Shown here piece after piece: positions 1-47,071 of a stretch of DNA of 47,071 nt. Position 1 is the stretch's first letter, and every line of letters starts with the position of its first letter. Location of the stretch: NCBI GenBank assembly GCA_903933915.1, contig CAIZLW010000190.1, positions 1 to 47,071 of the forward strand. The letters run 5' to 3'. This DNA is from an uncultured beta proteobacterium (lineage in GTDB: Bacteria; Pseudomonadota; Gammaproteobacteria; Burkholderiales; SG8-41). The notes below the pieces were generated by a model. That model ran no database searches. It saw only the letters and a program-made list of their open reading frames with translations, and was not told the origin of the DNA. A program made the position numbers and the translations under genes.

Positions 1-20
1 ACTTTAAAAACAAATAGTTA

Positions 21-926
21 TTATGGATTGTGGGCGCTGAGGTGGCGCCGCACCGAGAGCCAGGCACCGAACCACCCCAAGCCGGTAGCAAACAGCAACG
101 CGAACAGGCTGTCGGCCCAGGCAAGATGGACCAGTTCCAGCGGCATGCCATACAAGGCGGCAAGCGGACGCAACTGGCCATTGAAGATCAGCAGGCCGAT
201 GGCGGTCAGCAGCCAGGCGGCAATGCCCCCGGCAATGCCGATGAGACCGCCGAAATAAAGAAAGGGGCGCTGGATCCAGCCGTCGGTGGCGCCGATCAGT
301 TTGGCGACTTCGATTTCGTCGCGCTGGGTGAGGATTTGCAGGCGGATGGTGTTGAAGGTGATCGCCACCAGTGCCAGCGCAAGCACCGCTGCCAGCATCA
401 GCACCGCATAACGGCCGACCGCCAGCAGGCTGTCCAGCCGTCGCGCCCAGTCGGAATCGACATGCGCTTCGGCCACCTTGGGCCAGCGGGCAAACTCCAC
501 ACGCAAAGTTTCAAGCGCAGCCGCGTCGTTGGCGACTGCGGTGACGACAAAAGCATCGGGCAGCGGATTGGCGGACAGGCCGGCCGCGACATCGGCAAGG
601 CCGGCACGGGATTTCAGTGTTTCCAGCGCCTGGGTTCGCGACACGAAGCGAAAACCGGCCAGTCCAGGACGCGCTTTCAGCCGCAGTTCGATCACCCGTA
701 CATCGGCGGCAGTAGCTTCGGGTGCGAGAAAGATGCTGATTTCCGGTTGCGGCGTGAAATCGCGGGCCAAGCCCTGCAGATTGGCCAGCATCACATAGAA
801 CCCCAGCGGCAGCGCGAGCGCAATGCCGATGACGGTGATGTTCAGCAGGTTCGCCAGCGGTGACGCGGCCAGTCGTGCAAAAGCACTGATGCAGGCCCGG
901 CGATGCGCGGAAGCCCAGGCTCTCAT
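21..926 (-). CDS. ftsX: Cell division protein FtsX
   Basis: Integral membrane partner of FtsE. The FtsEX complex sits at the division septum and couples ATP hydrolysis to activation of periplasmic peptidoglycan hydrolases. The 301-aa product has the FtsX layout: a first membrane segment at about residues 27-49, a periplasmic domain to about 165, then three further membrane segments at about 171-195, 222-245 and 270-290, which with the first make the FtsX/MacB-type permease core. The ATG overlaps the ftsE stop by 4 bp (ATGA), so the pair is translationally coupled. In proteobacteria rpoH usually follows ftsX; it would lie beyond the window edge. Confidence 0.96.
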   Translation of the reverse strand: MRAWASAHRRACISAFARLAASPLANLLNITVIGIALALPLGFYVMLANLQGLARDFTPQPEISIFLAPEATAADVRVIELRLKARPGLAGFRFVSRTQALETLKSRAGLADVAAGLSANPLPDAFVVTAVANDAAALETLRVEFARWPKVAEAHVDSDWARRLDSLLAVGRYAVLMLAAVLALALVAITFNTIRLQILTQRDEIEVAKLIGATDGWIQRPFLYFGGLIGIAGGIAAWLLTAIGLLIFNGQLRPLAALYGMPLELVHLAWADSLFALLFATGLGWFGAWLSVRRHLSAHNP

Positions 927-1582
927 GCGACCAGCCTTCCGCCGCGAATATTGATGATCCGCGGATGGAGCCGGGCGGCGAGCTGGGCATCATGGGTGGC
1001 CAGCACGACGGTGACGCCGACCAGGTTGAAGTCGCTGAACAGCGTGGCGATTTCGGCAGCGTACTCCGCATCCAGATTGCCGGTCGGTTCATCGGCCAGC
1101 AGTACGGCCGGGCGATGCACGATGGCCCGCGCGATGCACAGGCGCTGCTGCTCGCCGCCGGACAGCGTGATCGGCCGCGCCTTTTCCTTGTGCAGCAGCC
1201 CGACCTTGTCGAGGGCGGCGCGCGCGCGGCGCGCGCTCTCGCGACGGTCATAGCCGGTGATGTCCAGCGGCAGCATCACGTTCTCGAAGGCATTGCGGTC
1301 GAACAGCAGTTTGTGGTCCTGGAACACCAGCCCGAAATTGCGCCGGAGGAACGGGATGCCGCGGGCGCGCAACGTGCCGATATTCTGGCCGTTGACGATG
1401 ACCGAACCCGTAGTGGGGCGTTCGATGGCGGCCATCAGCTTCAGCAGTGTGCTTTTGCCCGCGCCGGAATGACCGGTAATGAACACCAGTTCGCCGGTTT
1501 CGACGGTAAGTGTGATATTGGCGAGCGCATCATGCCCGCCGGGGTAACGCTTGCTGACGCCGCTGAGGACGATCTGGGTCAT
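923..1582 (-). CDS. ftsE: Cell division ATP-binding protein FtsE
   Basis: Cytoplasmic ABC ATPase that drives the FtsEX complex at the septum. The 219-aa protein has the Walker A motif GHSGAGKS at 37-44, the ABC signature LSGGEQQ at 140-146 and the Walker B stretch ending DEPTGNLD at about 164-171. Length and the compact single-domain form fit FtsE rather than a general transporter ATPase. It overlaps ftsY by 4 bp upstream and ftsX by 4 bp downstream, giving a tightly coupled ftsY-ftsE-ftsX operon. Confidence 0.97.
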   Translation of the reverse strand: MTQIVLSGVSKRYPGGHDALANITLTVETGELVFITGHSGAGKSTLLKLMAAIERPTTGSVIVNGQNIGTLRARGIPFLRRNFGLVFQDHKLLFDRNAFENVMLPLDITGYDRRESARRARAALDKVGLLHKEKARPITLSGGEQQRLCIARAIVHRPAVLLADEPTGNLDAEYAAEIATLFSDFNLVGVTVVLATHDAQLAARLHPRIINIRGGRLVA

Positions 1583-2547
1583 GTGTCGAGCAGTGCTGCG
1601 ACAAAATCGTCGGCGACGAAGGGTCGCAGATCATCCATGCCTTCGCCGATGCCGATGAAGCGCACCGGAACCGGTTTGCCGCCGGCACGGCTGTGGGCGA
1701 TACCGGCAATTACGCCGCCTTTGGCGGTGCCGTCGAGCTTGGTCAGCACCAGACCGGTGACGCCGACCGCGGCATCGAATGCCGCGAGTTGCGCCAGCGC
1801 GTTTTGCCCGGTGTTGGCGTCCAGCACCAGCAGTACCTCATGCGGCGCGCCGGGCATCGCTTTGTCGATGACCCGCTTCACCTTGCGGATTTCTTCCATC
1901 AGATTCAGCTGGGTCGGCAGACGGCCGGCGGTGTCGGCAAGCACAATGTCGATGCCGCGCGCCCGCGCCGCGTTGATGGCGTCGAAAATCACCGCGGCAG
2001 CGTCGCCCGAGACCTGGGAAATGACGGTTACGTTGTTGCGTTCACCCCACGCCGCGAGCTGCTCGCGCGCGGCGGCACGGAAGGTATCGCCGGCTGCGAG
2101 CAGCACGGATTTGCCCTGGGCCTGGAAATAATGCGCGAGTTTGCCGATGGAGGTGGTTTTGCCGGCGCCATTGACGCCGGCGAGCATGATCACAAAAGGT
2201 TTGGCAGAACCGGTTTCGAGCGGTCTGGCGATGACTTCAAGCATGGCGCACAGTTCTTCGCGCAAGCCATCGCGCAACTGCGCGGCTTCGCTATAACGTC
2301 CGCGTCGTGCCCGGGCACGCAGCGCATCAAGCAGATGGATCGTCGCGGCGACGCCGACATCAGCGGTCAGCAGCACGGTTTCCAGTTCCTCGTAGAAGGC
2401 TTCGTCCAGTTTGCGTCCGGCCCCGAACAGGGAGCCCAGGCTTGCACCCAGTTGGGCGCGTGTTTTGCCCAGCCCCTGCTGCAGACGGGCCAGCCAGCCG
2501 GCCGCAGGCGCTTCTTCGGGATCTTTTTTTTTGCCGAAACCAAACAT
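1579..2547 (-). CDS. ftsY: Signal recognition particle receptor FtsY
   Basis: SRP GTPase that docks ribosome-nascent-chain/SRP complexes at the inner membrane for co-translational insertion. The 322-aa protein has an N-terminal helical domain, the G1 loop GVNGAGKTT at 124-132, DTAGR at about 205 and TKLDGTAKGG near 270. It begins MFGFGKKK and lacks the long acidic A domain of the E. coli protein; short forms like this are common in betaproteobacteria. First gene of the ftsYEX operon, transcribed divergently from the M16 peptidase genes. Confidence 0.97.
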   Translation of the reverse strand: MFGFGKKKDPEEAPAAGWLARLQQGLGKTRAQLGASLGSLFGAGRKLDEAFYEELETVLLTADVGVAATIHLLDALRARARRGRYSEAAQLRDGLREELCAMLEVIARPLETGSAKPFVIMLAGVNGAGKTTSIGKLAHYFQAQGKSVLLAAGDTFRAAAREQLAAWGERNNVTVISQVSGDAAAVIFDAINAARARGIDIVLADTAGRLPTQLNLMEEIRKVKRVIDKAMPGAPHEVLLVLDANTGQNALAQLAAFDAAVGVTGLVLTKLDGTAKGGVIAGIAHSRAGGKPVPVRFIGIGEGMDDLRPFVADDFVAALLDT

Positions 2548-2622
2548 GAATGTCGTGGTCAGATGAGGACGGCGCCGATACGCGCCGGTCCAGCAGGTTA
2601 ATTGGCTACAATTCTAACAGGG

Positions 2623-2639
2623 CCTTGCCGCCGGCAAGG
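2623..2639. promoter_or_regulatory. Perfect hairpin in the leader of the M16 peptidase operon
   Basis: CCTTGCC-GCC-GGCAAGG forms a 7-bp GC-rich stem with a 3-nt loop, 20 nt before the chosen start codon. No T-run of terminator length follows, so it may be an attenuator-like or mRNA-stabilising element. A possible -10 box TACAAT lies just upstream (2607-2612). Function is inferred only. Confidence 0.35.
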
Positions 2640-2658
2640 TTTCACAAGACAGGACACC

Positions 2659-4053
2659 ATGGCTGCTTTGCCGAAATTATTCGTCGTTTTGATCCTGGCA
2701 TTGGCCAGTCTGCCCGCCGCATCCGCTGCAAATGCAGCGGCAGATGATGTGGCGGTGAAAGATCTGGCCAACGGCTTGCGCGTCATCGTCAAGCCGGATT
2801 TGCGCGCGCCGGTGGTGGTCAGCATGGTCTGGTACCGCATCGGCAGCGTCGACGAGCAGGGCGGTGTCACCGGGGTGGCGCATGTGCTTGAACACATGAT
2901 GTTCAAGGGTACTAAAGCGGTGCCGGCGGGCGAATTTTCGCGGCTGATTGCCGTCGCGGGCGGACGCGACAACGCCTTCACCAGCCGCGACTACACCGGC
3001 TATTTCCAGACGCTGCACAAGTCCGCATTGCCGCTGTCCTTCCGGCTCGAAGCCGACCGCATGGCCAATCTGGTGCTGTCGCCGGAAGAGTTTGCCAAGG
3101 AATTGAAAGTGGTCATGGAGGAGCGCCGCTGGCGCACCGATGACCGGCCGCAGTCGGTGATGTACGAGCGCCTGCTGGCGACGGCGCTGACCGCGCATCC
3201 TTACCGCAATCCGGTGATCGGCTGGATGAACGATCTCGAGAACCTGAGCATCGACGATACGCGCCGTTTTTACGAGCAATGGTATTCGCCGAACAACGCG
3301 ATTGTTGTGGTGGTGGGTGATGTTGTTCCGGCCGAAGTCTTCGCGCTGGCCGAGCAGCATTTCGGCGCAATACCGCGCAAGGCATTGCCGCCGCGCAAGC
3401 CGCAGGATGAACCGCAGCAGCTTGGACTGAAGCGGCTGACCGTGAAGGTGCCCGCCGAGCAGGCGCAGGTGCTGATGGCCTACCGCGCGCCGCGTTTGAA
3501 CAAGCCGGCGGAGGAATGGGAGCCTTATGCGCTGGACATGCTGGAGAGTGTACTCAGCGGCAATCCCGCGGCCCGACTGCCCCAGCAGTTGGTAAAAACC
3601 GACCGTCTGGCGGCGACGGCTGGTGCCAGCTATGAAGGCGTCGGCCGCGGCCCTGGATTTTTCTATCTCAGCGGCACGCCGGCGAAAGGCAAAACTGCGG
3701 CTGAAATGGAACAAGGCCTGCGCCGCGAAGTGCGGCGCCTGATTGAAGAGGGCGTAACCCAGGAAGAGCTCGATCGCGTCAAGGCGCAGGCCATCGCCGC
3801 GCAGGTCTATCAGCGCGATTCGATGTTTTTTCAGGCGCGCCAGATCGGCTGGCTGGAGACCATCGGGTTGTCCTATCGCGATGAAAATCTGTTTATCGAG
3901 AAACTGCAGCAGGTCACGGCCGAGCAGGTACTCGATGTGGCGCGCAGGTATCTCGTCGATGATGCGCTGACGGTGGCTTATCTGGATCCCCAGCCGCTGG
4001 GTGCTGCGCCGGCACGGACCGCGCCGCCCGCGGGAGTTCGTCATGGCAATTAA
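2659..4053 (+). CDS. Exported zinc peptidase, M16 (pitrilysin/PqqL-like) family, catalytic member
   Basis: Predicted periplasmic metallopeptidase of 464 aa. The start at 2659 is preferred because it follows AGGA and gives a clean signal peptide (MAALPKLF... to ASA at about 23); an ATG at 2602 would add 19 residues without export features. The inverted zinc motif HVLEH is at 75-79 and the downstream glutamates are present around MEERRW. A single N- plus C-domain unit makes half of a typical M16 clamshell. The next gene overlaps by 11 bp and encodes a partner without the zinc motif, so the two probably form a heterodimer. Confidence 0.9.
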   Translation: MAALPKLFVVLILALASLPAASAANAAADDVAVKDLANGLRVIVKPDLRAPVVVSMVWYRIGSVDEQGGVTGVAHVLEHMMFKGTKAVPAGEFSRLIAVAGGRDNAFTSRDYTGYFQTLHKSALPLSFRLEADRMANLVLSPEEFAKELKVVMEERRWRTDDRPQSVMYERLLATALTAHPYRNPVIGWMNDLENLSIDDTRRFYEQWYSPNNAIVVVVGDVVPAEVFALAEQHFGAIPRKALPPRKPQDEPQQLGLKRLTVKVPAEQAQVLMAYRAPRLNKPAEEWEPYALDMLESVLSGNPAARLPQQLVKTDRLAATAGASYEGVGRGPGFFYLSGTPAKGKTAAEMEQGLRREVRRLIEEGVTQEELDRVKAQAIAAQVYQRDSMFFQARQIGWLETIGLSYRDENLFIEKLQQVTAEQVLDVARRYLVDDALTVAYLDPQPLGAAPARTAPPAGVRHGN

Positions 4054-5407
4054 CAACATGAAAATGAAATCGATGACCCGCACGCTGTGCGCACTGGCGT
4101 TGCTGGGCGCGGCACAACTGGCCCACGCGATCCTGCCGATTGAACACTGGCGCACTTCGACCGGTGCGAAAGTCTATTTCGTGGCCAATCGCGGTCTGCC
4201 GATGCTCGATGTATCCGTCGATGTTCCCGCCGGATCCGGCTTTGATACCCCGGAAAAATCCGGTCTGGCCTCGATGACCAACGGCTTGATGCGTCTGGGT
4301 GCAGCCGGGATGAGCGAGGATGCAATCGCACGCCGGCTCGCCGACGTCGGCGCCGAGATGGGCAATCGGTTTGACAGTGATCGCGGCGGCCTGTCGCTGC
4401 GCACGTTGTCCGATGTCAAGCGGCGCAGCCAGGCGCTGGAGGTGATGGCCGGGGTGCTGAGTGCGCCGGCATTTTCAGCGTCTATCGTCGAGCGTGAGAA
4501 AGCCCGTTACGCGAGCGCGCTGAAGGAGGCCGACCTGACGCCCGGTACCCAGGCCAATCAAGAGTTTTACCGCCAGGTTTACGGCAAACATCCCTATGCG
4601 CTGCGTTCGTCCGGCGAAGTCGATACGGTCGGGAAACTGCAACGCGACGACCTGATGGCGTTCTACCGCAGGCACTATGTGGCCGAACAGGCAGTCGTGG
4701 CGATCATGGGTGATGTCACCCGTCAGGAGGCGGAGGCAATCGCCGAACAGGTGACGCGTGCAATGCCGCGAAGCAATGGACCTGCGCTTGCCATCCCCGA
4801 AGTGCAGCCGCTGCCGGCGGCGGTGACCCGGATGATTGCGCATCCGGCAAGTCAGAGCCACATCATGATCGGCGGTCCCGGGATTCGCCGTGATGACCCG
4901 GATTATTTCACGCTGTTCGTCGGCAACTACGTGCTGGGCGGGGGCGGGTTTGTGTCGCGCATTACCGAGGAGGTTCGGCAAAAACGCGGCCTGGCCTATT
5001 CCGCCTACAGCTATTTCTCGCCGCTGCGCGCACGCGGGCCGTTCATCATCGGCATGCAGACGCGGCGTGACCAGGCCGAGCAGGCGCTGACCGTGGTCAG
5101 GAGCACGCTGCGTGAATTCATCGACAAGGGACCCACGGATCAGGAGGTCGTTGCCGCAAAGCAGAACATCGTCGGTGGTTTTCCGATGCGCATCGACAGC
5201 AACCGCAAGATTCACGAATACCTGGGGTTCATCGGATTCTATGAGCTGCCCATCGATTATCTCGAGACCTTTGTTGCCAACATCGAGCGGGTGACGGCTG
5301 CCGGCATCAAGACGGCATTTGCGCGCCGTATTGATCCGGACCGTCTGGTCACCGTGGTGGTCGGCGCCGATCGCGACCAGACGGCGGCGACTCCCGCGAC
5401 GCGCTGA
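4043..5407 (+). CDS. Exported M16 family protein, non-catalytic partner
   Basis: A 454-aa second M16 subunit. The ATG at 4043 has GGGAG upstream and gives a signal peptide ending near LAHA. Where the partner has HxxEH, this protein reads SGLASMTNG, so it cannot bind zinc in the usual way. It keeps the C-terminal substrate-binding signature around RGLAYSAYSYF. In this family one subunit usually carries the zinc site and the other the Arg/Tyr pair, so this is expected architecture and not decay. The 11-bp overlap with the upstream gene implies coupled synthesis. Confidence 0.88.
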   Translation: MAINNMKMKSMTRTLCALALLGAAQLAHAILPIEHWRTSTGAKVYFVANRGLPMLDVSVDVPAGSGFDTPEKSGLASMTNGLMRLGAAGMSEDAIARRLADVGAEMGNRFDSDRGGLSLRTLSDVKRRSQALEVMAGVLSAPAFSASIVEREKARYASALKEADLTPGTQANQEFYRQVYGKHPYALRSSGEVDTVGKLQRDDLMAFYRRHYVAEQAVVAIMGDVTRQEAEAIAEQVTRAMPRSNGPALAIPEVQPLPAAVTRMIAHPASQSHIMIGGPGIRRDDPDYFTLFVGNYVLGGGGFVSRITEEVRQKRGLAYSAYSYFSPLRARGPFIIGMQTRRDQAEQALTVVRSTLREFIDKGPTDQEVVAAKQNIVGGFPMRIDSNRKIHEYLGFIGFYELPIDYLETFVANIERVTAAGIKTAFARRIDPDRLVTVVVGADRDQTAATPATR

Positions 5408-5962
5408 TGCCCGCTGCGGGTTCAAAAAACTGCGAAGTACGGATCATCGGCGGCGCTTGGCGCAGCCGGCGCATCCGTTTTGCCGACCGTCCCGGCCTGC
5501 GACCGACGCCGGATCGCGTGCGCGAGACACTGTTCAACTGGCTGGGCCAGGATCTCGAGGGGCAGGACTGCCTCGACCTGTTTGCCGGCAGCGGCGCGCT
5601 GGGTTTCGAGGCGGCTTCCCGCGGTGCCCGGCGCGTAGTGATGGTTGAGTGCGATACGGCGGCCGCGCGTGCACTGCAGGCGAATCGCGATCTGCTTGCG
5701 GCCGATACGGTGGAAGTAGTGCGCGCCGATGCGCTAGAATTCATCAAGCATCATCGCACTGGTTACGACGTGGTCTTTCTCGATCCGCCGTTTGCCGATG
5801 ATTGCTGGCCGCAGCTGCTGGCGCTGTTGCCGCAATGCCTGAAGCCCGGCGCGCTGGTGTATTGCGAGCGCGCCGAGGCGCTGGACGCCGTGCCGGGTTG
5901 GGATATCGTCAAGACCGGACGCGCCGGACAGGTCAGCCATCAACTACTGAAAAGGGCGGAAC

Positions 5963-5973
<11 letters not shown>
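5407..5973 (+). CDS. rsmD: 16S rRNA (guanine966-N2)-methyltransferase RsmD
   Basis: SAM-dependent methyltransferase that modifies G966 of 16S rRNA in assembled 30S subunits. The 188-aa sequence shows RIIGGAWR near the N-terminus, the SAM-binding loop [10 protein letters not shown] at about 57-66 and the catalytic DPPF at 126-129. The ATG shares a base with the stop of the preceding M16 gene (TGATG) and the 3' end overlaps coaD by 11 bp. rsmD-coaD pairing is common in proteobacteria. Confidence 0.96.
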
Positions 5974-6728
<755 letters not shown>

Positions 6729-6746
6729 AGCACTGCCGCAGCAGGT

Positions 6747-7580
6747 TCAGCGGCGTTGACAGGACGGGCAGTAGCAGGTCGCACGCTGCGCCTGCTTTAT
6801 TTCACGAATGACGGTTCCGCAGCGCGTGCAGGATTCTCCGGCGCGTCCGTACACCAGAAAATGATTCTGGAAGTTGCCGGCCATGCCGTCGCTGCCGACG
6901 TAATCGCGCAGGGAGCTACCGCCGGCATCAATCGCCGAGGCCAGTGTTTTTTTGATTTCCTGCGCGAGCCGGCTGCAGCGTTCGCGGCTGACGCGTCCGG
7001 CCGGCGTGCGCGGATCGATTCCGGCGTGGAACAGCGCCTCGTTGGCGTAGATGTTGCCGACGCCGGCAACAACATGGCTGTCCATGATCACCAGCTTGAT
7101 CGCGGCGCTGCGGGTGCGGGTTTCGCGGTGCAGCACGGCACCGTCAAAATCTGCGGTCAGCGGTTCCGGTCCGATGGATGCGAGCAGTGGATGGGCGAGC
7201 GGGTCGCCGGTTTGCCACAGCACGAGGCCGAAACGCCGCGGGTCGCGCAGCCTGACCACGCGGCCATTGTCGATGATCAGGTCGAAGTGATCGTGCTTTT
7301 CCGGGGGCGTGACCTTGTCGACCAGCCACAGTCGCCCCGACATGCCGAGGTGCACGATCAGCGTACCCGCTTTGTCGTTTGCGGGCACGCAATTGAACAG
7401 CAGGTATTTGCCGCGACGGGAAAGCGATTCGATGCGCGCACCGGCAAGCCGCTGCTCAAGACCGCGCGGCACCGGTTGTCGCATGCCGCGGTGGCGCACG
7501 ATGGCGCACTCGATCCGCCGCCGTTCCACTGCAGCAGCAAGACCGCGCCGGGTGGTTTCAACTTCCGGGAGTTCTGGCAT
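6747..7580 (-). CDS. mutM: Formamidopyrimidine-DNA glycosylase
   Basis: Base-excision repair enzyme with N-glycosylase and AP-lyase activity against 8-oxoguanine and formamidopyrimidines. The 277-aa protein starts with the catalytic MPELPEVE, has the helix-two-turn-helix region around GVGNIYANEALF, and ends in a four-cysteine zinc finger (CTRC...CPSC). It converges with the ferredoxin gene, and its start is 14 bp from the end of the upstream DUF4340-like gene, so it may be read from that operon. Confidence 0.97.
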   Translation of the reverse strand: MPELPEVETTRRGLAAAVERRRIECAIVRHRGMRQPVPRGLEQRLAGARIESLSRRGKYLLFNCVPANDKAGTLIVHLGMSGRLWLVDKVTPPEKHDHFDLIIDNGRVVRLRDPRRFGLVLWQTGDPLAHPLLASIGPEPLTADFDGAVLHRETRTRSAAIKLVIMDSHVVAGVGNIYANEALFHAGIDPRTPAGRVSRERCSRLAQEIKKTLASAIDAGGSSLRDYVGSDGMAGNFQNHFLVYGRAGESCTRCGTVIREIKQAQRATCYCPSCQRR

Positions 7581-7594
7581 TTTAAGTATTTGTT

Positions 7595-8449
7595 TTATTT
7601 AACTTTTTCTGCGGGGTGGGTGATCCCCGGATTGCCCAGCAAGGTTCGGGCGGCCCCCGCGAGAAAGGTGTACTGCAAACCGTTGTCGCGCCGCCATAAC
7701 ACCAGCTGCGGTTCGCGTTGCAGCACGCCGAGCGTGAGCGTCGTGCCGTCGGCCAGTGTGATGCGGATATCGCCGCGTGGCGCGCGGCGGTCGTAGGGTT
7801 CTGCGGCGGCTGCGGAAGCCATGCGCCACTGATCGACGTAACGCTGCAGTTCATCGGCGCCGGCTTCGCCCGCTGGCGGCAACAGCGTCCACCGGCCGTT
7901 GTTTTTGCTGACGGTGAATTCCGGTAATGCCACCGCAACGGGTTGTTCGTTTTCCGCCAGCAGCGCGCGGCGTATCAGCGCCACGGCATTGAGCGGCAGC
8001 GCCGCGCCATGGCGCAGTTCGACGGCGTGTATGGTGTCGCCACGCAGCACGTATTGTTCGCGGGTCACGTTATTGATGCCGCCAAACGCATACTGCACGC
8101 CGTCGATGTCGAGAACTGCAGAGGGCAGATCCAGTTCGAAACGCGCGCGGTCGGTAGCGGGCAGGCGTGCAGTCGATTGCGCTTCGAGAATGGTCAGCAT
8201 GCGCAGGATCTGGAATTCGTCGGCGCGGGCCTGGAGCGGCGCCGTTATCCACCATTGTTCGCCGCGCCGTTCGATGGCGATCGGCGGGCGTTGCTGCCGC
8301 GTCAGTGTAATACGTGAGACCGCCGCAGCCTTGATGTCAGACAGCGGCGCGCGCGCGGCCTCTTCGCGCGACGGTGTGCGCCAGGCCAGCCAGGCCAGCA
8401 GCGCAATCGCGGTCATCAGTGCGACGTTGAGCAGCCAGCCGCGTTTCAT
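7595..8449 (-). CDS. DUF4340-like membrane-anchored protein of a Gld-type ABC export cluster
   Basis: 284-aa protein with one N-terminal membrane anchor (about residues 5-23) and a large extracytoplasmic part resembling DUF4340 proteins. The ATG at 8449 gives MKRGWLLN; an in-frame start 48 nt upstream adds no useful features. It is the last member of an ATPase-permease-GldG-like-DUF4340 gene set on the minus strand, an arrangement recurrent in proteobacteria. The substrate of the system is unknown; the assignment is by size, topology and context. Confidence 0.75.
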   Translation of the reverse strand: MKRGWLLNVALMTAIALLAWLAWRTPSREEAARAPLSDIKAAAVSRITLTRQQRPPIAIERRGEQWWITAPLQARADEFQILRMLTILEAQSTARLPATDRARFELDLPSAVLDIDGVQYAFGGINNVTREQYVLRGDTIHAVELRHGAALPLNAVALIRRALLAENEQPVAVALPEFTVSKNNGRWTLLPPAGEAGADELQRYVDQWRMASAAAAEPYDRRAPRGDIRITLADGTTLTLGVLQREPQLVLWRRDNGLQYTFLAGAARTLLGNPGITHPAEKVK

Positions 8450-8469
8450 TGTTTTATGTCCGCACGTGA

Positions 8470-9831
8470 TCAGCGCGCGTTGCGCCGGCGCCACCATACC
8501 GCAACGCCGATTGCGGCGAACAGCAGCGGCAGTGCGAACAGCACGACAAACGCGATCAGATAGAGCTGGGTGCTGTCGATTTCGATCTGGGTATCAGCGG
8601 CGGGCCGCGCATCGATGGTGACCATCGCGTCTTCGCCGGCCAGCCAGTTGAGCATGCTGACGCCCAAAGCCAGATTGCCGCCGTTGCCGAGAAAACTGTT
8701 GGACAGGAAATGTCCGGTGCCAACGACGATGGCGCGCTGTTCGCGGTCGCCGACCGTGCGCCCAAAGGTGCTGGCGACGTTGACGGGGCCCGGAAAGTCG
8801 CGCGCCTTGTCGAACACCGGTTTGGCATCCAGCTTGCCGATTTCCACCCAGCCGCGCTGAGCGACATCAATCAGTGGCGTCACCGTCCAGCCGGCGTCGT
8901 CATCGGCGCCGATCTGGCGCGCATGCGGAAACAGCGTGTTGTATTGCAGCGCGCCGACAACAGGGTGGCGTGCGTAATTGGTGGCCACGGCAAACACCGG
9001 CGGTCCGCTGCGCGGCGCCAGCGCGGGATCGACCACGGTGCCCGGCGTCAGCACCAGTCCGAGTTTTTCAGCGAGAGGTTGCAGTCCGCGCAGCGGCTCG
9101 GTGTCGATCAGCCACAGCAGGTTGCCGCCGCGGTCAATATAGCGCAGCAGCTTGTCGATTTCGGACGGTTGCAGTTCGACCTGCGGATGGGTGATGACCA
9201 GCAGCGCGGCATTTTCCGGAACATCCTGGGCGATGGCCAGATTCAGATTTGAAATGTTGAAGCCTTTTTCGCGCAGCCGGTGACCGAAGGCGCCGAGGTC
9301 GTGGTTGGCGAGTCCGTCGAGCTTGCGTTCGCCGTGGCCGTCGATCCACAGCACCAGGTTGTTGGCGCCGCGGGCGAGCCGCAGCAGGGCGTTGGCAAAC
9401 GACTGCTCGCTGAATTCCGCCAGCGGGATCTGTTCGCTGCGCCGCTGGTATTCGAGGATCAGTGCGTTGGGTGTGCGCAGGCTGGCTTCGGCGGCCAGCT
9501 TGGGCTGCTCGCGCGGGTCGATCAACTGCAATTGCAGATCGGGTTTGACGCGCTGATAAGCGCGCACGCGCTCCTCGATTGCCTTGTGCACGTTGCTGCC
9601 GCTGCTGTCCTGGCGGATGGCGTAGGCTTTTACGCTGACCGGCCCCTGCAGCTGTTTCAGCGCGCCGATGGTGGTGGCGGACAGCGTATTGCGGGCGCCG
9701 CGCGTGAAGTCGTGTTCGACCCGGTACTCGCGGGCAAAATAGGCAAGCAGCGCGACCAGCAGCGCCAGCAGCAATACAAAAACGCTGCTTTGGGCAACGA
9801 GCTGCCAGCGCAGGCGGCGGGTGATCTGCAT
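8470..9831 (-). CDS. GldG-like auxiliary component of an ABC-2 exporter
   Basis: 453-aa protein with an N-terminal membrane helix (about 12-32), a long extracytoplasmic domain and a C-terminal helix (about 422-445) followed by WWRRRNAR. The middle contains the GldG/ABC-type uncharacterised domain pattern: the VLWIDGHGERKLD region followed by an ALLVITHP strand. It begins 3 bp after the permease gene ends, so the two are co-transcribed. The family was first described in gliding motility, but in betaproteobacteria the role is unknown and no gliding genes are seen here. Confidence 0.8.
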   Translation of the reverse strand: MQITRRLRWQLVAQSSVFVLLLALLVALLAYFAREYRVEHDFTRGARNTLSATTIGALKQLQGPVSVKAYAIRQDSSGSNVHKAIEERVRAYQRVKPDLQLQLIDPREQPKLAAEASLRTPNALILEYQRRSEQIPLAEFSEQSFANALLRLARGANNLVLWIDGHGERKLDGLANHDLGAFGHRLREKGFNISNLNLAIAQDVPENAALLVITHPQVELQPSEIDKLLRYIDRGGNLLWLIDTEPLRGLQPLAEKLGLVLTPGTVVDPALAPRSGPPVFAVATNYARHPVVGALQYNTLFPHARQIGADDDAGWTVTPLIDVAQRGWVEIGKLDAKPVFDKARDFPGPVNVASTFGRTVGDREQRAIVVGTGHFLSNSFLGNGGNLALGVSMLNWLAGEDAMVTIDARPAADTQIEIDSTQLYLIAFVVLFALPLLFAAIGVAVWWRRRNAR

Positions 9832-9834
9832 GGT

Positions 9835-10605
9835 TCAGCCGCGCAGCCGCCGCCCGTCGAGGCGGCGGATGGCGAGTATCAGGAATGCCGCGGCGAGCAG
9901 CAGCGGGCAGACGATGGCGTACGAATCGAGCATGCCCTTGCCCAGTGGTTCGAAATTGCGCAGTGGTGAAAATACCTGGGCGAATGCAGCCGGGATCGGC
10001 CAGCCGCGGGCGCGCAGGCTGTCGCCGGCGGTTTCACCCATGAACAGCATCGCCAGCAGCAGGCCGAAGGATAGCAGCGCGGCGGCCATCGGCTGCGCGG
10101 TCAGGCTTGAAGCATAAAGGCTGACCGCGGCAAAACTGGCGGCAAGGAGCAACAATGCCAGTGTCAGGGTTGTCAGCAGTCCGATGTCGAGGCGGGTGCT
10201 GGCGGCGAGCGAGATCGGCATCGCCAGCACCAGCACGATGATCAGCAGCAGAAAGACCATCAATCCGATGAATTTGCCGAGAATGATTTCGGTCATCGAG
10301 ATCGGCGCCGACAGCAGCAGGGTCATGGTCTGGTTGCGGCGCTCTTCCGCGATCATGCGCATGGCCAGCAGCGGTACGGCGAACAGCAGTACTGCGGCTG
10401 CCGTAGCAAAGGTTGGTGCGGCGACAAGCTCGGTGACGCCCGGCGGGCTGGCGAGCTGCGCCAGCTGCGACTGGATCTGCAGGAAATCATCCAGTCGTTT
10501 GAGGAAGCCGTAACCGAGGATGATCTGCACCACGGTCAGCACCAGCCACGCCAGCGGCGAAGTGAACAGCGCGCGCAGTTCCTTGGCGGCGATGGTGAAT
10601 ATCAT
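9835..10605 (-). CDS. ABC-2 type transporter permease (Gld-like)
   Basis: 256-aa inner-membrane protein with six predicted hydrophobic segments. It begins MIFTIAAKELRALFTSP, typical of ABC-2 permeases, and has the cytoplasmic EERRNQTMTLLLSAP loop that contacts the ATPase. Its start overlaps the ATPase stop by 4 bp. With the adjacent ATPase and GldG-like protein it should form an exporter; the substrate cannot be told from sequence. Confidence 0.88.
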   Translation of the reverse strand: MIFTIAAKELRALFTSPLAWLVLTVVQIILGYGFLKRLDDFLQIQSQLAQLASPPGVTELVAAPTFATAAAVLLFAVPLLAMRMIAEERRNQTMTLLLSAPISMTEIILGKFIGLMVFLLLIIVLVLAMPISLAASTRLDIGLLTTLTLALLLLAASFAAVSLYASSLTAQPMAAALLSFGLLLAMLFMGETAGDSLRARGWPIPAAFAQVFSPLRNFEPLGKGMLDSYAIVCPLLLAAAFLILAIRRLDGRRLRG

Positions 10606-11630
10606 GGCCGGGGTTCCCCCGTTGGTGCGCCCGCGGTTTTTCCTGCATTGTTACCCGTAATTTCACCCGCATTTTCGCCTGCATTTTCAGCCGCACTTTC
10701 CCCCCTTGTCAGATGCACGAACACGTCTTCCAGGCTGGTCTGCGCCGGGGTCAACTGGTTCAGCCCCCAGTCCTCAGCGCCGGCGCGGGCCACCAGCGTG
10801 GCGGTGGGGTCGACGTCGGGCGCGAAGCGGATGAGGAAGCGGCCGTTGCCCCCGTCTTCGACGGTCGAGACGCCGTCGATGCCGCGCAGCGTTTCGATGG
10901 CGGGCGGCCGGTGCAGACTGATGGTGACGGTGCGGCCGCGCTGGAACTCGCGCAGGCCGGCGATGGTGTTGCTGAACACGACTTCGCCGTGATGCAGAAT
11001 CTGCACGCGGTCGCAGACCGCTTCAACCTCGGTGAGGATGTGTGTCGACAGGATCACGCTGTGTGCGCGGCCGAGTTCGCGGATCAGTGCGCGAATGTCG
11101 AGGATCTGGTTGGGATCGAGACCGACGGTAGGTTCGTCGAGAATGATCAGATCGGGCTCGTGCACAATGGCCTGGGCGATGCCGACACGCTGCTGGTAGC
11201 CCTTGGACAGGGCGCCGACCAGTTTCCGCGCTACATCGGCGAGGCCGCAGCGCTGCATGGCACGCGCGACGGCCTCTTCACAGCGCGCGCGCGGCACGCG
11301 GTGCAGCCGCGCGGCCAGCCGCAGATATTCAGCGACGTTCAATTCCCGGTACAGCGGTGGTGTTTCCGGGAGATAGCCGATCCGTGCTTTGGCCGCGACC
11401 GGTTGATCCATCAGGTCAATGCCGCAGACGCGGATTTCACCGGCGCTGGGGGCGAGGTTGCCGGTGAGCATCTGCATGGTGGTGGTTTTGCCGGCGCCGT
11501 TGGGCCCGAGCAGGCCCAGCACCTCCCCGTGGCGAACTTCCAGGTCAAGCCCGCGGATTGCGGCGTGCTTGCCGTAGAGGCGTGAAAGCCCCCGGGCGCT
11601 TACAGTCGATTCAGAGGGGTGGGGAGTCAT
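10602..11630 (-). CDS. ABC-2 exporter ATPase with a repeat-expanded C-terminal tail
   Basis: 342-aa ABC ATPase. GPNGAGKTT (Walker A), a LSKGYQQR signature and DEPTVGLDP (Walker B) are present, with an extra C-terminal domain of the ABC-2/CcmA type. The ATG at 11630 was chosen over one at 11702 because MTPHPSES leads directly into the nucleotide-binding domain and is preceded on its strand by sequence free of domain features. The last roughly 27 residues are a low-complexity GxxA/GxxT tetrapeptide series, described separately. First gene of the exporter operon; coupled to the permease by a 4-bp overlap. Confidence 0.9.
   Translation of the reverse strand: MTPHPSESTVSARGLSRLYGKHAAIRGLDLEVRHGEVLGLLGPNGAGKTTTMQMLTGNLAPSAGEIRVCGIDLMDQPVAAKARIGYLPETPPLYRELNVAEYLRLAARLHRVPRARCEEAVARAMQRCGLADVARKLVGALSKGYQQRVGIAQAIVHEPDLIILDEPTVGLDPNQILDIRALIRELGRAHSVILSTHILTEVEAVCDRVQILHHGEVVFSNTIAGLREFQRGRTVTISLHRPPAIETLRGIDGVSTVEDGGNGRFLIRFAPDVDPTATLVARAGAEDWGLNQLTPAQTSLEDVFVHLTRGESAAENAGENAGEITGNNAGKTAGAPTGEPRP
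10614..10691 (-). repeat. Degenerate 12-bp tandem repeat coding for a GxxA/T tail
   Basis: Read on the minus strand, about six and a half 12-bp units of the type GGCGAAAATGCG encode AENA-GENA-GEIT-GNNA-GKTA-GAPT-GEP at the very end of the ABC ATPase. The units differ from each other by a few substitutions, so the array is not freshly expanded. Confidence 0.7.
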
Positions 11631-11798
11631 CAACGGCGGGATTGCTGCGTGGCGGCATGTTGCCTTGTGGTCAGGCTGAAATATACCTAATATGTTGCGC
11701 ATTATGAATGGCGCCGCAGTACCGCGCTACAGTCGTTTATCCACGCGCTCATTCTGGCGCCAATCTACGCGAGTCAACGCGCGCAACCCGGTCCTCCA
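11631..11798. promoter_or_regulatory. Divergent intergenic region between the ABC exporter and the TPR-lolB operons
   Basis: 168-bp spacer between two divergent starts; it must hold promoters for both directions. An AT-richer patch (about 11,680-11,705, containing CCTAATATG) is the best promoter candidate. No clear -35/-10 pair with good spacing was seen, and the downstream start at 11799 has no convincing Shine-Dalgarno sequence. Confidence 0.4.
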
Positions 11799-13574
11799 AT
11801 GAAACTGTTTCGAATCGTCGTGCTGATCGCCAGCCTCGTTTTGGTCGCGTGTGCCCAGGCGCCAGTACAAACTGAGCCTGCCGTTGCGGCAGCAAAGCCG
11901 CTGCCCAAGGTGGTTGCGCAGAAACCGGCGCCTGCGCCGGTGCCGCGCGCGGCACCGCTGCCCAATGTCGATTTGAGCGAAGACATCCTGTTCAAGCTGA
12001 CGCTGGCGGAAATTGCCTTGCAGCGCGGGCAGCCGCATGTGGCTGTGCCGGCATTTCTTGAAGTGGCGCGCGTGACTCGCGATCCGCGTGTCGCGCGCCG
12101 TGCTACCGAGGTCGCCTGGAGCGCACGGTTCCTGCCGGCTGCACTGGATGCGGCGACGTTGTGGCTGCAGGTCGATCCGGATTCCGCACGCGCGCGCCAG
12201 ACGGTGATTGCGCTGCTGGTCAACCAGTCACGTCTGGACGATGCGCTGCCCCATCTGCATAAATGGTTGAGCGCCGAGCCGGAGCGTGTGGGCGAGAATT
12301 TCCTGCAATTGTCGTCGCTGCTGGGCAGCCATCAGGACAAGCCGGCGATTCTGCGTTTGCTGCGCACGCTGGCAGCAGGTTATCCGACGGTGCCGGAAGC
12401 CAGCTTCGCCGTGGCGCAGGCTGCATCAAATGCCGACGATCAGGCAACCACGCTGGCGTCAGCCCGCAAGGCACTGGAACTGCGCCCTGGCTGGGAGCTG
12501 GCCGCATTGTTCCAGGCCCGCGCACTGGAGCGCGACTCCGTGGATCAGGCGATTGTATTTCTGGAGGGCTTCCTCAAGAGCAACCCCGGTGCCCGCGATG
12601 CGCGATTGAGCCTGGCCCGGCTGCTGGTGGCCGCGCGACGCTACCCCGAGGCGCGCAAGCAGTTCGAAATTCTTGTCGGTGAAGCGCCGAATAATCCGGA
12701 AATTGCCATGGCGGTCGCCACGCTGTCGCTACACGCGAAGGATTACGAGGCAGCCGAAGTGCAACTGCGGCGGGCACTGGAGATCAATCCCAAGGATCCC
12801 GATGTGGTGCGCTTGTATCTCGGTCAGGTCAGCGAAGAATTAAAGCGTGATGACCAGGCGCTCAAGTGGTATTCCAGCGTTACGCAGGGCGAGCAGTTCA
12901 TCCCCGCCCAGGCCCGTTATGCCGGCGTACTGGCGCGACAGGGCAAGATGGCGGAAGCGCGCAAGTATTTGCAGGATGTGCCCGCGGTTGACGCGCAGCA
13001 GCGTGTGCTGCTGACGCTGGCCGAGGCCGGTCTGCTGCGCGAGGCAAGTGCGTATCAGGAAGCCTTTGAGTTCCTCGGCGCCGCCGTAGCGAAAACCCCG
13101 GATGTGCCCGACCTGATGTATGACTATGCGATGGCCGCAGAAAAGGTCAACCGTCTGGATGTTCTCGAGGCGAATCTGCGGCGGGTGATTTCGATGCGGC
13201 CGACGCATGCGCATGCCTACAACGCCCTGGGTTACTCCCTGGCCGACCGCAACGAACGCCTTGCCGAAGCGCGCACCCTGATTGAAACGGCGCACAAACT
13301 GGCGCCCGAGGATTCCTACATTCTCGACAGCCTGGGCTGGGTGCTGTTCCGCCAGGGACAATATCAGGAAGCGTTAGGTTATCTGCAGCGCGCCCATGAA
13401 GCGCGGCCGGACGCCGAAATTTCAGCCCATCTCGGCGAAGTGCTGTGGGCGCTGGGCCGTCAGGCTGAAGCGCAGAAGGTGTGGGCGGAAGCGCTGCGCG
13501 GCCAGTCGAAGAATGACGTGCTCCAGAGCACCATCAAGCGACTGGCCCCGGCGATCCTGCAATCGGCGCAATGA
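11799..13574 (+). CDS. Tetratricopeptide-repeat outer-membrane lipoprotein
   Basis: 591-aa protein with a lipoprotein signal peptide: hydrophobic segment followed by LVAC with the modified cysteine at 18, then a proline/alanine-rich linker. Most of the rest is helical TPR repeats, clearest toward the C-terminus (for example LGYSLADRNERLAEA and LGWVLFRQGQYQEA). TPR proteins act as assembly scaffolds. The gene precedes lolB with a 4-bp overlap, which suggests an outer-membrane biogenesis role, but that is inference from context. It is not BamD, which is much smaller. Confidence 0.88.
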   Translation: MKLFRIVVLIASLVLVACAQAPVQTEPAVAAAKPLPKVVAQKPAPAPVPRAAPLPNVDLSEDILFKLTLAEIALQRGQPHVAVPAFLEVARVTRDPRVARRATEVAWSARFLPAALDAATLWLQVDPDSARARQTVIALLVNQSRLDDALPHLHKWLSAEPERVGENFLQLSSLLGSHQDKPAILRLLRTLAAGYPTVPEASFAVAQAASNADDQATTLASARKALELRPGWELAALFQARALERDSVDQAIVFLEGFLKSNPGARDARLSLARLLVAARRYPEARKQFEILVGEAPNNPEIAMAVATLSLHAKDYEAAEVQLRRALEINPKDPDVVRLYLGQVSEELKRDDQALKWYSSVTQGEQFIPAQARYAGVLARQGKMAEARKYLQDVPAVDAQQRVLLTLAEAGLLREASAYQEAFEFLGAAVAKTPDVPDLMYDYAMAAEKVNRLDVLEANLRRVISMRPTHAHAYNALGYSLADRNERLAEARTLIETAHKLAPEDSYILDSLGWVLFRQGQYQEALGYLQRAHEARPDAEISAHLGEVLWALGRQAEAQKVWAEALRGQSKNDVLQSTIKRLAPAILQSAQ

Positions 13575-14137
13575 GCGTTGTCCGCGCTTTCGCGGGGGCG
13601 GTCTCGGCGGTGCTGCTGACGGCCTGTATTACGGTTGCGCCCGATCCGCGGTCTGTGCCCACCCCTTTTGACGTGGTCGGTCGTGTGCTGATCAGCGGGG
13701 AAGGCCGGGCATTCTCGTCCAGTCTGCGCTGGCGTCATGAGGCGACTGAAGATGAACTGTGGTTGATGTCGCCGGCGGGCCAGACGCTGGCGCATATCGT
13801 TGCCGATGCCGCGGGTGCAATTCTGACTACGCCGGATTTGCAGGAATACCGGGCGATATCGGTCGACAGCCTGACCCGGCGCGCGTTGGGCTGGTCGTTA
13901 CCCTTAAGCGGGCTGCGCTACTGGATACAGTCGATGCCGGCGCCCGCTGCAAATGTCACGGTATCTAATCGCGACAGCGCGGGCCGCTTGTCACTGCTCG
14001 AGCAGGACGGCTGGAGCATCCGCTACAGCTATCCCGATGCGCCATCGGCAGTGTTGCCGCGGCGCCTGGATCTGACCCGCAACGGACAGCAGATCCGGCT
14101 GGTGATTGATTCCTGGCGCGGTGAGGACAAGCCTTGA
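13571..14137 (+). CDS. lolB: Outer-membrane lipoprotein receptor LolB
   Basis: Receives lipoproteins from the periplasmic carrier LolA and inserts them in the outer membrane. The 188-aa protein has a lipobox ending LTAC with cysteine 19, then the LolB pattern FDVVGRVLIS...FSSSLRWRHE, and the GWSLPLSGLRYWIQ segment. Full length for the family. Overlaps the TPR gene by 4 bp and ispE by up to 4 bp; lolB-ispE adjacency is typical of gamma- and betaproteobacteria. Confidence 0.95.
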   Translation: MSVVRAFAGAVSAVLLTACITVAPDPRSVPTPFDVVGRVLISGEGRAFSSSLRWRHEATEDELWLMSPAGQTLAHIVADAAGAILTTPDLQEYRAISVDSLTRRALGWSLPLSGLRYWIQSMPAPAANVTVSNRDSAGRLSLLEQDGWSIRYSYPDAPSAVLPRRLDLTRNGQQIRLVIDSWRGEDKP

Positions 14138-14982
14138 ACGGCATGATTGCGTTCCCGGCGCCGGCCAAACTCAATCTGATGCTGCGTGTCGTCGGCCGGC
14201 GCGCCGATGGCTATCACCTGCTGCAGACGGTTTTCCGCTTTATTGAACAGGGCGATGTGGTCCGGCTGCGGGTGCGTCGCGACGGCGTCATTACACGCCT
14301 GCGATCGTTGCCGGAAGTAGCCGAAGCCGATGATCTGACCGTACGCGCTGCGCAGGTGCTGCAGGCCGCAACCGGTACTCGTTTGGGGGCCGATATCGAC
14401 CTCGAAAAGCGGTTGCCGATGGGCGGCGGGCTGGGCGGCGGCAGTTCCGATGCGGCGACGGTATTGCTGGCGTTGAATCATTTGTGGCAGACCGGGCTGT
14501 CACGCAAACGCTTGCAGGCGCTAGCCTTGCCGCTGGGGGCCGATGTACCGGTGTTTGTCTACGGGCAGAGCGCTGTAGCCGAGGGTGTTGGGGAGGAACT
14601 GAGCCCGCTGGCGCTGCCGCCGGCCTGGTATCTGGTGCTGGTACCCCCGGTCGCGGTGCCCACGGCAGTGGTTTTTCGACATCCTGAATTGAAAAGGGAC
14701 TCGGAAAAGGTTAAAATCCAAGGCTTTTCCGTGCCCCGGGGCAATGATCTGGAGCCGGTGGTTTGCCGGGAATATCCCGAGGTGGCGCGGCATCTGGCGT
14801 GGCTGAACCAATATGGTGAGGCGCAGATGACGGGTTCAGGCTCCTGCGTATTCGCGGCGTTTGCGGATGAAGCGGCGGCGCGGAGTGCACTGACGGCCTG
14901 TCCGGCAGCAATGCGGGGATTTGTCGCCCGCGGGCTGGATGTGCATCCGCTGCACGGACTGGCAGAAGGTTTTGACGGCTGA
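14134..14982 (+). CDS. ispE: 4-diphosphocytidyl-2-C-methyl-D-erythritol kinase
   Basis: GHMP kinase of the non-mevalonate isoprenoid pathway. The 282-aa protein has [10 protein letters not shown] at the N-terminus, the ATP-binding loop [14 protein letters not shown] and the C-terminal [12 protein letters not shown] motif. The TTG at 14134 is 6 nt after GAGGA and overlaps the lolB stop; an ATG at 14143 is the alternative but is 15 nt from that site. The gene contains a promoter-like sequence near its 3' end that may serve the tRNA-Gln-prs unit. Confidence 0.95.
14689..14717 (+). promoter_or_regulatory. Sigma-70-like promoter inside ispE, upstream of tRNA-Gln and prs
   Basis: TTGAAA (14689-14694) and TAAAAT (14712-14717) are separated by exactly 17 bp. 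It resembles the tRNA-Lys promoter at 38903-38931, which has the same -10 box and spacing. It lies about 300 bp before tRNA-Gln, within ispE codons, so it could be fortuitous. Confidence 0.5.
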
Positions 14983-15016
14983 GGCCGCGTGGCTTTAGCA
15001 CTGTTGCAGCATCGGT

Positions 15017-15093
15017 TGGGGAGTCGCCAAGCTGGTTAAGGCACCGGATTTTGATTCCGGCATGCGAAGGTTCGAATCCTTCCTCCCCAGCCA
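15017..15093 (+). tRNA. tRNA-Gln (anticodon TTG)
   Basis: 77-nt cloverleaf. The acceptor arms TGGGGAG (15017-15023) and CTCCCCA (15083-15089) pair fully, discriminator G is at 15090 and CCA is encoded (15091-15093). The anticodon stem CCGGA/TCCGG encloses loop TTTTGAT with anticodon TTG. The T loop TTCGAAT is present. It lies between ispE and prs, the common betaproteobacterial order. Confidence 0.97.
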
Positions 15094-15173
15094 CTTTTAT
15101 TCAGTTCATCGGCTGTTTTTCGGCGGCCGTATTTCAGCGACAGTACTCGACGCGATTCATCAGGGGGTGTGTG

Positions 15174-16124
15174 GTGGCACTGGACAGGATGATGGTATTC
15201 ACCGGCAACGCCAATCCGCGACTCGCGGAGGCGGTGGTCGGCCATCTCGACATCCATATCGGTCGCGCCAAAGTCGGTCGTTTCAGCGACGGCGAAGTGG
15301 CGATCGAGATCCTCGAAAACGTTCGCGGCAAGGACGTGTTCATCCTGCAGTCGATCTGCGCGCCGACCAACGACAATCTGATGGAACTGCTGGTGATGGT
15401 CGATGCGCTGAAGCGGGCTTCAGCCGGCCGTGTCACTGCAGCGATTCCGTATATGGGTTACGCCAGGCAGGACCGGCGGCCGAACTCGGCGCGGGTGCCG
15501 ATCACCGCCAAGGTCGTGGCGAACATGATGAGCAGCGTCGGTGTTGATCGCGTGCTGACGATGGACCTGCACTCCGAACAGATCCAGGGTTTCTTTGATA
15601 TTCCGGTGGACAACATCTACTCGGGCCCGATCATGCTCGGCGATGTCTGGAAGCAGAATTTCAGCGAGCTGGTGGTGGTGTCGCCGGACGTCGGCGGTGT
15701 GGTGCGCGCAAGAGCGCTGGCCAAGCGGCTCGAAGCCGACCTCGCCATCATCGACAAGCGCCGCCCGCGACCTAATGTGGCGACAGTGATGAACATCATC
15801 GGCGAAGTTGCCGGCCGCACCTGCGTCATTGTCGACGACATGGTCGATACGGCGAACACGCTGTGCGAGGCCGCCAGCGCGCTGAAGAAAGAGGGCGCGA
15901 AAAAGGTCATCGCCTATTGCACGCACGCGGTGCTGTCCGGCCCGGCCCTTGAACGTATTACCAATTCCGCGCTGGACTCGATCGTGGTGACCGACACCAT
16001 TCCGCTGACCGAGGCCGGGCGCAACTGCAGCAAGATTCGCGTATTGACGGTGGCCGGTCTGCTGGCTGAAACGATGCGCCGGATCAGTGCCGAGGATTCA
16101 GTCAGTTCGCTGTTCGTCGAATAA
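15174..16124 (+). CDS. prs: Ribose-phosphate pyrophosphokinase
   Basis: Makes PRPP from ribose 5-phosphate and ATP for nucleotide, histidine and tryptophan synthesis. The GTG at 15174 is chosen: AGGGGG lies 6 nt upstream and the product starts [15 protein letters not shown], matching the usual betaproteobacterial N-terminus, and gives 316 aa, the normal length. The signature [14 protein letters not shown] and the PRPP-binding loop [12 protein letters not shown] are intact. ATGs at 15189 and 15192 are alternatives. Confidence 0.96.
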
Positions 16125-16210
16125 GTTTTTAGTGGGGGCCGGTTTACCGCCGGTTTCCTTTTTAACGCGGGGCAGTCTGGTCGCGGACCCTCGCAACACA
16201 GGAGAGCAAC

Positions 16211-16921
16211 ATGAAAATTGAAGTTACCGCGTTTTCGCGTACGAGCCAGGGCAAGGGTGCGAGCCGCCGCCTGCGTACGACGGGGCGTGTTCCGGGTGTC
16301 ATTTATGGCGCCGGCGTGGACGCGCAAAATGTCGAGTTCGACCACAAGGCGCTGCTGCGTCACCTGAAGCTCGAGGCTTTTCATTCCTCGATTCTGGACC
16401 TGACGATCGAAGGCAAGAAGGATCGCGTGCTGCTGCGCGATTTCCAGATGCATCCCTTCAAGGAACAGGTGCAGCACGTCGATTTCCAGCGCATCGATCC
16501 GAAGAAGAAGATTCATATGGCGGTGCCGCTGCACTTCCTGAATGCCGATATCGCGCCGGGCGTGAAGCTGGGCAAAGGCGTCGCGCAGCACATCATGAAC
16601 GAGCTGGAAATCCAGTGTCTTCCGGATCATCTGCCCGAGTTCATCGAGGTCGATCTGAAGGATCTGGAGTTGGGCCACACGATGCATGTGTCCGATCTTA
16701 AGTTGCCGGAAGGTGTGGAGCCGTTGCCCAAGGTGAAGACGGACAATCCCTCGGTGGTCACGGTGCAGGTGCCGAAAGAAATTGCGGCGGAAGAAGAAAT
16801 CGCCGCGCCGGTTACCCAAATCACCGGCCAGACGCCGGAAGCTGCCGCCGCCGCCGCCGGTGGCGACAAGAAGGATGCCGAGAAAAAATCGGCCGAGAAG
16901 AAACCGGCCGAGAAGAAGTAA
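16211..16921 (+). CDS. rplY: Large ribosomal subunit protein bL25 (Ctc form)
   Basis: Binds 5S rRNA in the central protuberance of the 50S subunit. The 236-aa Ctc-type protein has the N-terminal L25 domain (RTSQGKGASRRLR...VPGVIYG) and the C-terminal TL5/Ctc domain. It ends with a low-complexity tail of alanines followed by three AEKK repeats, usual for this family. GGAGAG precedes the ATG at 6 nt spacing. A strong terminator follows. Confidence 0.95.
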   Translation: MKIEVTAFSRTSQGKGASRRLRTTGRVPGVIYGAGVDAQNVEFDHKALLRHLKLEAFHSSILDLTIEGKKDRVLLRDFQMHPFKEQVQHVDFQRIDPKKKIHMAVPLHFLNADIAPGVKLGKGVAQHIMNELEIQCLPDHLPEFIEVDLKDLELGHTMHVSDLKLPEGVEPLPKVKTDNPSVVTVQVPKEIAAEEEIAAPVTQITGQTPEAAAAAAGGDKKDAEKKSAEKKPAEKK

Positions 16922-16959
16922 GGTGGTGCGCCAGCCTTGCGGCTGGCGGCATCCCGAAG

Positions 16960-16999
16960 CGCCCGCCAGAATGTATCCGACTGGCGGGCGTTTTATTTT
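16960..16999 (+). terminator. Rho-independent terminator after rplY
   Basis: CGCCCGCCAG (16960-16969) pairs perfectly with CTGGCGGGCG (16981-16990) around an 11-nt loop, followed directly by TTTTATTTT. This should end the prs-rplY transcript. Confidence 0.92.
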
Positions 17000-17025
17000 C
17001 AGAAATACAATTAAAAACAATCACT

Positions 17026-17031
17026 TATAAT
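17026..17031 (+). promoter_or_regulatory. Consensus -10 box before pth
   Basis: A perfect TATAAT lies 31 nt before the pth start in a short AT-rich stretch just after the rplY terminator. The -35 region is poor. It is the likely start of the pth-ychF unit. Confidence 0.55.
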
Positions 17032-17062
17032 ACGCGGCATTCTTCGACTCGCAGCCAACACC

Positions 17063-17677
17063 ATGAAACTCGTTGTCGGTCTGGGCAATCCGGGCAGGAA
17101 ATACGAAGCCACGCGCCATAACGCGGGCTTCTGGTGGATCGACGCTCTCGCCAAAGCAGCGGGGGCGTCATGTCGCCATGAAGCGCGTTTTCATGGCGAG
17201 GTTGCCCGCATCGCGACGGCTGCCGGCGATGTCTGGCTGCTGAAACCGGCGACGTACATGAACGAATCGGGGCGCGCAGTCGGCGCGCTGGCGGATTTTT
17301 ACAAGATCGCGCCGAAGGACATCCTGATCGTGCACGATGAACTGGATCTGCCGCCGGGCGGCATCAAACTCAAGTTCGGCGGCAGCGGCTCGGGCAACGG
17401 CGTGCGCAGCGTGATTTCGCGGCTGGGCACGCAGGAATTCTGGCGCCTGCGCATCGGCATTGGTCACCCCCGCGAACTGGCCGCGAGCGAGCAGGAAGTG
17501 GTTGATTATGTGCTGCATGCACCGCGTGCTGAAGAACAGCGTGCCATCGACGAGGCGCTGGAGCGCGGCTATGACGCGTGGCCGCTGATGGCCGCCAACG
17601 ACATGCAGGCGGCGATGCTGCGCCTGCATACCCAATCCGGCGACAAGCCGCGCCCCGGCGCGACGCCCAAGCCCTAA
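17063..17677 (+). CDS. pth: Peptidyl-tRNA hydrolase with an altered glycine-rich loop
   Basis: Releases peptides from peptidyl-tRNAs dropped by stalled ribosomes. The 204-aa protein keeps GLGNPG, the catalytic RHNAG histidine, YMNESG and VHDELDLPPG, and ends RLRIGIGHP. The usual loop GGHGGHNG is replaced by GGSGSGNG, so both histidines of this loop are missing, while the following asparagine stays. Reading frame and flanks are normal, so it is not a frameshift. Placed between rplY and ychF as in many proteobacteria. Confidence 0.94.
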   Translation: MKLVVGLGNPGRKYEATRHNAGFWWIDALAKAAGASCRHEARFHGEVARIATAAGDVWLLKPATYMNESGRAVGALADFYKIAPKDILIVHDELDLPPGGIKLKFGGSGSGNGVRSVISRLGTQEFWRLRIGIGHPRELAASEQEVVDYVLHAPRAEEQRAIDEALERGYDAWPLMAANDMQAAMLRLHTQSGDKPRPGATPKP

Positions 17678-17707
17678 TCCGTACATTTTTACTCAAGGTT
17701 ATTCATC

Positions 17708-18802
17708 ATGTCTTTGAAATGCGGCATCGTCGGCCTGCCCAATGTCGGCAAATCCACCCTGTTCAATGCCTTGACCAAGGCGGGTATCGCGGCAGAAAAC
17801 TACCCTTTCTGCACCATCGAGCCCAATGTCGGCATCGTCGAAGTGCCTGACCCACGCCTGGCTGCGCTGTCGGTCATCGTCAAGCCCGAAAAGGTGGTGC
17901 CGGCGGTCGTGGAATTCGTCGACATCGCGGGACTGGTCGCAGGTGCGTCCAAGGGCGAAGGTCTCGGCAACCAGTTTCTCGCCAACATTCGCGAGACTGA
18001 TGCGATTGCGCATGTCGTGCGCTGTTTCGAAGATGAAAACGTTGTCCACGTCGCCGGCAAAGTCGATCCGCTGTCGGACATTGAGACCATCAACACCGAA
18101 CTCGCGCTGGCCGATCTCTCGGCGGTCGAACGCCATCTTGCCAAATTCACCAAGGCCGCCCGTTCCGGCACCGACAAGGAAGCGGCGAAACTGGTTCCGG
18201 TTCTGGAGAAGTGCCAGGCCGTATTGAATGAAGCCAAGCCCGTACGTTCGCTCGATCTTGACGAAGAGGAACTGGTCCTGTTGCGACCGCTGTGTCTGAT
18301 CACTGCAAAACAGACGATGTATGTGGCCAATGTGCGGGAGGGCGGTTTTGAGAACAACCCGCATCTGGCGGCGGTGCAGGCGCTGGGTGCACGCGAAAAA
18401 GCGCCGGTGGTGGCCGTGTGCGCTGCGATCGAGGCCGAGATCGCCGACATGGAGGATGCCGACAAGAACGTGTTTCTGGAGGATATGGGCATGGCCGAGC
18501 CCGGGCTGAACCGGGTGATCAGCGCCGGATATACGCTGATGGGACTGCAGACCTATTTCACCGCCGGCGTGAAAGAAGTGCGGGCGTGGACCATCCACTG
18601 CGGCGATTCCGCGCCGCGGGCAGCGGCGGCGATCCATACCGATTTCGAGAAAGGTTTCATCCGCGCCGAGGTCATTGCCTACGACGACTTCATCGCTGCC
18701 AAGGGCGAGCAGGGGGCAAAGGAAGCCGGCAAGATGCGTCTGGAAGGCAAGGATTACATCGTCAAGGACGGTGACGTGATGCATTTCCGCTTTAACGTCT
18801 GA
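17708..18802 (+). CDS. ychF: Ribosome-binding ATPase YchF
   Basis: OBG-family P-loop ATPase that associates with ribosomes and affects translation and oxidative-stress responses. The 364-aa protein has GLPNVGKST near residue 10, the switch region [21 protein letters not shown], and the C-terminal TGS-like domain ending [15 protein letters not shown] lies 8 nt before the ATG. Follows pth at 30 bp. Confidence 0.97.
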
Positions 18803-19026
18803 TAGGTCTTCTGCCCGGGCGGCATGATTAAGAAATGCCAAACGAATAGGAATGTCCCGGTTTAAAATCTGCAGACTTTCTGTTAGTTACTGGTTCATTA
18901 CATGCCGCTATTACTGCAGCAAGCTGCTTTTGCCGATTGTCCTGTTCAGGCGTTTTTGCGTTCGTGCAACGGCATTGCCGGCCTGCAATCGGGGCCAGGC
19001 GTATTGCCGCGGCTCTGAAGCGTCTG

Positions 19027-20187
19027 ATGCCCGACGTCACTTCCTATCGGTTCTCGGTATCTTCACTAAAGGCCCGAGAGCTCGCGCTTTTTGTTGCCGG
19101 TACGGTCACCGGGGTCGCGCTGCTGGCCATGGCCTGGAAGTTCGGTATTGAGGAGTGGGTCGATCCGTTTCTACCGGGAACTCATCACGAGGACAGCGAG
19201 GCTGAACGCTGGGAGTTCGTCATTGCCTGTGCCATGTTTACCGGTCTCGGGTTGGCGTTACCGATACTTGCCTATTCGAGGCTCGCCGCCGAGAACCTGG
19301 CTGCCGCGCAGTTGTCCCGTGACGTTTTTGTTCTGGCGCCGCAACCGATGATGGTTACATCGAGCAGGGGTCTGGTGCTTGCCGTGAATCAGGCTTGGGA
19401 GTCTTTTGCCGGGCTGCAGAAAAGTCATGCAGTGGGAGTGCCAATTACCGCCCTGTGTGAATCGGTGATGGATGCGGGGATGCTGCGGCGTGTCGTCGAA
19501 TCTGTCGATCATGCCGGTGCCTGGGCCGGGGAGGTGCAGGGCATGACAAAAGCAGGAAGTCCATGCTGGTCCTGGCTCGCGGTCAACATAATCAAGCACG
19601 GCGAAGAAGGGGTTCGGCATCAGGTTTGGTCTTTTTCAGACATCACGGCACAAAAACTCCGCGAGGCCTCGGCGGAGCACGCTGCCCTTCATGATCCACT
19701 GACCGGTCTGCCCAATCGACGGCTGCTTTATCAGCGTCTTGAGCGTGCCTTTACTTTCTACCGGCAGACTGGCGGAGGGCTTGCCGTTCTGTTTATTGAT
19801 CTCGATGGCTTCAAGCCCGTTAATGACATTTACGGTCATGATGTCGGGGACCAGGCGCTTCAGGAGTCCGCCGACCGCATTCGTCGATGCGCCCGGGTGG
19901 AGGATCCCGTGGCGAGGTTCGGCGGGGATGAATTTGTAATTCTTGCCGGTAATGTCGCGGGTCCCGAGGATGCAGCTGCACTGGCGCGACGCTGCATTGA
20001 GGCATTTCAACCTGAAATCACGGTCAGGGATGGAGTTAGCGTGCGGGTCGGTGCCAGCGTTGGTATCGCACTTGCCGGTCAGGTTTTACAGGATGCAGAT
20101 GCGTTGATCAGGGCAGCGGATGAGGCCATGTATGTCGCCAAACGTAATGGCGGCCGCTGTTACGTCTTTGCCGGCGAGAACCGCTAG
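19027..20187 (+). CDS. Membrane diguanylate cyclase, PAS-GGDEF
   Basis: Predicted to make cyclic di-GMP from two GTP. From ATG 19027 the 386-aa protein has two membrane helices (about 19-38 and 62-84), a PAS-like sensor domain (about 95-210) and a GGDEF domain with an intact GGDEF at 299-303. The inhibitory I-site RVED is at 290-293, five residues before GGDEF, so product inhibition is likely. TTG 18937 would extend the frame by 30 residues but adds no domain. It stands alone, convergent with the exported-protein cluster. Confidence 0.9.
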   Translation: MPDVTSYRFSVSSLKARELALFVAGTVTGVALLAMAWKFGIEEWVDPFLPGTHHEDSEAERWEFVIACAMFTGLGLALPILAYSRLAAENLAAAQLSRDVFVLAPQPMMVTSSRGLVLAVNQAWESFAGLQKSHAVGVPITALCESVMDAGMLRRVVESVDHAGAWAGEVQGMTKAGSPCWSWLAVNIIKHGEEGVRHQVWSFSDITAQKLREASAEHAALHDPLTGLPNRRLLYQRLERAFTFYRQTGGGLAVLFIDLDGFKPVNDIYGHDVGDQALQESADRIRRCARVEDPVARFGGDEFVILAGNVAGPEDAAALARRCIEAFQPEITVRDGVSVRVGASVGIALAGQVLQDADALIRAADEAMYVAKRNGGRCYVFAGENR

Positions 20188-20203
20188 CCGGAGGGCGATG
20201 ACT

Positions 20204-20758
20204 TCATTGGCCCAGTGAGGCCGTCTCGATCAGTGCGGCTGACAGCCTGCCGCGCACCGCAAAATCCCAGCTGCCTTGGTATTCCACATCGTCGATCAGC
20301 CAGTTTTTCCCGGAACGGATCAGCAGGAAACGGTCATTCCAGGACTGAATTGTTTTGCCTGTCGCCGGATCGGCGTAGATGTATTTGATGCGCACTGTCG
20401 CAGTATCGGCGGATTCGGTCACGGCTTCGACTTCGCCCCTCGTTGCGCCCTCGAAAAGGCTCGAGAAAATATCACCGTCAACCATCGGCGGCTTGTCGGA
20501 CGGGAATCGGACCTTGTATTTCTGCTGTCCGCGCAGTGCGTCCTCGAGCAAGCCGTTAAGCCGCAGGCTCAGGTGGGGCGCCAGCGCTCGAGCCTGGTTG
20601 GTGTCGGGAAGGCCACGGAAATGTTGCGCCTGATAAGCCTGCAGGAACGCCGCCACGCTTTTTCCTGCAGCAGCCCCCTCAGCGCCCGATATGTTTTGAT
20701 CCGGATCTGTACAGGCGCAGAGCACCGCAAGCAGCAAACTGAACGCAAGGATTTTCAT
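20204..20758 (-). CDS. Small lipoprotein resembling DUF3828 proteins
   Basis: 184-aa predicted lipoprotein with a lipobox ending LCAC (cysteine 16). The C-terminal half, with WNDRFLLIRSGKNWLIDDVEYQG, resembles the DUF3828/YqhG-type fold, which is found in small periplasmic proteins including some immunity proteins; this match is from memory of the pattern and is tentative. It is the last of four co-directional exported-protein genes and overlaps the upstream one by 4 bp. Confidence 0.7.
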   Translation of the reverse strand: MKILAFSLLLAVLCACTDPDQNISGAEGAAAGKSVAAFLQAYQAQHFRGLPDTNQARALAPHLSLRLNGLLEDALRGQQKYKVRFPSDKPPMVDGDIFSSLFEGATRGEVEAVTESADTATVRIKYIYADPATGKTIQSWNDRFLLIRSGKNWLIDDVEYQGSWDFAVRGRLSAALIETASLGQ

Positions 20759-21234
20759 AACGGTGTTTTTCTGGACTGACTGATACGCTTCAGTACTTCG
20801 CCTTGGCTCGCATATCGCGAGCGCAGGGCTTTTTGGTCAGCGTCGAGTTCGAGGCACCCCATACGTTTTACAGCGCGATTGATCTGCTCCCGGCGATCAT
20901 CGTCGTAGGGTTCCTCCCCCGCCCAGTGATTGCATATCACGGCACGCCGGATGAACTCGCTGACATCGGGCGGCATTCCCTCACGCAGCGCTTTTAACGC
21001 AGGCGGATCTTCGGTAACGGGGAGATCTGCTTGAGCCGCTGCAGTCGTTGGAGTTGCCGGAGCAGGCGTTCCCGTCTTGCCGGGAGGCATTTCCTTTGAA
21101 GCGGGGGCGCGTATGTTGGTTTGTACGGGGCCAGTCGGTGCAGGTGATTGATTAGGCTGCTGGCTGCAGGCCGCCATAAGGCAAGCCAGCGTGAGCAGTA
21201 CAGTCTTGTGCTGGGAAAAGTAGGGGTGATGCAT
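20755..21234 (-). CDS. Small lipoprotein with a C-x-HW-x-GEE domain
   Basis: 159-aa predicted lipoprotein: lipobox ending MAAC (cysteine 23), then a proline/threonine/alanine-rich linker to about residue 75. The C-terminal domain contains CNHWAGEEPYDDDR and a later GCLEL, so two cysteines may form a disulfide. Similar small domains occur in uncharacterised proteobacterial exported proteins; I cannot name the family. Coupled to the following gene by a 4-bp overlap. Confidence 0.7.
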   Translation of the reverse strand: MHHPYFSQHKTVLLTLACLMAACSQQPNQSPAPTGPVQTNIRAPASKEMPPGKTGTPAPATPTTAAAQADLPVTEDPPALKALREGMPPDVSEFIRRAVICNHWAGEEPYDDDRREQINRAVKRMGCLELDADQKALRSRYASQGEVLKRISQSRKTPL

Positions 21235-21248
21235 CGGATTTAAAACCT

Positions 21249-22022
21249 TCAGTGGTAGTTGTTGAGCGCTTTCACCCTGCCGTCTGAACCGAACCAGACC
21301 TGTCCGTTACCCAGCATTGCTCCCTCGCCGCGTACAAACATGTTGCGCGGCAGACCTTTGCTGATTTCCTCGCGGAATCTTGGTGTGAAGATCAGCTCGT
21401 AGTCAGTCAGCAATTCTGAGGCGGTGGTATAGCGCTTGCGTCCCGCCCCGGTATCGACGCGGATCGGATAGCGGATCATGGCGGCAGCGGTTTTCCGGTC
21501 ATCATTTTTCACCGCCAGCCAGAAAGCCTGCGAGTTGTGATGGAGTTTTTCCGGATTGCTCACGCCGATTATGCCGTAGCGGCTTTTGAGGGATCCTGAA
21601 GTGCCGCTTTCCTGCTCAAGGAAAACCGGAATCATGTTCCCACCCGGTTTACTCCAGATGCCACGTATCACCTCGCATTGAAGGCTACTGTCCCCGAATT
21701 TGCTTTTGGGGTCTTTTTCCGGAAACTCGGCTTCGAACCGTGCGCTTGCGGTACCGGCGGAATCAAATTCTTCAAGCACAAGACGGTTCCCGTCAAGCAT
21801 CCTGCCTCTAAGCGGGATGTCCATGAGTTGCGAAGCGTAAAAATACACGCCGGTAATGTCCTGCTCGCCGAAGATCAGCGTCATTCGGATACGGTATTTG
21901 GACGCGATCTCGCCATCGTAATTCCACAGCCAGCCGGGTTGGACTCTGTTGCACACCGCGTGTAATTGCGGTGGGACCAGAAAAAGCAGGATTACGATAA
22001 GTAACTTATGTGTCGAAGGCAT
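21249..22022 (-). CDS. Exported protein of unknown function
   Basis: 257 aa from the ATG at 22022, which begins a signal peptide (MPSTHKLLIVILLFLV to LHA). A longer in-frame start 144 nt upstream lacks export features. The first part of the mature protein shows a beta-rich pattern (YDGEIASKYRIRMTLIFG, then VYFYASQL, then IPLRGRM) that recurs in other periplasmic hypotheticals. The C-terminal part (about 160-257) is unfamiliar. It ends 14 bp before the 159-aa lipoprotein gene. Confidence 0.7.
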   Translation of the reverse strand: MPSTHKLLIVILLFLVPPQLHAVCNRVQPGWLWNYDGEIASKYRIRMTLIFGEQDITGVYFYASQLMDIPLRGRMLDGNRLVLEEFDSAGTASARFEAEFPEKDPKSKFGDSSLQCEVIRGIWSKPGGNMIPVFLEQESGTSGSLKSRYGIIGVSNPEKLHHNSQAFWLAVKNDDRKTAAAMIRYPIRVDTGAGRKRYTTASELLTDYELIFTPRFREEISKGLPRNMFVRGEGAMLGNGQVWFGSDGRVKALNNYH

Positions 22023-22099
22023 CAGGTATGGATATCGTGTTAACTGGTGATCGCTGTGCTTATCCGGAGAGTCCGAGCTCGGAAATCCTAATGGTAATT

Positions 22100-22648
22100 T
22101 TATTGACGTGCCGTGCAGCGTGTCGCAGTGCCACGGACGATCCGGTAATCCGAAAATCCAAGCCACACCTCCGTTTCAATGGCAGCGCCAAGGCCCTGTT
22201 TCCGCCAGCCGGCTGCCTGCGCGCAGTTGGCATCGGTGGCTTCGCTGCTTTGTAGCCAGAAATAAATGCCGTTGCCCTCGATTCTGTAGGGACCCGAGTA
22301 GGTGCCTGAGTATACTTTTATGCGTTTTTCAACATCCCACAGGATCAGATCACGGGGATCCGGAGCCGTCCCGCTGTCAAGAATCAGCAGCGAGCCCTCC
22401 AGCGCCAGAAAATGCTCCGCGTTCTTGTTTCTTATTTCGAAATCCCCAGGATTCGCAGAGTACAGGCAGGGTTTGCCATCATCGCCCGGTACTTTCTTTC
22501 TTGCAATAAAGTGTTGTCCTGCCGATTCGGCTGGCTTCGCAATCACCCGGTAATGTACTCCGTCGTGACAGGTTGCCGGCTCTGTTGCGGCGGCACTGAA
22601 GGGCAATGCCGCCAATGGGAGCAAAACGATGGGCATGACGAATTTCAT
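22100..22648 (-). CDS. Exported protein of unknown function
   Basis: 182-aa protein with a signal peptide ending near AAATEP (about residue 22) and several cysteines in the mature part. No family recognised. It is the first gene of a four-gene minus-strand group of exported proteins. A 77-bp gap separates it from the next gene. It is divergent from the ankyrin lipoprotein gene, with a 158-bp spacer between them. Confidence 0.68.
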   Translation of the reverse strand: MKFVMPIVLLPLAALPFSAAATEPATCHDGVHYRVIAKPAESAGQHFIARKKVPGDDGKPCLYSANPGDFEIRNKNAEHFLALEGSLLILDSGTAPDPRDLILWDVEKRIKVYSGTYSGPYRIEGNGIYFWLQSSEATDANCAQAAGWRKQGLGAAIETEVWLGFSDYRIVRGTATRCTARQ

Positions 22649-22739
22649 TGCCGTAACCCGGTCTTTAGGGATGTGAATGGATTGCGATGATAGGCGTTGC
22701 TTTTGCCCCGGGCGAACGACCAGTCAAGGCAAATACTTT

Positions 22740-22768
22740 TTGTAATCGTAAATTTACAAGACTATACT
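22740..22768 (+). promoter_or_regulatory. Promoter with an overlapping palindrome before the ankyrin lipoprotein
   Basis: TTGTAA (22740-22745) and TATACT (22763-22768) are 17 bp apart, a good sigma-70 arrangement in a locally AT-rich patch. The -35 hexamer is also one arm of an inverted repeat, TTGTAA-N8-TTACAA (22740-22759), placed where a repressor could block RNA polymerase. The operator role is inferred. Confidence 0.55.
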
Positions 22769-22806
22769 TATAAATATTCAATGACGCCCACGCAAGGAGG
22801 CGGAAT

Positions 22807-23586
22807 ATGCTCGCACAGTCCCTGCTTCAAAGGTTTTTCGCAATTGCCTTGATCCTGTTCGTTGCCGGTTGTGCCGGCGTCGGTGGCAGTCATCGGTCAG
22901 GCCTGGACGTCGAAGACATGAACAATGCGATCACTCTGGATGATGTCTCTTACATCCAGGCTGCAGTGGCCCGCGGACTCAATGTCAATCAGAGCATCCA
23001 GGCGCCTGGTTATTCCAACGGTGCACCTCTCATCGCACTGGCCGCTCGCGCGGCTTCCATCCGCACATTGCGTTATCTGATTGCTGCCGGAGCCGATTTC
23101 AACGCGCGCACATCCGTCAACGAAACGCCGCTGATGCTGGCCGCCTATTTCCGAGAGGATGGCGAATCTTCGGTGGATCGCCATGACGAGGCCGTGCGTG
23201 TGCTGCTGGATGCGGGCGCCAATCTTGAAAACCCCTATAACTACACCGCGCTGGCCTATGCCGCCTATAACGACCGCCAGCGTGCGATGCGCTTCCTGAT
23301 TGAAAGTGGTGCAAAGCTGGATGCCGATTCCGTCAACCGGCTGGTCTACGTCAATACACCATTGATGATGGCGACGATCCAGGGGCACCGGGAAGCGGTA
23401 CGCACGCTTTTGCGTGCGGGCGCCGATCCGCTGGTGCGCGTGCATGGCGGCAACACGGCACGTGAATTCGCAGTGAAATACCGGCATACCCACATTGAGC
23501 CGCTGCTGGCCTGTGCAGAACGGCTTCAGCCGGGCCTCAGCTTTATCGAGCGCTGCGACAATCCCCGCGTCGCGTCGCGTCAATAG
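22807..23586 (+). CDS. Ankyrin-repeat lipoprotein
   Basis: 259-aa predicted lipoprotein with signal peptide and lipobox ending VAGC (cysteine 22). The mature protein is built of ankyrin repeats, seen as LIALAARAASIRTLRYLIAAGAD, then TPLMLAAY...VRVLLDAGAN, YTALAYAAYN...IESGAK and TPLMMATIQGH...LLRAGADP. Ankyrin repeats bind protein partners. GGAGG lies 6 nt before the ATG. It faces the exported-protein group and is convergent with the EamA gene. Partner and role are unknown. Confidence 0.86.
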   Translation: MLAQSLLQRFFAIALILFVAGCAGVGGSHRSGLDVEDMNNAITLDDVSYIQAAVARGLNVNQSIQAPGYSNGAPLIALAARAASIRTLRYLIAAGADFNARTSVNETPLMLAAYFREDGESSVDRHDEAVRVLLDAGANLENPYNYTALAYAAYNDRQRAMRFLIESGAKLDADSVNRLVYVNTPLMMATIQGHREAVRTLLRAGADPLVRVHGGNTAREFAVKYRHTHIEPLLACAERLQPGLSFIERCDNPRVASRQ

Positions 23587-23604
23587 TCGTTCATAAGCCC
23601 GCTG

Positions 23605-24525
23605 TTAGTCTCCTGCGGGCCGGGGCCGCAGGCTGATGATCAGCACGCCGGCCAGCACCAGCGCCGCGCCGCTGGTCTGAACGGTGGTCATGTTTTCGCC
23701 GAGAAACATCCAGGCGAACACCATCGTCGCCACCGGTCCGATGCAGCCGGTCAGCGACACCTGGTTGGCACCGATGCGCTTGAGGCCTTCGGCCATCAGC
23801 CACAGCGGCAGCACCGTGGAAAATACCGCGAGAATGGTCACCAGCACGTAGACCCTGTCGTCGACCACCAGCGCCTGCAGCGGGCGGGTCGCGGTGAAAT
23901 GGGCGATCACGAACCCGGTGGCGATCAGTGAGGCGTAGGCGGAGAAGCGCATCGAACCGAATTTGTGCACCAGCCGGCTGCCGGCAACGAGATAGATGGC
24001 GTAGGACACCGCGCTGCCGAACACCAACAATGTGCCCAGCGCGGTCAACGTCAGATCAGCGCCGAGGTGCGCTTCAGCGCTGAACACCAGCGCGATGCCG
24101 GCGTAGGACAGCGCCAGCGATATCAACTGTCGCCCCCGCAGCGGTTGCTGTAAAAAAGCCGCGGACAACAGCAGCACCAGCGTCGGGTACAGGTAGAGGA
24201 TCAGCCGGCCGAAGCCGGCGGAAATATATTGCAGGCCGGCCAGATCGAGAAAACTGCCGAGGTAGTAGCCGAGGAATCCCAGTGCGGCGAGCGCGCCGAT
24301 TTCACGGCGCGTGACTTTTTCGGTCATGCGGCCCGCCCACCACGCCATCAGCAGAAACAACGGAGCGGCGAACAGCATGCGCAAAGTCAGCAGCGTGGTG
24401 GTGTCGACGCCGTACTGATAAGCCGCTTTGACCAGAACCGGTTTTCCGGAGAACGCAATGGATCCCGCGAGCGCGCAGGCGATGCCCAGCCAGGCGTTGC
24501 GGCGAACGGACTGCGATGCAGGCAC
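23605..24525 (-). CDS. EamA/DMT-family transporter
   Basis: 306-aa inner-membrane protein with about ten hydrophobic segments arranged as two EamA repeats; the second repeat ends in GPVATMVFAWMFLGENMT, a typical DMT element. Substrate unknown; family members export amino acids and other metabolites. The start is GTG, sharing one base with the TAG stop of the upstream HerA-like gene, so the two genes are coupled. Confidence 0.9.
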   Translation of the reverse strand: MPASQSVRRNAWLGIACALAGSIAFSGKPVLVKAAYQYGVDTTTLLTLRMLFAAPLFLLMAWWAGRMTEKVTRREIGALAALGFLGYYLGSFLDLAGLQYISAGFGRLILYLYPTLVLLLSAAFLQQPLRGRQLISLALSYAGIALVFSAEAHLGADLTLTALGTLLVFGSAVSYAIYLVAGSRLVHKFGSMRFSAYASLIATGFVIAHFTATRPLQALVVDDRVYVLVTILAVFSTVLPLWLMAEGLKRIGANQVSLTGCIGPVATMVFAWMFLGENMTTVQTSGAALVLAGVLIISLRPRPAGD

Positions 24526-26033
24526 TAGCGGCGGCGCCCGCCGCCGAGGATGGAGCCGAGCACGCCGCGGATGATCTCGCGGCCGACCTGCGAGCCGATG
24601 GCGCGGGCGGCGCTTTTGGCGGCCATTTCGACGACACCTTCACGGCGCCCGCCGCGGGGCCCGGTGCTGCCGCCGAGCAGATCGCCCAGCGCGCCGAACA
24701 TGCCGCCGCCAGACGACGCACCGCCCTGCGTAGCCGCGGGCTGTGTCGCCGCCTGTTCTTTTACGCGCTGCGTGAGTTTTTCATAGGCCGATTCACGGTC
24801 CTGCAGGGTGTCGTAAACCCCGGCGACCAGGGAACCCTTCATCGTGGCGGCGCGCTCTTCCGGCGTCACCGGACCGAGGCGGCTGCCCGGTGGCAGCACG
24901 AAGGCGCGTTCGACGATGCACGGCCGTCCCTTTTCATCGAGCAGCGACACCAGCGCTTCGCCGACACCCAGTTCGGTGATCGCGGCCTCGACATCCAGTT
25001 TGGGATTGGCGCGCAGTGTCGTCGCCGCACTTTTGACCGCTTTCTGGTCGCGCGGCGTGAATGCGCGCAATGCGTGCTGTACGCGGTTGCCGAGCTGGCC
25101 GAGCACGCTCTCGGGAATATCCAGCGGGTTCTGGGTGACGAAATAGACGCCAACGCCCTTGGAGCGGATCAGCCGGACCACCTGTTCGATTTTTTCGAGC
25201 AGCGCCCGCGGGGCGTCGTTGAACAGCAGATGGGCTTCGTCGAAGAAAAACACCAGCTTGGGTTTTTCCGGATCGCCGACTTCCGGCAGTTGTTCGAACA
25301 GTTCGGACAGCAGCCACAGTAAAAATGTGGCGTAGAGTTTGGGTGAATTCATCAGCTTGTCGGCGGCGAGGATGTTGATTACGCCGCGACCCTGCGCATC
25401 GGTCTGGATCAGATCCTGGATGTTCAGCGCGGGCTCGGCGAAGAACTTGTCGCCGCCCTGCTGTTCGATTTCGAGCAGACCGCGCTGGATGGCGCCGATT
25501 GAGGCAGCCGAGATGTTGCCGTACTGGGTGGTGAAGTTCTTCGCATTGTCGCCGACGAACTGCAGCATCGCGCGCAGATCCTTCAGGTCGAGCAGCAGCA
25601 GGCCGTTGTCGTCAGCGATCTTGAACGCCAGAGTCAGCACGCCCTGCTGGGTGTCATTCAGGTTGAGCAATCGCGCCAGCAGCAGCGGACCCATTTCGGA
25701 AATTGTCGCCCGCACCGGATGGCCTTGTGTGCCGAAGGCGTCCCAGAACACCACCGGGTTGCCGGAATAGGTAAATCCGTCGATGCCGAGTTGTTTGAGG
25801 CGTTCTTCGATTTTCTGCTTGGGTTCGCCCTTTTGCGAAATACCGGCGAGATCGCCTTTGACGTCGGCCATGAACACCGGTACGCCGATTTTCGACAGAT
25901 TTTCGGCCAGACGCTGCAGGGTGACTGTTTTACCGGTACCGGTGGCGCCGGCGATCAGCCCGTGCCGGTTGGCAAAACCCGGGAGCAGGTACAGGTCGTG
26001 GTCGGATTTGGCGATGAGCATCGGTTCGGCCAT
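24525..26033 (-). CDS. HerA-like ATPase, DUF853 (YjgR family)
   Basis: 502-aa P-loop ATPase. GATGTGKT lies near residue 30, followed by the DUF853 pattern [12 protein letters not shown] and a Walker B-like [12 protein letters not shown]. The C-terminus is glycine-rich ([14 protein letters not shown]) and basic, as in YjgR. The biochemical role of this family is unsettled; it is related to HerA/FtsK translocases. It is divergent from yebC. Confidence 0.92.
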
Positions 26034-26108
26034 GGCGGATTCCTGAGAGGCTGTATGGAGGGGGCTATGTTAAAATTTAAAACATTCTAACGGGTAAATT
26101 AAGCAATC

Positions 26109-26840
26109 ATGGCCGGACATTCCAAGTGGGCGAACATTCAGCACCGCAAAGGGCGGCAGGATGCCAAGCGGGGCAAAATCTTCACGCGACTGATCAAGGA
26201 GATTACGGTGGCTGCGCGCCTGGGAGGCGGTGATGCCGACAGCAATCCGCGCCTGCGCCTGGCGATGGACAAGGCCTACGACAACAACATGCCCAAGGAC
26301 AACGTCGAGCGCGCGATCAAACGCGGCTCCGGTGAGCTTGAGGGCGTCAATTACGAAGAAATCCGCTACGAAGGTTACGGCATCGGCGGCGCCGCGGTGA
26401 TGGTCGACTGCATGACCGACAATCGCACGCGTACCGTAGCCGACGTGCGCCATGCCTTTACCAAATACGGCGGCAATCTCGGCACCGACGGTTCCGTGGC
26501 CTTCCTGTTCAAGCATTGCGGGCAGTTGCTGTTCGCGCCGGGCACCGATGAGGCCAAGCTGATGGACGCCGCGATTGAGGCCGGCGCTGAAGATGTGGTG
26601 AGCCACGAAGACGGCAGCATCGAGGTCATTACCGGCCCCGCGGAATTTTCGACAGTGCGTTCCGCGCTGGAAAAGACCGGATTCAAATCGGAGCATGCCG
26701 AAGTCACGATGAAGCCGGGCACCGAAAATGCGCTGGTCGGCGACGACGCCGTGCGCATGCAGAAACTCCTGGACGCGCTGGAAGCCGTCGACGACGTGCA
26801 GGAGGTTTACACCACCGCAGTCATCGACGAGCCGGCTTGA
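26109..26840 (+). CDS. YebC/PmpR family protein
   Basis: 243-aa cytoplasmic protein beginning [22 protein letters not shown], the hallmark of the family. Members have been described as DNA-binding regulators, including of ruv genes, and more recently as translation factors that help ribosomes pass difficult motifs. It sits immediately before ruvC with a 4-bp overlap (TTGA), the classic yebC-ruvC arrangement. Confidence 0.96.
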
Positions 26841-27370
26841 GCACGGCTCCCACGCTGCGCATCCTAGGTATCGACCCCGGCCTGCGGGTCACCGGCTTCG
26901 GCATCATCGAGCAGACCGGCCAGCAACTCGCTTACATTGCCAGCGGTTGCGTGCGCAGCGGCGAGGGCGAATTACCCGTCCGTCTCAAGGTGCTGCTAGA
27001 GGGACTGCAGGAAGTCATCACGACCTATCATCCGGACTGCGCTGCGGTCGAACAGGTCTTCGTCAACGTCAATCCGAAATCCACGCTGCTGCTCGGGCAG
27101 GCCCGCGGCGCGGCGATCTGTGCTGCGGTTTTGCACGAACTGCCGGTGGCCGAATACACCGCACTGCAGGTCAAGCAGGCAGTCGTTGGCGCCGGCAAGG
27201 CGCACAAGACCCAGGTGCAGATGATGGTGCGTAAACTGCTGCGGCTGCCCGGCGATCCGAGTCCGGATGCGGCCGATGCGCTGGCCTGCGCGATCTGCCA
27301 TGCCCACGGCGGCCTGGGTTACGGCGGCGTCGGCATCGGCCAGCGCCGCCGACGGGGCCGCCTGGGATGA
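26837..27370 (+). CDS. ruvC: Holliday junction endonuclease RuvC
   Basis: Resolves Holliday junctions together with RuvAB. The 177-aa protein has the catalytic acidic residues in GIDPG, VEQVF and DAADALA. The only start that keeps GIDPG is TTG at 26837, overlapping the yebC stop; no ATG is available in frame nearby. The 3' end overlaps the following glycosyltransferase-like gene by 4 bp, which separates ruvC from ruvA. Confidence 0.95.
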
Positions 27371-28575
27371 GTCGTATCCTGCTGGCCTGGGAACTCGGTA
27401 CCGGTTTCGGACATCTGGGCCCTTTTCTCGGCATCGCTCCCCGCCTGCTGGCGCACGGTCATGAACTGCATATTGCCGCACGCGAAGTCGCCAGTGCCGT
27501 GCGTGCGGTGGGCAGCCTGCCGATTGCTGTACACCAGGCGCCGGTTTGCCTGAACACGTACAACGGATTGGAGGAGCCGCCACTGAATTTTGCCGAGATC
27601 CTGATGCGTTACGGTTATCTTGAACCGGCAATGCTGCGCGGGTTGATTGTCGCTTGGCGGTCTCTGATCAGCGCCGTGCGTGCGGATGTGGTGGTGGCCG
27701 ATCATGCCCCGACGGCCTTGCTCGCGGCCCGGCTGGAGCAGCGGCCTGCAGCCGTGATCGGCAGCCCGTTCGCCGTGCCTCCGGAGGTGCACCCGACACC
27801 GGGAATGCGCCACTGGGTTCAGGTGCCACCGGAGCGTCTTGTCAACAGCGATGCCCGGGTGCTCGCGGTAATCAATGCAGTGCTGCCCTCCGGCGTCCGT
27901 AGTCTGACCGCCCTGCACGAACTGTTCTCCGGAACCGGTAAGTTCTTCCTGGGCATGCCGGAAACCGACCCTTACAGCGCGCGCGCGGATGCACTTTATT
28001 TCGGTGTGTACGGGCGCAGCACGGGGACGGCGGTTCCTTCGTGGCCGGTGGGTCAGGGCAAGCGCGTACTGGCTTATCTGCACGCCGACTACCCGCATGT
28101 CGAGGCCGTGATACAGGGACTGGCAGCGTGTGACGCGCGCGTCATCGTCTATATGCTTGGCGGCAGCCGCAAGTTGCTGGATGCCTTTGCCGCGGCAGGC
28201 GCAGTGGTTTCCGCGGAACCGCTCGATCTCGACGCACTGCTGCCGCAAGCCGATCTGTGCGTGAGTCACGGACCGGGTACCGCGATCGCCTCTCTGCAAG
28301 CAGGCGTTCCGGTATTGATTCTGCCCAAGCAACTGGAGAACTTTCTGTTTGCCCGGTCGCTGGAGCGCATGGGCGTCGGTGCGCTGGTTCATCCGGATCA
28401 GAAAGCGCCGGATATACGTGGCGCGCTTTTCACGGTGCTGTCCAGTGAAAAGCATGCAACTGCGGCGAAGACATTTGCTGAAAGCCATCGCCATACCACG
28501 GTTGATACAATTGCCGGGCAGGTTGTCGCTCGCATTGAGGCGTTAGCCGGCCTGCACCGCAAGGAAAAAACATGA
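27367..28575 (+). CDS. GT1-like (UGT/MGT-type) glycosyltransferase-like protein inside the ruv operon
   Basis: 402-aa protein with a GT-B layout. The N-terminal part [38 protein letters not shown] matches the first strand and helix of UGT-like enzymes. The C-terminal domain has the acceptor/donor region [35 protein letters not shown]. The sugar donor and acceptor are not predictable. It overlaps ruvC and ruvA by 4 bp each, so it is fully embedded in the ruvCAB transcript. Codon use looks like its neighbours, so it is not obviously a recent arrival. Confidence 0.82.
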
Positions 28576-29150
28576 TCGGGCGCATCGCAGGACGTCTGCT
28601 GGTCAAGCAGCCGCCGCAAATCATTGTCGACGTCAACGGCGTCGGTTATGAAATCGACGTGCCGATGAGCACGTTGTACCAGTTGCCCGCCACCGGTGAG
28701 CCGGTGACGCTGTTCACCCATCTGGCGGTACGCGAAGATGCGCACCAGCTGTTCGGATTTGCCACTGAAGCCGAGCGCGCATTGTTCCGGCAGTTGATCA
28801 AGATCTCCGGCATCGGCGCGCGCACGGCGTTGTCGGTGCTTTCGGGCATGTCGGTGGCGGAACTGCACGAGGCCGTGCGCGCCAAGGACGGTGGGCGCCT
28901 GACCAAAATCCCGGGGATCGGCAAAAAAACCGCGGAACGCCTGCTGCTCGAGTTGCGCGACCGCCTGCCCAAGGGCGTGGTGCAGGCCGGTACTGCGGCG
29001 GCTTCCACGGAAGGCAGCGATATTGCCAATGCGCTCAGCGCGCTTGGCTACAATGACAAGGAAGTGACGTGGGTGGTCGGCCAGTTGCCGGCTGGATTGA
29101 CGGTGACCGACGGCATCCGCCAGGCGCTTAAACTGCTGTCCAAATCCTGA
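28572..29150 (+). CDS. ruvA: Holliday junction branch migration protein RuvA
   Basis: Tetrameric junction-binding subunit of RuvAB. The 192-aa protein starts [10 protein letters not shown], has the helix-hairpin-helix pair around [15 protein letters not shown] and [16 protein letters not shown], and a C-terminal domain that contacts RuvB. The ATG overlaps the glycosyltransferase-like gene stop by 4 bp. Confidence 0.97.
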
Positions 29151-29169
29151 TTGAACGCAGACCCTGCCG

Positions 29170-30207
29170 ATGATTGAAACCGACCGCCTGATTTCCGCAG
29201 CACCCGCTTCCGTGCAGGAAGAGGTGATCGAGCGCGCGCTGCGACCGAAGGCGCTGGACGAATACGTCGGGCAGGAAAAGGTGCGCGGCCAGCTGTCGAT
29301 CTTCATCGAGGCGGCGCGCAAGCGCAAGGAAGCGCTGGATCACGTGCTGCTGTTCGGCCCGCCCGGCCTTGGCAAGACCACGCTGGCGCATATCATCGCC
29401 CGCGAGATGGGCGTCAATCTGCGCCATACCTCGGGCCCGGTGATCGAACGCGCGGGTGACCTCGCGGCGATGCTGACCAATCTCGAACCGAACGACGTGC
29501 TGTTCATCGACGAAATCCACCGCCTGTCGCCGGTGGTCGAAGAAATCCTCTATCCCGCGCTGGAGGATTTTCAGATCGACATCATGATCGGTGAAGGCCC
29601 CGCGGCGCGCTCGGTAAAGCTGGACCTGCCGCCGTTCACGCTGGTCGGCGCAACCACGCGCGCCGGCATGCTGACCAATCCGCTGCGCGATCGTTTCGGC
29701 ATCGTCGCCCGACTCGAGTTCTACAGTGCCGATGAACTGACCCGCATCGTCGAACGCTCGGCGCGTCTGCTTGAAGTCGAGATCGATGCTGCAGGTGCGC
29801 GTGAAGTGGCCGCACGCTCGCGCGGCACGCCGCGCATTTCCAACCGGCTGCTGCGCCGCGTGCGCGATTTCGCCGAGGTGCGTGCTGACGGCAAGGTCAC
29901 CAAGGGCGTTGCCGATGAGGCGCTGAAGATGCTCGACGTTGACGGCGTCGGCCTCGACGTCATGGATCGCAAACTGCTGCGCGCGGTGATCGACAAGTTC
30001 GGCGGCGGGCCGGTGGGCGTTGACAATCTGGCAGCGGCCATCGGTGAGGAGCGCGACACCATTGAAGATGTGCTCGAGCCTTACCTGATTCAGCAGGGTT
30101 ACCTGCAGCGCACGCTGCGCGGTCGTATCGCCACGGCGCTGGCGTATCGGCATTTTGGTTTGCCCGAGCCGCGGGGTGACGGGCCAGGCGACCTCTGGAA
30201 CCAGTGA
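29170..30207 (+). CDS. ruvB: Holliday junction branch migration ATPase RuvB
   Basis: Hexameric AAA+ motor that drives branch migration. The 345-aa protein has GPPGLGKTT (Walker A), LFIDEIHRL (Walker B), [18 protein letters not shown] (sensor and arginine finger region) and the C-terminal winged-helix domain. Starts 19 bp after ruvA. The stop shares a base with the start of the radical SAM gene. Confidence 0.97.
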
Positions 30208-30971
30208 TGTTTTTCCAGATCGAGGTTACCACCCACTGCAGCTTTACCTGTTTTTACTGTGCTGGCCGGGATATGCCGCAGCGGCATATGGGCTGGCCGG
30301 TGTTCGAGCGAGTGCTCGAGCACATCCCGGCGGGGGCGCATACCGTTTCATTGCAGGGTGAAGGTGAGCCGACATTGCACCCCCGGTTCTGGGATATGGT
30401 GTCTGCGGTTCGCATGCGGGGATTTGCGCCGACGACCATTACCAACGGCTACGAAATTGACGCTGAGCGCCTTGCCGCCGAACTGCCCGATATCGCCGTG
30501 TCGCTGGATACGCTGGATGAGACTGAAGCCACCCGGATAGGCCGCCTCAAGCTGCACCGGGTGCTGGCCAGTCTGGATCGGCTCCTTGCCGCGATGGGGC
30601 CGGGCCGGGTGCGCATCATGACCGTCGACTACGGTCAGGATCTCCAGCCGTTGCGGCAATTCCTGCAGGGCAAGGGCGTATACCAGCACATCGTGCAGCC
30701 CTTGCAGAGCAAGGACGACTACGCGCGCCGCTATCCTGACCAGGCAACCGCTGCCGGCCAGTACCACTATCAATGCCGTTTTCTGCGCGCTCCGGTGATG
30801 CGCTATTACGATGTTGAAGGGCGCGAAATGCCGTGCTGCTTCATCAAGGACGTTTCGACATTTACCAGCATTGATGCCCTTGCGGACTCGCTTCTGCAAG
30901 GCGTTGTGCCGCCCCCGTGCGCCGGCTGCCGGGAAATCATGACCGGCAGCCGGTTGCCTGCCCACGCCTGA
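30207..30971 (+). CDS. Radical SAM protein with a SPASM-like cysteine tail
   Basis: 254-aa enzyme. The cluster motif is C11-SFT-C15-FY-C18, and the SAM-binding GEGEPTLHP and TNGYEI segments follow. The C-terminal third carries further cysteines (CRFLRAP, CCFIKD, CAGCRE) like an auxiliary-cluster SPASM or twitch domain. The ATG at 30207 shares a base with the ruvB stop; GTG 30204 is an alternative. Substrate unknown. It closes the ruv transcript and is separated from ybgC by an AT-rich spacer. Confidence 0.85.
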   Translation: MFFQIEVTTHCSFTCFYCAGRDMPQRHMGWPVFERVLEHIPAGAHTVSLQGEGEPTLHPRFWDMVSAVRMRGFAPTTITNGYEIDAERLAAELPDIAVSLDTLDETEATRIGRLKLHRVLASLDRLLAAMGPGRVRIMTVDYGQDLQPLRQFLQGKGVYQHIVQPLQSKDDYARRYPDQATAAGQYHYQCRFLRAPVMRYYDVEGREMPCCFIKDVSTFTSIDALADSLLQGVVPPPCAGCREIMTGSRLPAHA

Positions 30972-30974
30972 AAT

Positions 30975-31011
30975 ATAAAATAAGATATTGATTATATTGA
31001 ATAAAATAAGA
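30975..31011 (+). promoter_or_regulatory. AT-rich promoter region with a repeated 11-mer before ybgC-tol
   Basis: ATAAAATAAGA occurs at 30975-30985 and again at 31001-31011, 26 bp apart, in the only AT-rich spacer between the radical SAM gene and ybgC. The stretch is a plausible promoter/UP-element for the tol-pal cluster, but a clean -35/-10 pair is not evident. Confidence 0.4.
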
Positions 31012-31055
31012 GTTCCCGATTTGCATCCCGGAGAGCCGCAGCGGGATTTGCGAAC

Positions 31056-31472
31056 GTGGTGAATGTTGCGCAACCCTTTTCCTGGCCGGTGCGCGTTTAT
31101 TACGAGGACACCGACGCCGGCGGCGTGGTGTATTACGCCAACTATCTGAGTTTCATGGAGCGCGCACGTACTGAATGGTTGCGCGCGCTCGGCTTCGAAC
31201 AACCGGCGCTGGCGGCGGAACATGGCGTGCTGTTTGTGGTGCGGGCGGTGAACATCGATTACCTCAAACCGTCGCGGTTTAACGACAGCTTGCAGGTGAC
31301 GGTGGAAGTCGTTAACGTCGGCGGCAGTCGCATCCGGTTTTTGCAGCGCGTGCTGCGCGGGGACGAGGAGATCGTGCGGGCCGATGTCGATGTCGTGTGC
31401 GTCAATACCGACACCTTCAGGCCGGTGCGTGTACCCCGGGAGATGCGCACAACAATAGGAATGGAAGAGTGA
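31056..31472 (+). CDS. ybgC: Acyl-CoA thioesterase YbgC
   Basis: 4-hydroxybenzoyl-CoA-type hotdog thioesterase of the Tol-Pal cluster. The 138-aa protein has YYEDTDAGGVVYYANYLSFMERARTEWLR, with the catalytic aspartate. The start codon is GTG at 31056 (a second GTG follows directly), with a weak GGGA 10 nt upstream. Its stop overlaps the tolQ GTG start. Confidence 0.94.
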   Translation: MVNVAQPFSWPVRVYYEDTDAGGVVYYANYLSFMERARTEWLRALGFEQPALAAEHGVLFVVRAVNIDYLKPSRFNDSLQVTVEVVNVGGSRIRFLQRVLRGDEEIVRADVDVVCVNTDTFRPVRVPREMRTTIGMEE

Positions 31473-32152
31473 ACGCAACATTGACCCATGACATGTCGGT
31501 GCTCAGCCTGATCACCGGAGCCAGCATTCCGGTGCAACTGGTGATGGCCATGCTGATGCTGGCCTCGATGTTTTCCTGGTATTACATTTTTCTGAAGGCT
31601 TTCACGTTGCGCCGCACTGCGCAGCAGACGGCGGAGTTCGAGCGCCAGTTCTGGAGCGGCGCCGACTTGAACGAGCTTTATCAGCGTGCGGTCAATGCGC
31701 GCGAATCTGCCGGCAGCCTTGAACGCATTTTCGAGGCAGGCTTCCGCGAATTCACCAAACACCGGCGCGAACCCGGCGCCGATGTCGGTGCGCTGATGGA
31801 CAGCACGCGGCGCGCGATGCGCGCGACCTATCAGCGCGAGATGGACAAGCTCGAATCCTCGCTGTCGTTCCTCGCATCGGTCGGTTCAGTCAGCCCCTAT
31901 GTCGGCCTGTTGGGTACGGTGTGGGGCATCATGAATTCCTTTCGTGGTCTCGCCAACGTCGGACAGGCGACGCTGAGCCACGTCGCGCCGGGCATCGCGG
32001 AGGCGCTGATCGCCACCGCGATCGGCCTGTTCGCGGCGATCCCGGCGGTGGTGGCGTACAACCGGTTTGCCGGCGACGTCAACCAGCTGGCGATCCGTTT
32101 TGAGTCCTTCACCGAAGAGTTTTCCAACATTCTGCAGCGACAGGTGCATTAG
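31469..32152 (+). CDS. tolQ: Tol-Pal system proton channel subunit TolQ
   Basis: Inner-membrane protein that with TolR converts proton motive force into outer-membrane constriction at division. From GTG 31469 (GGAAGA upstream, overlapping the ybgC stop) it has 227 aa, the usual size; ATG 31493 is possible but lacks a ribosome site. Three membrane segments, and the conserved GIMNSFRGLANVGQATLSHVAPGIAEALIATAIGLFAAIPAVVAYN region lines the channel (shown in part: VGQATLSHVAPGIAEAL). Confidence 0.96.
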   Translation: MNATLTHDMSVLSLITGASIPVQLVMAMLMLASMFSWYYIFLKAFTLRRTAQQTAEFERQFWSGADLNELYQRAVNARESAGSLERIFEAGFREFTKHRREPGADVGALMDSTRRAMRATYQREMDKLESSLSFLASVGSVSPYVGLLGTVWGIMNSFRGLANVGQATLSHVAPGIAEALIATAIGLFAAIPAVVAYNRFAGDVNQLAIRFESFTEEFSNILQRQVH

Positions 32153-32165
32153 GCCCTGACCTGAT

Positions 32166-32585
32166 ATGCGGAGAGAAAAGCGCAACAGCCATCAGTTGAT
32201 GAACCAGATCAACGTCGTGCCGTACATCGACGTGATGCTGGTGCTGCTGGTGATCTTTATGGTCACCGCACCGATGATGAATCCCAGCAAGGTCGATCTG
32301 CCGTCGGTAGGCAAGTCATCCGAAATCAAAACCCCGCCGCTGCAGATTGTCGTCGACAAAAAAGGTGATCTGACTTTTCGCGACCAGGACGGCAAGGCCG
32401 ATCGCAAAGTGAAATGGGATGAAGTGATTGCCATCATCAAGGAGCGGCAGTCGCGCAATCCCGAGCAGGCGGTGGTGATCGCAGCGGATAAAGAGGTGCT
32501 TTACGAAAAAGTGGTCGAAGTGATGAACACGCTGCAGAAGAACAATGTGCAGCGGGTGGGATTGCTGGTCCGCTCCGGAAACTAG
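32166..32585 (+). CDS. tolR: Tol-Pal system protein TolR
   Basis: 139-aa single-pass ExbD/TolR protein. INVVPYIDVMLVLLVIFMVTAP contains the membrane helix with the proton-carrying aspartate; a periplasmic domain follows. Starts 13 bp after tolQ. Confidence 0.96.
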   Translation: MRREKRNSHQLMNQINVVPYIDVMLVLLVIFMVTAPMMNPSKVDLPSVGKSSEIKTPPLQIVVDKKGDLTFRDQDGKADRKVKWDEVIAIIKERQSRNPEQAVVIAADKEVLYEKVVEVMNTLQKNNVQRVGLLVRSGN

Positions 32586-32600
32586 ATGGCCGCCGCCTGA

Positions 32601-33389
32601 ATGACCGCTACAGCGTTCCAATCCCGCGAGCAGGTCTTGGCCGGCGGGCTGGCTTTCGCGATGCACTTGTTGTTGCTGGTGTTCCTGGTGTTCGGCGTGA
32701 GCTGGCAGCACCAGCGGATCGATACCGCGGTCGTTGTCGATCTGTGGCGTGATTTGCCGGCCGTGGCGCCGCCCGCGCCAGAGGTGAAGCCGGAGCCGCC
32801 GCCGCCCGCACCGAAAGTCGAAGCCAAGCCGCCGCCGAAGCCTGAACCCGCCACCGCAATCAAGCCCGATATTGCCCTGAAGGAAAAGCAGGAGAAGGAG
32901 CGCAAGCTCAAAGAGCAGGCCATTGCGGAAACCAAAAAGCGCGCGGATGAAAAAGCGCGTGAAGCCGAGGTCGAAAAGAAAAGGCGCACCGAAGCGGAAG
33001 CGCTGAAAAAGAAACAGGCGGCTGAGGCCGACGCCAAACGCATCGCCGGCGAGCAGGCGAAGGCGGAGCAGGCGTTGGCGGCGCAGCAGGCGGCAGCCAG
33101 CGCGAAGGTTGTCGATGAATACAAGCGGCGTATCATCGAAAAAGTGAAGCGTTTCATCGCCCCTACCCCCGGGGTCAGTGACAATGCGCAGGTCGAGTTC
33201 GACGTCGTCTTGCTGCCTGGAGGTGAAGTGCTGAGTGCAAAGCTGAAAAAATCCAGCAACAGCATTCCCGCCTACGATTCCGCGATCGAGCGCGCAATCC
33301 TTAAAGCGCAGCCGCTGCCGCTGCCGCCGGATCCGGCGCTGATGCGCCAGTTCCGGGAACTTAATCTGGTATTCCGGCCCAAAGAGTAA
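32601..33389 (+). CDS. tolA: Tol-Pal system protein TolA
   Basis: 262-aa protein spanning the periplasm. Residues about 15-35 form the membrane anchor. A proline-rich stretch follows, then a long lysine/alanine/glutamate coiled coil (about 95-170) and a C-terminal globular domain (from about VVDEYKRRI) that contacts TolB and Pal. The coil is shorter than in E. coli, typical for betaproteobacteria. Confidence 0.95.
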   Translation: MTATAFQSREQVLAGGLAFAMHLLLLVFLVFGVSWQHQRIDTAVVVDLWRDLPAVAPPAPEVKPEPPPPAPKVEAKPPPKPEPATAIKPDIALKEKQEKERKLKEQAIAETKKRADEKAREAEVEKKRRTEAEALKKKQAAEADAKRIAGEQAKAEQALAAQQAAASAKVVDEYKRRIIEKVKRFIAPTPGVSDNAQVEFDVVLLPGGEVLSAKLKKSSNSIPAYDSAIERAILKAQPLPLPPDPALMRQFRELNLVFRPKE

Positions 33390-33431
33390 TCCTGCCCAAT
33401 GATCATACAAATGCAATTTCATGCTGAGACC

Positions 33432-34724
33432 ATGCGCAACATCATGCTGAACCTGCTGCGGACCCTGACGGTGTCGCTGCTGCTGTCCGCCGGCAGCGCA
33501 GGCGCTGCGATGACCATCGAAATCGTCGGCGCCGGCGCCAACCAGATTCCGGTAGCCATCGTGCCGTTCCGTGCCGAAGAGGGGCTTTCCCAGCGTTTGA
33601 CGACGGTAGTCGCTGCCGATCTGGCGCGCAGCGGGTTGTTCCGCATGGTCGATCCCGGCGGCATGAACCCGGTGCCGTATGAACCCGAGCAGCTCAATTA
33701 CGGACAGTGGAAAGCGCGTGGCGCGGAAGCCGTGGTGATCGGATCGGTGACCAAGGCCGCCGACGGCCGATACGACATCCGTTTTCGCGTGATGGATGCG
33801 GTCAAACAGACGCAGATCGCGGGCTTTGTCTATTTCGCCACTGAAAGCCAGCTGCGCCTGACCGCACACAAGATCGCCGACGTCATTTACGAAAAACTCA
33901 GCGGTGATACCGGGGTATTCGCAACGCGCATCGCCTATGTGGTGAAACGCGGCCGCAACTACGAACTGCATGTTGCCGATGCGGACGGCTATGGCGCGCA
34001 GAGCGTGCTCAGTTCCAACGAACCGATCATTTCGCCGGCGTGGTCGCCGGACGGCACGCGGCTCGCTTATGTTTCCTTCGAGCAGAAAAAACCCGTGGTT
34101 TATGTGCAGTCGCTGGTCACCGGCGCGCGTCAGCCTGTTGCACAGTTCCGCGGCAGCAACAGCGCGCCGGCATGGTCACCCGACGGCAAACGTCTGGTGG
34201 TGACGCTGACGCGCGACGGCGGTTCGCAGTTGTTCACGATCAACGCCGACGGCAGCGGCTCGCCGCTGCGGCTGACGCAGAGTTCGGCGATTGACACCGA
34301 AGCCAATTTTTCACCGGACGGCCAGTCCATCCTGTTTACTTCCGACCGCGGCGGCGGTCCGCAGATCTATCGTATTCCCGCTGCCGGCGGCGCTGCGCAA
34401 CGGGTGACCTTCGAAGGCACGTATAACGTATCGCCGCGGCACAGTCCCGATGGCAAGAGCTTCACTTTCATCCAGCGCAACGGTGGGCGTTTCAATGTCG
34501 CCGTGCAGGATTTTGCAACACGCCAGGTGCAGGTGCTGACCGACGGCGGCATTGATGAATCACCGAGCTTTGCGCCCAACGGCAAGATCATCCTCTACGC
34601 ATCCGAGATAAGGGGGCGTGGTATATTGGCCGCAGTGTCCAGCGACGGCCGCATCAAGCAGCGTTTCACTGCTGATGTCGGGGATGCGCGTGAACCTGCG
34701 TGGAGTCCCGTGGTCAATAAATAA
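33432..34724 (+). CDS. tolB: Tol-Pal system beta-propeller protein TolB
   Basis: Periplasmic protein that binds Pal and TolA. The ATG at 33432 gives a 430-aa precursor with a standard signal peptide ending near AGAA; an ATG at 33399 would add 11 residues. The N-terminal domain is followed by six propeller blades marked by repeated SPDG motifs (for example WSPDGTRLAY, WSPDGKRLVV, FSPDGQSILF, HSPDGKSFTF). Confidence 0.96.
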   Translation: MRNIMLNLLRTLTVSLLLSAGSAGAAMTIEIVGAGANQIPVAIVPFRAEEGLSQRLTTVVAADLARSGLFRMVDPGGMNPVPYEPEQLNYGQWKARGAEAVVIGSVTKAADGRYDIRFRVMDAVKQTQIAGFVYFATESQLRLTAHKIADVIYEKLSGDTGVFATRIAYVVKRGRNYELHVADADGYGAQSVLSSNEPIISPAWSPDGTRLAYVSFEQKKPVVYVQSLVTGARQPVAQFRGSNSAPAWSPDGKRLVVTLTRDGGSQLFTINADGSGSPLRLTQSSAIDTEANFSPDGQSILFTSDRGGGPQIYRIPAAGGAAQRVTFEGTYNVSPRHSPDGKSFTFIQRNGGRFNVAVQDFATRQVQVLTDGGIDESPSFAPNGKIILYASEIRGRGILAAVSSDGRIKQRFTADVGDAREPAWSPVVNK

Positions 34725-34791
34725 TAGAAAAACAGAAATAGTATCCAGAATACTACTCAGCAAACCACTTCAGTCGACAAGGAGTCCGAAC

Positions 34792-35352
34792 ATGAAACGA
34801 ATAATTCTCGCATTTGCAGCCGCCGCGATACTCGCCGCCTGCAGCAGCACGCCGACCAAGGAGCAGGAAGGCGCCGCGGTTGAAGACCGCAATGCTGCTG
34901 CTGCCGCCGCGGCTGCCGCGCAGCAGAAACCGCAGACCCAGACGACGGGGCCGACTTCCAAGCCGCTGGAATCGTCCAGCATGTCGGGCGATCCGCTGAA
35001 GGACCCGTCGAATATCCTGTCCAAGCGCAGCGTCTATTTCGAACTCGACAGCAATGTTGTCAAGGAAGAATTCAAGCCGGTGGTGGCGGCGCACGCGCGT
35101 TATCTGCAGCAGAACCGCGGCGTGAAAATGACGGTGCAGGGCAATGCCGATGAGCGTGGCAGCCGTGAATACAACCTGGCCCTTGGCCAGCGCCGTGCCG
35201 ATGCGGTGAAACAGGCGATGCAGCTGCTCGGCGCGCAGCCCGACCAGATTGAATCCGTCAGTTTCGGCGAGGAAAAGCCCAAAGCCACCGGACATGACGA
35301 GAAGAGTTGGTCGGAAAATCGCCGTGCCGATCTCGCTTATCCGAACGACTGA
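34792..35352 (+). CDS. pal: Peptidoglycan-associated lipoprotein Pal
   Basis: Outer-membrane lipoprotein that anchors the envelope to peptidoglycan. 186 aa from ATG 34792, which follows AAGGAG. Lipobox LAAC with cysteine 17, an alanine-rich linker, and an OmpA_C domain with VYFELDSNVVKEEF and GNADERGSREYNLALGQRRA, carrying the peptidoglycan-binding residues. Confidence 0.97.
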   Translation: MKRIILAFAAAAILAACSSTPTKEQEGAAVEDRNAAAAAAAAAQQKPQTQTTGPTSKPLESSSMSGDPLKDPSNILSKRSVYFELDSNVVKEEFKPVVAAHARYLQQNRGVKMTVQGNADERGSREYNLALGQRRADAVKQAMQLLGAQPDQIESVSFGEEKPKATGHDEKSWSENRRADLAYPND

Positions 35353-35376
35353 TCCCCGATCATGAGGTATTGCAGC

Positions 35377-36210
35377 ATGCGCACGGCGGCCGCAGCGCTT
35401 GCTTTATGCGCCGGTCTGTTTGCCGCCGGCCCGGCATCTGCCGGCCTGTTTGACGATGAGATCGCGCGCAAGCAGATCGCCGAACAGCAGAAACGCGTCG
35501 ACGAACTGCGCCAGCAAAACGACGGCATGGCCGGCCGGTTGGCCAAGCTCGAAGAAGACGCCAAAGCCCAGCCGGTGCTGGCGCTGGTCGCGGAAATCGA
35601 GAAACTGCGCGAAGAAATCCGCAACCTGCGCGGTCAGGTCGAAACCCTGGGCAACAATATTGAAGGCGTCGCCAAGCGGCAGCGCGACATGTATGTCGAT
35701 CTCGACCAGCGCCTGCGCCGTTTTGAGCAACCGGGCGCGGCGATAGCCCCGACGCCGGGTGCTGCGGCCCCGGCTGCTGGTGCGGCAGCGGTTGCCGAAG
35801 CGCCCAAACCGGCATCGACCGCTGCTGGCGTCAGCGTTGAAGAGAACGAAACCTACGAACGCGCGCAGGGCCAGCGCCGCATCGGCAATTACCAGGGGGC
35901 GATCACCGCGTTCCAGGCCTTTATCGCCAAATATCCGAAAAGCACTTTGGCGCCGCGCGCCCAGTACTGGATCGGCGATTCACATTTCAATTTGCGCGAT
36001 TTCAAGAATGCGATCGCCAGCCAGCAGAAACTGGTGGCGGCTTATCCCGACAGCTCGTCCGTGCCGGATGCGCTGCTCAACATGGCCAGCGCGCAGCTGG
36101 AAGCCGGTGATAATCCCGCCGCGCGCAAGACCATGGATGGCCTGATTGCGCGGTATCCGTCATCCGAGGCCGCCGAGAAGGCGCGACGGCGCGTCGCCAA
36201 TTTGCGCTGA
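35377..36210 (+). CDS. cpoB: Cell division coordinator CpoB (YbgF)
   Basis: Periplasmic protein that links Tol function to peptidoglycan synthesis. From ATG 35377 (GAGG 9 nt upstream) it has 277 aa with a signal peptide ending PASA; ATG 35362 is a 5-codon longer alternative. A coiled coil (about 25-105) is followed by an alanine/proline linker and three TPRs (for example GNYQGAITAFQAFIAKYP). Last gene of the canonical tol-pal cluster. Confidence 0.95.
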   Translation: MRTAAAALALCAGLFAAGPASAGLFDDEIARKQIAEQQKRVDELRQQNDGMAGRLAKLEEDAKAQPVLALVAEIEKLREEIRNLRGQVETLGNNIEGVAKRQRDMYVDLDQRLRRFEQPGAAIAPTPGAAAPAAGAAAVAEAPKPASTAAGVSVEENETYERAQGQRRIGNYQGAITAFQAFIAKYPKSTLAPRAQYWIGDSHFNLRDFKNAIASQQKLVAAYPDSSSVPDALLNMASAQLEAGDNPAARKTMDGLIARYPSSEAAEKARRRVANLR

Positions 36211-36251
36211 GCTGCTACGGCCTAGCGCCGCATCCCGGTAGAATCACTGCC

Positions 36252-36935
36252 GTGAACACCACCGTGACCGAAAAACCCGCCGCTGTATCCGCCGCCACCA
36301 CACTGCGCGTGACGGAAATTTTTCATTCGCTGCAGGGGGAAACCAGCCGCACCGGACTGCCCACGGTTTTTGTACGGCTGACCGGGTGCCCGTTGCGCTG
36401 CGGCTATTGCGACACCGCCTATGCCTTTCACGGCGGCGAGTCGCTGACGCTCGATGAAATCCTCAGCCGCGTCGCGGCGCATGGTGCGCGCTACGTGACG
36501 CTCACCGGCGGCGAGCCGCTGGCGCAGAAACAGGCGCCGCTGTTGCTGCAACGCCTCGCCGACGCCGGTTATTCGGTCTCGCTGGAAACCAGCGGTGCGC
36601 TGGATGTGTCGGCCGTCGACCCGCGCATTTCAAAAATTCTTGATCTGAAAACTCCCGGTTCCGGCGAGTGCGAACGTAACCTGTGGTCCAATCTCGCGCA
36701 TCTGACACCGCATGACGAAATCAAATTCGTGCTCTGCGACGAGGCTGATTATCAATGGGCGTGCGAACAGATCGGCAAGCACCGGCTCGCCGCCTCATGT
36801 CCGCTGCTGATGTCGCCGGTGCATGGCAAACTCGAGCCGCGCCAGCTCGCTGAATGGATCCTTCGCGACCGTTTGCCGGTGCGCCTGCAGGTCCAGCTGC
36901 ACAAGCTGCTGTGGGGCGAGAAACCTGGCCACTGA
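36252..36935 (+). CDS. queE: 7-carboxy-7-deazaguanine synthase
   Basis: Radical SAM enzyme of queuosine precursor synthesis, converting 6-carboxytetrahydropterin to CDG. The 227-aa protein begins at GTG 36252, with C46-PLR-C50-GY-C53 for the iron-sulfur cluster, SLQGE before it and TGGEPL downstream. Next to queC, as expected for the pathway. Confidence 0.95.
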   Translation: MNTTVTEKPAAVSAATTLRVTEIFHSLQGETSRTGLPTVFVRLTGCPLRCGYCDTAYAFHGGESLTLDEILSRVAAHGARYVTLTGGEPLAQKQAPLLLQRLADAGYSVSLETSGALDVSAVDPRISKILDLKTPGSGECERNLWSNLAHLTPHDEIKFVLCDEADYQWACEQIGKHRLAASCPLLMSPVHGKLEPRQLAEWILRDRLPVRLQVQLHKLLWGEKPGH

Positions 36936-36962
36936 GCCGGACACTGAACGGAACATTGAAAG

Positions 36963-37637
36963 ATGACTTCACCCGCAGTCGTACTGCTTTCCGGCGGCCT
37001 GGATTCCGCCACCACGCTGGCGATGGCCCGTGCCGTCGGCCATGACTGTCATTGTCTGTCGATCGACTATGGCCAGCGTCATCGCTCCGAACTGGATGCA
37101 GCGGCACGGGTAGCACAGGCGCTGGGTGCAAAAGCGCACAAGGTCGTGCGCATTGATCTTGGCGCGGTCGGTGGTTCCGCGCTGACCGATCTGGCGATAC
37201 CGGTTCCGGTGGATGGCGTGCAGCCGGGCATACCCGTGACCTATGTGCCGGCGCGCAACACCATCATGCTCGCGCTCGCGCTGGCAGAAGCCGAAGTCAC
37301 CGGCGCTGCCGATATCTGGTTTGGCGCCAACGCGGTCGATTATTCGGGCTATCCCGATTGCCGGCCCGAATACATGCGCGCGTTCGAAACGCTGGCGAAT
37401 CTGGCAACCAAAGCTGCAGTCGAAGGTCGGCGGCTGCAATTGCATACGCCGATCATCACACTGAGCAAAGCCGACATCATTCGCCGCGGCACCGCGCTGG
37501 GTGTGGATTACGCGATGACGGTGTCGTGTTATCAGGCAGATGCGGCGGGGCGGGCGTGCGGCGTCTGTGATTCCTGCCGTCTGCGCCGCGCCGGCTTTGA
37601 AGGTGCCGGTGTCGCCGATCCGACCTGTTATAAATAA
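36963..37637 (+). CDS. queC: 7-cyano-7-deazaguanine synthase
   Basis: Converts CDG to preQ0 with ATP and ammonia. The 224-aa protein has the PP-loop SGGLDS at 10-15 and a C-terminal zinc site formed by C-x(10)-CGVCDSC. Follows queE by 27 bp. Confidence 0.96.
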
Positions 37638-37742
37638 TTCAATAAAAACAAATACTTGCAGGGAATCCTCGGGTGCACAGTACACTCGCCGCTGAAAAGA
37701 GCGTGTGCGGACGGATGCCCGGCTGCACCACTGGAGTGAATG

Positions 37743-38870
37743 ATGGAAATCAACGTGCATTACCAGGTCCTGGCGACGGTGTTTGTCATTGCCGCCGTGC
37801 TCGGCATCATCGTCAGCAAGACCAACTTCTGCACCATGGGGGCGGTATCCGACTGGGTCAACATGGGCGACCCCGGCCGCATGCGTGCGTGGCTGCTGGC
37901 GATGGCGGTGGCGATGGGCGGTGTGGCCATCATGGAAGCGTTTGCTGCGATCAATCTGGGCAGTGAAACTTTTCCGCCGTACCGTGCCGCCAATTTCAGC
38001 TGGCTGCGTTTTCTGGTTGGCGGTACGTTGTTCGGCATCGGCATGACGCTGGCCAGCGGCTGCGGCAACAAGACGCTGGTGCGCGTCGGCGCCGGCAACC
38101 TGAAATCGCTGGTCGTGCTGGCGATTGCCGCAGTGATGTCCTATCTGATGCTGTGGACGCCGTTCTACGAGCAGTTGTTCCACCCCTGGGTATCGGCGAC
38201 CACGATCGATCTTGCACAACATGGCATCCCGTCGCAGGAACTCGGCGCGGTGATAGCCGGGCTGTCGGGATTTCAGCCCTCACGCACTTTTAATGCCGCA
38301 GTCGGCGGCATCATCGCGGTGTGTCTGCTGGCGTTCGTGTTTCGTTCCGCGGAGTTTCGCGGCAGCTTTGACAATCTGCTCGGCGGCACTGCCGTCGGGC
38401 TCGCGGTAATCGCCGGCTGGTATCTGACCGGCGGTCCGCTGGGGCTGGCATGGAAGGAATATGCCGAGTTCGCGACCGTAGTGCCGAGCCGCGTGCAGGT
38501 GCAGTCCTATACCTTCATCAGTCCGATGGGCGACAGCGTTCGCTATCTGTTGAGTCCGGGTGATTTTTCACGGGTCAATTTTGGAGTCGCTGCACTGGCC
38601 GGCGTGATTGCCGGTTCCTGCATTTATGCGGTGGTTACACGCGGTTTTCGCATCGAGTGGTTTGTTTCGATGCGGGATTTTGCCAATCATGCGATCGGTG
38701 GCGTGTTGATGGGCGTCGGCGGGGTGCTGGCGATGGGTTGCACCGTGGGGCAAGCTATTACCGGCATGTCCACCGTCGCACTGGGGGCCATGCTGACCTT
38801 CCTGGCTATCGTTGCCGGGGCGGCAGGGACCATGAAATACCAGTATTGGCGGATGCTGCAGGAGGATTGA
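37743..38870 (+). CDS. YeeE/YedE (TsuA-like) sulfur-compound transporter
   Basis: 375-aa inner-membrane protein with about nine to ten hydrophobic segments and conserved cysteines in FCTMG (C30), ASGCGNK (C107) and MGCTVGQ (near the C-terminus). In studied YeeE proteins such cysteines hand thiosulfate through the membrane. ATG 37743 is 6 nt after GGAG; ATG 37740 is too close to it. No sulfur-oxidation genes are nearby, so thiosulfate as substrate is inferred from the family only. Confidence 0.87.
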   Translation: MEINVHYQVLATVFVIAAVLGIIVSKTNFCTMGAVSDWVNMGDPGRMRAWLLAMAVAMGGVAIMEAFAAINLGSETFPPYRAANFSWLRFLVGGTLFGIGMTLASGCGNKTLVRVGAGNLKSLVVLAIAAVMSYLMLWTPFYEQLFHPWVSATTIDLAQHGIPSQELGAVIAGLSGFQPSRTFNAAVGGIIAVCLLAFVFRSAEFRGSFDNLLGGTAVGLAVIAGWYLTGGPLGLAWKEYAEFATVVPSRVQVQSYTFISPMGDSVRYLLSPGDFSRVNFGVAALAGVIAGSCIYAVVTRGFRIEWFVSMRDFANHAIGGVLMGVGGVLAMGCTVGQAITGMSTVALGAMLTFLAIVAGAAGTMKYQYWRMLQED

Positions 38871-38902
38871 GTGTATCCGATGGTTTTCCGGGCAAATGCG
38901 GG

Positions 38903-38931
38903 TTGACCCACATAGCCCCGACAGTTAAAAT
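38903..38931 (+). promoter_or_regulatory. tRNA-Lys promoter
   Basis: TTGACC (38903-38908) and TAAAAT (38926-38931) are separated by exactly 17 bp, and the tRNA begins 13 nt after the -10 box. Near-ideal sigma-70 promoter. Confidence 0.85.
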
Positions 38932-38943
38932 TCGCCCCTTTTT

Positions 38944-39019
38944 GGGAGGTTAGCTCAGCCGGTAGAGCAGCGGACTTTTAATCCGTTGGTCGCGAGTTCG
39001 AATCTCGCACCTCCTACCA
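38944..39019 (+). tRNA. tRNA-Lys (anticodon TTT), used as integration site
   Basis: 76-nt cloverleaf with acceptor arms GGGAGGT/ACCTCCT (one G-U pair at the tip), anticodon loop CTTTTAA giving TTT, T loop TTCGAAT, and encoded CCA (39017-39019). The last 46 nt are repeated exactly at 44133-44178, marking the boundaries of an integrated element. The gene remains complete on the left side. Confidence 0.97.
38974..39019 (+). repeat. attL: 46-bp direct repeat within tRNA-Lys
   Basis: Runs from the anticodon loop through the CCA end and matches 44133-44178 base for base; the flanking bases on the left differ. A tRNA 3'-end duplication next to an integrase gene is the standard signature of site-specific insertion. 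Confidence 0.93.
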
Positions 39020-39028
39020 TTCAAGATC

Positions 39029-39060
39029 AAGGGGTTAGCTAAATTAGCTAGCCCTTTGTT
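39029..39060. terminator. Hairpin after tRNA-Lys carried by the element
   Basis: AAGGGGTTAGCTA pairs with TAGCTAGCCCTT around a 3-nt loop, with one bulged G, followed by TTTGTTCTTT. It overlaps the 3' end of the integrase gene, so it may work in both directions. The left arm shares 13 identical bases (CAAGGGGTTAGCT) with the terminator after attR. Confidence 0.65.
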
Positions 39061-40108
39061 CTTTCCGGCGTGTGGAAAACGTGGGGAGGTGGATCACATT
39101 ACCGCCCCTACCGTTTTCAATCCTCGCTGCTGCGACCGTCAGATGCTCGGTTGCATACTTCGCGTAACGATCTACCATTACGCGGGACTTCCAGCCGCCC
39201 AAGTCTTTCAGCTCATCGCAAGACGTCCCCGCCTGACGATGCCATGACGCCCATGTATGCCTGAGGTCATGGAACCGAAAATCCTCAATCCCTGCTTTCC
39301 TTAACGCGGTATGCCATGCCGAGTTGGTCAGTTCCCACCGGATCGGCTTCCCGTTGTAAGTGAAACAATAACGGGGATGTTTCCCGACCTGTTCTTCCAA
39401 CACGGCGACTGCATCACTGTTAAGCGGAACGCCTCGCGGCGTGCCATTCTTGGTCTGGTCTAGCCAAGCGGTCTGTCGTTCCAGATCAACCCTGTTCCAT
39501 TCCAAGTCGGCAATCTCACGTGCACGGCACCCTGTCGCCAGCGCATAACGCACGATGGCGGCTAGGTGAGTGGGGCAAGCTGCAATCAACCGGTTGGCGT
39601 CCTCTCGGTTTAGCCAGCGGTCGCGCTCCACTTCGCCACACAAAAGCCGGATCTTCGGAAATGTATCAATCCACTGCCATTCATCGCGAGCCATCCGCAT
39701 CAGGCAGCGAATCAGCGCAAGGTAACGATTGACGGTTGCAGGCTTGTTCCCTTTATCCAGTTCGCCCTGAACAACTTTCCAGATTAAATCCCCTGAAATA
39801 TCGTTCAACATCAGCGACCCGAAGTAGGGGTCCAGTTTCCTGCAAATCCGCCGAACGTCTCCAATGCTCCGAAGATTCGACTTTACTGTGAGATACCGTA
39901 AAACGGCTTCCTGCCATGAGCGCTGTGACTTGATTCCAAAATGCTGCTTGTTGAACGCGTCGAGTTTCAGCTTTGCGACGAGTGCTTCGGCAGCTTTCCG
40001 GTCTTCAGTTTTAGCGCTTTGGCGTATTCGGTCGCCGTTTGGCAAGACAACATCAATCCACCAGTAGCGCGAGTCTCGCCGTCGGTGGACTCCTTTCTCA
40101 CGGGCCAT
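39044..40108 (-). CDS. Tyrosine recombinase (phage-type integrase)
   Basis: Catalyses recombination between the tRNA-Lys attachment sites. The 354-aa protein has an N-terminal DNA-binding region, a core-binding SAM-like domain (about 60-145), and the catalytic domain with R195 (TGCRAREI), H280-xx-R283 (HDLRH), W306 (LGGWKS, histidine replaced by Trp as in many integrases) and Tyr315 (VDRYAKY). GGAAA precedes the ATG. Its stop lies 24 bp from the end of attL. The N-terminal 142 bp overlap the 3' end of the upstream HTH gene in another frame. Confidence 0.94.
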   Translation of the reverse strand: MAREKGVHRRRDSRYWWIDVVLPNGDRIRQSAKTEDRKAAEALVAKLKLDAFNKQHFGIKSQRSWQEAVLRYLTVKSNLRSIGDVRRICRKLDPYFGSLMLNDISGDLIWKVVQGELDKGNKPATVNRYLALIRCLMRMARDEWQWIDTFPKIRLLCGEVERDRWLNREDANRLIAACPTHLAAIVRYALATGCRAREIADLEWNRVDLERQTAWLDQTKNGTPRGVPLNSDAVAVLEEQVGKHPRYCFTYNGKPIRWELTNSAWHTALRKAGIEDFRFHDLRHTWASWHRQAGTSCDELKDLGGWKSRVMVDRYAKYATEHLTVAAARIENGRGGNVIHLPTFSTRRKEQRAS

Positions 40109-40350
40109 AAAGTTTCCTTTCCAGCCCGCCCTCGGTGCTTATATTCGGTAAGCCACGCGTCCAAGTCAACAACGTCGTAAACGCAACGCCTGCCGAATTT
40201 GACAGTGGGTACTTGCAAACCTGCGAGTAGCGTGACGCCGATACCCAGATAAGCCGCCGCCTGTTCCTTGGTAAGGCAACGGATTCTGGGCAAGGGCAGA
40301 TCACGCGACTCATCATTCCCCCCGGGATTGTCTGTAGTAGGCGGCTCCAT
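39967..40350 (-). CDS. AlpA/excisionase-like helix-turn-helix protein
   Basis: 127-aa protein from ATG 40350, which has GAGGAGG 9 nt upstream. Residues about 24-70 (LTKEQAAAYLGIGV ... VKFGRRCVYDVVDLDAWLTEY) form a MerR/AlpA-type winged helix, as in recombination directionality factors and element regulators. It overlaps the rep gene end by 38 bp and the integrase start by 142 bp. It probably controls integrase expression or excision; this is inferred. Confidence 0.82.
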   Translation of the reverse strand: MEPPTTDNPGGNDESRDLPLPRIRCLTKEQAAAYLGIGVTLLAGLQVPTVKFGRRCVYDVVDLDAWLTEYKHRGRAGKETLWPVRKESTDGETRATGGLMLSCQTATEYAKALKLKTGKLPKHSSQS

Positions 40351-41641
40351 TTTTCTCAGCCTCCTCGCTAGTGGTTGCGTCTTGCCGAACGCCCCGCTTA
40401 TTCGCGCGGGTGTTGAATTGCTTGGCTTTGAGCGCGAGCTTTTGGGCAAGCCATTCATCAAACTCGATTTCCAGCTTGTCCCGGCACCATGACTCATGCC
40501 ACTCACGGCAGCTTTCCATCAAGGCGACGACACCTTCCCCATAGACCTTGATTCCCCGAACGGTCATAAAGCTCGTCAGGAGGGCCGTAAACATGCGGTA
40601 GAGCCTGTCCAGCGACGGAACCCTTGCCGAGGTATAAGAACGCGTTAAAGGCCCGTCATCCAGCCGCCAGCGGATTTCCGAAAGATGGGTCCACAGAGGA
40701 TGCAACAGCCAGCGCGCGCGATTGGAGTCGGACGGATCAGGAACGACCAGACGCAGCCAAGACGTAATCGCCGCCAGCCACAGCCCGCCCAGCTTGTCCT
40801 TGATCTGGTCAAAGCCCCAGATTCGGAACTGGCTTAGAACCTCTCGCCGGAATTGGAATTCCAGCCGCCAAACCGTTGAGGAACCATCCCAAGCCGCCCG
40901 CCGCCACAGTTCATGGAAAAACGTCTTACCGCTTTTTTGTTCAATCTCGGCGGTCTTATCGTAAAGCCTCGCGCTGAGAATGCTACTGGCTCCGAAAACC
41001 CAGCCCGTGAACTTACCTTTGCGGGCGTAGGTGTCGATTCCAGTGGCTTGGGTGATCCACGCCTCACGGGATAACGCCCCGATGTCTGTATCGGTCTGGA
41101 AGTCAGCATAGATATCGATCCGGCTAACCACGGCGGTCTGGACAGCTTCTGCAAGTTCCTCAATGACCTTCTGAAGTTCTTCGACTACGGCTTCCAGCGG
41201 TTTATGGGCTAGCAGTTCGGACGAGACTTGAACATAAGCCACCGGGAGTCGGCCACTGTTACCGGACCGCAGGGCGATCTGATAGCCGTTATCCCTTAGG
41301 ATGTAGGCGAAACCCTGCCGCCCCTTGTCCGACACCTCAAAGACGTGTTTTCCAACAGACCATTGAGCTTGGGATTGCTCGGTCTGATCCCTGCTTTGGG
41401 CCGCGTATTTGGCGATTGCTAAGTCGTGATCGACCGCCGGGAGGAGGTTTCCATAAAAGGAGAGATAAAGACTATCCACTCCAATCCGTAGGCCGCGGTA
41501 GCCCGTGTCCCCGTTCCCTTTGTATCCATGGGATGCTGTGTTACTAGGCGGCGCATCCCCGATTGCCACCGGTTCAGGCGGCGGGGCTTGCAGCCCCGAA
41601 CGCCCGAGCCCGGCGGCGCTGGGTTCCTTCTTCTTGACCAT
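40313..41641 (-). CDS. Replication initiation protein, Rep_trans/RstA-like
   Basis: 442-aa protein resembling the RstA-type initiators of filamentous phages and related elements. Recognisable pieces are VVSRIDIYADFQTD, LSARLYDKTAEIEQKSGKTF and VWRLEFQFRREVL, the usual core of the family. Such proteins nick the double-strand origin and stay bound through a tyrosine during rolling-circle replication. AGGAAA lies 8 nt before the ATG. The N-terminal 45 residues are a low-complexity extension. Confidence 0.85.
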   Translation of the reverse strand: MVKKKEPSAAGLGRSGLQAPPPEPVAIGDAPPSNTASHGYKGNGDTGYRGLRIGVDSLYLSFYGNLLPAVDHDLAIAKYAAQSRDQTEQSQAQWSVGKHVFEVSDKGRQGFAYILRDNGYQIALRSGNSGRLPVAYVQVSSELLAHKPLEAVVEELQKVIEELAEAVQTAVVSRIDIYADFQTDTDIGALSREAWITQATGIDTYARKGKFTGWVFGASSILSARLYDKTAEIEQKSGKTFFHELWRRAAWDGSSTVWRLEFQFRREVLSQFRIWGFDQIKDKLGGLWLAAITSWLRLVVPDPSDSNRARWLLHPLWTHLSEIRWRLDDGPLTRSYTSARVPSLDRLYRMFTALLTSFMTVRGIKVYGEGVVALMESCREWHESWCRDKLEIEFDEWLAQKLALKAKQFNTRANKRGVRQDATTSEEAEKNGAAYYRQSRGE

Positions 41642-41760
41642 GATGATTTCCTATCCGATTGGCAGGCATGCGATTGCTTCCTGCAACGGATACGGAATCT
41701 ATGCATGGGGAGCTTAGAAGTCGTCCATCTCAAATGAGTATTTCAGGTGGAGTAATGGAA

Positions 41761-42537
41761 TCAAAGACTTTTGAGCTTTTTGGATTCGTAATATTGTTTT
41801 CGAAGGTTTTTTCTTGCGTTGGGAGAGGACTTATAAACTTTCAGCACGTCAATCAATAAATGCTCTAGTTGATCGTCGCTGAGTTTGTCGAATCCCATTT
41901 CACGAAGCATCGCTAGGGAATATCGAAGGTCTTGGTAAGACTTCCAATGCTTTTGCTGAGGTCCTTTAAGGGCACTTCGGAGACGATGAAAGAAGCGCTT
42001 TTCCCCGAGTAACTCAGCTTTTGAGATTCGGGCCGCAATCGTTGGACATGAAACAGCTGATCTATCAAGCCTGACTGCATCAAATAGTGAATTGTCATCC
42101 CCATCACCGGCCTCCTTTACCAACGTAGCGATGGACCGTTGAAAAACCATGATGCTAAGAACATTTCGCTGTAGTGCCATAGCGAGTAAAACCAAATCAG
42201 ATCTCTTAAAGGCTCCTCCCGGGCCACCATTCCACTCGATTTCCCGATCATCTTCCATTTCCTTAATCAGGATTTCTTGAGGGTCCGGTTGTTGGACCAC
42301 CATTTTCAGATGATCAATTTCTCCCAATACGTAGAGCATCCATGCGAGAAGTTCTATGAGTGATAGCTCATAAAGCGGCGCCCACCAAAGACCGTCACCG
42401 ATAAGCTCACGGAGCTTCTCAGGACTAGCGGAGCGCACCATGTCCTCTAGTCCTTCGTACTCAACACGAAATTCCGGTAGTTTCCGAACAAAACGACGGA
42501 ATTGGTCTACGGTGAGTTTTCCGTAATCTTTTTCCAT
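41761..42537 (-). CDS. Element-borne protein of unknown function
   Basis: 258-aa protein that I do not recognise. It appears soluble and mixed helical, with no signal peptide, membrane helix or obvious catalytic motif; the C-terminus is strongly basic (NARKNLRKQYYESKKLKSL). No Shine-Dalgarno sequence is visible before ATG 42537. Base composition is lower in GC than the integrase side. It lies between the initiator gene and the divergent lipoproteins, a position used by cargo genes. Confidence 0.7.
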   Translation of the reverse strand: MEKDYGKLTVDQFRRFVRKLPEFRVEYEGLEDMVRSASPEKLRELIGDGLWWAPLYELSLIELLAWMLYVLGEIDHLKMVVQQPDPQEILIKEMEDDREIEWNGGPGGAFKRSDLVLLAMALQRNVLSIMVFQRSIATLVKEAGDGDDNSLFDAVRLDRSAVSCPTIAARISKAELLGEKRFFHRLRSALKGPQQKHWKSYQDLRYSLAMLREMGFDKLSDDQLEHLLIDVLKVYKSSPNARKNLRKQYYESKKLKSL

Positions 42538-42841
42538 TTGAGGTGGTGTAGTCAGCCCAGTATTGGGCCGTGAATAACTTGTTTAATGGTTCTTCATGAT
42601 AATCGGTGATAACAAGCGGGGGGTGTTTAACGCCATTGTTCCTCCCGCTTTTATCCGTGATGTAGTGGTTTAGGGTGTTGGGGGGAGTTCACGTAACAAT
42701 CCGAAAATACGTGAAATCCAAGATTCCAAACCCCTCAATGTTGCGTGGAAAATCAAAAGCATGAGGGGCATTGAGGCTGGCCGTGTTTCGTGTTAAAACA
42801 ATAACTTACGATGGCTTACGTTCCAGCCTTAAGGGGGTATC
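42538..42841. other. Structured divergent spacer, candidate origin or operator region
   Basis: 304 bp without a gene. It contains GCCCA-GTAT-TGGGC (about 42555-42568), AAGCGGG/CCCGCTT (42614-42620 and 42644-42650), TTCACGTA/TACGTGAA (42688-42695 and 42708-42715) and CCTCAATG/CATTGAGG (42733-42740 and 42769-42776). Clustered inverted repeats beside a rolling-circle initiator suggest a double-strand origin, single-strand origin or binding sites for the HTH protein. Promoters for both flanking genes must also lie here. Confidence 0.5.
42791..42801 (+). repeat. Direct repeat TGTTAAAACAA, left copy
   Basis: Identical to 44110-44120; the following bases are also alike (TAACTTAC versus CTAGTTAC). 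The two copies flank exactly the two FlgO-like lipoprotein genes. Confidence 0.55.
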
Positions 42842-43495
42842 GTGAAAAAAAGCATTCAAGGTTTGATTATGTTTTCGCTGTTGGCAGGTGGCTGTGCGAT
42901 TCAAGATGGTCGCCCGCCTGTCGCTACATTCAGTGTTGAGCCTGAATACAAGTTAAAGTCAGCAACACATTGGCAAGTTGTGGCTAACGATATTGCAAAT
43001 CATATTGAACGTGTATCTGCGGGAAATGATAATCGAGTTTTTGTGCCTGCAAATTCTTCGACGGTCTTTGGCCGGGTTTTTTCATCCCAACTTCGCAGCA
43101 GTCTTATCTCTAAAGGGGTTGCTGTTAGCTCTGTCCCTGACGGGGCCATTCGTGTTTCCGTTGCAGCAGAAGAAGTGCAGCATGTTTCGATTGCTCGTTA
43201 TGCTCCGGGCACTTTGACTGCTTTAGGGGCTGGTGTTTTGGTTCTTGGTGATGCTGCTGATGGGCGACACAATGTCACTGGTGCACTTGGGGCGGTATTA
43301 GTGGCCGCGGATGTGGCCGCGTCGCTGATCGAAATGCAGAAAAGGCCTACAACAGAAATCGTGCTTACTACGTCAATGGAGCGCGATGGAAGATTTCTGC
43401 TACATCGCAGTGATACCTATTACGTAGATGAAGTTGATACGTCGCTATTTACGGTGACTGGCAAGCAATTTGCCATCGTCGGCGGGGGGGGCTAA
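42842..43495 (+). CDS. Element-borne lipoprotein, FlgO partner-like
   Basis: 217-aa predicted lipoprotein, lipobox LAGGC (cysteine 18). GTG start with AAGGGGG 7 nt upstream. The first half (HWQVVANDIANHIERV ... VFVPANSSTVFGRVFSSQLRSSLISKGVAVS) has the outline of a short FlgO-type domain; a hydrophobic Gly/Ala stretch follows (TLTALGAGVLVLGDAAD). The gene is directly followed by a FlgO-like gene with no gap, so they likely act together at the envelope. AT-rich codon use differs from the chromosomal genes. Confidence 0.75.
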   Translation: MKKSIQGLIMFSLLAGGCAIQDGRPPVATFSVEPEYKLKSATHWQVVANDIANHIERVSAGNDNRVFVPANSSTVFGRVFSSQLRSSLISKGVAVSSVPDGAIRVSVAAEEVQHVSIARYAPGTLTALGAGVLVLGDAADGRHNVTGALGAVLVAADVAASLIEMQKRPTTEIVLTTSMERDGRFLLHRSDTYYVDEVDTSLFTVTGKQFAIVGGGG

Positions 43496-44041
43496 ATGAA
43501 GATGTTCAAGGCTAATCCAATAGTTTTAGCATTCCTTGCTGTTCTGGCAGTAAGTGGATGCGCAAATAAAAGTATTTATGCTGAACGAGAAAGCGTATTA
43601 ATTTCTGCTGCATATGATGCGGTTGACTCTCTGGTAAAGAATCAAACTAAGACACCGCTTATCGCGCCGGGAGGGAAGCGCGTATTAGTTACCACAGTAG
43701 TGGAGCTAAATAATCTTGAAAAGTCTTCTGCTTTTGGGCGCTTGCTGGCTGAGCAGATGGCATCACGTCTGGCCCAAATTGGCATATCAGTATCTGAATT
43801 AAAGCTTCGAGGAAACCTGTTCGTTAGCCCAGGGCAGGGAGAGCTAATTCTTTCTAGGGAAATACGTGAAATCAGCAGTAACCAAAATGCTGATGCTGTG
43901 CTAGTCGGAACATATACAGATGCAGGGGACGCTGTTTACGTAACTGTAAAACTGGTACGAGCGACTGACTCAACAGTGTCGAGTGCCTACAATTTCCTAG
44001 TTGTTAAATCTCAAACATACGCGACTTTGCTGGAAAGGTAA
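43496..44041 (+). CDS. FlgO-family outer-membrane lipoprotein
   Basis: 181-aa predicted lipoprotein, lipobox AVSGC (cysteine 22). The pattern KRVLVTTVVELNNLEKSSAFG, LLAEQMASRLAQIGISVSELKL and AVLVGTYTDAGDAVYVTVKLV fits the FlgO domain. FlgO in Vibrio is an outer-membrane protein tied to flagellar stability, but FlgO-domain proteins also occur away from flagella. ATG follows the preceding stop directly. No flagellar gene is in this window. Confidence 0.8.
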   Translation: MKMFKANPIVLAFLAVLAVSGCANKSIYAERESVLISAAYDAVDSLVKNQTKTPLIAPGGKRVLVTTVVELNNLEKSSAFGRLLAEQMASRLAQIGISVSELKLRGNLFVSPGQGELILSREIREISSNQNADAVLVGTYTDAGDAVYVTVKLVRATDSTVSSAYNFLVVKSQTYATLLER

Positions 44042-44109
44042 CGTGGGGAAAACAACAAAAATTAGCGAGCTTCGGCGAGCGTAGGCGGGTTAGGGCGGGC
44101 TATGTTCAC

Positions 44110-44120
44110 TGTTAAAACAA
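44110..44120 (+). repeat. Direct repeat TGTTAAAACAA, right copy
   Basis: Matches 42791-42801 exactly and lies 13 bp before attR. It may be an integrase arm-type site, or the edge of a cargo module. Confidence 0.5.
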
Positions 44121-44132
44121 CTAGTTACATCA

Positions 44133-44178
44133 ACTTTTAATCCGTTGGTCGCGAGTTCGAATCTCGCACCTCCTACCA
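44133..44178 (+). repeat. attR: 46-bp fragment of tRNA-Lys
   Basis: Exact copy of the tRNA-Lys 3' end from the anticodon loop to CCA. It lacks the 5' half, so it is not a functional tRNA. It marks the right end of the integrated element. Confidence 0.93.
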
Positions 44179-44188
44179 GTTCCGGCAC

Positions 44189-44220
44189 AAGGGGTTAGCT
44201 CAAAAAGCTGGCCCCTTTTT
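44189..44220 (+). terminator. Original tRNA-Lys terminator, right of attR
   Basis: AAGGGGTTAGCT (44189-44200) pairs with AGCTGGCCCCTT (44206-44217), using two G-U pairs, around a 5-nt loop and followed by a T-run. It was presumably next to tRNA-Lys before the element inserted. Confidence 0.8.
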
Positions 44221-44368
44221 CTGTTTTTGAACCCGGAAAAGCGTATAAGAGAGATGCGGCGTCTCTGCATCCGCTCACTGAAGCTTGTATTTAACTTCTT
44301 ATCGTAACTGCCGATGTGGCTCCTGACAGCCCGGCAATCGGCCAGCAAATGGAGATCGGAAGGACCAA

Positions 44369-45520
44369 ATGACGACCGATTCAACGGCGAGTCCGGGCAT
44401 AGCGCTGCCAAACAGGCTTTTCGAGGGCAAGGCGACCCTCGGCGAGAGGCTTCAGGGCCTGCACAGACAGTTGATCGATACGGTTTCGTGCGTTGATCGC
44501 ATTGCCTGCGCAATTTACGATCAGCCCGAAGATCTGTTGAAGACCTTCATTAACAGCACCCGATCCGGCGAGCCCATTACCGCTTACCAGTTCAAGCTGT
44601 CTGACAGCGTTTCGCTGAGCCATCTCGCCAAAAGCGGGGAGTTTCGTGTGATCGCCGATATCCCCGCTTCGCTGGCGCCCAATACGGCTCATTCGGCCTG
44701 GGTGATCAAGCAGGGTTATCAATCCTCATTTACCGTGCCCATGTACGACAACGGTGCATTCATGGGTTTCATCTTTTTCGATTCGTTGCAGCAGGACGCG
44801 TTTACGTCGACAGTGCAGCGTGACCTCGGTCTTTATTGCACGCTGATCAACATGGCGATTTCCAACGAACTGGCGTCTGTGCGCGCGGTCGTTGCATCGG
44901 CTCATGTCGCGCGTGATTTCACCGACCTTCGCGATTTTGAAACCGGCGCCCACCTCGAGCGTATGGCACGCTACTCCAGGGTGATCGGCCGCGCGATCGC
45001 GCCGGTTTACGGATTAAGCGATGAATTTGTTGAACACTTGTATCTCTATGCGCCGCTGCACGACATCGGCAAGATCGGCATCCCCGACAAGGTTCTGCTG
45101 AAACCCGGCAAGCTTGATCCGGAAGAACGCAAGCTCATGGAAACGCATGTGGAGAAGGGGCGTGAGGTTCTGAAGAAGATCCTCGGTGATTTCGGTATAG
45201 ACCATCTTCCTGATTCCCTGGTCATGATGAATATTGTCGGCTGCCATCACGAATTCATGGACGGCAGCGGTTACCCGGCCGGCCTGAAGGGAGACGCCGT
45301 CCCCGTTGAGGCGCGCATTGTCACGGTGGCGGATATTTTCGATGCCCTGACCAGCAAGCGTCCGTATAAAGCGGCATGGACTGTCGAAGAGGCCCTTACC
45401 GAACTGGATCGCATGACGGCTGCCGGCAAGCTGGATGGCAATTGTGTCGCTGCAATCAAGCTTCATGCCGCGGAGATGGGGGAAATCGGAAGGCGTTATC
45501 AGGACATTCATCAGGAGTAA
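44369..45520 (+). CDS. HD-GYP phosphodiesterase with GAF domain
   Basis: Predicted cyclic di-GMP hydrolase. 383 aa: GAF-like sensor (about 35-170), then HD-GYP domain with HDIGKIGIPD (HD at 231-232), HHEFMDGSGYPAG (GYP at 301-303) and DIFDALTS. The catalytic metal ligands look intact. GGAAGGA precedes the ATG by about 4 nt. It is host DNA just outside attR, probably the original neighbour of tRNA-Lys, and may balance the GGDEF protein at 19 kb. Confidence 0.92.
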   Translation: MTTDSTASPGIALPNRLFEGKATLGERLQGLHRQLIDTVSCVDRIACAIYDQPEDLLKTFINSTRSGEPITAYQFKLSDSVSLSHLAKSGEFRVIADIPASLAPNTAHSAWVIKQGYQSSFTVPMYDNGAFMGFIFFDSLQQDAFTSTVQRDLGLYCTLINMAISNELASVRAVVASAHVARDFTDLRDFETGAHLERMARYSRVIGRAIAPVYGLSDEFVEHLYLYAPLHDIGKIGIPDKVLLKPGKLDPEERKLMETHVEKGREVLKKILGDFGIDHLPDSLVMMNIVGCHHEFMDGSGYPAGLKGDAVPVEARIVTVADIFDALTSKRPYKAAWTVEEALTELDRMTAAGKLDGNCVAAIKLHAAEMGEIGRRYQDIHQE

Positions 45521-45728
45521 TTTTTCACCAGAGCACTTTCTTTTCAATTAAAAAATTGGTTGAGATGACTTCTGAACGACCGGCCAGGCGCTTGTCGAGC
45601 CCGCGGCCACCCCGCTCAGTCTGCGGGAACGGTGCCAGCCGGCTCGTTGTTTTGCAGCCCGCACAAATTTTCGTGTTAATTTGCGCCGGCGCGATTTGCG
45701 CCCTTAATCTTTTGCAGGAACTCCAGTC
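45521..45728. other. Non-coding spacer before the TrmO-like gene
   Basis: 208 bp with a GC-rich middle and AT-rich ends. AATTAAAAAATT near 45547-45558 is a short AT palindrome. No convincing terminator or RNA structure was seen; a promoter for the next gene is presumed. Confidence 0.3.
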
Positions 45729-46184
45729 ATGGCCCAATTTGAACCCATAGGTACCGTGCGCAGCGACCGTACGGAAATGTCCGCCGGCCACTGGGCGAAT
45801 GTCGAGTCGCGGATTGAAATCGATCCGCTGTACGTCAAGGGGCTTGCGGGTCTGAGTGAGTTTTCGCATGTCGTGGTGATTTTTCATCTGCACAAAATTC
45901 CGCCGTTCGATCCGGCGAAGCAGATTGCGCGCAACCCGCGCGGCATGGAAAATCTCGATCCGGTGGGCGTGTTTGCGCAGCGCACCAAGTTCAGGCCGAA
46001 CCCTATCGGCGTGACTGCTGTTGAGTTGCTGGCGGTTGATGAGAAGGGTGTCATGGTACGCGGGCTCGATGCACTCGACGGAACACCGGTACTCGATATC
46101 AAACCCTATATTCCAGCCTTTGAGCGCAAGGACAATGTGCGTTTGCCGGGGTGGGTGGACAAGATGATGGACGGCTATTTCTGA
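45729..46184 (+). CDS. TrmO-like tRNA-t6A37 methyltransferase (UPF0066/TsaA)
   Basis: 151-aa SAM-binding beta-barrel protein. In E. coli TrmO methylates N6-threonylcarbamoyladenosine at position 37 of some tRNAs. Visible family motifs are FEPIGTVRSD, FSHVVVIFHLHK, FAQRTKFRPNPIGVTAVELL and ALDGTPVLDIKPYIP. It lacks the extra C-terminal domain of the E. coli enzyme, as in many shorter family members, so exact specificity is not certain. AGGAA is upstream. Confidence 0.85.
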   Translation: MAQFEPIGTVRSDRTEMSAGHWANVESRIEIDPLYVKGLAGLSEFSHVVVIFHLHKIPPFDPAKQIARNPRGMENLDPVGVFAQRTKFRPNPIGVTAVELLAVDEKGVMVRGLDALDGTPVLDIKPYIPAFERKDNVRLPGWVDKMMDGYF

Positions 46185-46353
46185 AGCGGGCTTTCCACCA
46201 CGGGCGGTGACCTTCCTGCTGCCGGTTTCCGTAAGTTTGCTGCAAGGTGCCGTAAGCCTGCAGCAAGCTGCAGACCCCAGCATGGGCCTTGTGCCACGCC
46301 GGCCTTACCTCATGCGGCGCGGTTTGTTCCCCACTGTTGAGCAGGAGTTCGCA

Positions 46354-46563
46354 ATGAAGAGCAAAATTTTCTCCGCAGTCTCGGTGTTTGTGATGTCGTT
46401 GCCGGTTTTTGCCGATGAGGCGGTTGTCGCCGCGGTTCCCCGGGGCGATACTGACCCGACGGCACTGATCGTTTCTGCCGTGCTGTTTTTTGCGATGATT
46501 GCCGCTTTTGTGGCCTATGTATTCCGCAAGGGAAATTCAGGCAAAGAGGTCGGAACGGAGTAA
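46354..46563 (+). CDS. Small exported single-span membrane protein
   Basis: 69 aa from ATG 46354, which has CAGGAG 7 nt upstream. A signal peptide ends VFA (about residue 19), a short extracytoplasmic part follows, then a membrane helix at about 36-58 and a basic tail (RKGNSGKEVGTE). The frame stays open upstream to 46207, but that extension has no export features. Not recognised. A strong terminator follows. Confidence 0.65.
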   Translation: MKSKIFSAVSVFVMSLPVFADEAVVAAVPRGDTDPTALIVSAVLFFAMIAAFVAYVFRKGNSGKEVGTE

Positions 46564-46591
46564 GTAATCAATTTACTGCCGGTTGCCCGTG

Positions 46592-46625
46592 AAAAAAAGC
46601 GCTCCATGGAGCGCTTTTTTATTTT
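46592..46625. terminator. Strong bidirectional-looking terminator
   Basis: A run of seven A, then AGCGCTCC-ATGG-type palindrome (GCGCTCCATGGAGCGC, 46599-46614) and six T plus ATTTT. Perfect symmetry allows action on both strands; it ends the small membrane protein transcript. Confidence 0.9.
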
Positions 46626-46699
46626 CTGCTTTGGGCCGAATTGCCGGCTTCCCACGGGGCGGATAAGATGCGCCACAACCACGCCGGAGCATGCGTCCC

Positions 46700-46936
46700 A
46701 TGATCAAGCTTTCACCCCGCCTGTCGCGAATCAAATTGTCTCCCAGCACGCTGGCGGCGCAGAAGGTGCGCGACCTGCGTGCAGCCGGTCGCGACATCGT
46801 TGGTTTGACCATCGGTGAGCCGGACTTCAATACGCCGGAGCATGTCAAACGTGCGGTGGTTGCGGCGATGAACCGTAACGAAACCAAGTATCCGCCGATT
46901 TTCGGCATCCCGCAGTTGCGTGAAGCGGTGCGGTAA
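46700..46936 (+). pseudogene. Class I/II aminotransferase (aspartate aminotransferase-like), truncated by an IS
   Basis: 78 codons from ATG 46700 (GGAG 10 nt upstream): MIKLSPRLSRIKLSPSTLAA, then VGLTIGEPDFNTPEHVKRA and KYPPIFGIPQLREAVR. This is the N-terminus of an AspC-type PLP enzyme of roughly 400 aa. The frame ends in a TAA formed at the junction with an IS3-family element. The remainder, including the PLP lysine, would have to lie beyond the window, so this copy is broken. Confidence 0.85.
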
Positions 46937-47071
46937 TCCCCCCATTTTTAGCATCAGTCAGAAGTGGAGTTAAGCAGCGAGCTTCAATTTCTGCATGGGC
47001 GTGATGCCGCCCAAGGCCATATTCGGCCGTTCGTGATTGTATGTCCATAGCCAGCGAGTGGCCGATTCCTG
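46929..47071 (-). mobile_element. IS3-family insertion sequence, end fragment
   Basis: The window closes inside an insertion sequence whose transposase is read on the minus strand. The IS tip is near 46929-46937, where aminotransferase homology stops and TGCGGTAATCCCCCC begins; the exact tip cannot be fixed without the other end. Confidence 0.85.
46970..47071 (-). CDS. IS3-family transposase (OrfB), C-terminal end, partial
   Basis: The last 33 codons are visible: QESATRWLWTYNHERPNMAL followed by GGITPMQKLKLAA and TAA. YNxERPNxALGGxTP is the hallmark end of the DDE integrase-core OrfB of IS3-family elements. The 5' part, including the catalytic DDE residues, is outside the window. Confidence 0.9.
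   Translation of the reverse strand, partial: QESATRWLWTYNHERPNMALGGITPMQKLKLAA

What the first reader, a model, noticed from the sequence alone, without database searches (positions are those of the whole stretch)
38974..44178. Compact integrative element in tRNA-Lys with a RstA-like initiator and lipoprotein cargo
Seen: 46-bp perfect repeat of the tRNA 3' end at both edges, integrase beside attL, HTH protein, Rep_trans-like initiator, one unknown gene and two lipoproteins, in about 5.2 kb. Known: Rep_trans/RstA proteins start rolling-circle replication in filamentous phages and related elements. Inference: this is a minimal replicating integrative element or phage satellite that carries envelope lipoproteins instead of coat or conjugation genes. 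I do not recall this gene set being described.
Basis: partly seen in the sequence, partly recalled or inferred. Interest (0 to 1): 0.7.

Follow-up and report, generated by a model that had tools for sequence, protein, structure and literature searches.

The report
Small tRNA-integrating elements with swappable cassettes
A 5.2-kb stretch of DNA that has jumped into a tRNA gene is one member of a widespread family of very small mobile elements that seem to copy themselves by rolling-circle replication and that exchange their middle section, often a phage-defence system, while keeping their replication and integration genes.

Summary
A perfect 46-bp repeat of the tRNA-Lys 3' end bounds a 5,159-bp element, and two congeneric genomes match its predicted empty site (98.3% over 120 bp; 92.9% over 141 bp). 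The element belongs to a large family. Of 117 relatives found, 80 were mapped and 42 are bounded by tRNA-derived repeats (3.9-9.0 kb). REP's predicted fold matches only Rep_trans rolling-circle initiators at E<=0.001, and the known active-site residues are conserved in 57-59 of 59 REPs. A covarying hairpin lies just 5' of REP. In nine pairs with similar cores (REP 80-91%, INT 87-98%) the cargo differs; one pair shares one cargo gene. The slot gene is replaced too in six of the eight pairs that have one. Cargo elsewhere matches many phage-defence models (509 PADLOC families versus 54 in flanking genes). Here it is a FlgO-type lipoprotein pair seen as an operon elsewhere. No significant coat, Zot, packaging or conjugation match occurs in the window element. 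Excision, replication and transfer are inferred, not shown. I judge it a new variant of a known kind (IME/satellite-like).

The parts
38944..39019 (+). tRNA-Lys(ttt), target gene; its 3' part is attL
   Evidence: ARAGORN
38974..39019 (+). 46-bp direct repeat, copy 1 (integrase side)
39023..39063 (+). element-borne terminator-like hairpin next to the tRNA (39028-39062 is 83% identical to the displaced host copy 44188-44222)
   Evidence: hairpin -23.8 kcal/mol; failed the strict T-count rule of that script
39078..39087 (.). integrase-side arm-like word AACGTGGGGA, shared with the distal end
39044..40108 (-). INT, tyrosine integrase (354 aa)
   Evidence: PF00589 E 8.5e-32; relatives
39967..40350 (-). 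HTH (AlpA/excisionase-like, about 127 aa; start codon inferred), overlaps INT by 142 bp and REP by 38 bp
   Evidence: HTH_17 weak here, above the Pfam cut-off in a family member (L142)
40313..41641 (-). REP, Rep_trans-fold initiator (442 aa); D56, D176/D180, Y227, K229, E232, E261
41638..41703 (-). hairpin just 5' of REP, covarying in relatives; candidate replication origin/nick site or translational control hairpin
41761..42537 (-). slot gene (UNK, family A, 258 aa, all-helical model, no PDB fold match at E<=0.001)
42842..43495 (+). LP1, lipoprotein cargo gene (217 aa, GTG start)
43496..44041 (+). LP2, FlgO-domain lipoprotein cargo gene (181 aa)
   Evidence: PF17680 E 2.5e-37
44040..44049 (.). 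distal arm-like word AACGTGGGGA
44133..44178 (+). 46-bp direct repeat, copy 2 (attR)
44179..44222 (+). host sequence with the terminator displaced from tRNA-Lys by the insertion; directly follows tRNA-Lys in G759 and G761

Best explanation
It is a small tRNA-integrating element of a distinct family. SHOWN by sequence: insertion into tRNA-Lys that restores the tRNA 3' end and brings a terminator-like hairpin; a recurrent order slot gene - REP - HTH - INT - tRNA in many hosts; REP with the predicted fold and the active-site residues of Rep_trans rolling-circle initiators; a hairpin just 5' of REP that covaries in a set of relatives; a middle section (cargo, and in most pairs the slot gene) that differs between elements with similar cores; cargo rich in matches to phage-defence models. 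INFERRED: INT with the HTH protein as directionality factor excises the element as a circle, using arm sites at both ends; REP nicks at the hairpin through Tyr227 and starts rolling-circle replication, so that the small circle is not lost and perhaps can be packaged or mobilised; the slot gene, being diverse and often swapped with the cargo, is a control or incompatibility factor; recombination near the 5' end of REP and near the far end replaces the cassette, so that a constant 'chassis' carries changing passengers. Here the passenger is a FlgO-type lipoprotein operon, probably captured from a chromosomal source.
For: Repeat and empty site. Of 129 pattern matches in genome contigs 117 encode REP relatives; 80 were returned and mapped. 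Of these 80, 42 are bounded by tRNA-derived repeats (23-66 bp, 38 of the 42 at least 45 bp), 3,904-9,005 bp long, median 6,345 (bounds of L080, L123 and L156 set by hand). Among the 36 closer ones (L080-L149) slot family A in 23, family B in 10 (grouped partly by eye), neither in 3. A 4.15-kb element with only slot, REP, HTH, INT and one antisense 127-aa ORF (L078/L080). REP model pLDDT 88.4; Foldseek PDB hits at E<=0.001 are six chains, all Rep_trans initiators 4cij, 4cwc, 4cwe (5.8e-9 to 1.3e-7, probability 1.00; TM by target 0.51-0.59), then mostly TBP folds. PF02486 is the commonest Pfam match among 59 REPs (7 of 59, best E 1.3e-4). Residues tested by mutation in MobT RelSt3 (PMC6499999 passages) have counterparts conserved in 59 of 59 REPs (E232 in 57 of 59). 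Relatives on plasmids, some annotated replication initiation protein. Hairpin: 7 of 8 pairs with two-sided changes, covariation 0.532 versus 0.225 shuffled, 0/500. Exchange: of 19 pairs with REP >=62%, 18 share no cargo gene apart from the slot gene at E<=1e-5; L115/L118 REP 91, INT 87, slot 28%; L123/L141 INT 97% but slot A versus B. In the nine pairs compared at DNA level the shared block starts within 185 bp of the REP start in 7, and the shared far end is 90-199 bp in 8. Window G+C: slot/LP genes 44-49%, REP/HTH/INT 55-57%. Arm sites: longest word shared by an element's two ends 8.7 nt on average versus 6.6 across elements and 6.2 shuffled.
Against: No excised circle, replication or transfer observed; no terminal overlap among loci of 1.5-19.9 kb, of which only whole contigs could show one. 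The window hairpin alone is not significant (z -1.11); mean z over 40 slot-A members is -1.84, 17 below -2, the covariation set was 13 sequences chosen by eye, and one of its five measures, further pair types, does not exceed the shuffles (130/500). Window REP itself has no PF02486 match. PADLOC (E<=1e-8) hits the largest cargo protein in 13 of 30 elements tested, in 5 of these with a candidate (PDC) model as best hit, and there is no one-by-one control on flanking genes. In 2 of the 8 slot-bearing pairs the shared block runs through the slot gene, L140/L142 share a lipoprotein cargo gene (88%), and junctions are not at one nucleotide, so an origin-driven exchange mechanism is not demanded.
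Confidence: 0.72

Rival explanations
1. Integrative and mobilizable element: REP is mainly a MobT-like relaxase that nicks an oriT (the hairpin), and the element pirates the conjugation pore of a resident plasmid or ICE; replication of the circle is a by-product.
For: Rep_trans-bearing IMEs of streptococci have integrase + Rep_trans protein + cargo without a pore, and one such protein was shown to be a relaxase; initiator and relaxase functions overlap in MobT (PMC5704250, PMC7563843, PMC6499999 passages). No conjugation-pore match in the window element.
Against: PMC7563843 states that the relaxase families of Gram-negative bacteria are unrelated to the initiators that maintain plasmids. PMC6499999 ties MobT relaxases to an N-terminal HTH plus PF02486; window REP has no HTH match and a low-confidence N terminus. 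No helper was looked for or identified.
Confidence: 0.3
2. Phage satellite or filamentous-phage relative: REP makes DNA that a helper phage packages (as RS1/CTX-type or tmRNA-island satellites).
For: AlpA-like HTH + tyrosine integrase + defence cargo resembles tmRNA islands of Pseudomonas, one of which is moved by a jumbo phage (PMC12595487 abstract and passages); Rep_trans proteins occur in filamentous phages (PMC13107129 passages).
Against: No match in 50,697 phage records for window REP at E<=1e-5 or L115 REP at E<=1e-3; a pattern-based scan of IMG/VR gave 5 loci. Window genes have no significant coat, Zot or packaging match; the nearest are chance-level, HTH to a terminase small subunit (E 0.1) and LP1 to a head fiber protein (E 0.079). 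Family cargo was seen only as the top 25 of 84 Pfam families.
Confidence: 0.25
3. The lipoprotein pair is itself a defence/exclusion system acting at the envelope, because it sits where other members hold defence genes.
For: Same position as AbiL, retron RT, restriction-modification and AriA-like cargo.
Against: An LP2 homologue lies beside LP1 in 7 of 7 other genomes with LP1, two of them (same genus) beside a metF-like gene; LP1 and LP2 have no PADLOC match at E<=1; lipoproteins are not enriched in the family cargo; 17 of 30 elements' largest cargo proteins have no PADLOC match.
Confidence: 0.2
4. The element is dead: a fixed island whose core genes persist by chance.
For: Single REP in this genome; no circle seen.
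Against: Core ORFs intact and att repeat perfect in the window; similar cores with different middles recur in Pseudomonadota.
Confidence: 0.1

Closest known systems
Rep_trans/MobT-bearing IMEs of Firmicutes (e.g. IMESag-rpsI, IME_oriT)
   Same: Integrase, Rep_trans-class protein, direct repeats, assorted cargo, no conjugation pore (PMC5704250, PMC7563843 passages)
   Different: Window REP has no PF02486 match and no HTH match; gene order slot-REP-HTH-INT; several tRNA targets; hosts mainly Pseudomonadota; relaxase role untested
tmRNA genomic islands I23/I44/I55 of Pseudomonas (PMC12595487 passages)
   Same: Tyrosine integrase, AlpA, direct repeats, small-RNA gene target, defence cargo, no transfer genes
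   Different: Those share a ~18-kb region with YqaJ, an HTH protein and an inovirus Gp2-like protein; here similar pairs share a 2.6-3.7 kb module with a Rep_trans-fold initiator
Small plasmids pTHEBA.01 (Mesotoga, 1,724 bp) and a Synechococcus PCC 11801 plasmid (1,750 bp)
   Same: REP homologues over part of the protein: Mesotoga 28.6% with window REP, Synechococcus 33.6% over 25% of L112 REP
   Different: Plasmid records; Mesotoga has two hypothetical CDS, Synechococcus no annotation; integrase not looked for; distant hosts
Filamentous phages / RS1-type satellites with RstA
   Same: Rep_trans-class initiator (recalled for RstA; PMC13107129 passage mentions CTXphi)
   Different: No significant coat/Zot match in the window element, tyrosine integrase into tRNA, no REP match in phage records
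FlgO family lipoproteins (PF17680)
   Same: LP2 matches far above the cut-off
   Different: A flagellar role in Vibrio is recalled, not tested; here on a mobile element and the only FlgO match in this genome

Membership tests
Rep_trans superfamily | Initiator fold of RepSTK1/RepDE | tested here: met
   Predicted model; at E<=0.001 Foldseek gives only Rep_trans initiators, probability 1.00, TM by target 0.51-0.59
Rep_trans superfamily | Three metal-binding acidic residues and catalytic Tyr with K(+2), E(+5) | tested here: met
   D56, D176, D180, Y227, K229, E261 in 59 of 59, E232 in 57 of 59 against RelSt3 residues in PMC6499999; equivalence judged by order and spacing, not by superposition
Rep_trans superfamily | PF02486 model match | tested here: inconclusive
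   Window REP: none. Aligned REPs: 7 of 59 at E<=0.01, best 1.3e-4, the commonest Pfam match
Rep_trans superfamily | Nicking at a hairpin origin | not testable with these tools
   Hairpin 5' of REP, covarying in 13 members, is a candidate site
Integrative and mobilizable element | Site-specific integration with att repeats and integrase | tested here: met
Integrative and mobilizable element | oriT or relaxase shown to allow mobilisation in trans | not testable with these tools
   REP could be a relaxase; no mating data
Filamentous phage / RS1-like satellite | Coat, Zot or morphogenesis genes, or REP related to known phage initiators | tested here: not met
   No significant hit in Pfam, NCBIfam or PHROGs; no REP match in phage records. 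PHROGs gives REP weak hits: endonuclease E 5e-4, replication initiation E 0.04
PICI/P4/cfPICI-type phage satellite | Capsid-remodelling or packaging genes, helper-phage induction | tested here: inconclusive
   No significant packaging match in the window element; helper dependence cannot be tested here
tmRNA islands (I55 class) | tmRNA target and the shared YqaJ/HTH/Gp2-like region | tested here: not met
   tRNA-Lys target and a different core; definition from PMC12595487
FlgO lipoprotein family (LP2) | PF17680 above curated cut-off, lipobox | tested here: met
   128.1 bits versus 22.6; lipobox

The most novel reading that the evidence does not exclude
A large, undescribed family of self-replicating integrative 'chassis' elements, mainly in Pseudomonadota (with REP-HTH-INT relatives in anammox planctomycetes, whose ends I did not find), built on a Rep_trans-fold initiator that the standard model barely sees. 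The payload (often phage defence) and a fast-changing control gene are swapped between two fixed regions, the origin hairpin/5' end of REP and the far att arm. Exchange may be driven by the initiator's own nicking at the origin, and the slot gene may set immunity or compatibility between elements competing for the same tRNA.
Probability: 0.35. Interest if true: 0.78.

Novelty: new variant of a known kind. Interest (0 to 1): 0.63.

Why it matters
Many genomic islands have an integrase but no recognised transfer or replication gene, and how they persist is open (PMC5704250 makes this point). This family offers a compact, testable answer: a divergent Rep_trans-fold initiator, with weak PF02486 matches in only 7 of 59 members, found in 11 of 368 other genomes sampled from the class. 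It also gives natural pairs whose replication/integration genes are similar while the middle differs, which makes cassette exchange and the role of the slot gene testable, and a fixed cargo position in which to look for new phage-defence genes.

Tried and rejected
Rejected or weakened: (1) 'Lipoproteins are the theme of the family': lipobox in 2 of 143 cargo versus 4 of 146 flanking ORFs, by a strict rule that misses lipoprotein-like ORFs such as those of L140/L142. (2) 'The unknown gene is cargo': it recurs beside REP, although it is often exchanged with the cargo. (3) A shared motif upstream of the slot gene: no 10-mer in more than 3 of 34 elements, same as shuffles. (4) Excised circles: no terminal overlap >=15 nt. 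(5) A single exchange point: block starts range from 918 bp upstream to 73 bp inside the REP ORF, 7 of 9 within 185 bp. (6) Fold of the slot protein: no PDB match at E<=0.001. (7) The first genome contigs and viral-contig scans with the single window REP found nothing; profile scans succeeded. (8) Literature: seven searches aimed at the element and two at parts of it; I saw listings only, often the top of a longer list (20 of 1,228, 10 of 61, 15 of 29), and no listed title or abstract described this gene set. The library holds open-licence papers only, so this is weak evidence of absence.

Rows dropped before counts: 37 of 117 REP relatives were not returned; 38 of the 80 returned did not give bounds by the rules (no tRNA or no suitable repeat on the piece held); four long flanking ORFs were left out of 150 to keep within the residue limit; 5 of 35 cargo-bearing close elements (L140, L142, L143, L145, L149) were not scanned one by one with PADLOC; L109 and L114 and five sequences over 170 nt were left out. 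The 143 cargo ORFs include 10 slot-B genes, some ORFs that may not be genes, and the six distant elements; PADLOC families are redundant, so 509 versus 54 counts models, not proteins.
Full report
WHAT IS THERE. tRNA-Lys(ttt) is at 38944-39019. Its last 46 bp recur perfectly at 44133-44178. Between the copies, on the minus strand and reading towards the tRNA, lie an unknown gene (42537-41761), REP (41641-40313), an HTH gene (start taken as 40350, end 39967, overlapping both neighbours) and a tyrosine integrase (40108-39044). On the plus strand are two lipoprotein genes, LP1 42842-43495 and LP2 43496-44041. LP2 is a FlgO-domain protein (E 2.5e-37). Slot and LP genes have 44-49% G+C, REP/HTH/INT 55-57%, the flanks 56-61%.

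INSERTION. Of 74 genomes of the family searched for the tRNA with up to 3 mismatches, 42 had a match. I fetched the surroundings of 18 tRNA-Lys loci in 17 congeneric genomes. Joining the tRNA to the post-attR flank predicts the empty site, which matches G759 (L063) at 98.3% over 120 bp and G761 (L065) at 92.9% over 141 bp, that is 44 and 65 bp past the tRNA and no further; L070 and L077 match at 92.7% over 124 and 123 bp. A yeeE homologue is found upstream in 16 of the 18 (not in L070 or L071). A tsaA-like gene follows the tRNA within about 120 bp in 7 of 18 (L060, L064, L066, L067, L072, L074, L076) and about 1.4 kb away in two (L062, L063). The element brings its own terminator-like hairpin next to the tRNA, 83% identical over 35 nt to the displaced host one. 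In the family 27 of 43 elements (42 plus the window) pass a strict hairpin-plus-T rule there; the window fails the T count although its hairpin is -23.8 kcal/mol.

THE FAMILY. Window REP found relatives in 11 of 368 other genomes sampled from the class and 15 of 397 others sampled from the phylum (G323 is in both). A REP profile found 117 relatives among 129 pattern matches in genome contigs; 80 were returned, among them Nitrosomonas, Methylovorus, Methylophaga, Acidovorax, Uliginosibacterium, Haliea, Pseudidiomarina, Thiolinea and Methylomonas, anammox bacteria (Brocadia, Scalindua) and, more distantly, Geobacter and Paenibacillus/Brevibacillus. In viral contigs the profile scan gave 5 loci. 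Of the 80, 42 are bounded by repeats of a tRNA: Arg 11, Lys 7, Phe 7, Met 6, Asn 4, Val 3, Gly 2, Ala 1, Leu 1. The repeats are 23-66 bp and the elements 3,904-9,005 bp, median 6,345. None of the anammox loci is among the 42, and in several of them INT lies about 2 kb from REP. In the 36 closer elements the order is slot gene - REP - HTH - INT - tRNA, with slot family A (as in the window) in 23, family B in 10 and neither in 3; three family-B proteins have no Pfam match; L100 has its integrase in two ORFs. One relative with an 84%-identical integrase in the same tRNA-Lys has no cargo beyond one antisense 127-aa ORF: slot, REP, HTH and INT in 4.15 kb (L078/L080).

REP. Window REP has no Rep_trans match in Pfam and none in NCBIfam; PHROGs gives weak endonuclease/replication hits. 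Among 59 aligned REPs PF02486 is the commonest Pfam match, 7 of 59, best E 1.3e-4. The model (pLDDT 88.4) matches at E<=0.001 six chains only, all Rep_trans rolling-circle initiators (4cij, 4cwc, 4cwe; TM by target 0.51-0.59), followed mostly by TBP folds, in line with the TBP-like fold ascribed to Rep_trans (PMC13107129 passages). In MobT RelSt3, D72, D177, Y252, K254 and E280 are essential and E257 important (PMC6499999 passages). Their likely counterparts here are D56, D176 or D180, Y227, K229, E261 and E232: 59 of 59, E232 57 of 59. Distant homologues sit on tiny plasmids (Mesotoga 1,724 bp; Synechococcus 1,750 bp) and on plasmids where they are annotated replication initiation protein.

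HAIRPIN. Between slot gene and REP, slot-A members can form a hairpin close to the REP start. On 13 sequences chosen by eye (12 of the 40 plus L111), 7 of 8 pairs show two-sided changes, 88.5% of cells pair (69.7% shuffled) and the covariation score is 0.532 (0.225 shuffled, 0/500; at most 0.173 when slid by 1-3 columns); the number of further pair types is not above the shuffles (130/500). Over 40 sequences 39 have a negative z, mean -1.84, 17 below -2; the window alone is -1.11. It may be the nick site/origin, since RepDE is described as nicking at a hairpin near a plasmid-specific palindrome (PMC13107129), or an RNA hairpin at the ribosome site; these are not separated here.

CASSETTE EXCHANGE. 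Of 19 pairs with REP >=62% identical, 18 share no cargo gene other than the slot gene; L140/L142 share one lipoprotein gene (88%). In the nine pairs with REP 80-91% and INT 87-98% the slot protein is 22-56% identical where it can be aligned (seven pairs), of different families in L123/L141, and absent in L134/L135. At DNA level a 2.6-3.7 kb block (REP to att) and a short far end are shared. Block starts lie within 185 bp of the REP start in 7 of 9, and far ends are 90-199 bp in 8 of 9 (L140/L142: 715 bp). In L081/L083 and L084/L089 the block runs through the slot gene, so there only the cargo differs. The junctions differ in detail, so recombination at different points plus selection explains them as well as an origin-driven mechanism.

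CARGO. 143 cargo ORFs match 509 PADLOC models at E<=1e-5, against 54 for 146 flanking ORFs; models are redundant, and some flanking genes are defence-like too. Taking the largest non-slot cargo protein, 13 of 30 elements hit PADLOC at E<=1e-8: retron RTs, AbiL, AriA-like ATPases, HNH, NsnA and, in 5 of the 13, candidate (PDC) models as best hit. The top 25 of 84 Pfam families include C5 methylase, N6 methylase, Methylase_S, ResIII, AIPR, nSTAND3, RloB and RelE. An Indioceanicola megaplasmid has a REP relative beside an endonuclease/UvrD pair (Gabija-like, my reading) and an integrase. Window LP1-LP2 is different: no PADLOC match at E<=1. An LP2 homologue lies beside LP1 in 7 of 7 other genomes with LP1, two of one genus beside a metF-like gene. 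The reverse is weaker: of 8 other genomes with LP2, LP1 is beside it in 3, with a partial fourth, within pieces of about 3.4 kb. LP1 has no plasmid match and LP2 one. The genome has flagellin and no other FlgO domain. The most economical reading is an envelope operon picked up as passenger.

HOW IT PROBABLY WORKS. INT and the HTH protein excise and insert the element (inferred; the two ends of an element share words of 8.7 nt on average, versus 6.6 across elements and 6.2 shuffled). REP replicates the circle (inferred from predicted fold, active site and plasmid relatives). Transfer between cells is unknown: mobilisation with REP as relaxase, or packaging by a helper phage, are both open.

KNOWN OR NEW. 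It works like Rep_trans IMEs of Firmicutes and like defence-carrying tRNA/tmRNA islands. It is not placed in the I55 class (different core) nor among filamentous phages (no significant coat/Zot match, no phage REP match). Seven literature searches aimed at it, seen as listings, showed no description of this gene set; the library holds open-licence papers only. I call it a new variant of a known kind.

Noticed in passing
L071 (G766:C34), 74-7759: A different element occupies the same kind of tRNA-Lys in a congeneric genome: 46-bp repeats at 74-119 and 7683-7728, integrase 45% identical, other genes including a Doc/Fic-like ORF (613-1002) and a different Rep-like ORF (4240-5532); names by eye.
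   Followed up: partly
L069 (G765:C370), 663-2008: A second copy of the tRNA-Lys 3' end 1.2 kb downstream of tRNA-Lys, followed by a sequence like the displaced terminator: probable remnant of another insertion.
   Followed up: no
L118 3411/4324/4481; L123 5140/5303; L133 5614/5797/5979: Several tRNA-end copies at or beyond the outer att of some elements, looking like scars of earlier insertions.
   Followed up: no
window 39967-40108 and L078 6584-6725: HTH and integrase genes overlap by 142 bp in both the window and its nearest relative.
   Followed up: partly
window 44369-45520: A GAF/HD gene (HD-GYP-like) lies between attR and the tsaA-like gene, whereas in 7 of 18 congeneric loci tsaA follows tRNA-Lys directly.
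   Followed up: no
L079 (G748:C2), 4297-4446: A 50-residue integrase fragment (72% identical) just after tRNA-Lys: probable remnant of a related element.
   Followed up: no
NC_017935.1 (L015) and NZ_CP143532.1: 1.7-kb plasmids of Mesotoga and Synechococcus that encode a distant REP homologue.
   Followed up: partly
L081, L082, L083, L084, L089, L099, L112, L120, L138, L141: Slot family B (SLWEIAHRWAGYDP...LPEFWFP) has no Pfam match in three members tested; several end in a basic RGRPRK-like stretch.
   Followed up: partly
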